Shown here: one piece after another, positions 1-38,413 of the stretch | Position numbering within the stretch: the first letter of the stretch is position 1 | How the letters are laid out: each line of letters begins with the position of its first letter | Virus record (IMG/VR): IMGVR_UViG_3300024999_000226 | Location: 1 to 38,413 of that record | Origin: a virus | Strand: one strand, 5' to 3' | DNA length: 38,413 bases | Notes under the pieces: generated by a model | The model's input: only the letters and a program-made list of their open reading frames with translations | Told to the model about the DNA's origin: nothing | The model's database searches: none | Program-made: the position numbers and the translations under genes

Positions 1-567
1 GTTCTACTTTCCGCGCTTGTCGTTGACCTCCCGCGCGTTCGGGTCGGGGAAGCAGTAGAACGGGTCTCCACTCTCAAAATCGATCGCGCCAACACCCATC
101 AGCGCCTTCTGGTCAAACCCCATGTACCCGAAGCCAGTGCCGTAAAAATGCGCGTCGTAAATGTTTTCGGCCAATTGCATGAGCCAGTTACCCCGGTCCC
201 AATCGCTTGCCGCAACGTCCGAAAGAACCTTGGCGAACTCCATGTCAGATGGCTCTTGGGGCATGTACTCAAACCGCGGGCGGGCGTCCGTCAGAATGGG
301 AATAACGCTCTGAATGCTCTGAAAAATGAAGTTGATGACTTCAGAGTGCCGGTAGGAGGGGCGCTGCTCCTTCCACTGCTTGCCTCTGAACATCTTGTAG
401 TTATCGAGCCACTTCTCGTCGTATTTCTTGCGGTGTTTCTTGGCCTTGTCAAACAGCCCATTCACGAGCTTGATTGCCCGTTTCTCTTCGGCGTTTGGGG
501 CGTATCCCCCCGGCTGCGTGGACAGATCGGGCGCCTGGTGCTCTTGAAGCATTGGAATCTCAGCCAT
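1..567 (-). CDS. Portal protein, N-terminal part (continues at the other end of the contig)
   Basis: This is the first part of the phage portal, the dodecameric ring at the capsid vertex through which DNA passes. The start is ATG at 567, sharing one base with the TAA stop of the upstream zinc-ribbon gene. The reading frame meets a stop at 4..6 only because the first five bases of the contig differ from the copy near 38283..38287. From position 6 the sequence equals 38288..38413, and there the frame continues with Phe-Phe-Ile-Tyr. Joined to 37002..38413 the protein is about 615 residues, a usual size for a P22-like portal. The N-terminus is charged and helical (KKHRKKYDEKW), followed by a segment typical of portals around RGKQW and ILTDARPRFEY. 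Confidence 0.88.
6..131. repeat. Terminal direct repeat, left copy (contig circularity)
   Basis: These 126 bases are identical to 38288..38413 at the other end, and bases 1..5 do not match. An exact overlap of this size at contig ends is what a de Bruijn assembler leaves on a circular or circularly permuted genome. It could also reflect a real terminal repeat. Because the repeat lies inside the portal gene, the assembly explanation is far more likely. The unit genome is then about 38,282 bp. Confidence 0.9.
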
Positions 568-908
568 TAGTCGTCGCTCTCCCAGCGCTTTTTGCGCTTG
601 GCTTCTCGGTCTTCGCTAAATGTTTTGTGAATTGTGTCTGGCTTCTTGAAGTCGTTCCCGATCTCAACCAGTCCGCGGCGCTTGCAGATGTCGTCTTTGT
701 GAGCTTTGTTCTTCACCACGCACCCAAGCCCTGGGTTGTATTCTGCGTGCGTCACTGCAGCGCCAGAGAAGTAAACACGAGTCGGCACAAAGACGCGCTC
801 GGCTGGGGCGCCGTCGTGTGGGCAGAACTCGTTAACGTCGATGTCCTTCACAGACTTTACAACGTCGAACTTCTGCTCGCACTTTACACAGCGGTACTCG
901 TAGATCAT
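567..908 (-). CDS. FmdB-family zinc-ribbon protein
   Basis: This 113-residue protein opens with MIYEYRCVKCEQKFDVV and has a second Cys at EFCPHDG, the N-terminal zinc ribbon of the FmdB/CxxC regulatory family (Y-x-Y-x-C-x2-C-x3-F-x-V). The remainder is basic and ends in KRKKRWESDD. It lies between the large terminase and the portal, and its stop overlaps the portal ATG by one base (TAATG), so the two are probably co-translated. The start ATG at 908 has GAGGATCC just upstream. Its role is unknown. In this position it may help packaging or regulate late genes, which is inference. Confidence 0.75.
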   Translation of the reverse strand: MIYEYRCVKCEQKFDVVKSVKDIDVNEFCPHDGAPAERVFVPTRVYFSGAAVTHAEYNPGLGCVVKNKAHKDDICKRRGLVEIGNDFKKPDTIHKTFSEDREAKRKKRWESDD

Positions 909-926
909 GGGATCCTCGGTGCTCTG

Positions 927-966
927 CTGTAATTTGTAAGGGATTAAGTTTTAGATTCTGTAATTT
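927..966 (-). repeat. Tandem TAATTT/TAAGTT hexamer array (late-junction repeat 1)
   Basis: On the plus strand, TAATTT at 930, TAAGTT at 945 and TAATTT at 961 are spaced 15 and 16 nt, with CTGTAA framing the outer copies at 927 and 958. On the coding (minus) strand the unit reads AACTTA/AAATTA followed by CAG. The array begins at the TerL stop codon and ends about 20 nt before the FmdB start. The same arrangement recurs at four other late gene junctions. Confidence 0.6.
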
Positions 967-2284
967 ACGAAAAGCGCTCTTCGTCGCGCCGCTTGTAGCT
1001 GTTCTTGAGCTCGTCCAATCTATTCTTATACTTTTTACTCTGTCCTGCAACCTTTGGCGAGTGCTTTTCTTCCTTGCGGTAGGTCATCATCGTCAAGTAG
1101 CGGTCCACGTCCATGCAGTGGTTCGACTGATCCACCGGGTTTTGTTCTTTCGAGTTCTCGTCTGGCTTCAAGTCCTTGGCTTCTGGATAGTGGTAGGTTT
1201 CCCGCTCGTCCGCGCTGTGCGGGCAGTGCCCCTTGAATTCCTTGTACTTCCTGCTTTTCACCAGCTCGTAATGCAGATCGATGCCGCGGCGGATGTCGTT
1301 ATCGGCGCCCTCCGCGGGGCACCCGTTTCGATTCATCTCCTCGATGTATCCGGGCTGCGATGGGTCGCAGAAAAACCTCTGCACTCCGAACACCTGAATC
1401 TTTTGCTTCGCAACCTGGATGATGTCGGTAATCGTGAGCTTGTTTTTCACGAATTCGGACACTCCATAGTGCCGGCCGTCCGGTGTAATGGCCCTGATCT
1501 TGAGTGCGAACGGGTCGGGATAGTATCCCCAGTCGATGCCGCCGTAGTACCTCGTGCCCACCGGCAACTGAAACGGATCGACAAGGTTTTGCGGATCGTC
1601 CCAGCAGTCATAGACCAGCCCCTCCATGCGGTTCCACTCGCCGCCGTAAATCATGTTGAAGCGCCGGAGGTCCATCGTGGCACGTTTTTCCGCTAGTTTC
1701 TTGGGGTCGTGCAGTGAATGGTATGGATTTTCCCATGATGCGGCCGAGATGACTTCCAGATCTTCGGTTCGTCGCCCGGACTTCCACGGTTTGATGAGCT
1801 CGGTGTAGATCCAGTTCAGCGCGTAGGGTGATGTGGTCAGGTCGATACCGCACCCGCAGAAGTCGGCGCGGGCTTGCATGTTCTCCCAAAAGTAGAGGCG
1901 GTACTTTCCTGCCTCGTCACCCCATATGTGCTTTACGTTCGTAATGCCGACGATCGAGTCTGGGTCAGTCTCCGTTCGACAGTAGACCGTGCCGCCCGAG
2001 TGCATTTTAAAAACGTCGTCTTTCTTGTTGTAGACGCCATAGCCGTCCATGAGCCGCAGGAACGCCGGCATTGTGGATTGCATAAGCGTTTTATAGGTCG
2101 GTGCGGTGATGATGAAGTTGTCAGCGGGATCGGTGTACTGGTGGAGCTTCATCTTCATGCGAAGCCCACCCACTTGGGTCTTACCCCACTGGGTGCCGGT
2201 GCCTAAAAGCAGGATGCGCTTGGGCGTGAACAGCGCGCGCTCCTGGTTCTTACTGTGTGGGGTGAACTCTAGGGCGTCTGACAG
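965..2284 (-). CDS. terL: Terminase large subunit
   Basis: This is the packaging motor ATPase and nuclease. The frame runs upstream of the GTG at 2173 and there encodes the Walker A loop GTGTQWGKT (codons near 2190..2216) preceded by DALEFTPHSKNQ, the usual adenine-binding leader. Walker B is HIWGDEAG. The C-terminal RNase H-like nuclease has GIDWG, FFCDPS and a final Asp in MDVDRYL. No ATG, GTG or TTG occurs between the in-frame TAA at 2321..2323 and Walker A. I place the start at CTG 2284, giving MSDALEF, which makes about 439 residues, a normal TerL length. The start codon is the weak point; the identity is firm. Confidence 0.88.
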   Translation of the reverse strand: MSDALEFTPHSKNQERALFTPKRILLLGTGTQWGKTQVGGLRMKMKLHQYTDPADNFIITAPTYKTLMQSTMPAFLRLMDGYGVYNKKDDVFKMHSGGTVYCRTETDPDSIVGITNVKHIWGDEAGKYRLYFWENMQARADFCGCGIDLTTSPYALNWIYTELIKPWKSGRRTEDLEVISAASWENPYHSLHDPKKLAEKRATMDLRRFNMIYGGEWNRMEGLVYDCWDDPQNLVDPFQLPVGTRYYGGIDWGYYPDPFALKIRAITPDGRHYGVSEFVKNKLTITDIIQVAKQKIQVFGVQRFFCDPSQPGYIEEMNRNGCPAEGADNDIRRGIDLHYELVKSRKYKEFKGHCPHSADERETYHYPEAKDLKPDENSKEQNPVDQSNHCMDVDRYLTMMTYRKEEKHSPKVAGQSKKYKNRLDELKNSYKRRDEERFS

Positions 2285-2310
2285 GATACACGTCCGGCGT
2301 TTGAGGTGTC

Positions 2311-2335
2311 CTGTAAGTTGTTATTTCTGTAAGTT
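2311..2335 (-). repeat. Tandem CTGTAAGTT pair (late-junction repeat 2)
   Basis: Two exact copies of the nonamer CTGTAAGTT (2311..2319 and 2327..2335) lie 16 nt apart, between the stop of the 97-residue gene and the large terminase. On the coding strand they read AACTTACAG. The in-frame stop that bounds TerL upstream (2321..2323) lies inside the array. Confidence 0.6.
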
Positions 2336-2346
2336 AAGCGTGGGAG

Positions 2347-2640
2347 CTACCTCCGCATGCTGGCCGCCCTGAGTTCGTCCCACCACTTGTCTCTACCGTG
2401 TCTGGTGAAAGCCCATATATTAATTCTAGAAACAACAAACGCCCCCCACCGCTCGCCTCTATTCATGGCTCGGTAATATGCTCGTTTTCTTATTGGCCTG
2501 CTGCCTCCATCAAACGAAGGACCGGAAAAGGCGAGGAATGGCGGTCCTTTCTTCTTGGTCTCAGCATAATTAAGCCCATCCGCCTTGGGCGCCGAATGCC
2601 TATAATATCTTGGTGGCGGTGCCGGTTCGCACTTGTTCAT
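2347..2640 (-). CDS. Hypothetical protein between NeuB and TerL
   Basis: This 97-residue protein is not recognised. It is basic and aromatic-rich, with a proline stretch near the start (EPAPPPRYYRH) and Trp/Arg pairs toward the C-terminus (HGRDKWWDELRAASMRR). Its ATG overlaps the TGA of the NeuB-like gene (ATGA), so translation is probably coupled. No cysteine motif or membrane segment is visible. It may have travelled with the synthase gene or may be an ordinary packaging-region gene. Confidence 0.6.
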   Translation of the reverse strand: MNKCEPAPPPRYYRHSAPKADGLNYAETKKKGPPFLAFSGPSFDGGSRPIRKRAYYRAMNRGERWGAFVVSRINIWAFTRHGRDKWWDELRAASMRR

Positions 2641-3617
2641 ACATCCCCCGGCCCGATCCCATCGCCCGCGGCAATCGCTGCCTTGGCGGTCTTGCCGTGA
2701 ACCTGACCAACGGCAAACGGGCTTAACCCTTTTATGTCGTCCTTCAGGCTCCTGTAAATTCCGAAGTTCACGCCCTCCTGGAGCACATCACCGGGAGCAA
2801 TGTCTCGTGTTGCGATCAGCCTCCGGTTATGCCGGGATACCATGTCGTTTTCTTCGCCAGTATACCCAATGCGAGGAACTAGGCTACCTCGAACGGCCTG
2901 CACCATGGTCTTAAACTGGTCGACGTTAAGCGAGTGGTCCCGGTCTGGCGTGTCCACGTCTGGAATTGCTGTGAAGTGCTTCTCTATTACCGCCGCACCC
3001 TTAACCGCTGCGCGCCTTGGAATCTCCGCAATGTCCAGCGTGTGGTCTGAGAATCCAACCGGGCGCTTGAAGCGCTTGCGAAGCAGGCTCATCACCCGAA
3101 GGTCAACGTGCTTTGCCGGGTAGTTCGCTACGCAGTACATAAGCGTGGTCGGCGTGCTTCCGAGGTGGTCCAGCGCATAACCTATGTCGTGCCCTCCGTG
3201 CGCTCCGGTGGAGAGAATCACGGGCTTGCCGTAGCCGCGGAGCTTTTCTAAAATCCTGATGTGGCTCATCTCAGCTGACGCCACCTTGTGTCGGGTCACG
3301 AACGGATTCACGGCGTCGTACAGTTCCGGACTGAACGCTGAGCACATGAACTCAATCCCAACCGAGTCGGCCTTTTGTTTCAAGTGTGGGAGCCAGTCGA
3401 GGGGAAGCGCACCGTCAAGCTTCGGCACGGGGTGGACATTGCCGCCGTCGTCGTCCGCCATGTAGGTGTGTGCTAATCCGTGTCCATAAAGCGAATACCA
3501 ATTAAACGCCTGAAACTTCACCGCGTCCGCTCCCGCTGCCTTGGCCATCGCAATCGAGTGCCGGCAGTCGTTCAGGTCGCGCCAATTTGAGCCGCATTCG
3601 GCCACGATAAACGTCAT
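2637..3617 (-). CDS. neuB: NeuB-family nonulosonic acid synthase
   Basis: Members condense phosphoenolpyruvate with a 6-carbon N-acyl amino sugar to make a 9-carbon nonulosonic acid (sialic, legionaminic or pseudaminic). All family landmarks are present in 326 residues. They are IVAECGSNW at the N-terminus, AGADAVKFQAF, KVASAEMSHIRIL, KPVILSTGAH, YCVANYPA, VGFSDHT, VIEKHFT and DRDHSL of the TIM barrel. A C-terminal SAF domain follows (RLIATRDIAPGDVL, GLSPFAVGQ). The start ATG 3617 is chosen because AGGAGAACAA precedes it and it overlaps the small terminase stop (ATGA). It is thus translationally coupled into the packaging operon, between TerS and TerL. Which acid it makes cannot be read from sequence alone. 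Confidence 0.92.
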   Translation of the reverse strand: MTFIVAECGSNWRDLNDCRHSIAMAKAAGADAVKFQAFNWYSLYGHGLAHTYMADDDGGNVHPVPKLDGALPLDWLPHLKQKADSVGIEFMCSAFSPELYDAVNPFVTRHKVASAEMSHIRILEKLRGYGKPVILSTGAHGGHDIGYALDHLGSTPTTLMYCVANYPAKHVDLRVMSLLRKRFKRPVGFSDHTLDIAEIPRRAAVKGAAVIEKHFTAIPDVDTPDRDHSLNVDQFKTMVQAVRGSLVPRIGYTGEENDMVSRHNRRLIATRDIAPGDVLQEGVNFGIYRSLKDDIKGLSPFAVGQVHGKTAKAAIAAGDGIGPGDV

Positions 3618-4048
3618 TTGTTCTCCTGTAAGTCCTGCTCTGTTCCCAAAACAACCTCGGTTCCGTCCGACCGCTTGATGACACATGGCTTCGGGAAGTT
3701 GTGGTTGAGGTCCACGCTCTCCTTGAGCACTCCGAGCGTTTTTAAAATCGCCTTAGCTGACTGAAACGCCGAGCCGGCCATTCCGAACTCCTGCTTGTTG
3801 TCCATCATGAACTCGAGTGTATCTATCGCATTGGACATCAGGAGGTGGATCCGCTGGGTTCCGAGAGAGACAAGCGCCTTAGCCTCATCCGAGTTCAGAA
3901 CTTTTGACACCACTTGTCGAGAAACGCCGTATTCCTGCGCAATTTCCCCCGTGGTTTTCCCTTTCATGGCCTCGCCCATTATTGACTGGTTGCGTAATGC
4001 CTTACCATTTGAGTCTTTTTTTCGTCTAGTTTTGGTGCGTTTTGTCAT
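3614..4048 (-). CDS. terS: Terminase small subunit (HTH DNA-binding)
   Basis: This is a DNA-recognition subunit of the packaging motor. A basic N-terminus (TKRTKTRRKKD) is followed by a helix-turn-helix: MKGKTTGEIAQEYGVSRQVVSKVL. The rest is a helical stretch, with the C-terminus ending QDLQENK. Length is 144 residues from ATG 4048. The frame is open to a TTG at 4087, but a good -35/-10 pair overlaps that stretch, so transcripts would begin at about 4053 and ATG 4048 (or a later ATG) must be used. The assignment rests on the HTH, the size, and the position upstream of TerL. An unrelated HTH protein is possible. Confidence 0.65.
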   Translation of the reverse strand: MTKRTKTRRKKDSNGKALRNQSIMGEAMKGKTTGEIAQEYGVSRQVVSKVLNSDEAKALVSLGTQRIHLLMSNAIDTLEFMMDNKQEFGMAGSAFQSAKAILKTLGVLKESVDLNHNFPKPCVIKRSDGTEVVLGTEQDLQENK

Positions 4049-4059
4049 GCCTAAAACAC

Positions 4060-4087
4060 ATAATACCTTAGCTCGCATTCCGGTCAA
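4060..4087 (-). promoter_or_regulatory. Sigma-70-type promoter at the head of the late operon
   Basis: Read on the minus strand: TTGACC (4087..4082), a 16-nt spacer, then TATTAT (4065..4060). Each hexamer matches consensus in five of six positions. The predicted transcription start near 4053 leaves only about five nucleotides before the ATG at 4048, so the first late cistron would be nearly leaderless. It lies at the only sizeable gap between the small early genes and terS. Confidence 0.55.
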
Positions 4088-4134
4088 GAATAACCAGTAA
4101 TCCGGGCAGGTCCGCCACTACGCGCGGGGGAGGG

Positions 4135-4599
4135 TCATGCCTTCCCCCTCTCTTCGATGGCGCGGAGGGCTTCGCGGGCCACTTCTTGAATTGCCTTCAC
4201 CGCTTCCTCTTGAAACCGAACTACAGCGCCCTCTGTGTCGCCATCCTCGTCGTGTTTTAATGACAACCAGACTTCACCGCATTCGGAGTAAAACCGTAGC
4301 GCCTCCACCGCCCTCTCCGCCGTCTCCTTCCATCGGTCCCTCTGGTTCTCAAAGTCTGTAGCGAACTTACAAAGGTTCTCGTATTCCAACCTCCAGTCTT
4401 CGCACTCAGCTTCCTCGGCTTTCAAGTTTTCAATGACCAGTGCAATGTCCCCATCCCTGCTTTTCGCGCCCTCGGCGTATCCGGCAAGGAAGTCGTCGTA
4501 AGAATATCGCACCGGCTTGTCCCATGAGCGCCCGTTCTTCCACTTGTCCTTGGCGTACTTGCTGGCAGCCCTCTCCCTCGCCGCGCTTTGGTCAGTCAT
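4135..4599 (-). CDS. Hypothetical helical protein
   Basis: This 154-residue acidic, strongly helical protein has heptad-like Glu/Ala/Leu runs (IENLKAEEAECEDWRLEYENL, with a long helix to the C-terminus). No catalytic motif is recognised. ATG 4599 is preceded by GAGGGGTTTT and overlaps the end of the upstream gene by 8 nt. It is the last gene of the run of small early proteins. Confidence 0.7.
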   Translation of the reverse strand: MTDQSAARERAASKYAKDKWKNGRSWDKPVRYSYDDFLAGYAEGAKSRDGDIALVIENLKAEEAECEDWRLEYENLCKFATDFENQRDRWKETAERAVEALRFYSECGEVWLSLKHDEDGDTEGAVVRFQEEAVKAIQEVAREALRAIEERGKA

Positions 4600-4798
4600 A
4601 AAACCCCTCGAATATCATTTTAGTTCTGCCGCACTTCTTACATGTGGCGTTTGGAACGTCCTGCAGTCCGGTGGCGTCATTGCAATTTATGGTTTGGTCT
4701 GCCTTCACGAACTGGAAACAATTCACGCACACCGGGACGAACTGAGCGCCGTTGGCATATTGCACCCGCCGAGTGTTTTCATATTCACAGTCACTCAC
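4592..4798 (-). CDS. Small zinc-ribbon protein
   Basis: This 68-residue protein starts at GTG 4798 (GGGAG upstream). It has the paired knuckles VCVNCFQF and CKKCGRTKM, a four-cysteine zinc ribbon. It overlaps both neighbours by 8 nt, as expected for translational coupling. Function unknown. Confidence 0.7.
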   Translation of the reverse strand: MSDCEYENTRRVQYANGAQFVPVCVNCFQFVKADQTINCNDATGLQDVPNATCKKCGRTKMIFEGFYD

Positions 4799-5039
4799 CG
4801 GCTCCCCCTTTCTTGAGGGCTAAAATAGCAGTGCGGTTTTTGGATACGCAGTTGCCACATGTTCCGAGTGGATAGCATCCAACTGCATCAGCAGCCTCCT
4901 CTAACCCCCTGTCCCGCGCCGCAAGGAGCGCCGTAATCATCGCGTCCTTCACCTTCCAGACGTACCAGCCTTTTTCTCGGTTATAGGATTTCTCCAAAAC
5001 CTCACCGGCAAGTTTTGTTGCCCATGCCTTCTCGCTCAT
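4791..5039 (-). CDS. Hypothetical small protein with a C-terminal CxxC
   Basis: This 82-residue protein starts at ATG 5039, which has GGAGGACCAA in front and overlaps the upstream stop (ATGA). It begins MSEKAWATKLAGEVLEKSY and carries a helix rich in Ala/Arg (ALLAARDRGLEEAADAVG). Near the end it has CYPLGTCGNC, possibly a metal site. The N-terminal part resembles short phage proteins often found near replication genes, but I cannot name it. Confidence 0.65.
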   Translation of the reverse strand: MSEKAWATKLAGEVLEKSYNREKGWYVWKVKDAMITALLAARDRGLEEAADAVGCYPLGTCGNCVSKNRTAILALKKGGAGE

Positions 5040-5257
5040 TTGGTCCTCCATACCTTCCACCACTTTCTCTTTTGCTTGAAGTCCGGGCAGGTCGGGGAGG
5101 TGCGCCTTTTATAACAGCAAATACCTCCGTCACAGCCGGGTTCGCCTTTGACTAAATCCATGTTGCCGGGAATGGGCGCACAGCAATGGTGCTCTGATTG
5201 CCACGCGCCGTAGTTTTCCACCCTCCTATGCTCGCAGTCCTTGCAGAAGTGGGTCAT
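5036..5257 (-). CDS. Cysteine-rich small protein, MTHFCKDCEHR type (copy 1)
   Basis: This 73-residue protein starts at ATG 5257 after AGGAGAATACCC. The N-terminus MTHFCKDCEHRR recurs almost exactly in the gene at 5507..5827, and the DNA of that segment is also identical over 29 nt. Cysteines continue at HHCCAP, EPGCDGGICC and PTCPDF, and a basic/Trp tail (KRKWWKVWRTK) closes it. It is likely a metal-binding protein of unknown role. Confidence 0.65.
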   Translation of the reverse strand: MTHFCKDCEHRRVENYGAWQSEHHCCAPIPGNMDLVKGEPGCDGGICCYKRRTSPTCPDFKQKRKWWKVWRTK

Positions 5258-5514
5258 GGGTATTCTCCTATTCCTTCGCTCTTTGTTCTCTCGCACGACT
5301 GCCTGAAAATGTATTCCGCGCTGAACCCCGCTTTTTTCAAAAACCCCGACTCAATCACACCAAGGAGATTCAGTGTATTCTTTAGCTCCCGCAAAGCGCC
5401 TTTCGGGTCGGTCGTCGGACACTCCCGATAATTCCTGATGTGAAGCTCCCGCCATTTGGCGACTTCTTCGGCGGCAAACAGCCATGTTTGCGCAGTATCG
5501 CTTAGGTCACTCAT
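5254..5514 (-). CDS. Hypothetical small protein
   Basis: This 86-residue protein starts at ATG 5514 with AAGGACAG upstream. It looks mainly helical (AEEVAKWRELHIRNYREC, then LRELKNTLNLLG). It is coupled to both neighbours by short overlaps. Not recognised. Confidence 0.65.
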   Translation of the reverse strand: MSDLSDTAQTWLFAAEEVAKWRELHIRNYRECPTTDPKGALRELKNTLNLLGVIESGFLKKAGFSAEYIFRQSCERTKSEGIGEYP

Positions 5515-5827
5515 CTGTCCTTACCTCCGCGCTCTGCGCTGGTTTCTCTATCTCCTTTAGGACGCTGAATGCCTTACTTTCACATGGACAGTGGTCGCAC
5601 TCGCAAGGATCGGCGTTTGCAATTTCCTTTATCTTTGCCCTCATGCCTCTCGCCCTCGTCTTCCAGTCGTTGTACTTGGATTCATAGTCTTTTGCCCGAC
5701 TACGCCAATACGCTATCGTCTCCTCTGTGGTGCTCATACATCGCCCCCCTGATACTTGTTTGATGGGATTTCGTATGATGGTACCAGCCTTACACCTGTG
5801 CTCGCAGTCCTTGCAGAAGTGGGTCAT
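5507..5827 (-). CDS. Cysteine-rich small protein, MTHFCKDCEHR type (copy 2)
   Basis: This 106-residue protein starts at ATG 5827 (AAAGGGACCAA upstream, ATGA overlap with the previous gene). It begins MTHFCKDCEHRC like the gene at 5036..5257. The C-terminal two thirds is a coiled coil with a CECDHCPC cluster. An internal ATG (MSTTEET) preceded by AGGGGGG could be a second start. The gene may therefore be a fusion of the short cysteine leader with an older coiled-coil gene. Confidence 0.6.
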   Translation of the reverse strand: MTHFCKDCEHRCKAGTIIRNPIKQVSGGRCMSTTEETIAYWRSRAKDYESKYNDWKTRARGMRAKIKEIANADPCECDHCPCESKAFSVLKEIEKPAQSAEVRTDE

Positions 5828-6024
5828 TTGGTCCCTTTCTTTTTCATCCACCACGGTTTGAGTTTCTTCTCGATAATGGGTTCCTCTTTGGGTGGCTTGC
5901 TTTTATAGCTGTCCGCTTCAGTTACTCCGTCCCACACATACGAAAGGCAATCCACGTTGCACGTTTCCATGGTGCATCTCAGTGACCTACACGGCCTCTT
6001 GCAGCTTCTTTCACCCCAACTCAT
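5824..6024 (-). CDS. Hypothetical small Cys/Trp protein
   Basis: This 66-residue protein starts at ATG 6024, overlapping the upstream TGA (ATGA). Cysteines occur at RSCKRPC, LRCTMETC and VDCLSY. The end is basic (KKLKPWWMKKKGTK). A later ATG (METCNVDC) is an alternative start. Function unknown. Confidence 0.5.
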   Translation of the reverse strand: MSWGERSCKRPCRSLRCTMETCNVDCLSYVWDGVTEADSYKSKPPKEEPIIEKKLKPWWMKKKGTK

Positions 6025-6353
6025 GCGCCACCACACGGGCACTTGCCGTCAGCCGCTAATTCCGGGTCACAGCCCTTCTCCTCGGAGGAGGGTGCGCAGT
6101 CACGCAAGAACAAGCACGCGCCACAAACGTGCCCGACGGATAAATCACAGGTGCAGGACATGTCTAGTAGCTCTTCAGCAATCCTTAGCCTCTCCTGCGC
6201 CTCCCGTAACTCGATTACCTGTCCGTTCAGTGCCAGTTCGGATGCGGCGAGGGTGTCCAGCTTCTTGCGTAGCTCGCGATTCTCAGCCTCCTTCTCCTTA
6301 CACCCCGGGCACTGCGGGACGGTAAACGCTTCGTGTAATTCATTCTTTTCCAT
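6021..6353 (-). CDS. Coiled-coil protein with flanking cysteine motifs
   Basis: This 110-residue protein begins with CPGCKEKEAE and a coiled coil (ENRELRKKLDTL through EAQERLRIAEELL). It ends with a dense cysteine region (CTCDLSVGHVCGAC, KCPCGG). This CxxC-plus-coil form is common among uncharacterised small early phage proteins. GAGG lies a suitable distance before ATG 6353. Confidence 0.65.
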   Translation of the reverse strand: MEKNELHEAFTVPQCPGCKEKEAENRELRKKLDTLAASELALNGQVIELREAQERLRIAEELLDMSCTCDLSVGHVCGACLFLRDCAPSSEEKGCDPELAADGKCPCGGA

Positions 6354-6525
6354 GGGAACCTCGCCCTTCCTTCGTTGCGCTCTCCAAGTCCATTTCTTTT
6401 CCTTGAAGGAGTATTGCCTGACACGAGTCTTCCCACTTTAAGTCACAGTCTTCACACCCCACCTTGTTGCAGGTTTCGGTAATCACAACCCGTAGCCGCT
6501 CTCTGATTTCATCAAGTTCGCTCAT
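6340..6525 (-). CDS. Hypothetical small protein with CxxC
   Basis: This 61-residue protein starts at ATG 6525 after AAGGGGAGCGT. It is helical (SELDEIRERLRVV) followed by CNKVGCEDCDLKW, a possible metal knuckle. Overlaps the next gene by 14 nt. Function unknown. Confidence 0.6.
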   Translation of the reverse strand: MSELDEIRERLRVVITETCNKVGCEDCDLKWEDSCQAILLQGKEMDLESATKEGRGSHGKE

Positions 6526-6567
6526 ACGCTCCCCTTCGTTGCGCTCTCCGCGAGGCTCCAGTAGGCG

Positions 6568-6810
6568 TCAATCCTTGCGCTGAATGCTGAGCATTCCGTC
6601 CTTATCGCGCGTGACTATGTAGTGAGTAAGGCAGTCCTCCGCTAAACTTACCTGCCGTTTCAGCTTCGCAGCCTCGGCCCTTGCGGATTCGAGTGCCTCC
6701 AAAGTTTCACCGCAATACAACTGCAGCGCGAGAATCTGCCCCATCCCCATCTCACTCGGTGCCATACACAATAGTTCCTCCACCTTCGGGCGGGGTTGGT
6801 GGGAGGTCAT
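6568..6810 (-). CDS. Hypothetical helical small protein
   Basis: This 80-residue protein starts at ATG 6810 after a strong GGGAGGATTCCAA and overlaps the upstream stop (ATGA). Its centre is a long helix (GETLEALESARAEAAKLKRQVSLAEDCL). Not recognised. Confidence 0.65.
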   Translation of the reverse strand: MTSHQPRPKVEELLCMAPSEMGMGQILALQLYCGETLEALESARAEAAKLKRQVSLAEDCLTHYIVTRDKDGMLSIQRKD

Positions 6811-7085
6811 TTGGAATCCTCCCAGAACGGCAGTGCGATAGCCTCGGGAACCGTCTCCAGTTCAGTGTCCAGAACGGACAGGCGCTGCCCCAGCTCCTCA
6901 ATTGCATAGCGGATATAATCCAATACTTCCTTCTGGCGCTTGTTCAAGTCATCACCGCTCGTGCCCCAGAGTGCTTCGTCAATCTCGTTGCAAAACGTCT
7001 GCATGATGCCAAACATCGCGGCGAGCGAGTTGGAATCGCACTCCAGCTTGATCTTACCGCCCTCTGTGTTCCATCTAGTTTCCAT
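6807..7085 (-). CDS. Hypothetical small protein
   Basis: This 92-residue protein starts from the ATG at 7085, which is better spaced from AGAGG than the ATG at 7091. It is acidic and helical (LNKRQKEVLDYIRYAIEELGQRL), has one Cys in each of two spots, and has no recognised domain. Confidence 0.6.
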   Translation of the reverse strand: METRWNTEGGKIKLECDSNSLAAMFGIMQTFCNEIDEALWGTSGDDLNKRQKEVLDYIRYAIEELGQRLSVLDTELETVPEAIALPFWEDSK

Positions 7086-7127
7086 ACTCATCCTCTCTAC
7101 TCCTCTCTCTCGGGCGCTTGGCCGGGG

Positions 7128-7418
7128 TTATTCTTCCTGCTCGATAATTCCAAATGCTCTTGCTACTGCCATTGGCTCCGGTTTCTTCCAGTTTTGAATG
7201 AAGCCAGTTTCAAGGTTGATGTCTAAAATCAGATAGTCGCCGTAATGTTCGCCCGGAAAGAACGTAGGAACATAGTCCTCATCAATTTGAGCTATCTCTT
7301 CTCCAGCGTGATTCTTGAGCGTGTAAATCCCTGAGTCACACACTTTGCAGTGAACCTCGACGCTCACCGCTTCAATCTCTTCAACTATTTTTCTTGGTAT
7401 CTTCATTTTCATCCCCAT
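7128..7418 (-). CDS. Hypothetical protein
   Basis: This ORF of up to 96 residues has three closely spaced in-frame ATGs (MGMKMK). GGGG before the third suggests translation may begin there. It contains VHCKVCDSGIYTL, and then a compact beta-rich sequence (GDYLILDINLETGFIQNWKKP). Function unknown. Confidence 0.65.
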   Translation of the reverse strand: MGMKMKIPRKIVEEIEAVSVEVHCKVCDSGIYTLKNHAGEEIAQIDEDYVPTFFPGEHYGDYLILDINLETGFIQNWKKPEPMAVARAFGIIEQEE

Positions 7419-7432
7419 AGCCCGTGGGCTGG

Positions 7433-8344
7433 TTAAACGGTCTTCTTCTTGGGTTGCTCAACTTTGATTCCGGTAATCTCTTCAAATATCTTTGCGTCGA
7501 AAAATGGAAGACCCAAGAAAGCGTCCTTAACGTCCTGGTTGGATTTCTCCCAATAACCCCTCCACGCCTCTTTGTATTCGAGCTTCTTCAAATACCCGCC
7601 CGTGGTTTGTGCGTGAGGATATTTGCTCTGCTCATCTGCGGTCATCTCGGACAGATAAACCCACTGAGTGAGGCAAGGGCCAATGCCGAGAACCTTCTGA
7701 ATTCGCGGGTCTGTCCGAGGCACTTTAGAGTTACGGTTGAACAGGCGAACGTTAGGGGTGTTGGTGTTGAATAGGCCGGAGTTCCAGTCGCCGGAGTTAC
7801 TGTTGCCGGAGTTACTGTTGCCGGAGTTCCTGTAGCCGGAGTTCCAGTCGCCGGAGTTACTGTTGCCGGAGTTACTGTTGCCGGAGTTCCTGTAGCCGGA
7901 GTTCCAGTCGCCGGAGTTACTGTGGCCGGAGTTCCAGTTGCCGCTGTTCCTGTGGCCGCTGTTCCAGTTGCCGCTGTTCCAGTTGCCGCTGTTACTGTGG
8001 CCGCTGTTCCAGTTGCCGCTGTTCCCCTTCCCAAGATTCTTTAGCTTGGCGACGAGGTGATACGGCAGTGCCTTGGCCCACTGTTCTGCGGCCTGTCGGT
8101 CGTCCTTCTTGGCGTTCTGAGTGTCTATGACGAATTGGTCTTCGTCCGGTAGATACTCGTATTTGTTGCACGCGTCCTCGTTGATCCCGAAGTGGCTGCA
8201 AATCGCGGCGTGACTGTCTGCCTTCTCAATTTTGTTGCCGCCCTTATCGAGCAACTTTCCGGCGTTGATTAGCTTTCGCGCCTCAACATCGAAATATTTG
8301 AATTCACCATCACCTTTGCTTACATACGAAAAGAACTTGCACAT
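7433..8344 (-). CDS. Asn-rich pentapeptide-repeat protein
   Basis: This 303-residue protein has three parts. The N-terminal globular domain (about 1-105; MCKFFSYVSKGDGEFKYF) is like those often attached to phage pentapeptide proteins. Next come about 18 tandem five-residue units (about 106-197) of the form N-S-G-N/H/D-W/S, e.g. NWNSGHSNSG, expected to fold as a right-handed beta-helix. A C-terminal domain (about 205-303, QKVLGIGPCLTQWVYLSEM) follows. Start ATG 8344 has AAGGAGTAAGTAAA upstream. Such proteins can mimic DNA or bind other proteins, and a host-takeover role is inference. The repeat DNA is nearly identical between units, pointing to recent expansion. Confidence 0.8.
   Translation of the reverse strand: MCKFFSYVSKGDGEFKYFDVEARKLINAGKLLDKGGNKIEKADSHAAICSHFGINEDACNKYEYLPDEDQFVIDTQNAKKDDRQAAEQWAKALPYHLVAKLKNLGKGNSGNWNSGHSNSGNWNSGNWNSGHRNSGNWNSGHSNSGDWNSGYRNSGNSNSGNSNSGDWNSGYRNSGNSNSGNSNSGDWNSGLFNTNTPNVRLFNRNSKVPRTDPRIQKVLGIGPCLTQWVYLSEMTADEQSKYPHAQTTGGYLKKLEYKEAWRGYWEKSNQDVKDAFLGLPFFDAKIFEEITGIKVEQPKKKTV
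7771..8030 (-). repeat. 15-nt tandem repeat coding for the pentapeptide units
   Basis: The region is built of 15-nt units (plus-strand core CCGGAGTTACTGTTG and variants). Within it, 60 nt are repeated perfectly head to tail (7801..7860 equals 7861..7920). Units change from CCGGAGTT to CCGCTGTT toward 8030. Phase is kept at multiples of 15, so copy number can change without a frameshift. Confidence 0.85.
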
Positions 8345-8391
8345 TTTACTTACTCCTTATGTTTGTTGTTTAAATCTCTCTTGCGGGGAGG

Positions 8392-8964
8392 TCAGAGCTT
8401 CTTGAACTCCACGACCCAGACGAACGGATTATCCGCCCAGGTCGAGCCGGGCTTCGCGAGGGAGTCCCAGAGACAGCCGAATGCAACTGTGTATGGATGG
8501 GTGCCTTGTGTTCGTGGACCACCGTCGCAAAGTCGCTGCTCTTTCCCGAGAGTGGGGCCGAACGGGATTACCCCTTCCGCCTTCGCGTCCTCTTCGCTGA
8601 TGTCCTGAAGCCTCTCCACGCGGACCCCGGTGATCTCCAGCGTGATCCGGGATTTGTGTCTGGGCATGTGAATGGAAGGAACCCACCCAAACTCGCCGTG
8701 AATAAATCGGTCGCCGAACCACCACCCCGTGCGCTCGCCCGAGTCGTCTTTGACGCCATCGGCACGATAGACCGTTGTGATGCCGTTGCCCTTAGTAAAG
8801 CCGAATGTCTCCCTGACCCAGAGCCGGTCTCCGGGCTGGCCGAAGGGGCATTGTGCCGGGTGAATTACGCTTGGCTTCACCACGCGTCTGGTTTGGACCT
8901 TCCAGCCTTCGAGAATCGCGCGGACCATCGAACCCGAAAAAAGAATCGGTTTTTCTCTGCTCAC
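8392..8964 (-). CDS. ASCH-domain protein
   Basis: This 190-residue protein starts at GTG 8964, overlapping the upstream stop as GTGA. It has the phage ASCH-type features: PILFSGSMVRAILEGWKVQTRRVVKP at the N-terminus (R-R after the substrate loop), PGDRLWVRETF in the middle, RITLEITGVRVERLQDISEEDAKAEG, and a final aromatic strand (FVWVVEF). ASCH domains belong to the PUA-like fold and are thought to bind RNA or modified nucleosides. The role here is open. The frame stays open upstream but there it only shadows the neighbouring gene. Confidence 0.75.
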   Translation of the reverse strand: MSREKPILFSGSMVRAILEGWKVQTRRVVKPSVIHPAQCPFGQPGDRLWVRETFGFTKGNGITTVYRADGVKDDSGERTGWWFGDRFIHGEFGWVPSIHMPRHKSRITLEITGVRVERLQDISEEDAKAEGVIPFGPTLGKEQRLCDGGPRTQGTHPYTVAFGCLWDSLAKPGSTWADNPFVWVVEFKKL

Positions 8965-9269
8965 GGAATTTTCCACCCATCCGCGAGGCTCATCACCACG
9001 GCGCAGACCACGGCTAGAGCGAAGAGGACCGGAAGGCGGGAGAGCCCCAGCGTGTGGCGGCGGAGGTCCACGGCGCCGACATTCATCTTGAGCTTGTAAG
9101 CCTCGATATCGGTAACGGTCCTGTGATCCGCACACCGGCTCTGATCCGACCTCTGGTAAACGAATTCCTTGCCGCACACCGCACACTTCCTGACGCGGCA
9201 AGACCAACACTCTCCATGCCTATTGTCAGAGGCCATCTTCACCCCGCACTTCACACATCGAACTGACAT
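8961..9269 (-). CDS. Zinc-ribbon protein with C-terminal membrane helix
   Basis: This 102-residue protein starts at ATG 9269 after AAAGGAGTTTTGAA. The N-terminal half has paired knuckles (CVKCGV, CWSCRVRKCAVC, then RCADH). The C-terminal 20 or so residues (LPVLFALAVVCAVVMSLADGW) form one membrane helix. A cytoplasmic metal domain anchored by a tail helix is the likely topology. Function unknown. Confidence 0.7.
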   Translation of the reverse strand: MSVRCVKCGVKMASDNRHGECWSCRVRKCAVCGKEFVYQRSDQSRCADHRTVTDIEAYKLKMNVGAVDLRRHTLGLSRLPVLFALAVVCAVVMSLADGWKIP

Positions 9270-9343
9270 TTCAAAACTCCTTTACTTGACTGATTAATTC
9301 AACAATCCTTATTTAAGAACTAAATATCCTCTGACGGCGCAGT

Positions 9344-9688
9344 TTAAACACCCACTGAGACGCACGAGGATTGCCCAGGCTGAATTTTCACCCCATTCTT
9401 CAAGGCCGAGGCCACATCGTCCAAACTTCTCGCAACGAACGCCAAACCGCCCGACCTCGAAACCGAGTCCAGGAACTCCCGCTGCTCCTCGCTCAGCCGT
9501 CCCTGTTGGGTCTTGATCTCGATTGCTAGGAACCGCCCATCTTTCAGAACCCCGATGATGTCCGAAATCCCCTTCCCAGAGTTCGACCGTCCACCGATCC
9601 CGCCTAGCTGAATCACCCGGTGGTAAATTCCGAGCGCATTCAGGTAATCTCGAATCTGCCTCTTGATCAGTCCCTCGGGTGTGGTCAT
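9344..9688 (-). CDS. VRR-NUC (PD-(D/E)XK) nuclease
   Basis: This 114-residue protein starts at ATG 9688, overlapping the stop of the HNH gene (ATGA). The VRR-NUC core is complete: PEGLIKRQIRDYLNALGI, GRSNSGKGISDIIGVL (Gly-rich turn and Asp) and FLAIEIKTQQGRLSEEQREFL (E-x-K catalytic pair plus downstream Gln). Stand-alone VRR-NUC proteins in phages are Holliday-junction or flap nucleases, often in the replication module as here. Confidence 0.85.
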   Translation of the reverse strand: MTTPEGLIKRQIRDYLNALGIYHRVIQLGGIGGRSNSGKGISDIIGVLKDGRFLAIEIKTQQGRLSEEQREFLDSVSRSGGLAFVARSLDDVASALKNGVKIQPGQSSCVSVGV

Positions 9689-9936
9689 CGGTAAATCCTC
9701 GGGCGCATTAGTTTCGAGCGGGGAATGATTCCCATCTCCCGGCAGAAGTCGAGTTCGTTCCAGTGAATTAGATCCGGCGAACGGTGCCCCGCGTGGCAGT
9801 CTACGCAGGCAAACTGGAGGTTCCGAACGTCGTCGATGAACTCCGGGTAAAGCTTCCGGTTCGCTTTGTGCTGCGGAAATTTGTGATGCCGCCCGACCAA
9901 GTAGATCGAATTGCAGATTTCGCATTTCAAAGCCAT
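9685..9936 (-). CDS. HNH-type nuclease, small
   Basis: This 83-residue protein starts at ATG 9936 after GGGAGGCCGC. The ligands and active-site layout of a compact HNH domain are visible: CEICNSIYLVGRHHKFPQH (C-x2-C then H-H), then VRNLQFACVDCHAGH (N, C-x2-C-H). It sits in an operon with VRR-NUC and the replication genes, so it is probably a resident phage gene, not a homing insertion. Confidence 0.8.
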   Translation of the reverse strand: MALKCEICNSIYLVGRHHKFPQHKANRKLYPEFIDDVRNLQFACVDCHAGHRSPDLIHWNELDFCREMGIIPRSKLMRPRIYR

Positions 9937-9970
9937 GCGGCCTCCCTGATGAGTTCCCAGTTGCGGTCGC

Positions 9971-10399
9971 TCATACCGCCTCAAACATTTCTTCATCGCT
10001 AACTGTCCACACGGGATAGTTGCGACGATCCGCTCTCCCGTTCGAGCACGAGCACTTGAACGCGAACGCTGAGCGATCGGTTTTCAACCTAGCCAGCACA
10101 ACTCCGGAGTCATAACAGCGGGAGCACACCGAGCGAATCGGCACGACCGGAGCAAATCGCTCTTTCTTCTGCCGGTTCCATGCGCGCTCTCTGGCCCTGG
10201 CGGCTTGCTCGCGAATCTCTGGCAGCAGAGGTGCCTGTCGAAGTTCCGAAATTAGGTAATCTACGATTCGGTTGAAATCCGCACTTTCGAGTGACCCCAC
10301 TTCTTTCCAAATCAGGTCCAGCCGTTCACTCGGATAGTGTGCTTTTCCAAAAGTGGTCATCAGCCGGTTCATCTGCGGAACAAAGTCTTCTCGATTCAC
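9971..10399 (-). CDS. Replication helper protein, possible helicase loader with zinc ribbon
   Basis: This 142-residue protein starts at GTG 10399, overlapping the upstream stop as GTGA. The N-terminal half (EDFVPQMNRLMTTFGKAHYP, then RIVDYLISELRQAPLLPEIREQA) resembles the helical G39P/loader fold, which meets the replicative helicase. The C-terminal half has CSRCYDSG and CSCSNGR, a zinc ribbon. Being directly downstream of the DnaD-like gene supports a role in origin melting or helicase loading. That function is inferred from fold and context, not motif proof. Confidence 0.55.
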   Translation of the reverse strand: MNREDFVPQMNRLMTTFGKAHYPSERLDLIWKEVGSLESADFNRIVDYLISELRQAPLLPEIREQAARARERAWNRQKKERFAPVVPIRSVCSRCYDSGVVLARLKTDRSAFAFKCSCSNGRADRRNYPVWTVSDEEMFEAV

Positions 10400-11304
10400 G
10401 CCACACCTCCGGCCAAGAATTTGGCCTCCCAATCTGAGTTGCCTTGATTTGTCGCTAACCGTGAGTCTTCTGTCTCGCCGAGCGCCTCGAGATGAGCAAA
10501 AGAGGCCTTGTCCTTCAGGCGCTCGAGATTCACATGGGCGGCAGGACTATAATTCTTGCTCGCCGTTTCTTTTCTAAATCCAGCCAGCGCATTCTTTACA
10601 CGCACCCAGCTCTTTATTTCTTTCTGCTGGTAGACCTGATAGAGCGGCACCTCGTCGCGGATCCAGTTCGGACCGCGCCCGTAATGCTTAAGCGTCTTCT
10701 CCCACTCCGCTTTGACCTCTGTCGGAATTCCAGACTGCGCCGGCCGGGGGTTTGACGGCGCTACAAGATTTTCATCAGTCGCCGTTTCCCCCACTCCCCC
10801 TTCTGCAGACGAAGAACTTCCTGATCCTGTTCCTGATCCTGTTCCTGATCCTTGTCCCATCGGGATCGGAGGGGGGGTGGGATGCGGATGGGATACCGAT
10901 GGGGTGTCGATGGGGTGGGTATCCCCTACATGTGAATCTTCTTTAGAAACAACGGTCCTAAACTCAGGAAGTGGTAACCCCATTGACCGCAGCTTCTCGG
11001 CGATGTTGCGATGATACTTGTTTGTCGGGGACAGCCGGCCAAGGGGGTCGCCGTATTGAAAGGGGACAAACCCAGGCAGGAATAGCCGGTCCTCGTCGAT
11101 TACGATAGCCTTGAAGTGCTTCGTCAGTTCTTCGAGCAACACCGCTTCGCCGATGTCGTTCGACATCTTGCGAACGCCAATCCGCCAGATCCCAATCGTG
11201 TCACACCGCTTGCAGAGATATTCCCATGCGCACTTCAAACGCGGCGGAAGTTCCAGGAACCAGTCCTGGTCGTAAAGTTCAGTATCAGTAAATCTTTTTG
11301 ACAT
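10396..11304 (-). CDS. DnaD-like phage replication initiator/organiser
   Basis: This 302-residue protein starts at ATG 11304 with a weak GAGAG upstream. The N-terminal domain (FTDTELYDQDWFLELPPRLKCAWEYLCKRCD, GIWRIGVRKMSNDIG) matches the winged-helix module of phage replisome organisers. A low-complexity linker rich in Pro/His then Gly/Ser/Thr follows (about 150-185). A helical C-terminal domain (SWVRVKNALAGFRKE) ends it. It is followed by a loader-like gene in GTGA overlap. The replication origin may lie in or near this gene, but I see no clear iterons. Confidence 0.65.
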   Translation of the reverse strand: MSKRFTDTELYDQDWFLELPPRLKCAWEYLCKRCDTIGIWRIGVRKMSNDIGEAVLLEELTKHFKAIVIDEDRLFLPGFVPFQYGDPLGRLSPTNKYHRNIAEKLRSMGLPLPEFRTVVSKEDSHVGDTHPIDTPSVSHPHPTPPPIPMGQGSGTGSGTGSGSSSSAEGGVGETATDENLVAPSNPRPAQSGIPTEVKAEWEKTLKHYGRGPNWIRDEVPLYQVYQQKEIKSWVRVKNALAGFRKETASKNYSPAAHVNLERLKDKASFAHLEALGETEDSRLATNQGNSDWEAKFLAGGVA

Positions 11305-11650
11305 ACTACTCTCGCTGTTTTGACCGCCGCAGATCCCCCAACCCCGGCGCTCTCTCTTGATGTGTGGGCGCACGTCCTGCGCTGCCCGAAAGGTAAACGG
11401 GTGTGCTAGGTCATGGCGACCCCCGAGCGGACGGCAAAGGGACTCCCGAAGTATTCCCGTAGTGGGACAGGCGAACGACGGCAAAAACACGCAATATTCG
11501 GCAATATGCGGCCAGGTGGGTTTAGGTGTGTGTTTTTGTGAAAAGTGCCTGAAAATGGCTGAAAAAGATGGTCGGGGCGGCGAGATTCGAACTCACGACC
11601 CTCTGCTCCCAAAGCAGAATTCCCCACACCAGTACACGGGAGAAATCGCC
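11305..11650. other. Non-coding attachment region between replication and integrase genes
   Basis: About 345 nt hold no convincing gene. Open frames on both strands here translate tRNA sequence or lack ribosome sites. The region contains the tRNA-like attP core (11569..11618). A close direct repeat of GCAATAT lies at about 11491..11511 (GCAATATTC and GCAATATGC), a possible integrase arm site. Confidence 0.6.
11569..11618 (-). other. attP core: 3' half of tRNA-Pro(UGG)
   Basis: Read on the minus strand, 11618..11602 forms a perfect anticodon arm (TCTGC, loop TTTGGGA, GCAGA) with anticodon TGG. A five-base variable loop, a T arm (GTGAG, TTCGAAT, CTCGC) and the 3' acceptor strand with discriminator and CCA (ending at 11569) follow. 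The 5' half of a tRNA is absent upstream (11619 onward). A tRNA 3' half lying 33 nt from the integrase end is the classic attP arrangement. Integration would restore the host tRNA-Pro(UGG). Confidence 0.85.
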
Positions 11651-12712
11651 TCATTTTATCAACTCCCGAAATTTTCCCGAATTGATGGAAACCACTTCGA
11701 GCATCTGGGAGGCTTTCAACTGCCCGTAAACTTCATCGAGCACCTGGAGGCTCATCCCCGTATACTTGGCTACCTTGACCGGCGCAACCCCCTGATCAAG
11801 CGCATTCCTGACAAAAGTATGCCGGAAATCGTGAAACCGTCCGGTAACCTTTGCCCTGCGCTTGCACGCCTTCCATGCGGTCTTGTTTGACGTGCTCGAG
11901 GATGCATGGTCATAACGAGACCTAAAAACATACTCACCCATGCCAGGCGTGATTCGTGACTTGAGCACATCGACGGCCTCGGGCGTCAAAGGGAAGGACC
12001 GCCCATAGCGCGTCTTCGTGTCCTCTGGAAGCAGGTTAATCACCCGCTCCTTGAGGTCCACCCTCGACCACTTGAGGTGCAGGATTTCGCCCTTTCGCAT
12101 ACCGGTGTGGATGGCCAGAACGATCTGATGATTCAGGTCCTTGCTTGCCGCCTTCAATAGCTTTCTGATCTCGGCGGTTGAGAACTCTTTCCCGGCCTGG
12201 GTCGGCAGATCCGGGTTTGCAATCTTAATCCGGCGCTTCACATAGCCGCGGTCAAATGCGTGCTTGAGAATCATCCGGAGGTATTTGTGATGATTGAGGA
12301 ACTTCATGGTCGGGCGCGTGGCCCGCTTGTCCGTTATGTACCGCTCCCAGTGGGTTTCGGTCACGTCGTCGATATAGGGACAGTTTACGTTGAACCACGG
12401 AACGAGGTGTTTCTCGATGTGTAATTCAGCGTTATTCAGCGTCTTCGGAGCGCGGTTGATCTTAGTGTCCAGCACCTCTTTGCCCACATCCGCAAACGTC
12501 TTGACGTGGCGCATGGGGTTCTTTCCGCCCGTCAGTATCTCCGCCTTGAGCCGCTCACCCTTTCGGATGGCGTCTTTGAGAGTGGTAACGTCGGGCCCGA
12601 GGCTCTTTTCCTGCTGGCCCACTCCCTTTCGAAAAAACGAGATGTAATATCGACCGCTCTCTGGATGACGTTTCAGCCATTCCGGGGCGTTCTCGACTGG
12701 AAGGAGTTTCAT
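11651..12712 (-). CDS. int: Tyrosine integrase
   Basis: This 353-residue site-specific recombinase has an N-terminal arm-binding/SAM-like part (TFADVGKEVLDTKI onward). The catalytic domain from about 185 has Arg in IHTGMRKGEIL, Lys in DTKTRYG, HDFRHT (His-x-x-Arg) and Tyr in LDEVYGQL. The usual second His/Trp of the LGH motif is replaced: the sequence reads KYTGMSL, with Met at that place. Its start shares a base with the excisionase stop (TAATG), and attP lies directly past its 3' end. Its position inside the early operon suggests it is made with the recombination genes. Confidence 0.93.
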   Translation of the reverse strand: MKLLPVENAPEWLKRHPESGRYYISFFRKGVGQQEKSLGPDVTTLKDAIRKGERLKAEILTGGKNPMRHVKTFADVGKEVLDTKINRAPKTLNNAELHIEKHLVPWFNVNCPYIDDVTETHWERYITDKRATRPTMKFLNHHKYLRMILKHAFDRGYVKRRIKIANPDLPTQAGKEFSTAEIRKLLKAASKDLNHQIVLAIHTGMRKGEILHLKWSRVDLKERVINLLPEDTKTRYGRSFPLTPEAVDVLKSRITPGMGEYVFRSRYDHASSSTSNKTAWKACKRRAKVTGRFHDFRHTFVRNALDQGVAPVKVAKYTGMSLQVLDEVYGQLKASQMLEVVSINSGKFRELIK

Positions 12713-12930
12713 TACCCGACCCTACGCTCCATTGTGATCTGAATGAATTTCCGAACGTCTTCTTCTCTGAACCTGACAAACCGGTTCCGCACCTTGAAGT
12801 AGGGCGGCGCACAACCGTCAACGATCCAGTGATTCAACGTGCTCACGGCAATTCCGAGCAACTCCGCTGCCTGCTTTTTACTGAGAAATCCGTCGAATGC
12901 TTCAATCTCAGCGGCTTTTAATTTTTTCAT
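12712..12930 (-). CDS. Excisionase / AlpA-like MerR-type HTH
   Basis: This 72-residue protein starts at ATG 12930 after GAGGGAAT. It contains the short winged HTH of helix-turn-helix family 17 (FLSKKQAAELLGIAVSTLNHWI, then PPYFKVRNRFVRFREEDVRKFI). Located immediately before int and overlapping it by one base, it is most simply the directionality factor. Confidence 0.8.
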   Translation of the reverse strand: MKKLKAAEIEAFDGFLSKKQAAELLGIAVSTLNHWIVDGCAPPYFKVRNRFVRFREEDVRKFIQITMERRVG

Positions 12931-12959
12931 ATTCCCTCTTCTCTCCATTCAAATTCTCA

Positions 12960-13043
12960 TCAATGCATTGAAAACAGGACTACCGTAAAGATCACGATTC
13001 CGAGGGCCAGGAGGCTGATCGATGCGATTCTGGTTTCGCTCAT
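12960..13043 (-). CDS. 27-residue single-span membrane peptide
   Basis: This very short ORF (MSETRIASISLLALGIVIF and onward) starts at ATG 13043 behind a strong GGAGGAGTC. It overlaps the stop of the zinc protein as ATGA. Nearly all of it is one hydrophobic helix. The good ribosome site and coupling argue that it is translated. Function unknown. Confidence 0.55.
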   Translation of the reverse strand: MSETRIASISLLALGIVIFTVVLFSMH

Positions 13044-13219
13044 GACTCCTCCCTGATCGCATCGGCCTTGGCTTCGGCGGCGCATTCCATCTTTTCCTTC
13101 GTGCAGCGTTCGCAAATGATACCAACACAGAAGCTGCACCCGACGTGGCCACATTTCAGGCATGCGACCGGCTCCCATCCTTCGCAGCTATGTTTTCGCG
13201 CCTCTGATTCGTAGTCCAT
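13040..13219 (-). CDS. Small zinc-ribbon protein (59 residues)
   Basis: It starts at ATG 13219 after GAGGTGACCC, 3 nt past the upstream stop. The sequence has ACLKCGHVGCSFC and ICERCTKEKMEC, a dense set of Cys pairs. The end is acidic/helical (AEAKADAIREES). It fills the gap between the coiled-coil recombination gene and the membrane peptide. Function unknown. Confidence 0.65.
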   Translation of the reverse strand: MDYESEARKHSCEGWEPVACLKCGHVGCSFCVGIICERCTKEKMECAAEAKADAIREES

Positions 13220-13222
13220 GGG

Positions 13223-14086
13223 TCACCTCGCCACGACTTCCTGAGTGCTCCAGATCTTCACCCCAGGAATTTCCCGGGCACCGCTCTTGACGGCCTTCGT
13301 GATCGCCGGCTCGTTGATGATCCAGAATATTGCTGGAACCTTCGCCGAATCTTGGATCTCGTAATGCCAGACGGTCGTCGAGTTTTTCGGCCGGGACGCC
13401 TCAAGCGCTTTTTCCTGCGCCCTCCGGGCCCGCTCGCGCTCATCCGCTTCGCGCTGAAACCTTGCCTCTTGCTCCAGTCGCTCGCGCTCAAGGCGCTCCG
13501 AGATCAATCGCTGTTCTTCGATGGCTGCCAGTCGTGCTGCTTCAGCCTGTTCGGCGGCGACTCGCTCGGCCTCTGGATCATTGGCTCCGAAGGCGGCCAG
13601 TGCCTCGGCTTCTTCCTTTGCGGCTCGCTCTGTCTCGATGCGCTTGGCTTCGGCTACTTCGCGCGCCTTCTTTTCCTCGGCCTCGCGCTTGGCTCTGGCC
13701 TCTGCCTCGATCTTCTGGCGTTCTTCGGCTGCCTTGCGCTCGATCTCCCGGGCTTCAGCCTCAATCCGCTTCTGTTCCTCGACGCGAGCCTTCTCAGCCG
13801 CCGCAGCGTACTCGCCCATCTTGCCCTTTACGAACTTCTCGGCTTCCAGGAGCGGGGCCTCAATGCTTTCGGCGTAATCCCTGATCTGTTTTATCCGGTC
13901 ATTGAGTGGACGGGTGGCATCGAGCCGCTTCACTTCAATGACTCTCTTGAGAGCCACGATCTTCTTCAGGGTATCGCGAGCAATTTCATTGCTCTTGATG
14001 TCCGTCACCGTGATTTGAGTCACGGGCGAAACGAACAGGGTTACTTCGGCTTTCAAACTGTCGAAGGTTTCAAGTTCGGTGCTCAT
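13223..14086 (-). CDS. Coiled-coil recombination-associated protein
   Basis: This 287-residue protein has a helical N-terminal region (KKIVALKRVIEVKRLDATRPLNDRIKQI). A very long charged coiled coil (about 95-225, Glu/Ala/Arg/Lys heptads) follows. The C-terminal domain (STTVWHYEIQDSAKVP, IKIWSTQEV-like end) recurs in phage proteins beside annealing proteins. It overlaps the upstream gene (ATGA). I infer a partner of the annealing protein at 14083..15021. No enzyme motif is visible. Confidence 0.6.
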   Translation of the reverse strand: MSTELETFDSLKAEVTLFVSPVTQITVTDIKSNEIARDTLKKIVALKRVIEVKRLDATRPLNDRIKQIRDYAESIEAPLLEAEKFVKGKMGEYAAAAEKARVEEQKRIEAEAREIERKAAEERQKIEAEARAKREAEEKKAREVAEAKRIETERAAKEEAEALAAFGANDPEAERVAAEQAEAARLAAIEEQRLISERLERERLEQEARFQREADERERARRAQEKALEASRPKNSTTVWHYEIQDSAKVPAIFWIINEPAITKAVKSGAREIPGVKIWSTQEVVAR

Positions 14087-15021
14087 TTCGCGGCTCCCTT
14101 CGGCAGTGCGGCCTCGTCTTGTAACTGTGCCAGCAGCTTTGCCAGCTCAGAGTCAAGGACATCGGTAGGATCCTTCTTGAAGTCAGCGCGACATCTCAAA
14201 TTTAGCGCGTCCACTGGTTTCGTCACGCCAAACGCCCTGTATATGGCCACGATCTCTTTGATCATCTCGGCGCGTGGTTTCGGCGTGATGACCTTCAGGC
14301 CGGGTTGAGGCGTGCCACCCTGGAACCCGTCGAAAGACGTAGGATCTGGATTCTTGGCCGGCGCCGTCGCTGCGCCCGCCTGGTCGGAGCTCTTCGCGGA
14401 CGTGGCCTTCGGGATGATGACTGCCGGCCGCGAGGCTGGCTTCTTGTCCGGATCCAGTCCGAGCGCAGCAGCATCGTCATCGTCTTCGACGTCCTGCGTG
14501 AAGAAGTCGGACGCCGCCGTGGCCATGAGAATGGCTCCGACATAAGCCCGCTTCTGCGCCATCTTCATGAGAGTATTAAGCACGTCGCAAATCGGAGTCG
14601 CCTCGGTTCCTACGCACTCGCGCCGCCCGTTTTTGGTCTCGTAAATCTTGCGCTCTTTGTACTTCTTCTCCTGAGAATTGCAGATGCCTTCGCACTCAGC
14701 GATGACGACCTCTGGATTTCGAAGCAGAAATACGCTCGCCTTGTAGGTGAAGGACGCGAAGTTTTTGTCTCGGTCAAAGGTCTCCCCGGTCCTGCGATAC
14801 TTAACGCCCAGGCCGAAAAGGCGGGCCAGCTTTTCCGCGCCAGGCTTGTACAGCGAGGGCTTATCGGTGCCAGGGATTGTGCCGGCGTCGATATTGGGCC
14901 GAAGTTGAGACTGTACGAACTTGAAGAAAAGCTTTCTCTGTTCAGTCAGAGCGTCAACGTCAGCCTGCGTAATGGGAAGATTGAATCCAACTTCATCGGC
15001 AACGACCAAGTCATTCGACAT
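14083..15021 (-). CDS. Single-strand annealing type recombination protein (putative)
   Basis: This 312-residue protein has the motif GTIPGTDKPSLYKPGAEKLARLFGL near residues 45-70, then a basic domain (KYRRTGETFDRDKNFASFTYK) and ICDVLNTLMKMAQKRAYVGAI. This is the conserved core of a phage family usually placed with Rad52-like/ERF-type annealing proteins. The C-terminal third is low-complexity, Pro/Ala/Lys-rich, with a short helical end. The pairing with an upstream PD-(D/E)XK nuclease is the usual exonuclease-annealase arrangement. The assignment is by motif memory and context. Confidence 0.55.
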   Translation of the reverse strand: MSNDLVVADEVGFNLPITQADVDALTEQRKLFFKFVQSQLRPNIDAGTIPGTDKPSLYKPGAEKLARLFGLGVKYRRTGETFDRDKNFASFTYKASVFLLRNPEVVIAECEGICNSQEKKYKERKIYETKNGRRECVGTEATPICDVLNTLMKMAQKRAYVGAILMATAASDFFTQDVEDDDDAAALGLDPDKKPASRPAVIIPKATSAKSSDQAGAATAPAKNPDPTSFDGFQGGTPQPGLKVITPKPRAEMIKEIVAIYRAFGVTKPVDALNLRCRADFKKDPTDVLDSELAKLLAQLQDEAALPKGAAK

Positions 15022-15024
15022 AAA

Positions 15025-15789
15025 TCACTTTTTTCCTTTGCAGATTGAAAAGTATTCGCAGTATTTCGGGGAGCACTTCCAGTGGCCTTCAGAGATGAGC
15101 AGCGCAACTCCGGCTTGAATTGCCTTGTGGACCTGGGTGATCCCATTGAACAGCCAGGCGTGATCCGTCGCCGTGACTTGTCCAGAGATAGGCTTGTACT
15201 CGGGCGCGAGCTTCACGGTCGGGCGCGTGATGATATCGAAGCGGAATCCGTTCGCCGGTTTCCCTCGGATTGCCTGATACGCGAAGTCATACATGGCGGG
15301 CTGAAAAGCGCCGTTCACTGTGTAGCTGGATGCCCGTTGTCGGGAAGCGGTCTTCGTGTCGCCAATGAAGCCGGCTTTGTCGGTGTAGTCGATCGCGCCG
15401 GCCAGGTCGTACCCCGCATCGGTCTCAATGACGAACTGTTCCTGAACAGTCGCCGGCCGGATCAGGGGCGCGACGTGCTTGTGGTGGAACTCCATCACGC
15501 GGATTGCTGCGTCTTTCGCTGGGCCGGGCTGCTCCTCTTCGTCAAAGACGGTTTCCGGAAGGCGCTTTTCGAATTCCTCCGAACAAGTTTGCAGGACCTG
15601 ATCCAAGGGCATGTCTGCTCCGGACGTCACCTTTTGCGCGAAATTCGCACTCACTCCAGTGTCGACGCAGTTTCCAATCATCGCGGCAGCACTGCCCGGC
15701 ATCTTGATCTTATCGACGTAGCGGAAGACCCAGCTCATTCCACACATCAGAAACATTTTGATTTCAGACTGATGATACTTCGGCCTCAT
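15025..15789 (-). CDS. PD-(D/E)XK nuclease, Cas4/RecB-like with cysteine cluster
   Basis: This 254-residue protein carries YHQSEIKMFLMCGMSWVFRYVDKI at the N-terminus (first Cys), GAIDYTDKAGFIGDTKTASR (catalytic Asp and D-x-K) and VNGAFQPAMYDFAY (QxxxY). At the C-terminus it has CSPKYCEYFSIC, the Cys set that with the N-terminal Cys holds a 4Fe-4S cluster in Cas4/AddB-type nucleases. It is likely the 5'-3' exonuclease that feeds single strands to the annealing protein. Confidence 0.8.
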   Translation of the reverse strand: MRPKYHQSEIKMFLMCGMSWVFRYVDKIKMPGSAAAMIGNCVDTGVSANFAQKVTSGADMPLDQVLQTCSEEFEKRLPETVFDEEEQPGPAKDAAIRVMEFHHKHVAPLIRPATVQEQFVIETDAGYDLAGAIDYTDKAGFIGDTKTASRQRASSYTVNGAFQPAMYDFAYQAIRGKPANGFRFDIITRPTVKLAPEYKPISGQVTATDHAWLFNGITQVHKAIQAGVALLISEGHWKCSPKYCEYFSICKGKK

Positions 15790-15931
15790 ACTGGCGCCTC
15801 TCTTTCGGTTGATCGTTAATATTGCCCCCGCCCAGCCGGCCGATTTGATTTAGTCCCAGAGCGGGTTGTCCACAGCCAGGCTGGGCAGGAGTTTTATCGC
15901 CCGGGGATGGGCAATTCGTTGCGGAGTTCAT
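15764..15931 (-). CDS. Short Gly/Pro-rich protein (55 residues)
   Basis: It starts at ATG 15931 behind GGGGGAAAGCAGC and overlaps both the previous stop (ATGA) and the nuclease start. The sequence is low in hydrophobics (CPSPGDKTPAQPGCGQP) and looks disordered. Ribosome site and coupling support translation; function unknown. Confidence 0.45.
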   Translation of the reverse strand: MNSATNCPSPGDKTPAQPGCGQPALGLNQIGRLGGGNINDQPKERRQYEAEVSSV

Positions 15932-16077
15932 GCTGCTTTCCCCCACAACGCAGGGTCTGTGTTGATGCGCTTGATGGTGTCGGACTCCGAGACTTCCCCG
16001 CGGCGGAAGGAGTCGATCAGAGTCCGCATCGCCGGGAAGTGTTCGTAAAGATCGTTCAGGACTTCGAGAGCGGTCAT
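15928..16077 (-). CDS. Short helical early protein (49 residues)
   Basis: It starts at ATG 16077 with a strong GGAGGTAGTTGTTT. The sequence runs MTALEVLNDLYEHFPAMRTL and on to NTDPALWGKAA, and its stop overlaps the next ATG. It appears to be a small helical protein, the second gene of the early operon after cro. Not recognised. Confidence 0.6.
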   Translation of the reverse strand: MTALEVLNDLYEHFPAMRTLIDSFRRGEVSESDTIKRINTDPALWGKAA

Positions 16078-16175
16078 AAACAACTACCTCCATTGAATAA
16101 ACCAACCCACTCGCGCCGAGAGGGCGCACCACCGCGATCGCGCTTTTGACGTTGCGCACCGCAAAGAAACTTGTT

Positions 16176-16188
16176 ATGACGCAATGCG
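16176..16188. promoter_or_regulatory. Inverted repeat GACGC-AAT-GCGTC, candidate operator
   Basis: Half-sites GACGC and GCGTC are separated by 3 nt just downstream of the Cro-like gene. They share the GACGC core with the TTGACGC/GCGTCAA pair in the cI-cro intergenic region, so the same regulator may bind both. Confidence 0.4.
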
Positions 16189-16192
16189 TCCG

Positions 16193-16432
16193 TTAGGCCG
16201 TCCGCTTGTTGGCCTCAGGGAAGCACTCGTTAGCCATCTCCAGTGCCTCCCCCTTGCCCACCCCGCACGCCAATGCGAGATTGTAGGCATCGTGAGACGA
16301 GGGGAAACCCTTTTGCAGCCACCGCTCAATAGTTCGTTGGCTGCGACCGGCTGCCATGGATAGCTTTGCCATCCCAGCGATTCCGTTTAGGGTCAGGTAT
16401 TGTCGTACTGCTTTTGTCAACCTCATGCTCAT
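16193..16432 (-). CDS. Cro-like HTH regulator
   Basis: This 79-residue protein has a helix-turn-helix (MAKLSMAAGRSQRTIERWLQKGFP, then AYNLALACGVG). It is the first gene of the leftward early operon and diverges from the repressor at 16525. There is no Shine-Dalgarno at ATG 16432. A -10 at 16444..16439 would place the transcript start on the ATG itself, so the mRNA may be leaderless. A second ATG 6 nt later is possible. Position and size fit a Cro/YdaS type switch protein. Confidence 0.7.
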   Translation of the reverse strand: MSMRLTKAVRQYLTLNGIAGMAKLSMAAGRSQRTIERWLQKGFPSSHDAYNLALACGVGKGEALEMANECFPEANKRTA

Positions 16433-16433
16433 A

Positions 16434-16502
16434 GCGTCAAGTTACGCCATTGCCGTGCGATTTGCAAGAAAATTTCCGTTGATGCCGTAAGATTTTTGAC
16501 GC
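16434..16502. promoter_or_regulatory. cI-cro operator region with nested inverted repeats
   Basis: GCGTCAA (16434..16440) faces TTGACGC (16496..16502), a perfect 7-bp inverted pair. Inside it TTACGCCAT (16442..16450) faces ATGCCGTAA (16482..16490), 8 of 9 complementary. The whole region is therefore roughly symmetric, as expected for regulator sites serving two divergent promoters. Confidence 0.5.
16439..16467 (-). promoter_or_regulatory. Candidate leftward early promoter
   Basis: On the minus strand: TTGCAA (16467..16462), 17-nt spacer, TAACTT (16444..16439). The hexamers are moderate matches. The predicted start coincides with the cro ATG. The promoter is embedded in the symmetric operator sequences described beside it. 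Confidence 0.4.
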
Positions 16503-16524
16503 CAAAATATGTAGGATTTAAGCA

Positions 16525-16884
16525 TTGAATAAGATTAACCAAACCTTCATCGCGAACCTGAAGGCGAGGATGGAAGAGCTGGGACTTAAGGTCCCGGGCC
16601 TTGCAAAACGGACTGGACTGTCCGCATCAGGTTTATATGGCGTTCTCGATGGGTCCAACTGGCCTCAACCGGATAACCTCGACCGAATTGCCAGCGCTTT
16701 GGGCACTACCGTAGCTGCGCTTTTCACCGGTCCAGACGACAAACCGCCAACGCCTACCGCAAAGGAATCTTTCGCGCTTATACGAAATCTGCTTAACGAC
16801 CGCGCTTTTTTCGAGCAGATTTGTACGATTGCTTCTGTTTTTCCAGAGCCATCAAAACGGAAACCAGATCCCGATAAGCCGTAG
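16525..16884 (+). CDS. CI-like XRE-family repressor
   Basis: This 119-residue protein starts at TTG 16525 (TAGGA 9 nt upstream). A clear XRE HTH fills residues 10-60 (LKARMEELGLKVPGLAKRTGLSASGLYGVLDG, then LDRIASALGTTVAALF). The C-terminal 50 residues are helical with a Pro/Lys tail. No LexA-type Ser/Lys peptidase is present, so induction would need another route than RecA-stimulated self-cleavage. It diverges from the Cro-like gene. Confidence 0.75.
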   Translation: MNKINQTFIANLKARMEELGLKVPGLAKRTGLSASGLYGVLDGSNWPQPDNLDRIASALGTTVAALFTGPDDKPPTPTAKESFALIRNLLNDRAFFEQICTIASVFPEPSKRKPDPDKP

Positions 16885-16960
16885 CCATTTCTTTCTGAGC
16901 TCCTGTGAAGAGAGCTTGAACTTCCCTCGCGAACTCCAATTTGCACCGAATACACTTCAT
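16793..16960 (-). CDS. Possible small protein antisense to the repressor 3' end
   Basis: This 55-residue ORF starts at ATG 16960 with AAGGGGAATGCC upstream. The sequence begins MKCIRCKLEFAREVQ (one CxxC) and continues as a helix with a basic tail (SYKSARKKRGR). It overlaps the last 92 nt of the repressor on the opposite strand. The good ribosome site and sensible composition favour a real gene, but nothing else does. Confidence 0.35.
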   Translation of the reverse strand: MKCIRCKLEFAREVQALFTGAQKEMATAYRDLVSVLMALEKQKQSYKSARKKRGR

Positions 16961-17206
16961 GGCATTCCCCTTGCTGTCGATAAACCATTGTGGTGGAACC
17001 GTGCCGAAATCACGGGGAAACCGCTTGGGGCTGGCGTTCCTAAAGCGCTTTGCGTGGAACGTTCCAGGGCGTCAGCCCGACATTTTCATCTACTGTTTCG
17101 GCTGAAAATCAGGTTACTTTAGCAATTATGTGGAATGGAATACTTTTGACAGTCTCATCATGTGGAGATGATTACAGATTCTGACAGGCTCTCATAATCT
17201 GGTAGG

Positions 17207-17401
17207 ATGCCTAAAATCATCCTGGATGAAGTGCTGAAACGGAAAAAGATCTCAAAGCGGCAGTTTTCGCGAATGCTGGGACTCTCTGCATATCACAATG
17301 TATTTCGTTTATTTCACGCCGACCACAACCCCCGTTTTTCAACGCTTGTTAAATGGGCAAGGCTGCTCAAGGTTAAGGTCCGCGACCTGATCAAAGAGTA
17401 G
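17207..17401 (+). CDS. Small XRE HTH protein
   Basis: This 64-residue protein is a single HTH domain: LKRKKISKRQFSRMLGLSAYHNVFRLF, then STLVKWARLLKVKVRDLI. The 246-nt gap before it has a consensus TTGACA at about 17144 without a convincing -10, and an imperfect palindrome (ATCATGTGGAGATGAT). It may regulate itself or the following lipoprotein. Ribosome site is poor (GGTAGG abuts the ATG). Confidence 0.65.
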   Translation: MPKIILDEVLKRKKISKRQFSRMLGLSAYHNVFRLFHADHNPRFSTLVKWARLLKVKVRDLIKE

Positions 17402-17452
17402 TGTCAAAATAAACGCACTTCATTCCTCCCGGAATATGCCGATAATGAGGGA

Positions 17453-17839
17453 ATGAAGACACTACTTTTGATTGTGATGGTGGGGTTCTCTGGGTGTGCA
17501 ACGATCGCTCAAAGCGGGCCGGACAAGATACCAGTAGACTCCAACCCACAGGGCGCCACAGTGTACCTGGACGGTACGCCAGTCGGTAACACCCCAATGG
17601 TCATCAACGTTGGGCGCAAGGACGAATGCGTTATTGAAATCAAGCTCGATGGATACGAAACATATAGAGTAGATCGCAGCAAAACCGTTTCTGGGTGGGT
17701 GTTTGGAAACCTCTTGTGGGGTCCCGCAGCATACATTGCACTTGGAATAGATCTTATAACCTCAAATCAAGGCCATTACTCTGAGGACCCAGTTCTGGCT
17801 GCAATGATTCAGCACAGAGCGCCCGCCAGCACAAAATAG
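17453..17839 (+). CDS. PEGA-domain lipoprotein
   Basis: This 128-residue protein has a lipoprotein signal (MKTLLLIVMVGFSGC; lipobox FSGC, lipidated Cys at 15). A PEGA-type beta domain follows (SNPQGATVYLDGTPVGNTPM, LDGYETY), then a hydrophobic segment typical of the family (GWVFGNLLWGPAAYIALGIDLI). It lies next to the repressor on the plus strand, so it is probably expressed in the lysogen. Superinfection exclusion or another surface effect is a reasonable inference. Confidence 0.8.
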   Translation: MKTLLLIVMVGFSGCATIAQSGPDKIPVDSNPQGATVYLDGTPVGNTPMVINVGRKDECVIEIKLDGYETYRVDRSKTVSGWVFGNLLWGPAAYIALGIDLITSNQGHYSEDPVLAAMIQHRAPASTK

Positions 17840-17884
17840 CCGTTTTTCTTTGATTTGCCACTCCCTTCGGCGTACCCATTCCCC

Positions 17885-18184
17885 ATGTCTCGGGGGTCGC
17901 TTTATCCTTGGATTTTGGGTGCGTGCATCGGTTATTCCGCGGCCTCGTTTATGGAGCGGGACACGTGCAAAACCAAGACGGCAAAGCTCTATGCAGACAT
18001 GGTCGAATGCGCCACGATTGTTCACAACGCCATGCAGGCGGAACCCCACGCGCCGGCCACGGCAAACAGCGAGCTTTCAATGAAGTTCACGGCCGGCAAC
18101 ACGACCTATCGCCTTCAGTGCTCGCACCAGGACGACGGCAACAGCCGATGCGCACTCGCTGCGCCTACGCCCGAGGCTCCCTAG
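17885..18184 (+). CDS. Hypothetical membrane-anchored protein
   Basis: This 99-residue ORF from ATG 17885 has an N-terminal hydrophobic segment (LYPWILGACIGYSAASF), then a polar domain with four cysteines (RDTCKTK, VECATI, LQCSHQ, SRCALA). It is downstream of the PEGA lipoprotein in the same direction. No clear Shine-Dalgarno; an earlier ATG at 17855 is in frame. Confidence 0.5.
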   Translation: MSRGSLYPWILGACIGYSAASFMERDTCKTKTAKLYADMVECATIVHNAMQAEPHAPATANSELSMKFTAGNTTYRLQCSHQDDGNSRCALAAPTPEAP

Positions 18185-18416
18185 CGTCCTTCTGCTCGCG
18201 CATCCACGCCGCAGCGTCATCAAGCACTTTGGGCTTTTTGCGTTCTTTTTGGCGCCTAAGCAGTAATGGCCCGCCCGGCACAGCAACAGGGGGTTGATGA
18301 GGATCCCGCTCTAGATATCGCATACACAACGCACGAGCGACGACCCACCCACTCAGCGCGCTTAACGCTAAACAGATGAGCGTCCAGATAACGACCGTCC
18401 CGATAGTAAAAGTCAC
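18165..18416 (-). CDS. Small N-terminally anchored membrane protein
   Basis: This 83-residue protein starts at GTG 18416 with GAGGG 8 nt upstream. The N-terminal membrane helix is TIGTVVIWTLICLALSALSGWVVA, followed by a basic cytoplasmic tail (RRQKERKKPK). It overlaps the last 161 nt of the acetyltransferase in another frame and its end overlaps the plus-strand gene by 20 nt. It reads like a genuine small membrane protein, which makes the long acetyltransferase tail suspect. Confidence 0.55.
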   Translation of the reverse strand: MTFTIGTVVIWTLICLALSALSGWVVARALCMRYLERDPHQPPVAVPGGPLLLRRQKERKKPKVLDDAAAWMREQKDAREPRA

Positions 18417-18858
18417 GCCTTACGCCCTCTTTCTGGAATCCAATTTTCTCAAACATCCGGCACGCTGCATTGCCTTCGAAAGACTCGCCCCATACGAGAT
18501 TAATCCCAAGCGTGTCAAACGCATGATCTAGAAGGGTTTGCAGCGCTTGCGATCCGAGCCCCTCGCCCTGGTGGTCCGGCGCGATGTACAAAGAGAATTC
18601 CGCCCGGTGATTCCAGGGGTCGATCGACGTAAGCCCGCAGACACCGACAGCCACGTTCCCAGAGTTGTAAATCATGTACATCTTGATTGCGGGATCCTCG
18701 GACTGTTTCCTAAACCACCGCTCTTGATCTACGTCTGAAATCAAGTCGTTCTGCCGGCAGGTTTTCCAAACGCGGTAATCATTTCTCCACGTCCGGAGCG
18801 TTTCATTGTGTCCGCTGTCGATGGGCCCCAGTCTTACGCCGCGCCCGTGATCAATCAT
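18256..18858 (-). CDS. GNAT acetyltransferase, PseH-like
   Basis: This 200-residue protein starts at ATG 18858 behind CGGAGATGATGAA. The GNAT core is clear: RLGPIDSGHNETLRTWRND, then FSLYIAPDHQGEGLGSQAL (acetyl-CoA loop QGEGLGS) and GNAACRMFEKIGFQKEGV near the end. This order and FSLYI-type strand are those of PseH/RimJ-like sugar N-acetyltransferases. These acetylate the C4 amine of UDP-4-amino-4,6-dideoxy sugars in pseudaminic and legionaminic acid synthesis. The family normally ends about residue 170; the last 30 residues (Cys/Arg-rich) overlap another gene and may be a read-on tail. It closes the sugar cluster. Confidence 0.8.
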   Translation of the reverse strand: MIDHGRGVRLGPIDSGHNETLRTWRNDYRVWKTCRQNDLISDVDQERWFRKQSEDPAIKMYMIYNSGNVAVGVCGLTSIDPWNHRAEFSLYIAPDHQGEGLGSQALQTLLDHAFDTLGINLVWGESFEGNAACRMFEKIGFQKEGVRRDFYYRDGRYLDAHLFSVKRAEWVGRRSCVVYAISRAGSSSTPCCCAGRAITA

Positions 18859-19145
18859 TTCATCATCTCCGCCACGGTTCGAGCCAACTTGACGACGTCA
18901 AGGATATTGGCGTTTTCACCGTCTGTAATTCCAACCCAAGCCTTGAGCTCTGCCTTGTACTCTTCTTTTCGCTTAGTGAGCTCTTGGGCTGCCGCGTCGA
19001 TTTTGTCTTGATACTCTTTTTCAAGTTCGCTTTTTTTCTGGGTGAACTCTTGGACGATTTCGCGCTTTTTGCCCTCGAAGATTGCGGCAAGGTCTGTGAT
19101 TTCTTCCTGACGTTTCGTGAAATGCTCGATTTTTTCATTGATCAT
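18855..19145 (-). CDS. Coiled-coil protein inside the sugar cluster
   Basis: This 96-residue protein starts at ATG 19145 after GAGGAAACT. It is a continuous coiled coil rich in Lys/Glu/Gln (REIVQEFTQKKSELEKEYQDK). Its ends overlap the aminotransferase stop and the acetyltransferase start, both as ATGA. No function recognised. It is the only non-enzyme in the cluster. Confidence 0.65.
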   Translation of the reverse strand: MINEKIEHFTKRQEEITDLAAIFEGKKREIVQEFTQKKSELEKEYQDKIDAAAQELTKRKEEYKAELKAWVGITDGENANILDVVKLARTVAEMMK

Positions 19146-20374
19146 AGTTTCCTCATTTTTGCCGCAAACGGCGTTGTTGGCATGTCGCCGGTTAGTTTCA
19201 CACTCCCGGTTTTGATTCGGGTCAAAACGTCTTGAGACGTGCTCAAAACCTCATCCATCACGTCGATGTGAGGGAAGTTGAAGAACCAACTAGGTCCGAA
19301 AATCACACCCGCGCGGCACATCTCCTGCCAGAACAGCGCCTTCACGAGTTCGTCACCCTTAAACGCTCCCCGGGTCGCGTAACCGTCGATCCGAAGTTTG
19401 TCCGGCCACATCGCATTAAACAGCGTCATGAACCGCCACCCCTTTTCCCAGAGGTGCCCAATATCGTACTTACCCGACTGGAGCAGGGTCATGGTTTTGA
19501 GCGCAGCCGCAAGCGACAAAGTTTCCCCAGCAAACGTGGAGCTGACGAACCACTCCCCGCAGTCCATGACCGCAGCCCGCCCCCCAACGACAGAAATGGG
19601 CATTCCGTTCCCCATGGCCTTACCCAGGCAGATCAGATCAGGCGTGATGCCCCAAAACCTCGAGACGCAGTATTTCTCGAACCGGAAACCTGTGATTACT
19701 TCGTCGAAAATCAGCAACGCACCGGACTCGTCGCATTTCTGGCGCAGAGCCTTTAACCACTCAATGCGATCCTTTGAGCCATCAAGAATAATCGGTTCAA
19801 CGATGACGCCGGCCACACCAGAAAAGTCCTGTGCGCCGAGCACATGAATCGCCTGCGGCATCGGAACGCCGAGCGCCGGCGGAGTAAGGGACACAAAGCC
19901 GTCATGCCATCCGTGATAGCCATCGCTTAAAATCAGATCCCGGCCGGTCTTTGCTCGAGCAATTCGCACCGCCGCCGAACAAGCATCACTGCCGGTTTTC
20001 AAAAACCGAATTTTGTCGATAAACGGAAACAGCTCTTTCACCTTCTCGGCAGTCCGCACCTCGAGGTCAGTTCCTAGCGACAGCGTTGCACCGCGGTTCG
20101 CCTGTTCCGCCATGGCTTGGTTTATCTCTGTATTTGCATACCCGAGGAGGTTCGACCCGAGCCCACAGATGAAATCAACGTACTTTTTCCCGTCGGTGTC
20201 CCATACGTGGCACCCCTGCCCCCTCGCAAGATGCGTTGGGTAGACTCCGTTGACAAGGCAGATCGGGCGCTTGCTGTTGGTCAGCGAGCCGTGAGCAATC
20301 GACTCCTCGGCTCTGTTTTGCCAGGTTTGATTCGTTTTTAATTCCTTAAAATCTGTGAACCGATTGTTTTCCAT
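19142..20374 (-). CDS. Class III PLP aminotransferase (glutamate-1-semialdehyde aminomutase-like)
   Basis: This 410-residue protein starts at ATG 20374 behind GGAGAAATTAC. The motifs are GCHVWDTDGKKYVDFICGLG, the phosphate-binding RFLKTGSDACSAAVRIAR, DGYHGWHDG, LLIFDEVITGFR (Asp to pyridine N) and ICLGKAMGNGMP (Schiff-base Lys). This is fold type I, class III. Ordinary PseC/LegC are DegT-family enzymes, so this is a different solution. HemL-like aminotransferases do occur beside SpsF and NeuB homologues in bacterial glycan islands. It likely aminates a keto-sugar made by the dehydratase at 21673. Confidence 0.85.
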   Translation of the reverse strand: MENNRFTDFKELKTNQTWQNRAEESIAHGSLTNSKRPICLVNGVYPTHLARGQGCHVWDTDGKKYVDFICGLGSNLLGYANTEINQAMAEQANRGATLSLGTDLEVRTAEKVKELFPFIDKIRFLKTGSDACSAAVRIARAKTGRDLILSDGYHGWHDGFVSLTPPALGVPMPQAIHVLGAQDFSGVAGVIVEPIILDGSKDRIEWLKALRQKCDESGALLIFDEVITGFRFEKYCVSRFWGITPDLICLGKAMGNGMPISVVGGRAAVMDCGEWFVSSTFAGETLSLAAALKTMTLLQSGKYDIGHLWEKGWRFMTLFNAMWPDKLRIDGYATRGAFKGDELVKALFWQEMCRAGVIFGPSWFFNFPHIDVMDEVLSTSQDVLTRIKTGSVKLTGDMPTTPFAAKMRKL

Positions 20375-21065
20375 GTAATTTCTCCGCTGTATCAATGGCC
20401 ATTTTCACGCGGTCGTATGCTGCACGAACGCGCTCAAGGTCTTCGATGGTATCAACTGACAACTTAAGATTCGACTGGTCGAGGTGCCCGATGACGTGCC
20501 CCACGCGTGCCCACTCTGGGGGGTTGGATCTCGCGTAGGTGGTCACGTGCTCGCGGTCCTTCGGTTCCGTGGCGTTTTTCAGCATGTAGTCGAGCATTCG
20601 GCGGGAAATAACCTCGCAATCAACTCCGTCAATAGAAGTTCTGCACTGCTCGTCCACGTTTGAAACGTAGTCATAGGCGTTAATCGTCGCTACCTTGATG
20701 TGTTTTGTGATCAGGTAGGGCGGAATCAGGGGGCAATCAGCCGTGATGCGGACGATGTAGTCGGCCCCAGTCCTGTCCGCGAGAATCCCGTAGCGCGCAA
20801 GAACGTCATGTTCCGGCCCCTCGATGATGATGGATTTCTTCTTGAACGCGGGAATGATCTCGTCTCCCGAAGGTACGGCGAGGGCCACCTTCACGAGGAC
20901 GTGCGTCTTGTGGGTGTGGTTGTTCATGTAGAACGCTGCTCGATCACACGAGTCAATGACATGCTTTAGGATGGGCTTTCCGTCGATGGTTTCAAACACC
21001 TTCCGTGGAAACCGCGTGGACGTGGAACGAGCCTGAATCCCGATGACTACTGTTGTGTATTCCAT
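20346..21065 (-). CDS. SpsF/NeuA-like cytidylyltransferase
   Basis: This 239-residue protein shows the CMP-sugar synthetase signature VVIGIQARSTSTRFPRKVF, a P-loop-like nucleotide site with K, and HDVLARYGILADRTGADYIVRITADCPLI (metal-binding D-C-P). Family members activate 3-deoxy-sugar acids (Neu5Ac, legionaminic, pseudaminic, Kdo) with CTP. SpsF forms are those of polysaccharide and spore-coat clusters. It overlaps the aminotransferase by 29 nt and the oxidoreductase by 19 nt, so it is one operon. Confidence 0.87.
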   Translation of the reverse strand: MEYTTVVIGIQARSTSTRFPRKVFETIDGKPILKHVIDSCDRAAFYMNNHTHKTHVLVKVALAVPSGDEIIPAFKKKSIIIEGPEHDVLARYGILADRTGADYIVRITADCPLIPPYLITKHIKVATINAYDYVSNVDEQCRTSIDGVDCEVISRRMLDYMLKNATEPKDREHVTTYARSNPPEWARVGHVIGHLDQSNLKLSVDTIEDLERVRAAYDRVKMAIDTAEKLHGKQSVHRF

Positions 21066-21673
21066 TTCTTCTTGTCCATTTCCGCGGTTCTTTCATGAGC
21101 CGCTAGCAATTCTCCCAAGTCCTGCTGTGGCTCGGAGAACCATTTCTGCATGTAACCGATATAAGCCGCATCCATGTGGTCTAGGCGAATGGGCCGGCCA
21201 TTGAGGGTGCAGCGCCAAATCGGGCTTGTTTCAGCGATGGTCACCTCACCTCGTGCGATGCCGATGATCTGCAAACAGTCCCAATAAATTCCATCTGCAC
21301 CATGCTTGAAGTAGTTGTAATGGGATCGCCCGTAAGACGTCGGGGTGTCGAGCATCTTGTACTGGTTGATCATGCGAAATGGAGTTTTGGACTCCTTGAT
21401 TTCGTCAAACAGCGCCTTTAACTCCTGAGGATTTTTAATAATTGGCTTTTCGCAGAGAATGGGTACCCTGTGCGGCAAAAATAGTCTTACGTGCTCAGCG
21501 TGAAGCGCTGTCGGGGTGGCGATAATAACCCCCTCAGACTGCCTAGCCCGGTCACAGATGTACGGCGCGCTGTGCTCTTTATCGACGCCCACGTATTCCT
21601 TGCCGAGATAATCGAGAATGGCCCGATACCTGCGCCCCATGTTCCCGTTTGCGCCAACGAGAAGAATTGACAT
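21047..21673 (-). CDS. Gfo/Idh/MocA-family oxidoreductase, short form
   Basis: This 208-residue protein has an N-terminal Rossmann fold (MSILLVGANGNMGRRYRAI) and the family's substrate-side motif VPILCEKPIIKN (E-K-P). The usual C-terminal alpha/beta domain is much reduced, since normal members are 330-380 residues. Close relatives such as PtmF sit in legionaminic acid loci. It may reduce or oxidise a sugar intermediate, or bind one. Start ATG 21673 shares a base with the dehydratase stop. Confidence 0.75.
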   Translation of the reverse strand: MSILLVGANGNMGRRYRAILDYLGKEYVGVDKEHSAPYICDRARQSEGVIIATPTALHAEHVRLFLPHRVPILCEKPIIKNPQELKALFDEIKESKTPFRMINQYKMLDTPTSYGRSHYNYFKHGADGIYWDCLQIIGIARGEVTIAETSPIWRCTLNGRPIRLDHMDAAYIGYMQKWFSEPQQDLGELLAAHERTAEMDKKKWNTQQ

Positions 21674-22530
21674 TACGAATTCCCCACGATCGGACGGAGC
21701 AACGAAACGAGCTCAAGTTCTGAGTATTGCGCAGAGGAGTCAGACACGAGCCCCGGCAAAAGCGTCTCGTGGATTTTTTCGCCCTGGCGAATACCGAGCG
21801 AAACAATGTCGTACTTGGTTGCTCCGACGATCTTGGCAACCGCAGCGATTACGCTTTTTACGGGTGCGGCCTTTATCGGAGGAATGTTGACAGCGTGGTG
21901 CCGATAATAGTTCTCGATCATGAACTCGGCGGCGTCCTCAATGCGGATCCAAAACCGGGTCATATCCGGATCGGTGAGATAGGCTTTGTTTTCAGTTATC
22001 AACGTTTTTGCGAACACTCCAATCACGGAGCCACGGGAACCGAGCACATTACCCCACCGAAACACGCTGAATCGCGTGGTGTGCTGGGTGTGGTTCAGCC
22101 GAAGCAGAATCTTTTCAGCGATGCCCTTGCACATACCGTAAACGTTGCATGGTGCAACCGCTTTATCCGTGGAGCTGAACACCACAAATGGCACGTTCGC
22201 ACCGATTGCTGCATCCGCGACGTTCATCACCCCGAGGATGTTTGTCTTTACGGACTCCTCTGGATTTTCCTCTAACGTGTCCACGTGTTTGAGAGCCGCC
22301 AGGAGATAGACGACATCCACGTTGACCATAGCGCGATCAAGAGCGCCGCGGTCGCGCATATCGCCAATGACAAAGCGAAGGTTTGGACTATTCGCAAACT
22401 CTTGCGCCACCTGCTTCTGCTTGAGCTCGTCCCTTGAAAAGCAGACGACATCGTTTTTACCGTTCTCAAGTAGCCTTTTAATGACCTCACGGCCGAGGGT
22501 TCCAGTCCCTCCGATGATTAGGTAGTTCAC
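21673..22530 (-). CDS. NAD-dependent sugar dehydratase, PseB/CapD-like
   Basis: This 285-residue protein starts at GTG 22530 (GTGA overlap with the membrane protein). It has the NAD loop YLIIGGTGTLGREVIKRLL, AALKHVDTLEENPEESVKTNI, the active site SSTDKAVAPCNVYGMCK (S-x-DK and Y-x3-K), RWGNVLGSRGSV, and MTRFWI. These are the landmarks of UDP-GlcNAc 4,6-dehydratases of the PseB/FlaA1/CapD type, the first step toward pseudaminic acid. It lacks the extra membrane part of CapD, so it is a soluble PseB-like form. The step is inferred from family. Confidence 0.85.
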   Translation of the reverse strand: MNYLIIGGTGTLGREVIKRLLENGKNDVVCFSRDELKQKQVAQEFANSPNLRFVIGDMRDRGALDRAMVNVDVVYLLAALKHVDTLEENPEESVKTNILGVMNVADAAIGANVPFVVFSSTDKAVAPCNVYGMCKGIAEKILLRLNHTQHTTRFSVFRWGNVLGSRGSVIGVFAKTLITENKAYLTDPDMTRFWIRIEDAAEFMIENYYRHHAVNIPPIKAAPVKSVIAAVAKIVGATKYDIVSLGIRQGEKIHETLLPGLVSDSSAQYSELELVSLLRPIVGNS

Positions 22531-22733
22531 GCAATGCCCCTCGGAGATCTGAGCAACACGTCTTCCGGGTTAACCCGAGACACACGCACAAGCGCATCAC
22601 CCCGCGTCAGGTCGTGAATGAGTAATCTTGCGTCGTAGGAGGGTTCTTTGTTTGGTGCTTTGATTTTGAGCCACAAAAAGACGTTGGCGCATAAAGAAAG
22701 GACGAGGGCTATTCCACAACCGAAAAGCAGCAT
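22527..22733 (-). CDS. Small N-terminal membrane protein
   Basis: This 68-residue protein starts at ATG 22733 (GGGAG 8 nt before). The frame also opens at 22775 but that lies in a hairpin region. It has one N-terminal membrane helix (MLLFGCGIALVLSLCANVFLWL), then a polar tail. It is the first gene of the sugar operon, coupled to the dehydratase by GTGA. It might be a lysis accessory or a membrane anchor for glycan enzymes. Confidence 0.6.
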   Translation of the reverse strand: MLLFGCGIALVLSLCANVFLWLKIKAPNKEPSYDARLLIHDLTRGDALVRVSRVNPEDVLLRSPRGIA

Positions 22734-22736
22734 CTG

Positions 22737-22757
22737 TAAATCTCCCGTAAGTAAGTT
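22737..22757 (-). repeat. Degenerate late-junction repeat (TAAATC / TAAGTT)
   Basis: TAAATC at 22737 and TAAGTT at 22752 are 15 nt apart, with CTGTAA at 22734. This is a weak member of the hexamer series seen at 930, 2314, 25738 and 36922, again just before a late gene. Confidence 0.35.
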
Positions 22758-22799
22758 ATCTTGCACGATCATCATGCATTACATGTCATAGTGCAAGAT
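22758..22799. promoter_or_regulatory. Long inverted repeat upstream of the sugar operon
   Basis: ATCTTGCAC (22758..22766) and GTGCAAGAT (22791..22799) are perfect 9-bp arms around a 24-nt AT-rich loop. A second short dyad (TATGCA/TGCATA) lies further right. There is no T-run after it, so a simple terminator is unlikely. An operator or an RNA hairpin in the leader of the 22733 gene is more likely. Confidence 0.45.
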
Positions 22800-22836
22800 C
22801 CATTATGCATTTTTTGCATACTTCACCCCATGCCCA

Positions 22837-23289
22837 CTATGGGTCAAAGTAGCGGTTTGGCCCAATCTTGTTATCGAGGTGAACCCAGTCTGAGTCTGGC
22901 TTGTTTTCCATTCGTAACCCGAAATGCCCGAGCTGTGGCAAAAGCAGCTTTCTAAGCTGATTACAAGTCGGAGGTCCCGGAAGAAATCCGGTTAACTCCG
23001 CGTGAAAATCGACAGCGGCGCATCCGTGCGCCATGTGCGCAGATTTTGCTGCACCCTTGACTTTTGTGTTGTATTCGCGCGGACGATACGCGCAGTGGAC
23101 ATAGATTTTCACACCGAGAAAATCCTGCACCTCGTCCATTATTGTGAAAAACTTGACCAGCTCAGCCTTTTCGTCCGGCCCGAGTCCGTCCGTCTCGTTC
23201 GCGAGCCGCCCCCACTTTGGAAGCCACAACGCATGACGAACCGTGAAGGAGCGCGAGACTTTGCAGCCACCGTCGCTCCAGTTAATCAT
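22837..23289 (-). CDS. M15-family peptidase, endolysin
   Basis: This 150-residue protein starts at ATG 23289, overlapping the lipoprotein stop. The zinc peptidase signature is present: VHCAYRPREYNTKVKGAAKSAHMAHGCAAVDF (S-x-H-x-x-G-x-A-x-D form) with a second His in DWVHLD. Enzymes of this type cut D-Ala-containing peptide bonds of peptidoglycan. It lacks a signal peptide, so release to the periplasm would depend on the neighbouring holin candidates. Confidence 0.85.
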   Translation of the reverse strand: MINWSDGGCKVSRSFTVRHALWLPKWGRLANETDGLGPDEKAELVKFFTIMDEVQDFLGVKIYVHCAYRPREYNTKVKGAAKSAHMAHGCAAVDFHAELTGFLPGPPTCNQLRKLLLPQLGHFGLRMENKPDSDWVHLDNKIGPNRYFDP

Positions 23290-23576
23290 CCGCCACCCCC
23301 GCAAGTCCTCTGGCAGTCGGAGAGCTGCGTCTTGCAGTCCTCGTAATCCGTCTTAAACGCTTTGAACTCGGTCGTGAACATCACCACGCATTTATGCTTC
23401 ACCGTGGCGTCCGGTGCGCACGCGGAAAACGGGAGGTCATTCTCTGGCTTCGGACCCAGGAGCTTTCCATCGGAATAGGTCACGCCCTCAAGCCCAAAGT
23501 ATTTGAAACTGAAGGAGGCGCATCCAGCGAGAAGGAGTCCTGCGATCATGCCTAGAACGAATGTTCTCAACCCCAC
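23286..23576 (-). CDS. Small lipoprotein of the lysis cassette, candidate spanin
   Basis: This 96-residue protein has a type II signal with lipobox LLLAGC (lipidated Cys at 19) and a C-terminal part rich in cysteines (DCKTQLSDCQRTCGGG). It lies between holin-like genes and the endolysin and overlaps both. Position suggests an outer-membrane lysis function, though it is longer and less Pro-rich than typical Rz1. Confidence 0.6.
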   Translation of the reverse strand: MGLRTFVLGMIAGLLLAGCASFSFKYFGLEGVTYSDGKLLGPKPENDLPFSACAPDATVKHKCVVMFTTEFKAFKTDYEDCKTQLSDCQRTCGGGG

Positions 23577-23743
23577 GTTGGCCTGCCCGTCTCCTCAAAC
23601 CGCTTGAACTCCTCGTCCATGCGCTTTAGGAGGTCCTCGTGCTTTTCCTGCGGAGTTTTCTGAAGCGCCCGGACCAGCTTTAACACCGCATCCGGGAACT
23701 TCAGAACGCCATTGATCAGTTCGAGAATCGCCGCGAAGGTCAT
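23567..23743 (-). CDS. Small helical lysis-cassette protein
   Basis: This 58-residue protein starts at ATG 23743 (ATGA overlap with the holin-like gene). The sequence MTFAAILELINGVLKFPDAV suggests an amphipathic helix, then a charged C-terminal half (QEKHEDLLKRMDEEFKRF). It could be a holin regulator, which is inference from place. Confidence 0.55.
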   Translation of the reverse strand: MTFAAILELINGVLKFPDAVLKLVRALQKTPQEKHEDLLKRMDEEFKRFEETGRPTWG

Positions 23744-23934
23744 TCGGGCTTCACTTCGGGCTTCTTGGAGAACTTTTTCAGGAAGTCCACAATCTTTTGC
23801 AAGAACGCTTCCGGCTGCGGGCCGGGGATCACCAGCGCGATTGCGATGATTGCCGTGAGCAGCCCGATCATCAGCGTGATGATCATCTGATAATTCGCAA
23901 TCAGCCACTGAGCAATTTCCAAAACCTTCTGCAT
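23740..23934 (-). CDS. Holin-like membrane protein
   Basis: This 64-residue protein starts at ATG 23934 behind AAGGAGAACAGT. One strong membrane helix (YQMIITLMIGLLTAIIAIALVI) is flanked by a short amphipathic N-terminus and a basic C-terminus (FLKKFSKKPEVKPE). This is a class III-like holin layout. It lies next to a second small membrane gene and upstream of the endolysin. Confidence 0.65.
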   Translation of the reverse strand: MQKVLEIAQWLIANYQMIITLMIGLLTAIIAIALVIPGPQPEAFLQKIVDFLKKFSKKPEVKPE

Positions 23935-23959
23935 ACTGTTCTCCTTATTTGTTACTGCG

Positions 23960-24097
23960 TTAAAACAACTTTGCGGCCAGAAACCCGCCGAATGCGCCGA
24001 TCATCAGCGCCTTCACCTCAAGAATGGTTAAACGTCGATCGAGTTTTTCGAGCTTTTCAAACACGTACTTTTCAAAGTCCGTCCAGTTCTCGTTCAT
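23960..24097 (-). CDS. XhlA-like small membrane protein (45 residues)
   Basis: It starts at ATG 24097 behind GAGGGGGCAC, overlapping the previous stop (ATGA). The N-terminal coiled coil (FEKYVFEKLEKLDRRLTILE) is followed by a short C-terminal membrane helix (ALMIGAFGGFLAAKLF). This is the arrangement of haemolysin XhlA-type lysis helpers. Confidence 0.65.
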   Translation of the reverse strand: MNENWTDFEKYVFEKLEKLDRRLTILEVKALMIGAFGGFLAAKLF

Positions 24098-24984
24098 GTG
24101 CCCCCTCGAATACCGACGCACACAATCTGAAATGAGTCATCTTGGAGCGTCCCAGATAGATTTCGACAACCAACCAATGCTCGAGATGTGTCCGTGTTGC
24201 CCTCCTGTCCACAGTAGCCGTTGCCGGTTCCAGTGTTCAGCCCAGATATTCCACACGACGGCGCTGCCGTGAATGACCCAGCCCGAAAGTTCACGGAATA
24301 CGACCCAGTTCCAGTTCTGGTGACGCTTGTGATTCCATCAGTGACGGAGTAGGTGCATGTTCCCGTGCATTTTGCGGTTACCTGCGCCGTCTCTAGTCGC
24401 TGAGTGTGGCTATCGCTAATTATCGCACCCGTGTTAAACGGAATCAGCGATACCTTTGTAATCGAACCCCAGTTTGGGTTGCTCCACGTCGCAGTAACGG
24501 TTCCAATTACTCGAATCGGCCTATTTGTGTGAACCGACGCACACCATAAGGCACTAGCAGTCACGTCGGCTCCGCCCGTGAGTGCCGACGCAGAAGCAAG
24601 GAATCCGTCGTCAAAAAGCGTAAACGAAAGGCATATTTCCGATGTCGTGTCGGAGATCAGATACACATAGATATCTCGCGAAACGCCGCTTATGAAACCG
24701 ATAGAATCGGTAATTCCAAGCGTGATTGATTTTGCGGCCGTAAACTGTCCAAGGGTGAACGATCCGTTTGCTGCCGTGGCACTTCTGAACCCAACAATCC
24801 CCGCATTCGAGCCCGGCCCCGGATCGGTGGACCCGTCCTTTTGTTTCAGTGAAACGATTAAGGTGTTGGAACTAATCGCGGCCGAAATTCCGACGTTTTG
24901 AAGCGTGTCAGAACGCTTCTCCACCTCGACGGAGGCCAAGGCTTGCGAGCACACAAGAATCAGAAAAAAGAGGTATTTATTCAT
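24094..24984 (-). CDS. Exported fibre-like protein with signal peptide
   Basis: This 296-residue protein starts at ATG 24984, overlapping the tail-fibre stop (ATGA). It begins with a clear Sec signal (MNKYLFFLILVCSQALAS, cut after ALA). The rest is beta-rich, high in Ser/Thr/Gly, with about nine cysteines (KCTGTCTYS, YCGQEG, GCRNLSG, IVCVG) that could form disulfides in the periplasm. Location right after the tail fibre suggests a structural origin, but a secretion signal is unusual for a virion part. A periplasmic or surface role such as receptor blocking is possible. Confidence 0.65.
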   Translation of the reverse strand: MNKYLFFLILVCSQALASVEVEKRSDTLQNVGISAAISSNTLIVSLKQKDGSTDPGPGSNAGIVGFRSATAANGSFTLGQFTAAKSITLGITDSIGFISGVSRDIYVYLISDTTSEICLSFTLFDDGFLASASALTGGADVTASALWCASVHTNRPIRVIGTVTATWSNPNWGSITKVSLIPFNTGAIISDSHTQRLETAQVTAKCTGTCTYSVTDGITSVTRTGTGSYSVNFRAGSFTAAPSCGISGLNTGTGNGYCGQEGNTDTSRALVGCRNLSGTLQDDSFQIVCVGIRGGT

Positions 24985-25706
24985 ATTTCGTACCATGCCG
25001 ATCCATCACAAACGAGTGTGATGCTTTCATTTTGTTCAGTTAGCGTTACTGTCGCCGCCCCATCGATGAGTTCTGATGATGCCCCATCTATCGTGACCGC
25101 ATTTTCGGACGCGTCTGTTTTCTTAATGCGGAACGTTTTTCTGTTGCTGCCAGAAACGGCCGGCAGATTGACCGTTATGGCCCCGGCCACCGCATTGCAC
25201 AGGATTACGTCATTTGAGCTTGTTGCGGTGTATGGGGAGTCCGCCGCCGCCTTAGTCACCACAGACAGGCCGGACGCGGACGCCCACGAGCCAACGCCGG
25301 ATCCGTTTGTCGTAAGCGCCTGACCGTCTGATCCCGCTGTCGCAGGCAGCGTCAGCGTCCAGCTTGACGTAGCGCCGCCGATGACACGAGTGGTGAACCC
25401 GCCAGCGCTTCCGAGGTATACCCCGGCGAGTCCTAGCGTTGCCGAGCCGATATCAAAGCTATTATTTGTCTTGATCGGGATGCTTCCGGCGAGAGATCCG
25501 AGTACGGTGATATCATCAGGCGTGCCGTTTCCAAGTGTCACCGCACCGTTCAACGTGGCCGAACCCGCACACGTCAAAGCATCAATTGAGAACGACTTGG
25601 TTCCGTCCGTCATCGAGTTGATGATGTCGGTAAAGTTTTGGGTTACCTGTGTCGCATCGGCGGTCGTGCCGTTGGTCAACGTATATGTAACAGAAGGATT
25701 GGCCAA
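24981..25706 (-). CDS. Tail fibre protein
   Basis: This 241-residue protein starts at TTG 25706 (GGAGGGCTAATCC upstream). It has a short N-terminal attachment segment (YTLTNGTTADATQVTQNFTDII), then a repetitive beta-rich shaft (GSATLNGAVTLGNGTPDDI, FDIGSATLGLAGVYLG). A C-terminal domain follows (KTFRIKKTDASENAVTID, then LVCDGSAWYEI), a form common in podovirus and siphovirus fibre tips. No chaperone domain is visible. Confidence 0.75.
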   Translation of the reverse strand: MANPSVTYTLTNGTTADATQVTQNFTDIINSMTDGTKSFSIDALTCAGSATLNGAVTLGNGTPDDITVLGSLAGSIPIKTNNSFDIGSATLGLAGVYLGSAGGFTTRVIGGATSSWTLTLPATAGSDGQALTTNGSGVGSWASASGLSVVTKAAADSPYTATSSNDVILCNAVAGAITVNLPAVSGSNRKTFRIKKTDASENAVTIDGASSELIDGAATVTLTEQNESITLVCDGSAWYEI

Positions 25707-25734
25707 GGATTAGCCCTCCGGCGTTGCGGTCCCT

Positions 25735-25776
25735 CTGTAAGTTCTGATTTTCGTAAGTTGAAACGGTCTTTAAGTT
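25735..25776 (-). repeat. Tandem TAAGTT array (late-junction repeat 3)
   Basis: TAAGTT at 25738, 25754 and 25771 (spacing 16 and 17 nt); the first is in CTGTAAGTT. The array starts at the stop codon of the ejection protein and precedes the fibre gene. Its spacing is identical to that at 36922/36938/36955. Confidence 0.6.
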
Positions 25777-27676
25777 ATTCTGAACTGAGCTTGCGCTTTA
25801 TCGCAGTATCTTTCGGCTCTGAAATCTTCGCTTCAATCTGCTTCCTTAGTTTATCGTCTTGAACGGCCTGGAGCAACGACGGATTTTGTCGAAATAACTG
25901 CATTGCGGTCGGGTCGTTCAAGATGGGATTCACCTCAGCGGACTTATTTTCCGGCCCTTGGGTCATGCGGTTGGCGAGCACTTGTGCGGCCATGGGGTTA
26001 TCTTTGGCGTATGCGGCGAGGGCGGGAACCTTCGCAACAAGCTTGCTTGTCGCATTCAGTCCGCGGGCCGCCATTGCGTTGCCAAAGCTGCGCTTGCCCT
26101 TATTCATAAGGCCAAACAGAAGCCCGTATGCCGCTTTTTCTTCGGGGGTGTCACCAAGCACGAGCCCAGACCCACCCGCTATTGTGTCTGTCAGACTCAC
26201 CGCATGATTTGTCTGATTTCTGGCTAGCTCTTTATTTAGAATGGTATCGGCTTCTGCTAAGTTCCCGTATGATCTATTGGCCTGCTTTAGGGCATCGTTT
26301 CCAGCCCCAACCCGATTAACCGCATCGTTCATTTCGTTTGCGAGGGCCTTCCGCTGCATGTAAAGCCCCTCTTGGGCCCCGCGCATCTCTGGAACTGTCT
26401 TGTTGAAGTTGATCGACTTGTCTATGCGCTGCCGGAGCTTTTGAGCCTCACGAAGGGTTAGGCGACCGTTCGCCGCGAGTGTTGTGACCTGTTTTTCAAT
26501 GGCCGCCGCGGTGCCCTCCATTCCCGGGGTCGTCTTCATGGCCGAAAACTCTTCTGATTTTAAAATCTTGTTCGCGAGCTTTTGGGCGTCCACGTCTGCA
26601 AGCGGGACCGTCTTAACTTCTCCGCGGGTAATCTTGAACGGGGATTTTTCCAGCAACCTCCCCTGGATTGGCTGAGCCTCGCCCCGCACAAGCACTGGGG
26701 GTGCGTCTGCGTCGCGGAGCCAGGGCATCGACTGCTTTACTGGGTTTTCATCAAATCTGACTGGCGTGGCTTGAATTTCTTCCTGTGCCACAACCCCGCC
26801 CCGGGGCTTTGTGATTTTAATGGGCGTAAACTGAACTGTTTGAGCGTCAACCTCATCGAGAAGCTGGCCCACCCGCTCTCCTGCTTTTTCCTGAAGCGCG
26901 TCAACCCGCTTTGCAATTCTTCCGGGGGTTCCTAGAACTGGAATTGCGCCCTCATCCAGTAACGTTCGCCCGATGGCCTCTGTCTGCCCCGTGGCGTTCA
27001 TCTTGGCCGTCTGGGTGGGCGTAGCCCTTCCCAGCGCCCTGGTCGCCTTCTGTGCCGCCTTAACCTTAATCCACTCGGCAACACTCTTCGCAAGTGGCCC
27101 AAGTGTCTCTGCGCCGCCCTGGACGGCCGCGCCAACCGTTGCGCCCAGTGCGGCGTTCTTGGCCCTGTCTCCGGGTTGAATCGGACTTAACTCACCCTCT
27201 GTGTCGCCAGGATTGGCTACAGCGCCGAGTGTGGCGCCTGTCTTCGCTGCGTTCCACGTCCGGGCAGCCGTATTTGCCCCCTTGGCAACTCCACCGAGCA
27301 CTCCGCCGGCTAATGCAGTCGCGCCGATGCCGGCCATTGTCCCCGCAGTCGTTGCCTTCGGGAAGTCCTTTTTCTGCTGATCATGACGGGCGATGTTCTC
27401 ATCCCGCAATTCAACGTAGCTTTTATCCCCAGGAAGTGTCGCGCCCTTGGCACGAAGGTCGGCATCAACCTTGGCGCCTGGGTTCGGTAACAGCTTTTCT
27501 GTCAGCGCCTGAAGCTGCGGAAGGTAACCCAGCGTTGCGGCGTTACCATACGATTCGAGCGCGGCCATCCCTGCGCCCTCTTTTTTTGTCGGTTTTTCGT
27601 TTTTCGCAACATACGCGTCCAGATCAAACGTCGGCTTGTCGTTCTTGGCTACATATGCGTCCAAATCGAATGCCAT
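25775..27676 (-). CDS. Large internal virion / DNA-ejection protein
   Basis: This 633-residue protein opens with a duplicated 14-residue unit (FDLDAYVAKNDKPT, FDLDAYVAKNEKPT). Gly/Ala-rich stretches follow that could insert in membranes (TMAGIGATALAGGVLGGVA, AALGATVGAAVQGGAETLG), then long helical domains. No metal site or lytic motif is recognised. Size, Gly-rich helices and position between tail genes are typical of podovirus ejection proteins. Its ATG overlaps the upstream stop (TAATG). Confidence 0.65.
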   Translation of the reverse strand: MAFDLDAYVAKNDKPTFDLDAYVAKNEKPTKKEGAGMAALESYGNAATLGYLPQLQALTEKLLPNPGAKVDADLRAKGATLPGDKSYVELRDENIARHDQQKKDFPKATTAGTMAGIGATALAGGVLGGVAKGANTAARTWNAAKTGATLGAVANPGDTEGELSPIQPGDRAKNAALGATVGAAVQGGAETLGPLAKSVAEWIKVKAAQKATRALGRATPTQTAKMNATGQTEAIGRTLLDEGAIPVLGTPGRIAKRVDALQEKAGERVGQLLDEVDAQTVQFTPIKITKPRGGVVAQEEIQATPVRFDENPVKQSMPWLRDADAPPVLVRGEAQPIQGRLLEKSPFKITRGEVKTVPLADVDAQKLANKILKSEEFSAMKTTPGMEGTAAAIEKQVTTLAANGRLTLREAQKLRQRIDKSINFNKTVPEMRGAQEGLYMQRKALANEMNDAVNRVGAGNDALKQANRSYGNLAEADTILNKELARNQTNHAVSLTDTIAGGSGLVLGDTPEEKAAYGLLFGLMNKGKRSFGNAMAARGLNATSKLVAKVPALAAYAKDNPMAAQVLANRMTQGPENKSAEVNPILNDPTAMQLFRQNPSLLQAVQDDKLRKQIEAKISEPKDTAIKRKLSSE

Positions 27677-28716
27677 TATTTAAGCCCCTTTGCATTAAGC
27701 TGGTCCAGCGCTCTTCTGGCAACCTTGTCAGATGGATTTCTTGCAATTCGCTCCTTAGCCGCACTCAATGCAGCAAGGTCTTCAGCCGTGAATGATGGCA
27801 TGTCCCCTGCGTGGGCTTCGTTTATCAGTTTCTCTCCACCCCTGTTGTATGGCCCGCGTATGGCCGCAGTTTCAACGGAAGGAACACGAGAGTATGCACC
27901 ACCGGCTGATGCTTTCATGTTCTCAATCGCCTGCGCCCTGGATGCTTCCTTTTGTGCGACCACTGCGGGGGTGTCTCCGGCCCTTGGAAAATACTTGTCC
28001 CCCTCGGTTTGATATTCGGACGGTGTAATTGCGGCGCCGGACTCTTTTCTGAGCACGGCAGACACGAAGTTCCGCTCGTCCTGCTGCTGTAGTTTAGAGT
28101 TTTCTCCGCGCAAGATCTCAGGAAACAGACCGCTCCGCTGGATTGACTCGCCAGCGGTCGTGGGATCATATCCGCCCTCGGCTCTTCCGCGCAGGTTTCC
28201 TTCGGCTTGTTCCAAGCGCTTTGCGAAACCGCCTGACAATAACTGGGCATCTGTTAACTTTGCTACAAGCTCTTTCTCTCCGGTCAGTGGGTTAATAATG
28301 AATTCCCCACCCTTTGGAGGCAGCGCCCCTTTTTGGCCCAACTTCGCGAGTTCAGTCCTTCGGTTTTCTCGCTCCTTTGCGGAGTCCTTTTCAATTCCGA
28401 GCTTGTTCTCGTATTGCTTCTGTGTGTAGTTCGCCAGCGGCCCGAACTTCTTTTCGAGGGTTTCTCTGGAAACTGATTCCGCGATCGGGCTACCCGTGAT
28501 CTTGGAATACTCTTCACGCGCCGCCCTGCTTTCGTCGCTGGCCGGGTCTTCGGCACGCTTTCGGATGGCCTCAAGGCGCCCGTACTCCTCGCTCTTCCGG
28601 CTGGCCTCCTTGGCTCCCTGATATAGCTCCATGCCGGTCTTTACGACTCCGAGGGTATCCCCGAGTACACTCATCCCGGACTTTTTCTGAATCATTTGCG
28701 GAACGTTGATACCCAT
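27676..28716 (-). CDS. Internal virion protein
   Basis: This 346-residue protein starts at ATG 28716 behind AAGGAGCGATC. Mostly helical and charged. Its conserved core is DERNFVSAVLRKESGAAITP, then GDKYFPRAGDTP, a domain frequent in ejection or internal proteins of short-tailed phages. The C-terminus may be a separate peptide-like helix (FTAEDLAALSAAKERIARN). Confidence 0.7.
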   Translation of the reverse strand: MGINVPQMIQKKSGMSVLGDTLGVVKTGMELYQGAKEASRKSEEYGRLEAIRKRAEDPASDESRAAREEYSKITGSPIAESVSRETLEKKFGPLANYTQKQYENKLGIEKDSAKERENRRTELAKLGQKGALPPKGGEFIINPLTGEKELVAKLTDAQLLSGGFAKRLEQAEGNLRGRAEGGYDPTTAGESIQRSGLFPEILRGENSKLQQQDERNFVSAVLRKESGAAITPSEYQTEGDKYFPRAGDTPAVVAQKEASRAQAIENMKASAGGAYSRVPSVETAAIRGPYNRGGEKLINEAHAGDMPSFTAEDLAALSAAKERIARNPSDKVARRALDQLNAKGLK

Positions 28717-28725
28717 GATCGCTCC

Positions 28726-28998
28726 TTAGCCGAGGCTCATCTTCGGTTTGTTCATCGTCTGCATCCTGCGCATAAACGGATTTTCGTCTGGGGAGAGTGG
28801 AACACCTCCGCCGCCGACCTGGGAGGCTCCCGAGGCGCCTCCAGCACCCATTAGTGCCTTTCCGATTCCCAACACCTGCGCCGCAGGACTGTCCGGACGA
28901 CTCATGGTTCCTGCCGCAGCAAGAGTCCCTGGGTTGAACCCAGAACGAAAAATCTCGCCTTTTGGCGCCTGCCCCATTGCCCTCTGCATTGCCGACAT
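28726..28998 (-). CDS. Small virion-region protein
   Basis: This 90-residue protein starts at ATG 28998 after a strong TAAGGAGGGGAAT. It is Gly/Ala/Met-rich (MGAGGASGASQVGGGGVP) and likely flexible. It lies between two internal-protein genes and may be a small internal component. Not recognised. Confidence 0.55.
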   Translation of the reverse strand: MSAMQRAMGQAPKGEIFRSGFNPGTLAAAGTMSRPDSPAAQVLGIGKALMGAGGASGASQVGGGGVPLSPDENPFMRRMQTMNKPKMSLG

Positions 28999-29008
28999 AT
29001 TCCCCTCC

Positions 29009-29581
29009 TTAAAATCCCAATCCCAATCCCAAAGTCCCGCCGGCCCCGAAGAACCCGCCTTGATTGTCTTCGTTCCAACCCTGTGTGCGCTCCGCCATCC
29101 TGCGATTAAAGTCAGACTCCGATTTTGCGAGGTCGAGCTGCTGGAATGATAGGTCAAGCTGCTTCAGTTTCGATTCCTTGTCGAAACTGAAGACCTTGTC
29201 TTGAAACGCGCGGTCTATTCCCGACTGCTCGCGCTGGAACCCGCGTTGCAACTCAGTCTCTCCCGCTTGGAATTCTCTTCCCACCTTTGCCTGTTGCGCC
29301 TGGAAATCTCGGTCAACCTGTCGCTCTTCTTTTTGGGCTATGTCCTGCGCCTCTGCGGCGTTGATATTCTCCATGGCGCTTTCGCGTTTTGCCACCGACT
29401 CATCTCGCGCGGTCTGCTCTGCTTTTATTGCGGCTCCAGAGTTTGAAGCCCCTAGGGAGGCAAACCGCCGTTGAAGTGCCTCCGAATTTTTCTGCGCATC
29501 CATGGTTGACGACTGTTCCGCTCGTCTTCTTGCCGCATCAAACACATTCGGCGCCTTCTGTCCCATCGTTCCTACCGGCAT
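29009..29581 (-). CDS. Coiled-coil internal virion protein
   Basis: This 190-residue protein starts at ATG 29581 (AGGTGAGACT upstream). It is a long Gln/Glu/Arg coiled coil (EERQVDRDFQAQQAKVGREF, repeated QRGFQREQSGIDRAFQDK) with a Gly-rich tail (FFGAGGTLGLGLGF). Helical Gln-rich proteins of this sort are typical internal/ejection components. Confidence 0.65.
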   Translation of the reverse strand: MPVGTMGQKAPNVFDAARRRAEQSSTMDAQKNSEALQRRFASLGASNSGAAIKAEQTARDESVAKRESAMENINAAEAQDIAQKEERQVDRDFQAQQAKVGREFQAGETELQRGFQREQSGIDRAFQDKVFSFDKESKLKQLDLSFQQLDLAKSESDFNRRMAERTQGWNEDNQGGFFGAGGTLGLGLGF

Positions 29582-29585
29582 AGTC

Positions 29586-31487
29586 TCACCTTTGGCCCTT
29601 CACGTTGTATGTGAACGTCAACCCATGAACTTTAAACTTCTGATTCGCTGTATTTTGATTAGAGAACATAAATTGAATGCGCTTGCCGCTAGTGGTCCCG
29701 AGGTCAATGGTTTTGTCTTCCTGGCTACTGCCACCGCCCCATGTGTCGGTACCCCACACCATTACACCCCACGTTGACCCGCCTGGGTCGAGGCTAACTT
29801 GTTGGGTTGTCCCATCGCTACTGTCCGAGTCCACGCGGTATCCGATATCCATGTAGTAGCTTCCGGGCTTGTCCACGAGCACGTTTGCAAACCGGAAATC
29901 TTTATGAAACGGAATGTCTTGTTTGTAGCCGCCGAACTCCTTGGTCCAGAAATAGCTGTCAATCGCTGCGCCCGCGTCGGCGTATGTGCCGCTTTCGCAC
30001 TGATACACGAACCCGTTTGCCGTCGAGCTGATGAAATAGAGCTCCCCGTCGTAAATGGTAAACTGCGCAGCACTCAAGCCGGTGAATGGCACCCACGACT
30101 CGCTTTGATCTTTGGCGAGGTTGCTGGCTGAGAAGTCCATTTGGTAAATTCTGTTGTTCTGGGTCGCGCCGCTGCCATACGTGACGGAAATCCACGCCTT
30201 GTTTTTAAAGACGATCCCGGAAACATTTCCTAGATACGTTTCCTGCACGTTGAACATGTCGGTTTCAATACGATCACTTTGCAGTAAGCTGCCTGCGGTC
30301 GACACAGTCAGCAGGGTTGCCGAGGGTGCGATCGAATCCCCTGAAATCGCCGCAAAACCTGCGAATTTGTCGTTTTGAACCGCCGCGAATAGCTGCTTAT
30401 TGTTGTAGTCGATGAAGCAGAATGGTGATTTTGTGCCAAACTGAGATTTTACCCGGATATATTTCCAATTTGCTGAGTCGGTATCGGGCATGTAAACCAG
30501 GATTTTCGATTTTTCACAGCCGATCAGAATGGAGTCTCCATAAACTGAGACGGTTTTGACGGTATCGCTCGCGCCGTCTCCGACTTTGTAAAAGTTCGTG
30601 CTAGCAAACGTGTACGGATCGTTCAGATTAGACCACTTGAGATAGTTCGGGTTTGCCGGGTCGTTGGTGAACAGTCGGTTCTGATGGTAACAGCATGTCG
30701 AGTAGAGCGGCGGTAGTCCGTTATCGGTCGGGGCGGTAACGCCGAGAGATCCGTCTGCAATGTTGTCGTCATATGTGGCGTCTGTGTTGTTTTCGACCGT
30801 AATTACGCGCTTAAACGCCGACCCACCCGCCTCCGTGCGGTAAAGCCTGCGCTGATTGACGCCGAAGCTGGCTGCAAACGTGGGAATTGTAACCCTAATG
30901 GTAGCGCTCGCCGCGGTAAATGTCGCTGCCACTGGGCCGACGTCGCTTTCCACGAGGTTACTATTTACGCACGTCATCTTGTACTGATACGCACCCGTGA
31001 GAGAGCCTGTCGCCTGAGACGCAACCGTGCAAGTGACCGTAGGCGGATACACGCCGTGCCGGGTAAACTCTGCTCCATTCCACTTATAGGGGATGACTCC
31101 GCCGTTCCCCATAAACATGTAATTCTCGTACTGAGTCGCTGCAACCCTTGCTCCGGCCGTGAAAACCGATTGCGCGCTTGGGACCGTGGAGAACGTCGAA
31201 ACCCCAAGTTGCCACATGGTCCCGCCCGCAAACGCAACCATGGTTTCAGCCCCTGCGTCATCCCTTCGTGTATAGAGGCCATCTCCGACGAACGACCCTA
31301 TCGCCGTGGCATTCAGCTTTACAACGCCTTGGCGCGTTTCCACCGCTCCGTTGGTAAACACGACGTTGGCGCAATCCGGAGACTCGTTATCGTTGATGAT
31401 CGTACGAGAGAACTTGGTATTTAAGCCCCCATCCAGGAGCAACCAGCCCTCGTCAGGATATACCCGTTTGAAGCGTCCGCCCTTCAT
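29586..31487 (-). CDS. Tail hub / nozzle-type beta-propeller protein
   Basis: This 633-residue protein begins DEGWLLLDGGLNTKFSRTII followed by SPDCANVVFTNGAVETRQGV, the start shared by podovirus stabilisation or nozzle proteins (gp10/gp12 functional class). Repeated beta blades follow (YTRRDDAGAETMVAFAGGTM, YENYMFMGNGGVIPYKWNGAEF, CCYHQNRLFTNDPANPNYLKW). A C-terminal jelly-roll-like region closes it. This supports a short-tailed virion: there are no tube, sheath or tape-measure genes. The ATG overlaps the adaptor gene's stop (ATGA). Confidence 0.78.
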   Translation of the reverse strand: MKGGRFKRVYPDEGWLLLDGGLNTKFSRTIINDNESPDCANVVFTNGAVETRQGVVKLNATAIGSFVGDGLYTRRDDAGAETMVAFAGGTMWQLGVSTFSTVPSAQSVFTAGARVAATQYENYMFMGNGGVIPYKWNGAEFTRHGVYPPTVTCTVASQATGSLTGAYQYKMTCVNSNLVESDVGPVAATFTAASATIRVTIPTFAASFGVNQRRLYRTEAGGSAFKRVITVENNTDATYDDNIADGSLGVTAPTDNGLPPLYSTCCYHQNRLFTNDPANPNYLKWSNLNDPYTFASTNFYKVGDGASDTVKTVSVYGDSILIGCEKSKILVYMPDTDSANWKYIRVKSQFGTKSPFCFIDYNNKQLFAAVQNDKFAGFAAISGDSIAPSATLLTVSTAGSLLQSDRIETDMFNVQETYLGNVSGIVFKNKAWISVTYGSGATQNNRIYQMDFSASNLAKDQSESWVPFTGLSAAQFTIYDGELYFISSTANGFVYQCESGTYADAGAAIDSYFWTKEFGGYKQDIPFHKDFRFANVLVDKPGSYYMDIGYRVDSDSSDGTTQQVSLDPGGSTWGVMVWGTDTWGGGSSQEDKTIDLGTTSGKRIQFMFSNQNTANQKFKVHGLTFTYNVKGQR

Positions 31488-32134
31488 ACCGCCCCGAGGA
31501 ATGTTTCGGCCAAGGACTCTTCGTCCTTCACCGTTGCGAACCCGTCAGTCCGCTTTCTCTTTGCCGTAAATGCTTTTTCTTTTTTCACGTAATCGTAGAA
31601 CTTGTCCCAATATTTCTGGGCTGCGGCCAGGTCATCGTCCTTCGCCTTCATCTCAGCAACCACATAATCAACGAGCCGCATGTGGCACCGGGAGGGAACG
31701 CTTAGCGCGGTGGATGCGGTGGTCAACAACGTGGGCTCTTCGTACTGATAAAACTTGAGCACTTGAACCGCATCCGGGATCGGCCGCAGATAAACGGTGT
31801 CGTTCCACTCGAAATAATACTGAGGGGTTCCCGTGGATGTCGTTGCGGAGTTATTCAGGGTTACCGCGTCGTCCTCGCGCATGTTGATCGGCTTAAGCTT
31901 GGTCCCGTTGTACTCAAGCCGCTTCACACCGATGCATCCGGTGGGCCTGGCATACCCCTGGGTTCCGATAACTGTGGATGTGCTCGAGTCGACACCCTCA
32001 ATTACGTTCGCCTCAGTGGCAAGGATCAGCTCGGCCTCGTAGATGAGCTTAAACACCTCGTCTTGACTCCAAAACGAGCTGCCCTCGGCGTTGTGTCGCC
32101 GCCTTGCTGCCGATTCTACTTGTGCTGGGGTCAT
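31484..32134 (-). CDS. Head-tail adaptor protein
   Basis: This 216-residue protein starts at ATG 32134 after AAGGGGTAACGG. Motifs are FKLIYEAELILATEANVIEG, CIGVKRLEYNGTKLKPINMRE and YFEWNDTVYLRPIPDAVQVL. These fit the podovirus adaptor family (DUF6682-like) that binds under the portal. Position upstream of the hub protein agrees. Confidence 0.75.
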   Translation of the reverse strand: MTPAQVESAARRRHNAEGSSFWSQDEVFKLIYEAELILATEANVIEGVDSSTSTVIGTQGYARPTGCIGVKRLEYNGTKLKPINMREDDAVTLNNSATTSTGTPQYYFEWNDTVYLRPIPDAVQVLKFYQYEEPTLLTTASTALSVPSRCHMRLVDYVVAEMKAKDDDLAAAQKYWDKFYDYVKKEKAFTAKRKRTDGFATVKDEESLAETFLGAV

Positions 32135-32153
32135 CCGTTACCCCTTCCGGGGG

Positions 32154-32543
32154 TTAGCCCGCTTTTCTGGATGTGGATTTCCGCTTGGCGATTTCTCGCT
32201 CCGCGTCTTCGTCCACTACCATCTGATGTTTGTGGTTCGCTTCGACATGTTCGGAGAGATCCTTTTCGGACGCTGCCTTATAGCCGCAAGCCTGACACGT
32301 GGGTTCCTTGGAAACCTTGGGCGCGTCGACTTCGGCCGCAGTCTCTTCTACGCGGATCATTTTAAAGCCCTCGGGGATGGGGTTGCCGTCCGCATCCACC
32401 TTGATCGGCGCAAAAGTCCCCTTGAACAACAGGGCTTCCCCAGCTTCCATGAGGATGAACCCCTTCGCGGGAATCTTAATCAGGGTGTCTCTGAACTGTT
32501 CACTGTATGGGTGTATATTGTCGTTCCAAACTTTAACTTGCAT
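32154..32543 (-). CDS. Small virion-region protein with C2H2 zinc finger
   Basis: This 129-residue protein starts at ATG 32543 behind AAGGAGAAATAG. The first 80 residues are beta-rich (GEALLFKGTFAPIKVDADGN). Then comes CQACGYKAASEKDLSEHVEANH, a C-x2-C-x12-H-x4-H finger of eukaryotic C2H2 type. A basic tail (REIAKRKSTSRKAG) follows. Bacterial and phage C2H2 fingers are rare but known. Role in the head is unknown. Confidence 0.65.
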   Translation of the reverse strand: MQVKVWNDNIHPYSEQFRDTLIKIPAKGFILMEAGEALLFKGTFAPIKVDADGNPIPEGFKMIRVEETAAEVDAPKVSKEPTCQACGYKAASEKDLSEHVEANHKHQMVVDEDAEREIAKRKSTSRKAG

Positions 32544-32557
32544 CTATTTCTCCTTGG

Positions 32558-32917
32558 TTATGCTCCGCAAATGACTTTAAATCCGACTGCGGCCGTTGGT
32601 GCCGAGTCAACTACTACGCGAAAATGACGAAATCCTGTCGGGATCGGGACCATTGCACCGTTTGCCGCAGCCGTAGCCGCCACGATGAACGTTGGGACCG
32701 TAACGGTTGCCGTTGCAAATGGAGGTGTATGCCGGAGCTGGTAATACGTTTCTCCGCCGTCCGCAGAAACATCAAGAGAGATGTTTGCCACCGACGCCAT
32801 CGTTGCCACCTGAAGGTACATGTGGTCGTATGCGCGCTCCACATTGAACGGCAGGGTGGTTTGGCTTGCTCCACCGGCAAGGGTTTTTGAAAAGACGCTG
32901 TGTACGCCGTAACCCAT
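32558..32917 (-). CDS. Small beta-rich virion protein
   Basis: This 119-residue protein is Thr/Ala/Val-rich with alternating beta pattern (YDHMYLQVATMASVANISLD, FATATVTVPTFIVAATAAA). It has the look of a capsid decoration or neck protein. High Ser/Thr content makes it a possible glycosylation target of the DUF115 enzyme two genes upstream, which is inference. Confidence 0.6.
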   Translation of the reverse strand: MGYGVHSVFSKTLAGGASQTTLPFNVERAYDHMYLQVATMASVANISLDVSADGGETYYQLRHTPPFATATVTVPTFIVAATAAANGAMVPIPTGFRHFRVVVDSAPTAAVGFKVICGA

Positions 32918-32918
32918 G

Positions 32919-33185
32919 TTACCGCCCGAAAACGACGATGAACATCGAGTCGCCGCTTGTCGCAGAGTTGATGTTCAAGATACCGTTTCGAGCCGTTGCG
33001 CCCGATCCCACGTTCTGCCGCGCGGTGATACCGGCAGACACGCCCGAGACGACCGACAACGAAAACCCGTCGATGACGGACAGCCCGGTATCCACGTTGC
33101 CGCTGGCGGAGTCGACACTGCAAGAGATCAAAACCACCCGCTTGTTTCCGAAAACAGACATTTCTTTATTGACCGTAAAAGCCAT
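32919..33185 (-). CDS. Small Ser/Thr-rich virion protein
   Basis: This 88-residue protein starts at ATG 33185 after GGGGGATTTT. It is Ser/Val/Gly-rich (DSASGNVDTGLSVIDGFSLS, VVSGVSAGITARQNVGSG) and entirely beta-like. It sits directly after the DUF115 gene in the operon. This is a decoration-type protein by size and place. The number of Ser/Thr residues is notable beside a Maf-like transferase. Confidence 0.6.
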   Translation of the reverse strand: MAFTVNKEMSVFGNKRVVLISCSVDSASGNVDTGLSVIDGFSLSVVSGVSAGITARQNVGSGATARNGILNINSATSGDSMFIVVFGR

Positions 33186-33194
33186 AAAATCCCC

Positions 33195-34208
33195 CTAGAA
33201 TAAAACCTTTTTTTCGCCCGTTTCCGGGTACTCGCACTGACCACGGAGTTCTTCGTGTAAGTTGTGCATTCTCAAAAAGTCTTTAAGTTCCAGTTGCCGC
33301 ACGGCCATGATATTGCCGTCCGGATATGCTCCGAACGTCCCGCCCTCGGTGCAGTTAATGTAAATCCCGGGAATCTTCACGGCCACCCAGTCAAACCATG
33401 CCTTGAAATTTGCGTAGCTCTGCCAGGTCAACACCTTGTTGCCGTACACGTCGATTGCCTTCAGCACGTACCCAAGAGATGCGTCGTATTTAGAGTCCCA
33501 GCCGTGAAACTTCTTGTCGTATGAAAATGCGAAGTCGGCGCCCACAAACGCAGTGGTGCAAGCCCCGAGAATGCCCTTGGCGATGTAGAGACACGCGCCA
33601 AGCACGTTCCCTCCGCTAGACACGTACACATGGAACGGCTCGATCGCCTCAAGCTCCTTCATGTATGCGGTATCGGGAACGGGCGCGTTGAAGAAATAAA
33701 CCTCTCCCTGCCACTTGTCGAAGAGAGCCGGATCCGTTCCGATGAAAGCCAGTAGCTTTTTCCCCTTCGTGCTGGCCCAGTACTCCTCTGGGGTCTTACT
33801 TCCGCCCTCGCTCACCTCTTCGATCACCACAGGACCGGCGTCGAGCGTTACATAGAAATCCGGGCTAATGCCCTGATCTTCAAAAAAATGGTAGTTGTGG
33901 AGACAGCTAATCAGCGCCATTCCATTGCGGTCTTTAAGAAGCGCGCCGTTCACCTTAAGCGATGGTCCGGCTCCGGCCACAATCGCCGGCATGTGGGTCA
34001 GGGTTCCCCATAGCTTCCCGATCGAGTGTTCCTTGAAGCTGCCAAACTTGGCTTTGTTCGCCTTGATGTTCTTCGTCCAGATCTTGGCCCAGTGATTCAC
34101 TGTGACACCGTCAGAGCTCGACGCCTGTGCATACAATTGCGCCGGTTGCACCGGAGGCGCTTCAATATAATTTTGATATTCGAGTAAAATTTCAGCCCTT
34201 CGACTCAC
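33195..34208 (-). CDS. DUF115 / Maf-like glycosyltransferase
   Basis: This 337-residue protein starts at GTG 34208 behind TTGGAGAAATTAAA. The DUF115 core is visible at residues about 75-135: MPAIVAGAGPSLKVNGALL (Gly-rich nucleotide loop G-A-G-P-S) and ISCLHNYHFFEDQGISPDFY followed by VTLDAGP (P-D-x-x-x-x-x-D). Later come VYVSSGGNVLGACLYIAKGI and FVGADFAFSYD. Motility accessory factors (Maf) of this family transfer CMP-activated pseudaminic or legionaminic acid to Ser/Thr of flagellin. Other members are MptE-like pyrophosphokinases. It lies among capsid genes, downstream of a terminator. Given the NeuB pathway in the same genome, glycosyl transfer to virion proteins is the likeliest job. Confidence 0.78.
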   Translation of the reverse strand: MSRRAEILLEYQNYIEAPPVQPAQLYAQASSSDGVTVNHWAKIWTKNIKANKAKFGSFKEHSIGKLWGTLTHMPAIVAGAGPSLKVNGALLKDRNGMALISCLHNYHFFEDQGISPDFYVTLDAGPVVIEEVSEGGSKTPEEYWASTKGKKLLAFIGTDPALFDKWQGEVYFFNAPVPDTAYMKELEAIEPFHVYVSSGGNVLGACLYIAKGILGACTTAFVGADFAFSYDKKFHGWDSKYDASLGYVLKAIDVYGNKVLTWQSYANFKAWFDWVAVKIPGIYINCTEGGTFGAYPDGNIMAVRQLELKDFLRMHNLHEELRGQCEYPETGEKKVLF

Positions 34209-34225
34209 TTTAATTTCTCCAAGTT

Positions 34226-34259
34226 AAAAGCCGGGAGCCCCGTCCGTGGAGCCCCCGGC
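34226..34259 (-). terminator. Strong hairpin terminator/attenuator after the capsid genes
   Basis: On the minus strand GCCGGGGGCTCC (34259..34248), a 6-nt loop, then GGGGCTCCCGGC (34241..34230) form a 12-bp GC-rich stem with two G-T pairs, followed by TTTT. It lies between the 154-residue head protein and the DUF115 gene. Its short T-run suggests partial termination, giving much capsid and less transferase. Confidence 0.7.
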
Positions 34260-34268
34260 CCATGCCAA

Positions 34269-34733
34269 TTAAGGCAGATTAACGCGCAACAGCCCGCTGT
34301 TGCCGCTCACGATCGCAGTCGTCAGCTCCCCAACGGGGAACATTCCGGCTGCAATGGTGCAAGCGCCAACGCCAAGGGGGCCTACGCCCTTGACTCCTGC
34401 GGCCTGGTCAGACGCGCTAGACGCCACGGTAATGGTCAGAAGCCCTCGTGTGAGGGCCCAGCCATATTCACCGGACGGGATAGCGACGTGCTTGACAAAG
34501 CCGAGGCACATGTCGCCGGATACGGCAGAAACCGAACCCGAATACATGCCAGCAAACGCCGAGATCGGACGAGTCATGCCGCACGCCACGCCCGCGGTGC
34601 TTCCACCGCAGTTGTAGACATACACGTACTTCTCGCCAGACTCGATGCGCTCAGTACCCAAGGCCACCGTGGGAACCGCGGTAACCATCGAAACCGAGTC
34701 AAACAGAATAGGAGCAACACCTTGATAGCTCAT
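34269..34733 (-). CDS. Head decoration-like protein
   Basis: This 154-residue protein starts at ATG 34733 behind AAGGAGGGAGATCACA, one of the best ribosome sites in the window. It is Gly/Ser/Ala/Val-rich with strands (YVYVYNCGGSTAGVACGMTR, GYWALTRG-like turn). It directly follows the major capsid gene, a place usually held by a decoration or minor capsid protein. High expression is expected from the ribosome site and the terminator after it. Confidence 0.65.
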   Translation of the reverse strand: MSYQGVAPILFDSVSMVTAVPTVALGTERIESGEKYVYVYNCGGSTAGVACGMTRPISAFAGMYSGSVSAVSGDMCLGFVKHVAIPSGEYGWALTRGLLTITVASSASDQAAGVKGVGPLGVGACTIAAGMFPVGELTTAIVSGNSGLLRVNLP

Positions 34734-34747
34734 TGTGATCTCCCTCC

Positions 34748-35668
34748 TTATGCCGTGGTGGCCGACAAGCGACCATGCAGGCGGTTATTGGACGAACCCA
34801 GTGCGCCAGCCCAGAAGATCTTGGCGACCTTCACATTCTGGTTGATGGGCTTCATGAACGGTTCGAACCGCATGTCCTCGTCTTTGTGGACGAAGAGGTG
34901 CAGATAGTTCTCGTTCAAGAAGAACATGTTACTGGCCGGGCAGTAGCTGTCCGCGATCACGGGCTTACCGTTGAACATCAGAGAACTAAACCCGCCCTTG
35001 ACCGTTTCGCTGTCCATGAACCGCTGCTGCGGCTGGAGCAACCCGTAGTACGAGTTATACAGCGTGCGCGTCGTGATGATGAGGGTCGGCGCATCGTTGT
35101 TAACAGTACACGCGTTATCGCGGCTCTGCATGGCTGCGATGGAAAGGGTCGTGGTGGTTGAGTCCACCTGCGCCTGCCACCATGAATAGCTGGTCTGCGA
35201 AATACCGCCAACCGTCTGATCGACGGCGACGATGTCGCGCAAGCCAACAATGGATTTAGAGTCAGTGCCGTCCGAATAAAGGCCGGTACCGAGCTTGTCG
35301 TCCATGGTCTTCTCGGCGATCTTCACCTTGTTTTTCACAAGGCTCAAAATCTGAGAGTCGCCCGAGTTTTTCAGCTCATCAATGCGATTGATGCTGATAT
35401 TCGCGTACAGCTGTTTCCAGGTGTACTCAGCCGCCGTGATGATCTCGTTATCGGTCGTCTGGAGCGTTTCCGAACCAGTGTACCAGCCACTCGAAGTCAC
35501 CTGAGCATAGTTGAGCGGTACAACAATGCGCTCGCCGCCGTCCACCTTCTCGTAGAACTTCTTTTTAGCTCTCTGGAGAAGAGGGTTGGAGTCGAACACC
35601 GCGTCGTACAGCTTAGGAATGAACTTTTTCTGCGTGATCGCAGAAATTTGATCATACGTTAAAGCCAT
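34748..35668 (-). CDS. Major capsid protein
   Basis: This 306-residue protein starts at ATG 35668 with GGGGGTAAT upstream. HK97-type features are an N-arm (DQISAITQKKFIPKLYDAVF), the E-loop region (YEKVDGGERIVVPLNYAQV), a P-domain helix (LVKNKVKIAEKTMDDKLG) and A-domain motifs (CTVNNDAPTLIITTRTLYN, SLMFNGKPVIADSYC). It lies after the scaffold gene. No prohead protease gene is seen. The fold assignment is by pattern. Confidence 0.85.
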   Translation of the reverse strand: MALTYDQISAITQKKFIPKLYDAVFDSNPLLQRAKKKFYEKVDGGERIVVPLNYAQVTSSGWYTGSETLQTTDNEIITAAEYTWKQLYANISINRIDELKNSGDSQILSLVKNKVKIAEKTMDDKLGTGLYSDGTDSKSIVGLRDIVAVDQTVGGISQTSYSWWQAQVDSTTTTLSIAAMQSRDNACTVNNDAPTLIITTRTLYNSYYGLLQPQQRFMDSETVKGGFSSLMFNGKPVIADSYCPASNMFFLNENYLHLFVHKDEDMRFEPFMKPINQNVKVAKIFWAGALGSSNNRLHGRLSATTA

Positions 35669-35686
35669 ATTACCCCCGAACGATCA

Positions 35687-36577
35687 TCAAGCGATTCCGA
35701 GTTCCTCTCGGATCTCGCGTTCGATGTCGTTGTAAGATTTGTTCTTGACTCCTTCGGCTGGCTGAATGCCTTTTTTGGAGGTCGGTGATTCACCGATAAT
35801 TCCCGCCTTCGTCCGCTTCTGGAGTTCTTTGTTAACTGCTTCCTTGCCGCGCTCTTCGTGAAGCTTCAAAAGGCTGTCGTGGTTGTAATCTCGAAATGCA
35901 GTCCTGAAGCTCTTGATCTCGCTGTCGATCGCGTGCTGTAGAACCCGCTTTTCAAGGGATTGTCCTCGTTCGTCCAGGGCGTCCCAGTCTAAATTCGGAT
36001 ATTGCTTCCGAATGGACTGGATCTCCTCATCGAGTGCCTTGTCTTCCGTCTTCCGCTGCTCTTCGGCCTTCTGTGATTTGAATTCATCGATAAATTGAGT
36101 TGCCTGATCTAACTTTTCTTTGACCCATGAGGGCACTTCCGCGCCCGATTCCTTGGCCGTATCTTTTGCTTGGAATGCGGACTCCACCTGAGCCCACCAT
36201 TCAGGGTTCTGCTTCGCGTATTCGTCAATGGTTTTGTACGGGGCGTAATCCTGCTCGTACTTCTGCCGCTGCGCTGCTAGACCCTGCTGCTCTGCCTTGA
36301 ATGCAGCCATCTTTTGCGCGTAGTCGTAGCCCTGCGATGCCCACTGCTTGACGCGCGGATCGGAGTAGGGGACCTTGATGGGTTTCCCGCCCGCTTCAAA
36401 CTCGAGATCGCTCAAAGTTTGGGCAGGTGTGTTCGGGGTCGTCGGTGTTTCCGGCGCCCCTTCCTGCCCAGCGGACATGGGGATATCACGGTTCCCTCCG
36501 CCTTCAATGTCATTTAGAAGTTGATCCGCATCAATGTCATTAATTTGGCCTGTCGGCTCGTCGTTCTGTAGGCCCAT
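35687..36577 (-). CDS. Scaffolding protein
   Basis: This 296-residue protein is acidic and helical with a disordered Pro/Thr/Gly stretch early (GAPETPTTPNTPAQTL) and long coils (AFKAEQQGLAAQRQKYEQDY, KLDQATQFIDEFKSQKAEEQRK). It lies directly before the major capsid gene, the standard place for a scaffold. The C-terminal helix (YNDIEREIREELGIA) may bind the capsid protein. Confidence 0.75.
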   Translation of the reverse strand: MGLQNDEPTGQINDIDADQLLNDIEGGGNRDIPMSAGQEGAPETPTTPNTPAQTLSDLEFEAGGKPIKVPYSDPRVKQWASQGYDYAQKMAAFKAEQQGLAAQRQKYEQDYAPYKTIDEYAKQNPEWWAQVESAFQAKDTAKESGAEVPSWVKEKLDQATQFIDEFKSQKAEEQRKTEDKALDEEIQSIRKQYPNLDWDALDERGQSLEKRVLQHAIDSEIKSFRTAFRDYNHDSLLKLHEERGKEAVNKELQKRTKAGIIGESPTSKKGIQPAEGVKNKSYNDIEREIREELGIA

Positions 36578-36580
36578 GAA

Positions 36581-36877
36581 TTACATTGCCTGCCTGACGT
36601 TTGCGGCGCCGGCTTCCATTGGCACGTTGCCAGAGGCAGGTGCTGCGGGCTGCTTAGCGCCGCCGAGTCCGTTAACGAATGCCTCGTATTGCTGAATCAC
36701 TTGCGCGAGTTTTGCTTTATCGGATTCATCCACGGCACCGGACTGCGAAACCGCGCCCATGAGCTTTGACATTTTGTCGTGAATATCCGAAACGAGCTGA
36801 GACGCACCGCCTTGAGCGGGCTGCTCTGGCTGTTGCGGCGCCGGCGCTTCGGCTGGCATGCCCTTCATTTCCATCAT
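36581..36877 (-). CDS. Small protein at the start of the head operon
   Basis: This 98-residue protein starts at ATG 36877 after GGAGTCTGCAC. A central helix (HDKMSKLMGAVSQSGAVDES and on to LAQVIQQYEAFVNGL) is flanked by Pro/Ala/Gln disorder. Such small helical proteins often precede scaffold genes in podoviruses. Function unknown. Confidence 0.6.
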   Translation of the reverse strand: MMEMKGMPAEAPAPQQPEQPAQGGASQLVSDIHDKMSKLMGAVSQSGAVDESDKAKLAQVIQQYEAFVNGLGGAKQPAAPASGNVPMEAGAANVRQAM

Positions 36878-36918
36878 GTGCAGACTCCAACGGCGCTAAG
36901 CGCCTGTGTGGGTTGGAT

Positions 36919-36960
36919 CTGTAATTTGTGGATGGGTTAATTTAGAGGAGGCTGTAAGTT
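36919..36960 (-). repeat. Tandem TAATTT/TAAGTT array (late-junction repeat 4)
   Basis: TAATTT at 36922 and 36938 and TAAGTT at 36955 are spaced 16 and 17 nt, with CTGTAA at both ends. It lies in the leader of the head operon, downstream of an extended -10 element, in the same orientation as the copies at 930, 2314 and 25738. Confidence 0.6.
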
Positions 36961-36985
36961 ATTCGAATGATAGCAGCTACGAAAA

Positions 36986-36994
36986 ATTATACCA
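36986..36994 (-). promoter_or_regulatory. Extended -10 promoter element before the head operon
   Basis: On the minus strand TGGTATAAT (36994..36986) is a perfect -10 hexamer with the TGn extension; no -35 match is seen at the right distance. It lies just after the portal stop, in the 124-nt gap before the 98-residue gene, and could boost scaffold and capsid expression. Confidence 0.45.
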
Positions 36995-37001
36995 CGTTTT
37001 T

Positions 37002-38413
37002 TTAGGCCGCGGGAGGGGGCGCTTTGGCTGCGGCCTGTGCTTGTGCTTTCTGTGCGTTGCGTTGCTCCACCCTCTGCCAGACCGCTTCGGCGTTCGGGAA
37101 GTCGACGGACTTCAGGAGTTCGAGTTCGTCAATCGCTCCAATCTCCGCGAGCTTAAACGCGAGGTTGGCCTTCTCCGTCTTCGCAAACGGCAGGCTTGAA
37201 CCCGTGGAAACTTTCACGTCAAAGTCACCCTTGAGGATGTATTGCTTCGCCTCTAGGGACTCCTGAAACCCGCCTTGCTCATCCTGAACGTAGGGCCTGA
37301 CCGTGGCTTGCTTGACTTTAGTTCCATCCTCCATGTCCACGTTCTCAATGTGAAACTTAAAATACTTCTGCGCGTTTTGGTCGTTCGTGAGCCGGATGAT
37401 ACGCGGGGCTGAGTAAAACTGAAACACTCGGTTCTTGTATAGCTGGCCCAGTGCCTGAAGGTACGCGTCGATATTCCGAGACTTCTGCCTGAGTCTGGTT
37501 TGAGCGGCTTCTTGAAGGTTCGATATGGCAGATGCTGCGGTCACGCCCTCCGGTCGAACCCCCCGGGTAACATCGTTCGCGCCAGAGATACCGTCGAACC
37601 AGTTCGCCATGCGGTCGATGAGTTGGAGCACGTACGGCTGGAGCTGGACGCCCTCCTCGCGCTGGACCTGGCTGATGTCATCGGCCTCGATGATAAGCCC
37701 GGGCCGGTTGAACAGGTTGTCAGTGTCTACCCCGGATCCAGTGCCCACCTTCCACACGGGATTCCCCATGAGAGTAAGCACGTCAAGCGCGTAGCTCACG
37801 AGCTTGTTGAAGATCTTCTGCGGGCTCTCGAGCTGCTCAACTTCGCTCATTCCCCAAAACTCACGGGGGAGAATGTAGTTCACAAGCCGGGCATAAGGAA
37901 ATAGCCCGTCCTCAAACTGCTGCGGGCCGTCCTCGCACAGCACCCCGCCGGCAATGACAACTTTGCGCCCGTTAGGGTACTTGAGCTTCTGGATAAACTT
38001 GGTCTGCTCCACGCCGACCTCGTCTAGTTCCTTCGTTTCCTCCTCGAAGAACTCATCCGATTTGATGTAAGCCGTGATTTTAAGGCTTTGGTTCTTTCCG
38101 TCCGCTTCGTGAGTGGAGGAGCCCTCCATGGGCGTCTTCGTGTCAACCGGAGACTTGAACTTGATCTCGCCCAGGTCCGTCTTATCCCCTGCGATCAGGT
38201 CCATCAGGTCTGGCTTGAAGTGGTCCTTGTGCTCTGGGTACTCGGCCTTGAGAATATCCACATCTACCGGCTCGGCGTAGATAAAGAACTTTCCGCGCTT
38301 GTCGTTGACCTCCCGCGCGTTCGGGTCGGGGAAGCAGTAGAACGGGTCTCCACTCTCAAAATCGATCGCGCCAACACCCATCAGCGCCTTCTGGTCAAAC
38401 CCCATGTACCCGA
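37002..38413 (-). CDS. Portal protein, C-terminal part (begins at the other contig end)
   Basis: This holds the remaining 470 or so residues of the portal whose start is at 567. Typical segments are QFEDGLFPYARLVNYILPREFWGMSEV and NKLVSYALDVLTLMGNPVWKVG. Others are DGISGANDVTRGVRPEGVTAASAISNLQEAAQTRLR (the portal stem/clip region conserved in P22-like portals) and an Ala/Pro/Gln-rich tail (AQAQAAAKAPPPAA). The stop is at 37002..37004, followed by the head-operon promoter element. Confidence 0.9.
   Translation of the reverse strand, partial: GYMGFDQKALMGVGAIDFESGDPFYCFPDPNAREVNDKRGKFFIYAEPVDVDILKAEYPEHKDHFKPDLMDLIAGDKTDLGEIKFKSPVDTKTPMEGSSTHEADGKNQSLKITAYIKSDEFFEEETKELDEVGVEQTKFIQKLKYPNGRKVVIAGGVLCEDGPQQFEDGLFPYARLVNYILPREFWGMSEVEQLESPQKIFNKLVSYALDVLTLMGNPVWKVGTGSGVDTDNLFNRPGLIIEADDISQVQREEGVQLQPYVLQLIDRMANWFDGISGANDVTRGVRPEGVTAASAISNLQEAAQTRLRQKSRNIDAYLQALGQLYKNRVFQFYSAPRIIRLTNDQNAQKYFKFHIENVDMEDGTKVKQATVRPYVQDEQGGFQESLEAKQYILKGDFDVKVSTGSSLPFAKTEKANLAFKLAEIGAIDELELLKSVDFPNAEAVWQRVEQRNAQKAQAQAAAKAPPPAA
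38288..38413. repeat. Terminal direct repeat, right copy
   Basis: Identical to 6..131. Here the portal frame reads through without the stop seen at the left end, so this copy carries the correct sequence context on its left side. Confidence 0.9.

Follow-up and report, generated by a model that had tools for sequence, protein, structure and literature searches.

Why should a phage keep a gene for a sugar-acid synthase among the genes that package its DNA? The question is raised by a virus record in IMG/VR that is 38,413 bases long (the window, by which the whole stretch of DNA that was analysed is meant). A direct repeat of 126 bp is found at both contig ends (6-131 = 38288-38413), which makes the window an essentially complete genome of a phage in circularly permuted form. 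Almost every gene recognised in it is read from the minus strand, and the portal gene, listed below in two parts, runs round the contig ends.

Identity and junctions of neuB

The synthase gene and the packaging and head genes that follow it are:

3614..4048, minus strand: TerS-like gene with an HTH, putatively the small terminase (match to PHROG 2538, terminase small subunit, at 5e-6, a modest score)
2637..3617, minus strand: neuB/pseI-type nonulosonate synthase with a SAF domain (Pfam NeuB 5.5e-52, SAF 6.6e-6)
2347..2640, minus strand: 97-aa open reading frame of no known family, with an ATGA overlap with neuB (weak PHROG match only)
about 2269-965, minus strand: terL, large terminase (PHROG 2 5.2e-39; PBSX-type TerL TIGR01547 1.6e-16)
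567..908, minus strand: zinc-ribbon protein between terL and portal (Zn_ribbon_8 8.7e-8, slightly under the curated cut-off)
4..567, minus strand: portal, N-terminal part (P22_portal 1.4e-6)
37002..38411, minus strand: portal, remaining part (homologous to the portals of all 27 genomes compared)
34748..35668, minus strand: major capsid protein (PHROG 9953 1.5e-65)

The zinc-ribbon gene is conserved in 26 of the 27 genomes. Elsewhere in the window, 7433-8344 (minus strand) encodes a pentapeptide-repeat protein with asparagine/glycine/serine repeats that is related to PHROG 14105.

The neuB product of 326 aa, which starts at the ATG at 3617, belongs to the NeuB/PseI family (PF03102; 177 bits against a curated cut-off of 22.1) and ends in a SAF domain (27 bits against 21). 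When its profile was compared with solved structures, the best match was the pseudaminic acid synthase of C. jejuni (8h2c, 8.7e-53); SpsE was second, and sialic acid synthases also ranked below 8h2c. Across 11 phage sequences, 45 columns were found to be invariant, including KFQ, SDH, E-x-H and the arginine of the SAF domain; K34, H192, H214 and R289 are among the invariant residues and were aligned to 8h2c. The SDH and E-x-H motifs presumably provide the metal-binding histidine pair, and the lysine the PEP site. Values of dN/dS were between 0.18 and 0.33 (three pairs). The NCBIfam equivalog cut-offs for N-acetylneuraminate and pseudaminate synthase were missed (165.6 against 399.65 and 143.5 against 340.25 bits), and the exact sugar product is therefore not fixed by sequence.

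Two variants of the protein were seen in related phages. At several loci (L141, L155, L157, L163, L166 and others), the terL-linked NeuB is only about 230-265 aa long, which leaves no room for a whole C-terminal SAF domain. In G023 (contig 2-1549, plus strand, locus L214), NeuB shares an open frame with about 250 preceding residues of a structural-looking protein, most of which are missing from the copy at the other contig end; the joined frame is either an assembly variant or a true fusion.

An earlier note on this DNA had described neuB as coupled to the small terminase gene by an ATGA, with its ribosome site inside the end of terS. Both features were confirmed: the stop and start codons overlap at 3614-3617, and an AGGAG lies a few bases 5' of the neuB ATG, within the end of terS (TTACAGGAGAACAAATGA). 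The same join to the next gene was also claimed. The overlap is indeed present (2637-2640), but the gene that it leads to is the 97-aa frame, which has no match in Pfam or NCBIfam, and not terL, which comes after it. That the 3614-4048 gene is a terminase subunit, a premise of the earlier note, agrees with PHROG 2538 and with its position, from which it is called TerS-like; no Pfam family exceeded its cut-off. Homologues of this gene are present in four of the 27 genomes, and an unrelated small gene (o24) takes its place in the others.

The start of terL is unusual. The first ATG/GTG/TTG (2173) comes only after the Walker A motif, GTGTQWGKT, and no such codon occurs in frame ahead of the motif at 2170-2330 (minus strand). 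An alignment of relatives places the start at a CTG (LSDALEF versus MSADAIEF), which suggests that terL probably begins at the CTG near 2269; either a rare start codon or a sequence error would account for the missing usual one.

Conservation of the neuB-terL order

A first scan of IMG/VR with NeuB alone gave 13 loci, one of them the window phage itself; of the 12 others (34-55% identity), 11 had neuB ahead of a homologous terL. A second scan was anchored on TerL and covered the best 80 loci, of which 71 were testable, meaning that neuB was present or that at least 1.2 kb lay upstream. In 60 of the 71, neuB precedes terL on the same strand, a count obtained with a TerL alignment built from neuB-linked phages and with some near-duplicate contigs. 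Overlapping frames of neuB and terL were present in 27 of these 60 loci when the longest-ORF starts were used. As to the 11 loci that have no neuB nearby, G012 carries one 5.6 kb upstream, and several are short contigs. Anchoring on NeuB gave 54 loci with a terL of the group, on the same strand every time. The two anchored scans reject chance or a single odd insertion. The earlier note had regarded neuB as inserted between two terminase genes and had asked for a database check of the order; the location was upheld, and the arrangement is, rather than an insertion, the gene order normally seen in these phages.

Host contamination as the source of neuB was also rejected: phage genes surround it, its GC content (0.579) is close to that of the genome (0.544), the contig is self-closing, and a second contig (L001) is identical. 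A quick tree of 105 sequences separates the terL-linked NeuBs from the others by a single branch (SH-aLRT 98). The gene is present in 25 of the 27 genomes, a count that takes in G024 and leaves out G022, where a 419-aa protein was rejected as NeuB since it had been grouped only through the fused ORF in G023. The distances between NeuB proteins track those between TerL proteins (Mantel r 0.54, p 0.001), with r values of 0.59 for portal and 0.24 for capsid. In one pair of genomes, G013 and G021 (L194/L195, L210/L211), the portal and capsid are almost identical while neuB is 76% and terL 91% identical, as if neuB-terL had been swapped as one block. A search of INPHARED (50,697 phage records) gave two distant matches only for NeuB, and no match to the CMP-synthetase or the Maf-like protein described below.

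The distal sugar cluster and the Maf-like transferase

The idea that NeuB works alone was rejected, as the same genome holds other genes of the pathway beyond the tail genes:

22527..22775, minus strand: small protein containing a single hydrophobic segment, encoded at the start of the sugar cluster (from translation; family in 18 genomes)
21673..22530, minus strand: PseB-like UDP-sugar 4,6-dehydratase (Polysacc_synt_2 6.9e-71; PseB the best NCBIfam match, 2.9e-71, under the equivalog cut-off)
21047..21673, minus strand: short Gfo/Idh/MocA-type oxidoreductase (1.6e-9, over cut-off)
20346..21065, minus strand: CMP-sugar (nonulosonate) synthetase (CTP_transf_3 3e-15; CMP-KDO synthetase-like)
19142..20395, minus strand: class-III PLP aminotransferase (Aminotran_3 2.4e-44; GSA-aminomutase-like)
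18855..19145, minus strand: 96-aa charged, probably coiled-coil protein (from translation; family in 4 genomes)
18256..18858, minus strand: GNAT N-acetyltransferase, closest to PseH (Acetyltransf_3 4.6e-18; PseH 1.2e-22, 80.7 bits against a cut-off of 93.1)

PseB, PseH and, for NeuB, the PseI structure 8h2c are the best matches, at scores that do not reach the NCBIfam equivalog cut-offs. We judge the enzyme assignments to be very probably right. Among the window proteins scanned, which are part of all ORFs, there was no match to a PseG-type UDP-sugar hydrolase and no DegT-type PseC, in whose place the class-III aminotransferase is found. Relatives with records of at least 32 kb have the CMP-synthetase in 18 of 19 cases and the aminotransferase in all 19, the copy in G020 being degenerate.

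The comparison of the 27 genomes gave the gene order neuB, terL, zinc ribbon, portal, x, capsid, x, Maf, small beta proteins, tail genes, fibre, dehydratase, Gfo, CMP-synthetase, aminotransferase, acetyltransferase, so that in the relatives the morphogenesis module is flanked by neuB at one side and by the other sugar genes at the other. In the closed genome G020, five genes are absent at once (neuB and those for the CMP-synthetase, the dehydratase, Gfo and GNAT), Maf is kept, and the leftover aminotransferase is without the PLP lysine; this coupled loss, one case, supports a single pathway. The closed genome G022 has the other sugar genes and no neuB, and supply of the missing step by the host is possible.

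Some cluster genes vary in layout. In G004 (L007, contig 1342-2937, minus strand) and G018 (L074, contig 30950-32539, plus strand), which are divergent phages, the aminotransferase carries an in-frame polar insert of about 130 residues at the same site; an intein was rejected for both, as classic intein ends and motifs were not seen by eye. In G013 and G021, an enlarged ORF for the CMP-synthetase (462 codons) and the lack of a separately called Gfo gene suggest a fusion.

A candidate for the enzyme that would use the activated sugar lies two genes past the major capsid gene and is followed by two small proteins:

33195..34208, minus strand: Maf-like (PF01973) putative nonulosonate glycosyltransferase (Pfam 5.2e-19, over cut-off)
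32919..33185, minus strand: small Ser/Thr-rich all-beta protein directly after Maf (family in 25 genomes, median S+T 20%; AF2 pLDDT 86)
32558..32917, minus strand: second small Ser/Thr-rich protein (family in 21 genomes, median S+T 21%)

The Maf-like protein scores 69.1 bits for PF01973 against a cut-off of 34.6 and has no PHROGs match at E 0.01. Its AlphaFold (AF2) model (pLDDT 92.4) matches the Magnetospirillum Maf 5mu5 with Z 22.2 and an rmsd of 2.9 over 241 residues. The next matches are archaeal MptE (Z 14.6) and the sialyltransferases ST8SiaIII and CstII (about 10), for which CMP-sialic acid is the donor. PF01973 also includes MptE, a pterin diphosphokinase; this function is less likely for 33195-34208 by fold score. 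With 337 aa against 666 for Maf, and an aligned part that covers only residues 238-514 of 5mu5, the protein consists of the central Maf domain and lacks the N- and C-terminal ones. The name Maf-like was chosen because only the central domain is present and there is no flagellin neighbour. PF01973 is over cut-off in 20 of 20 large genomes, and the gene lies between the capsid and other structural genes in every genome covering the region.

Bacterial Maf enzymes work in the cytoplasm, where they use CMP-nonulosonates as donors and modify flagellin at Ser/Thr (PMC11339370, PMC4065374); the donors that they accept include CMP-Neu5Ac and CMP-KDO (PMC11339370). In the window phage, the two small Ser/Thr-rich proteins, the capsid and the fibre proteins are reasonable candidates for the acceptor. 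The predicted fold of the 32919..33185 protein gave weak matches only, the best to phage tail-fibre tips (Z 7.8), and it may be an acceptor or a head decoration; the 32558..32917 protein is likewise a candidate acceptor.

Probable destination of the sugar

The earlier note had assigned neuB a virion-related role from its place among the packaging genes. The role is supported, mainly by evidence beyond that note's, namely the pathway genes after the tail genes and the Maf-fold glycosyltransferase two genes after capsid. We consider it probable that the phage makes a CMP-activated nonulosonic acid, which the Maf-like enzyme puts on the phage's own particle. The PseB-like dehydratase, the aminotransferase and the PseH-like acetyltransferase would produce an amino-sugar, for which the host may supply the PseG-type UDP-sugar hydrolase; NeuB would join this to phosphoenolpyruvate, giving a pseudaminic/legionaminic-type nonulosonic acid (a relative of sialic acid), and the CMP-synthetase would activate it. 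In the cytoplasm, the Maf-like enzyme would then place the sugar on Ser/Thr residues of a virion protein, either ahead of assembly or while it proceeds. The packaging and morphogenesis module opens with neuB and ends with the other sugar genes, and the whole set is therefore probably expressed late, alongside the structural proteins. We infer the virion target from gene position, conservation and the modelled Maf fold. Points against this model are the missing Maf domains, the inclusion of MptE in PF01973, the lack of neuB in G022, a Maf without the pathway in G020, and the lack of a PseG-type or DegT-type PseC match among the proteins scanned.

The chief rival is that the sugar goes on the host surface (capsule, LPS, flagellin or pilus) and alters receptors, either in a lysogen or before lysis against sticking to debris or superinfection. 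Prophage enzymes do alter nonulosonates of the host capsule in Acinetobacter (PMC12053666), flagellin is the target of the Maf relatives with known function, and the window phage has two genes of interest here:

11651..12712, minus strand: tyrosine integrase
12712..12948, minus strand: excisionase-like gene

Because of these two genes, the window phage may be temperate, which weakens the earlier note's argument against lysogenic conversion; the argument gains from the group. An integrase is present in only seven of 20 genomes, a serine recombinase in none of the 20, and five closed circular relatives with neither a tyrosine nor a serine integrase (G015, G016, G018, G019, G024) carry neuB, CMP-synthetase and aminotransferase; the sugar trait is therefore not tied to lysogeny. 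While lysogenic-conversion cargo (a moron) is accessory, variable and apart from structural operons, neuB is present in 25 of the 27 genomes, shares the strand and module of terL, and diverges as structural genes do. Modification of the host surface is unlikely, considering that closed integrase-free genomes retain the sugar genes and Maf, that Maf lies between capsid and other structural genes wherever the region is covered, and that the genes are inherited like the structural core in phages that span 38.6-58.2% GC and therefore probably infect diverse hosts.

Alternatively, the CMP-sugar could be meant for phage DNA or some other target inside the cell, the Maf-like protein being a nucleic-acid or pterin-type transferase. 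Packaging genes adjoin neuB, DNA is often modified by phage glycosyltransferases (PMC12619734), and MptE falls within PF01973 with a fold score of Z 14.6. We regard this as very improbable, however, given the clearly better fold match to Maf, the nonulosonate-type pathway genes, the sialyltransferases as nearest other folds, and the window proteins scanned, among which no DNA-base hypermodification genes were recognised in the general family scans. Least probable of all is a passenger role for neuB, which would then be a gene of host origin that came to lie beside terL by drift and has no particle-linked function. Sugar loci of host type (L015, L016) do contain NeuB homologues, and neuB is missing from G022, but its single origin, its presence in 25 of 27 genomes, purifying selection, the kept catalytic residues, and its co-occurrence with a distant cluster, including the coupled loss in G020, all speak against it.

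Returning to decoration of the particle, we hold with somewhat less assurance that, on balance, it extends to the whole uncultured podovirus-like group, whose core trait would be virions coated with a sialic-acid-like sugar, the donor being largely phage-made and the single-domain Maf acting on capsid or decoration proteins.

Significance and comparison with known systems

Sugar genes in phages are commonly interpreted as accessory cargo with an effect on the host surface. In the present group, which is large and diverse, consists of small tailed phages and has no cultured close relative, inheritance of the synthase, the other pathway genes and a suitable transferase resembles that of capsid and terminase. 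We know of no earlier phages that synthesise and wear a nonulosonic acid, and literature searches in an open-access library gave no report of a phage that combines a nonulosonate pathway with Maf. If the model is true, these would be, to our knowledge, the first such phages, the sugar possibly serving assembly, adsorption or as a cloak. Decoration of the virion with a sialic-acid-like sugar thereby becomes directly testable, both as to the carrier protein and as to the need of the particle for it, and a function is suggested for phage proteins that are now annotated only as 'MptE-like'.

The Maf-dependent O-glycosylation of flagellin with pseudaminic or legionaminic acid (Campylobacter, Aeromonas, Clostridium, Magnetospirillum Maf 5mu5) shares with the window phage the PseB, PseH and PseI/NeuB types, a CMP-sugar synthetase and a PF01973 Maf-fold transferase. 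It differs in that the setting here is a phage with no flagellin, that a single central-domain transferase adjoins the capsid gene, and that a class-III aminotransferase and Gfo/Idh are found instead of PseC, with no PseG found. Mycobacteriophages that glycosylate their virions reportedly use host sugar nucleotides. The glycosyltransferase is phage-encoded both in those phages (Freeman et al. 2023, as cited in PMC12619734) and here, and modification of capsid or tail proteins, shown for mycobacteriophages, is what we infer for the window phage. The legionaminic-type sps pathway of Bacillus subtilis, to which SpsE belongs (PMC7439481), yields a spore-crust polysaccharide of the bacterium itself, unlike the phage setting. 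The epaA/epaB genes of Acinetobacter prophages (PMC12053666) are, as here, phage genes acting on pseudaminic-type sugars, but they add an accessory step to a host-made sugar of the host capsule, whereas the window phage holds a near-complete core pathway in its morphogenesis module. Compared with the mycobacteriophages, too, the window phage has most of the donor-sugar pathway in addition, and its sugar would be of the sialic-acid type.

Follow-up and report, generated by a model that had tools for sequence, protein, structure and literature searches.

The window, as we call the whole 38,413-nucleotide stretch analysed here, is an IMG/VR record of a P22/SU10-like phage. It carries a seven-gene minus-strand operon (22775..18256) that encodes, in order, a small membrane-type protein (TM), a PseB-like dehydratase, a short Gfo/Idh-type oxidoreductase, an SpsF-like CMP-transferase, a class III aminotransferase, a coiled-coil-like protein and a GNAT acetyltransferase (Table 1). 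Neighbouring genes overlap by 1-50 bp, the pattern of a translationally coupled operon. A NeuB-family synthase gene sits apart from this cassette, between the small and large terminase genes, and a Maf-like gene lies directly downstream of the major capsid and decoration genes. The sugar genes are real and phage-owned: all six enzymes named in a preliminary description of this DNA proved to be intact open reading frames with family matches, and the NeuB start it had placed at 3617 is accompanied by a Shine-Dalgarno-like GGAG. The Maf-like, coiled-coil-like and membrane-type proteins fell outside that earlier list.

Table 1. Coordinates and assignment of the features discussed in the text.
Feature	Position	Strand	Basis
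NeuB-family (PEP-condensing) synthase with SAF domain	2637..3617	-	PF03102 E 7e-52, PF08666
GNAT acetyltransferase, PseH-like	18256..18858	-	PF13302 E 5e-18
Small coiled-coil-like protein	18855..19145	-	no Pfam, NCBIfam or PHROG match
Class III (glutamate-1-semialdehyde-aminomutase-like) aminotransferase	19142..20395	-	PF00202 E 2e-44
SpsF-like CMP-sugar (cytidylyl) transferase	20346..21065	-	PF02348 E 3e-15
Short Gfo/Idh/MocA-type oxidoreductase, 208 aa	21047..21673	-	PF01408 E 2e-9
PseB/FlaA1-like UDP-HexNAc 4,6-dehydratase	21673..22530	-	PF02719 (Polysacc_synt_2) E 7e-71
Small membrane-type protein	22527..22775	-	hydrophobic N-terminal stretch
Maf/MptE-like glycosyltransferase (predicted), 337 aa	33195..34208	-	PF01973 E 5e-19
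Capsid decoration/cement protein, candidate glycan acceptor	34269..34733	-	AF2 all-beta model, pLDDT 72
Major capsid protein, alternative candidate acceptor	34748..35668	-	called by position and conservation

The PseB-like protein has FlaA1 (2gn4, E 2e-53) as its top PDB match, and its DK...Y..K motif is intact and conserved in relatives. The CMP-transferase is closest in the PDB to the cytidylyltransferase 6oew (E 2e-14) and also matches KdsB, while the class III aminotransferase matches a glutamate-1-semialdehyde aminomutase (3l44, E 3e-44), conserves the PLP-lysine motif GKA, and falls below 60% in every match to isolated phages. The PF01408 match of the short Gfo-type protein covers residues 45-97 only, and CEKP, QY, WDC and SPxW motifs are conserved within the lineage. 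No close counterpart of it was found in 399 genomes from the phylum of a Sphingomonadales MAG, a search that returned only generic full-length Gfo/Idh proteins matching over the EKP region. In most of the relatives with the cassette the membrane-type gene comes first, just ahead of the sugar genes; the coiled-coil-like family, with five members in the contig set, occurs in a minority.

The nearest PDB entries to NeuB are SpsE (1vli) and PseI (8h2c), and the motifs E-x-GSN, K-AS, C..YP, SDH[TS] and EKH are intact in most relatives. In profile searches against the Pse, Leg and Neu families, PseH (TIGR03585) was the best NCBIfam match of the acetyltransferase, but at 80.7 bits it stayed under the cut-off of 93.1. 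The PseB-like protein scored 240 bits against TIGR03589, whose equivalog cut-off is 408, and no enzyme of the set, NeuB included, reached a Pse, Leg or Neu equivalog cut-off.

A search of viral contigs for the gene set, which the preliminary description had named as a test of conservation, recovered all seven enzymes (the sugar enzymes and the Maf-like protein) in 18 of the 19 contigs that are 33.9 kb or longer, a count that takes in the window. This conservation is far beyond chance. Most contigs of the comparison set were recruited by Maf itself; of the long contigs that the Maf profile brought in, 16/16 also have NeuB, and each of the 13 contigs found through the capsid protein alone has Maf after the decoration gene. 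The integrase family, which the window also encodes, was found in only 8 of 27 contigs of at least 26 kb. We therefore rejected an ordinary lysogenic-conversion moron as an explanation, since the enzyme set is kept more consistently than the integrase. The closest pairs of NeuB and Maf-like genes have dN/dS values of 0.05-0.08 (0.05 for Maf between close relatives), which points to purifying selection on both. Against isolated phages, the best placement of TerL reached 25%. A host search of genome contigs gave a single close match (61%) on a 3.5 kb contig in an Actinomycetota MAG, possibly a phage contig that was binned wrongly, and all remaining matches were below 30%.

The Maf-like protein supplies a use for the sugar, for which the preliminary description had proposed none. 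In a PDB sequence search the Maf structure 5mu5 was its sole match below E 0.1 (E 0.007 with a single sequence, 1.4e-4 with a profile). Its AlphaFold2 model (pLDDT 91.2) likewise had 5mu5, a Maf flagellin glycosyltransferase, as the top Foldseek match (E 2e-10), followed by the archaeal MptE-type pyrophosphokinase 8sd5 (E 3.5e-5) and then by human sialyltransferases (ST8SiaIII, E 3.4e-4), enzymes that use CMP-sialic acid; TM-scores were moderate (0.48 to 5mu5). Both PF01973 and Foldseek thus place the MAF_flag10/PF01973 catalytic domain fold in the protein. The flanking N- and C-terminal domains of Maf proteins of 600 or more residues are absent: the phage protein has 337 aa, the 5mu5 chain 666 aa. 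No Maf match was found among INPHARED isolated phages.

PF01973 also takes in archaeal MptE pyrophosphokinases, and its Pfam name is MptE-like. The protein might accordingly be a phage pyrophosphokinase, as the second fold match would allow, or a structural protein, with the sugar cassette serving some other end. We consider this highly improbable, given that the Foldseek E-value for Maf is better by five orders of magnitude, that it is the only sequence match below 0.1, that NeuB accompanies the gene in every long contig recruited by the Maf profile, and that the pair recurs in an unrelated phage.

Maf enzymes O-glycosylate Ser/Thr residues using CMP-activated nonulosonic acids, and accept sites grafted on a beta-sandwich protein (PMC11339370). 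In the decoration protein Ser and Thr together make up 17.5% of the window's copy and 19.6% in the family mean, and the leading Foldseek matches of its model are phage cement or head-fibre proteins (Pam3, E 1.8e-4; TW1; phi29 gp8.5; T1). The major capsid protein has no Pfam match. The order capsid protein, decoration protein, Maf was kept in 83/83 contigs that hold both the capsid and Maf genes.

We propose that the set is a phage-encoded module for protein glycosylation with a nonulosonic (sialic-acid-like) acid, acting on a virion protein, and give this reading a probability of roughly 0.6. The cassette and NeuB would convert a host UDP-HexNAc to a 4-keto-6-deoxy sugar, which would be acylated and condensed with PEP to a nonulosonic-type acid, and the CMP-transferase would then activate it. 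The Maf-like transferase would be made at the same time as the capsid and would pass the sugar from its CMP form to Ser/Thr residues of a structural protein. The likeliest acceptors are the decoration protein and the major capsid protein, and virions would thereby bear acidic sugars. Because the sugar and attachment genes are core and the attachment enzyme lies beside the shell genes, this large uncultured group of bacterial viruses probably coats its own particles with the sugar.

Bacterial O-antigens and flagella often contain nonulosonic acids, and the sugar and Maf-like enzyme could instead modify host flagellin, pilin, LPS or S-layer, changing a receptor and blocking superinfection. The integrase in the window would fit such a role, as would the action of known Maf enzymes on flagellin (PMC11339370, PMC4065374). 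The invariant position of Maf behind the capsid and decoration genes and the synthase in the packaging block argue otherwise; from this arrangement late expression is presumed. The scarcity of the integrase means that the module is retained without lysogeny, and the window shows no recognisable flippase, polymerase or membrane glycosyltransferase. Host surface conversion therefore appears unlikely.

That a nonulosonic-type pathway is borne by the phage is well supported by the predicted proteins: the NeuB motifs, the PseB-like and SpsF-like enzymes and the conservation of the set uphold this part of the preliminary description. Its view that all steps but the hydrolase are represented needs revising, as it assigned the class III aminotransferase to the role of PseC. 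PseC itself is of the DegT type, and the DegT family (PF01041, PseC/LegC type) is missing from both the window and its lineage, which have the class III enzyme instead. Six unrelated phages have the class III enzyme as a fusion with the CMP-transferase, and five unrelated phages retain this fused form alongside a DegT enzyme; the class III enzyme therefore probably performs a step other than that of PseC. A PseG-type hydrolase (TIGR03590, E 0.01) was found in 0/37 phage records, and all-against-all clustering revealed no conserved unannotated enzyme family near the cassette, recurrent families lying mostly in the head and tail block. With PseG and DegT absent, the route matches no complete pathway known, and the self-sufficient production suggested earlier is not supported: UDP-GlcNAc, PEP and CTP must be host-supplied, and the hydrolase step may come from one or more host enzymes or from an unrecognised phage enzyme.

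These same absences bear on the identity of the sugar. Virions could be glycosylated with a Kdo-like or Kdn-like sugar, or with a novel amino-acylated 3-deoxy-ulosonic acid that the class III aminotransferase and Gfo-type enzyme would help to make. The KdsB match of the CMP-transferase would suit this, as would the use of CMP-Kdo by CbMaf (PMC11339370). Furthermore, the NeuB residue that marks specificity is Ala, Ser or Asn in most of the phage lineage, as against Gly in Neu/Leg and Phe in Pse synthases (PMC7371886). The PseB-like dehydratase and PseH-like GNAT, in contrast, suit a 6-deoxy, N-acylated C9 sugar, and a Kdo- or Kdn-phosphate route would need a HAD phosphatase, none of which was recognised. 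A non-nonulosonic sugar thus has perhaps one chance in a few, and we infer which sugar is made, in what order amino transfer and redox steps occur, which protein accepts the sugar and what the phage gains.

The proposed module resembles Maf-dependent flagellin O-glycosylation in Campylobacter, Aeromonas, Clostridium and Magnetospirillum in its NeuB-type synthase, CMP-transferase and Maf-family enzyme, and in the cytoplasmic protein glycosylation with nonulosonic acids that we propose for the phage from its genes. It differs in that the Maf-like protein is about half the length of the 5mu5 chain and lies beside capsid rather than flagellin genes, and in having a class III aminotransferase and short Gfo-type enzyme but neither PseC nor PseG. 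The B. subtilis sps operon (legionaminic acid, spore crust; PMC7439481) shares an SpsE-like synthase, an SpsF-like CMP-transferase and a GNAT, and its sugar coats a particle, as proposed here; no counterpart of SpsC (DegT) or the SpsG hydrolase was found in the phage, which has a Maf-family transferase. In the Legionella pneumophila Sg6/Sg12 O-antigen cluster (PMC3694923) a GNAT, a glutamate-1-semialdehyde-aminomutase-like protein and an acylneuraminate cytidylyltransferase are adjacent, as in the phage, although that cluster is chromosomal, includes PseG and serves LPS. Among phages, the cluster F1 mycobacteriophage Maravista encodes two putative glycosyltransferases suggested to act on the capsid protein (PMC11256854). 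Mycobacteriophage virion glycosylation shares a phage-encoded transferase thought to modify capsid proteins, but glycosyltransferases alone are reported there, whereas the window holds most of a donor-sugar pathway together with a Maf-family enzyme.

Tentatively, this uncultivated tailed-phage lineage might make an undescribed ulosonic acid by a route without PseC and PseG, using the class III aminotransferase and short Gfo-type enzyme, and coat its capsid through a minimal Maf-family transferase. It would then be the first phage lineage in which protein transfer and the greater part of a sialic-acid-like donor pathway count among the core functions of virion assembly. If so, virions display a bacterial-type sialic-acid-like sugar of the phage's own making, which would change the view of the phage capsid with respect to charge, stability, surface binding and evasion of defences or predators. 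A non-flagellin protein would be the substrate of a minimal single-domain Maf enzyme, and the route to CMP-ulosonic acids might be a new one. A lineage with the module in almost every genome also makes the reason for phage shell glycosylation testable.

A paper on a B. megaterium phage was set aside, since its mention of nonulosonic acid amounts to citing a KDNase reference. An unrelated lambda-portal phage (L084, IMG/VR L214) encodes two Maf-like proteins, a NeuA-like protein, NeuB and a sugar dehydratase. A scan of IMG/VR with its Maf returned only the same contig, in which the Maf and sugar genes lie among head and tail genes.

The preliminary description, which had proposed a phage-borne nonulosonic (sialic-acid-like) acid pathway, read the sugar genes correctly. 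Seven minus-strand genes between 22775 and 18256 form a chain in which each overlaps the next, and a NeuB synthase gene separates the two terminase genes. Its choice of NeuB start also holds, the codon being preceded by a Shine-Dalgarno-like GGAG. It overlooked a Maf/MptE-like (PF01973) protein encoded beside the capsid genes. The membrane-type protein that opens the cassette may belong to the sugar module or serve in lysis. The window, an IMG/VR virus record, encodes a portal of P22/SU10-like type together with an SU10-type adaptor. One and the same portal stretch is encoded by its first ORF and again by its last, so that the record is probably closed on itself, although no exact end repeat of 11-400 bases was found in the window.

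Sugar-module and capsid-region genes of the window
Feature	Position	Strand	Remark
Small membrane-type protein	22527..22775	-	First gene of cassette in most relatives
PseB/FlaA1-like dehydratase	22775..18256 operon, gene 2	-	
Gfo/Idh/MocA-type protein	22775..18256 operon, gene 3	-	208 aa
SpsF-like CMP-transferase	22775..18256 operon, gene 4	-	
Class III aminotransferase	22775..18256 operon, gene 5	-	
Small coiled coil	22775..18256 operon, gene 6	-	
PseH-like GNAT	22775..18256 operon, gene 7	-	
NeuB synthase with SAF domain	2637..3617		Between small and large terminase genes
Maf-like protein	33195..34208		PF01973
Decoration gene	34269..34733		Directly before Maf gene; modelled all-beta protein

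The sole PDB sequence match of the Maf-like protein at E < 0.1 is 5mu5, a Magnetospirillum Maf glycosyltransferase (E 0.007 with the single sequence, 1.4e-4 with a 20-sequence profile). Its AlphaFold2 model (pLDDT 91.2) has 5mu5 as top Foldseek match (E 2e-10), followed by an archaeal MptE-type pyrophosphokinase (3.5e-5) and then human ST8SiaIII (3.4e-4), a sialyltransferase whose structure was solved with a CMP-sialic acid analogue. Maf proteins transfer CMP-activated nonulosonic acids to Ser/Thr residues of flagellin (PMC11339370). The decoration gene is preceded by the major capsid gene, and the model of its product (pLDDT 72, moderate trust) best matches capsid cement and head-fibre proteins of Pam3, TW1, phi29 and T1.

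Using the aminotransferase, Maf and capsid proteins as queries against IMG/VR uncovered a large uncultivated lineage, from which 80 of 169 Maf relatives were kept; INPHARED held no Maf match. The gene map places Maf on 89 contigs (window counted), 83 of which have the capsid gene, and the order capsid–decoration–Maf is kept in all 83. NeuB, Maf, PseB-like, Gfo-type, CMP-transferase, aminotransferase and GNAT occur together on 18 of the 19 contigs that reach 33.9 kb (window counted), near-completeness of these uncultured contigs being judged on length only. While Maf presence is trivial in contigs recruited through Maf, it is also found on 13/13 contigs recruited through the capsid protein alone, and NeuB on 16/16 long contigs that the Maf profile retrieved. 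Of 27 contigs measuring 26 kb or more, only 8 have the integrase family, and the sugar module is thus closer to the core of the lineage than lysogeny is. In the closest pairs, dN/dS comes to 0.05 (Maf) and 0.08 (NeuB), and a more distant NeuB pair gives 0.19; the remaining cassette genes of the lineage yielded no suitable pair.

In the late stage of infection, NeuB and the cassette enzymes would make a sugar out of host UDP-HexNAc and PEP, with hydrolysis falling to an unrecognised enzyme or to one of the host. The CMP-transferase would then activate this sugar, and the decoration or capsid protein would receive it from Maf, which is produced with the capsid. We consider this whole route, in which acceptor and sugar are both putative, the most likely explanation. 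Its main rival is host surface conversion, in keeping with flagellin being the target of known Maf enzymes, although gene position and conservation favour the virion. Confidences in this route and in its rivals do not exclude one another, as an unusual sugar, a further rival, has the same virion target. Neither a phage-encoded Maf nor nonulosonic acid on a phage capsid was found described in open-access papers.

The product of this putative virion route is best called a nonulosonic-type acid, its exact identity left out of the name. The dehydratase retains the FlaA1 DK..Y..K motif and most relatives retain the NeuB catalytic motifs; none of the enzymes reaches an equivalog cut-off. PseG is absent from 37/37 records, and the PseC-type DegT aminotransferase (PF01041) from the window lineage. 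The NeuB specificity position, which sets Neu/Leg enzymes (Gly) apart from Pse enzymes (Phe; PMC7371886), is mostly Ala, Ser or Asn in this lineage. The class III enzyme has bacterial company in a Legionella O-antigen cluster (PMC3694923), which combines GNAT, GSAM-like and cytidylyltransferase genes, as the window does, with a PseG gene, as the window does not.

Six unrelated phages (L007, L008, L009, L010, L012 and L014) encode a CMP-transferase–class III aminotransferase fusion, mostly with Phe (Pse-type) at the NeuB position, and have no PF01973 match; they represent a second, different phage ulosonic-acid kit. Five keep the class III enzyme beside DegT, which points to a probable role at some other step, near CMP activation; the sixth contig is short, with the fusion and no DegT gene in reach. 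The NeuB/Maf combination has arisen or spread at least twice, since it recurs in L084 (JAGXTB010000072), an unrelated 65.6-kb contig with a lambda-type portal in a Sphingomonadales MAG. Here two Maf-like proteins, NeuB, a NeuA-like CMP-transferase and a GDP-mannose-dehydratase-like protein are interspersed with head and tail genes. L214 (IMGVR_UViG_3300001798_000009), an IMG/VR virus contig of equal length, has an identical Maf region.

L006 (IMGVR_UViG_3300035698_001676), a distant relative of the window phage, encodes NeuB, PseB-like, class III aminotransferase, GNAT and CMP-transferase within its structural block, an aldo/keto reductase replacing the Gfo-type gene; PF01973 had no match in it. 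Elsewhere in the window, 7433..8344 encodes a protein of 303 aa whose pentapeptide repeats are of the NSGNWNSG type (PF01469), and the early region encodes a VRR-NUC domain protein and a PD-(D/E)XK nuclease, at 9344..9925 and 15025..15789.
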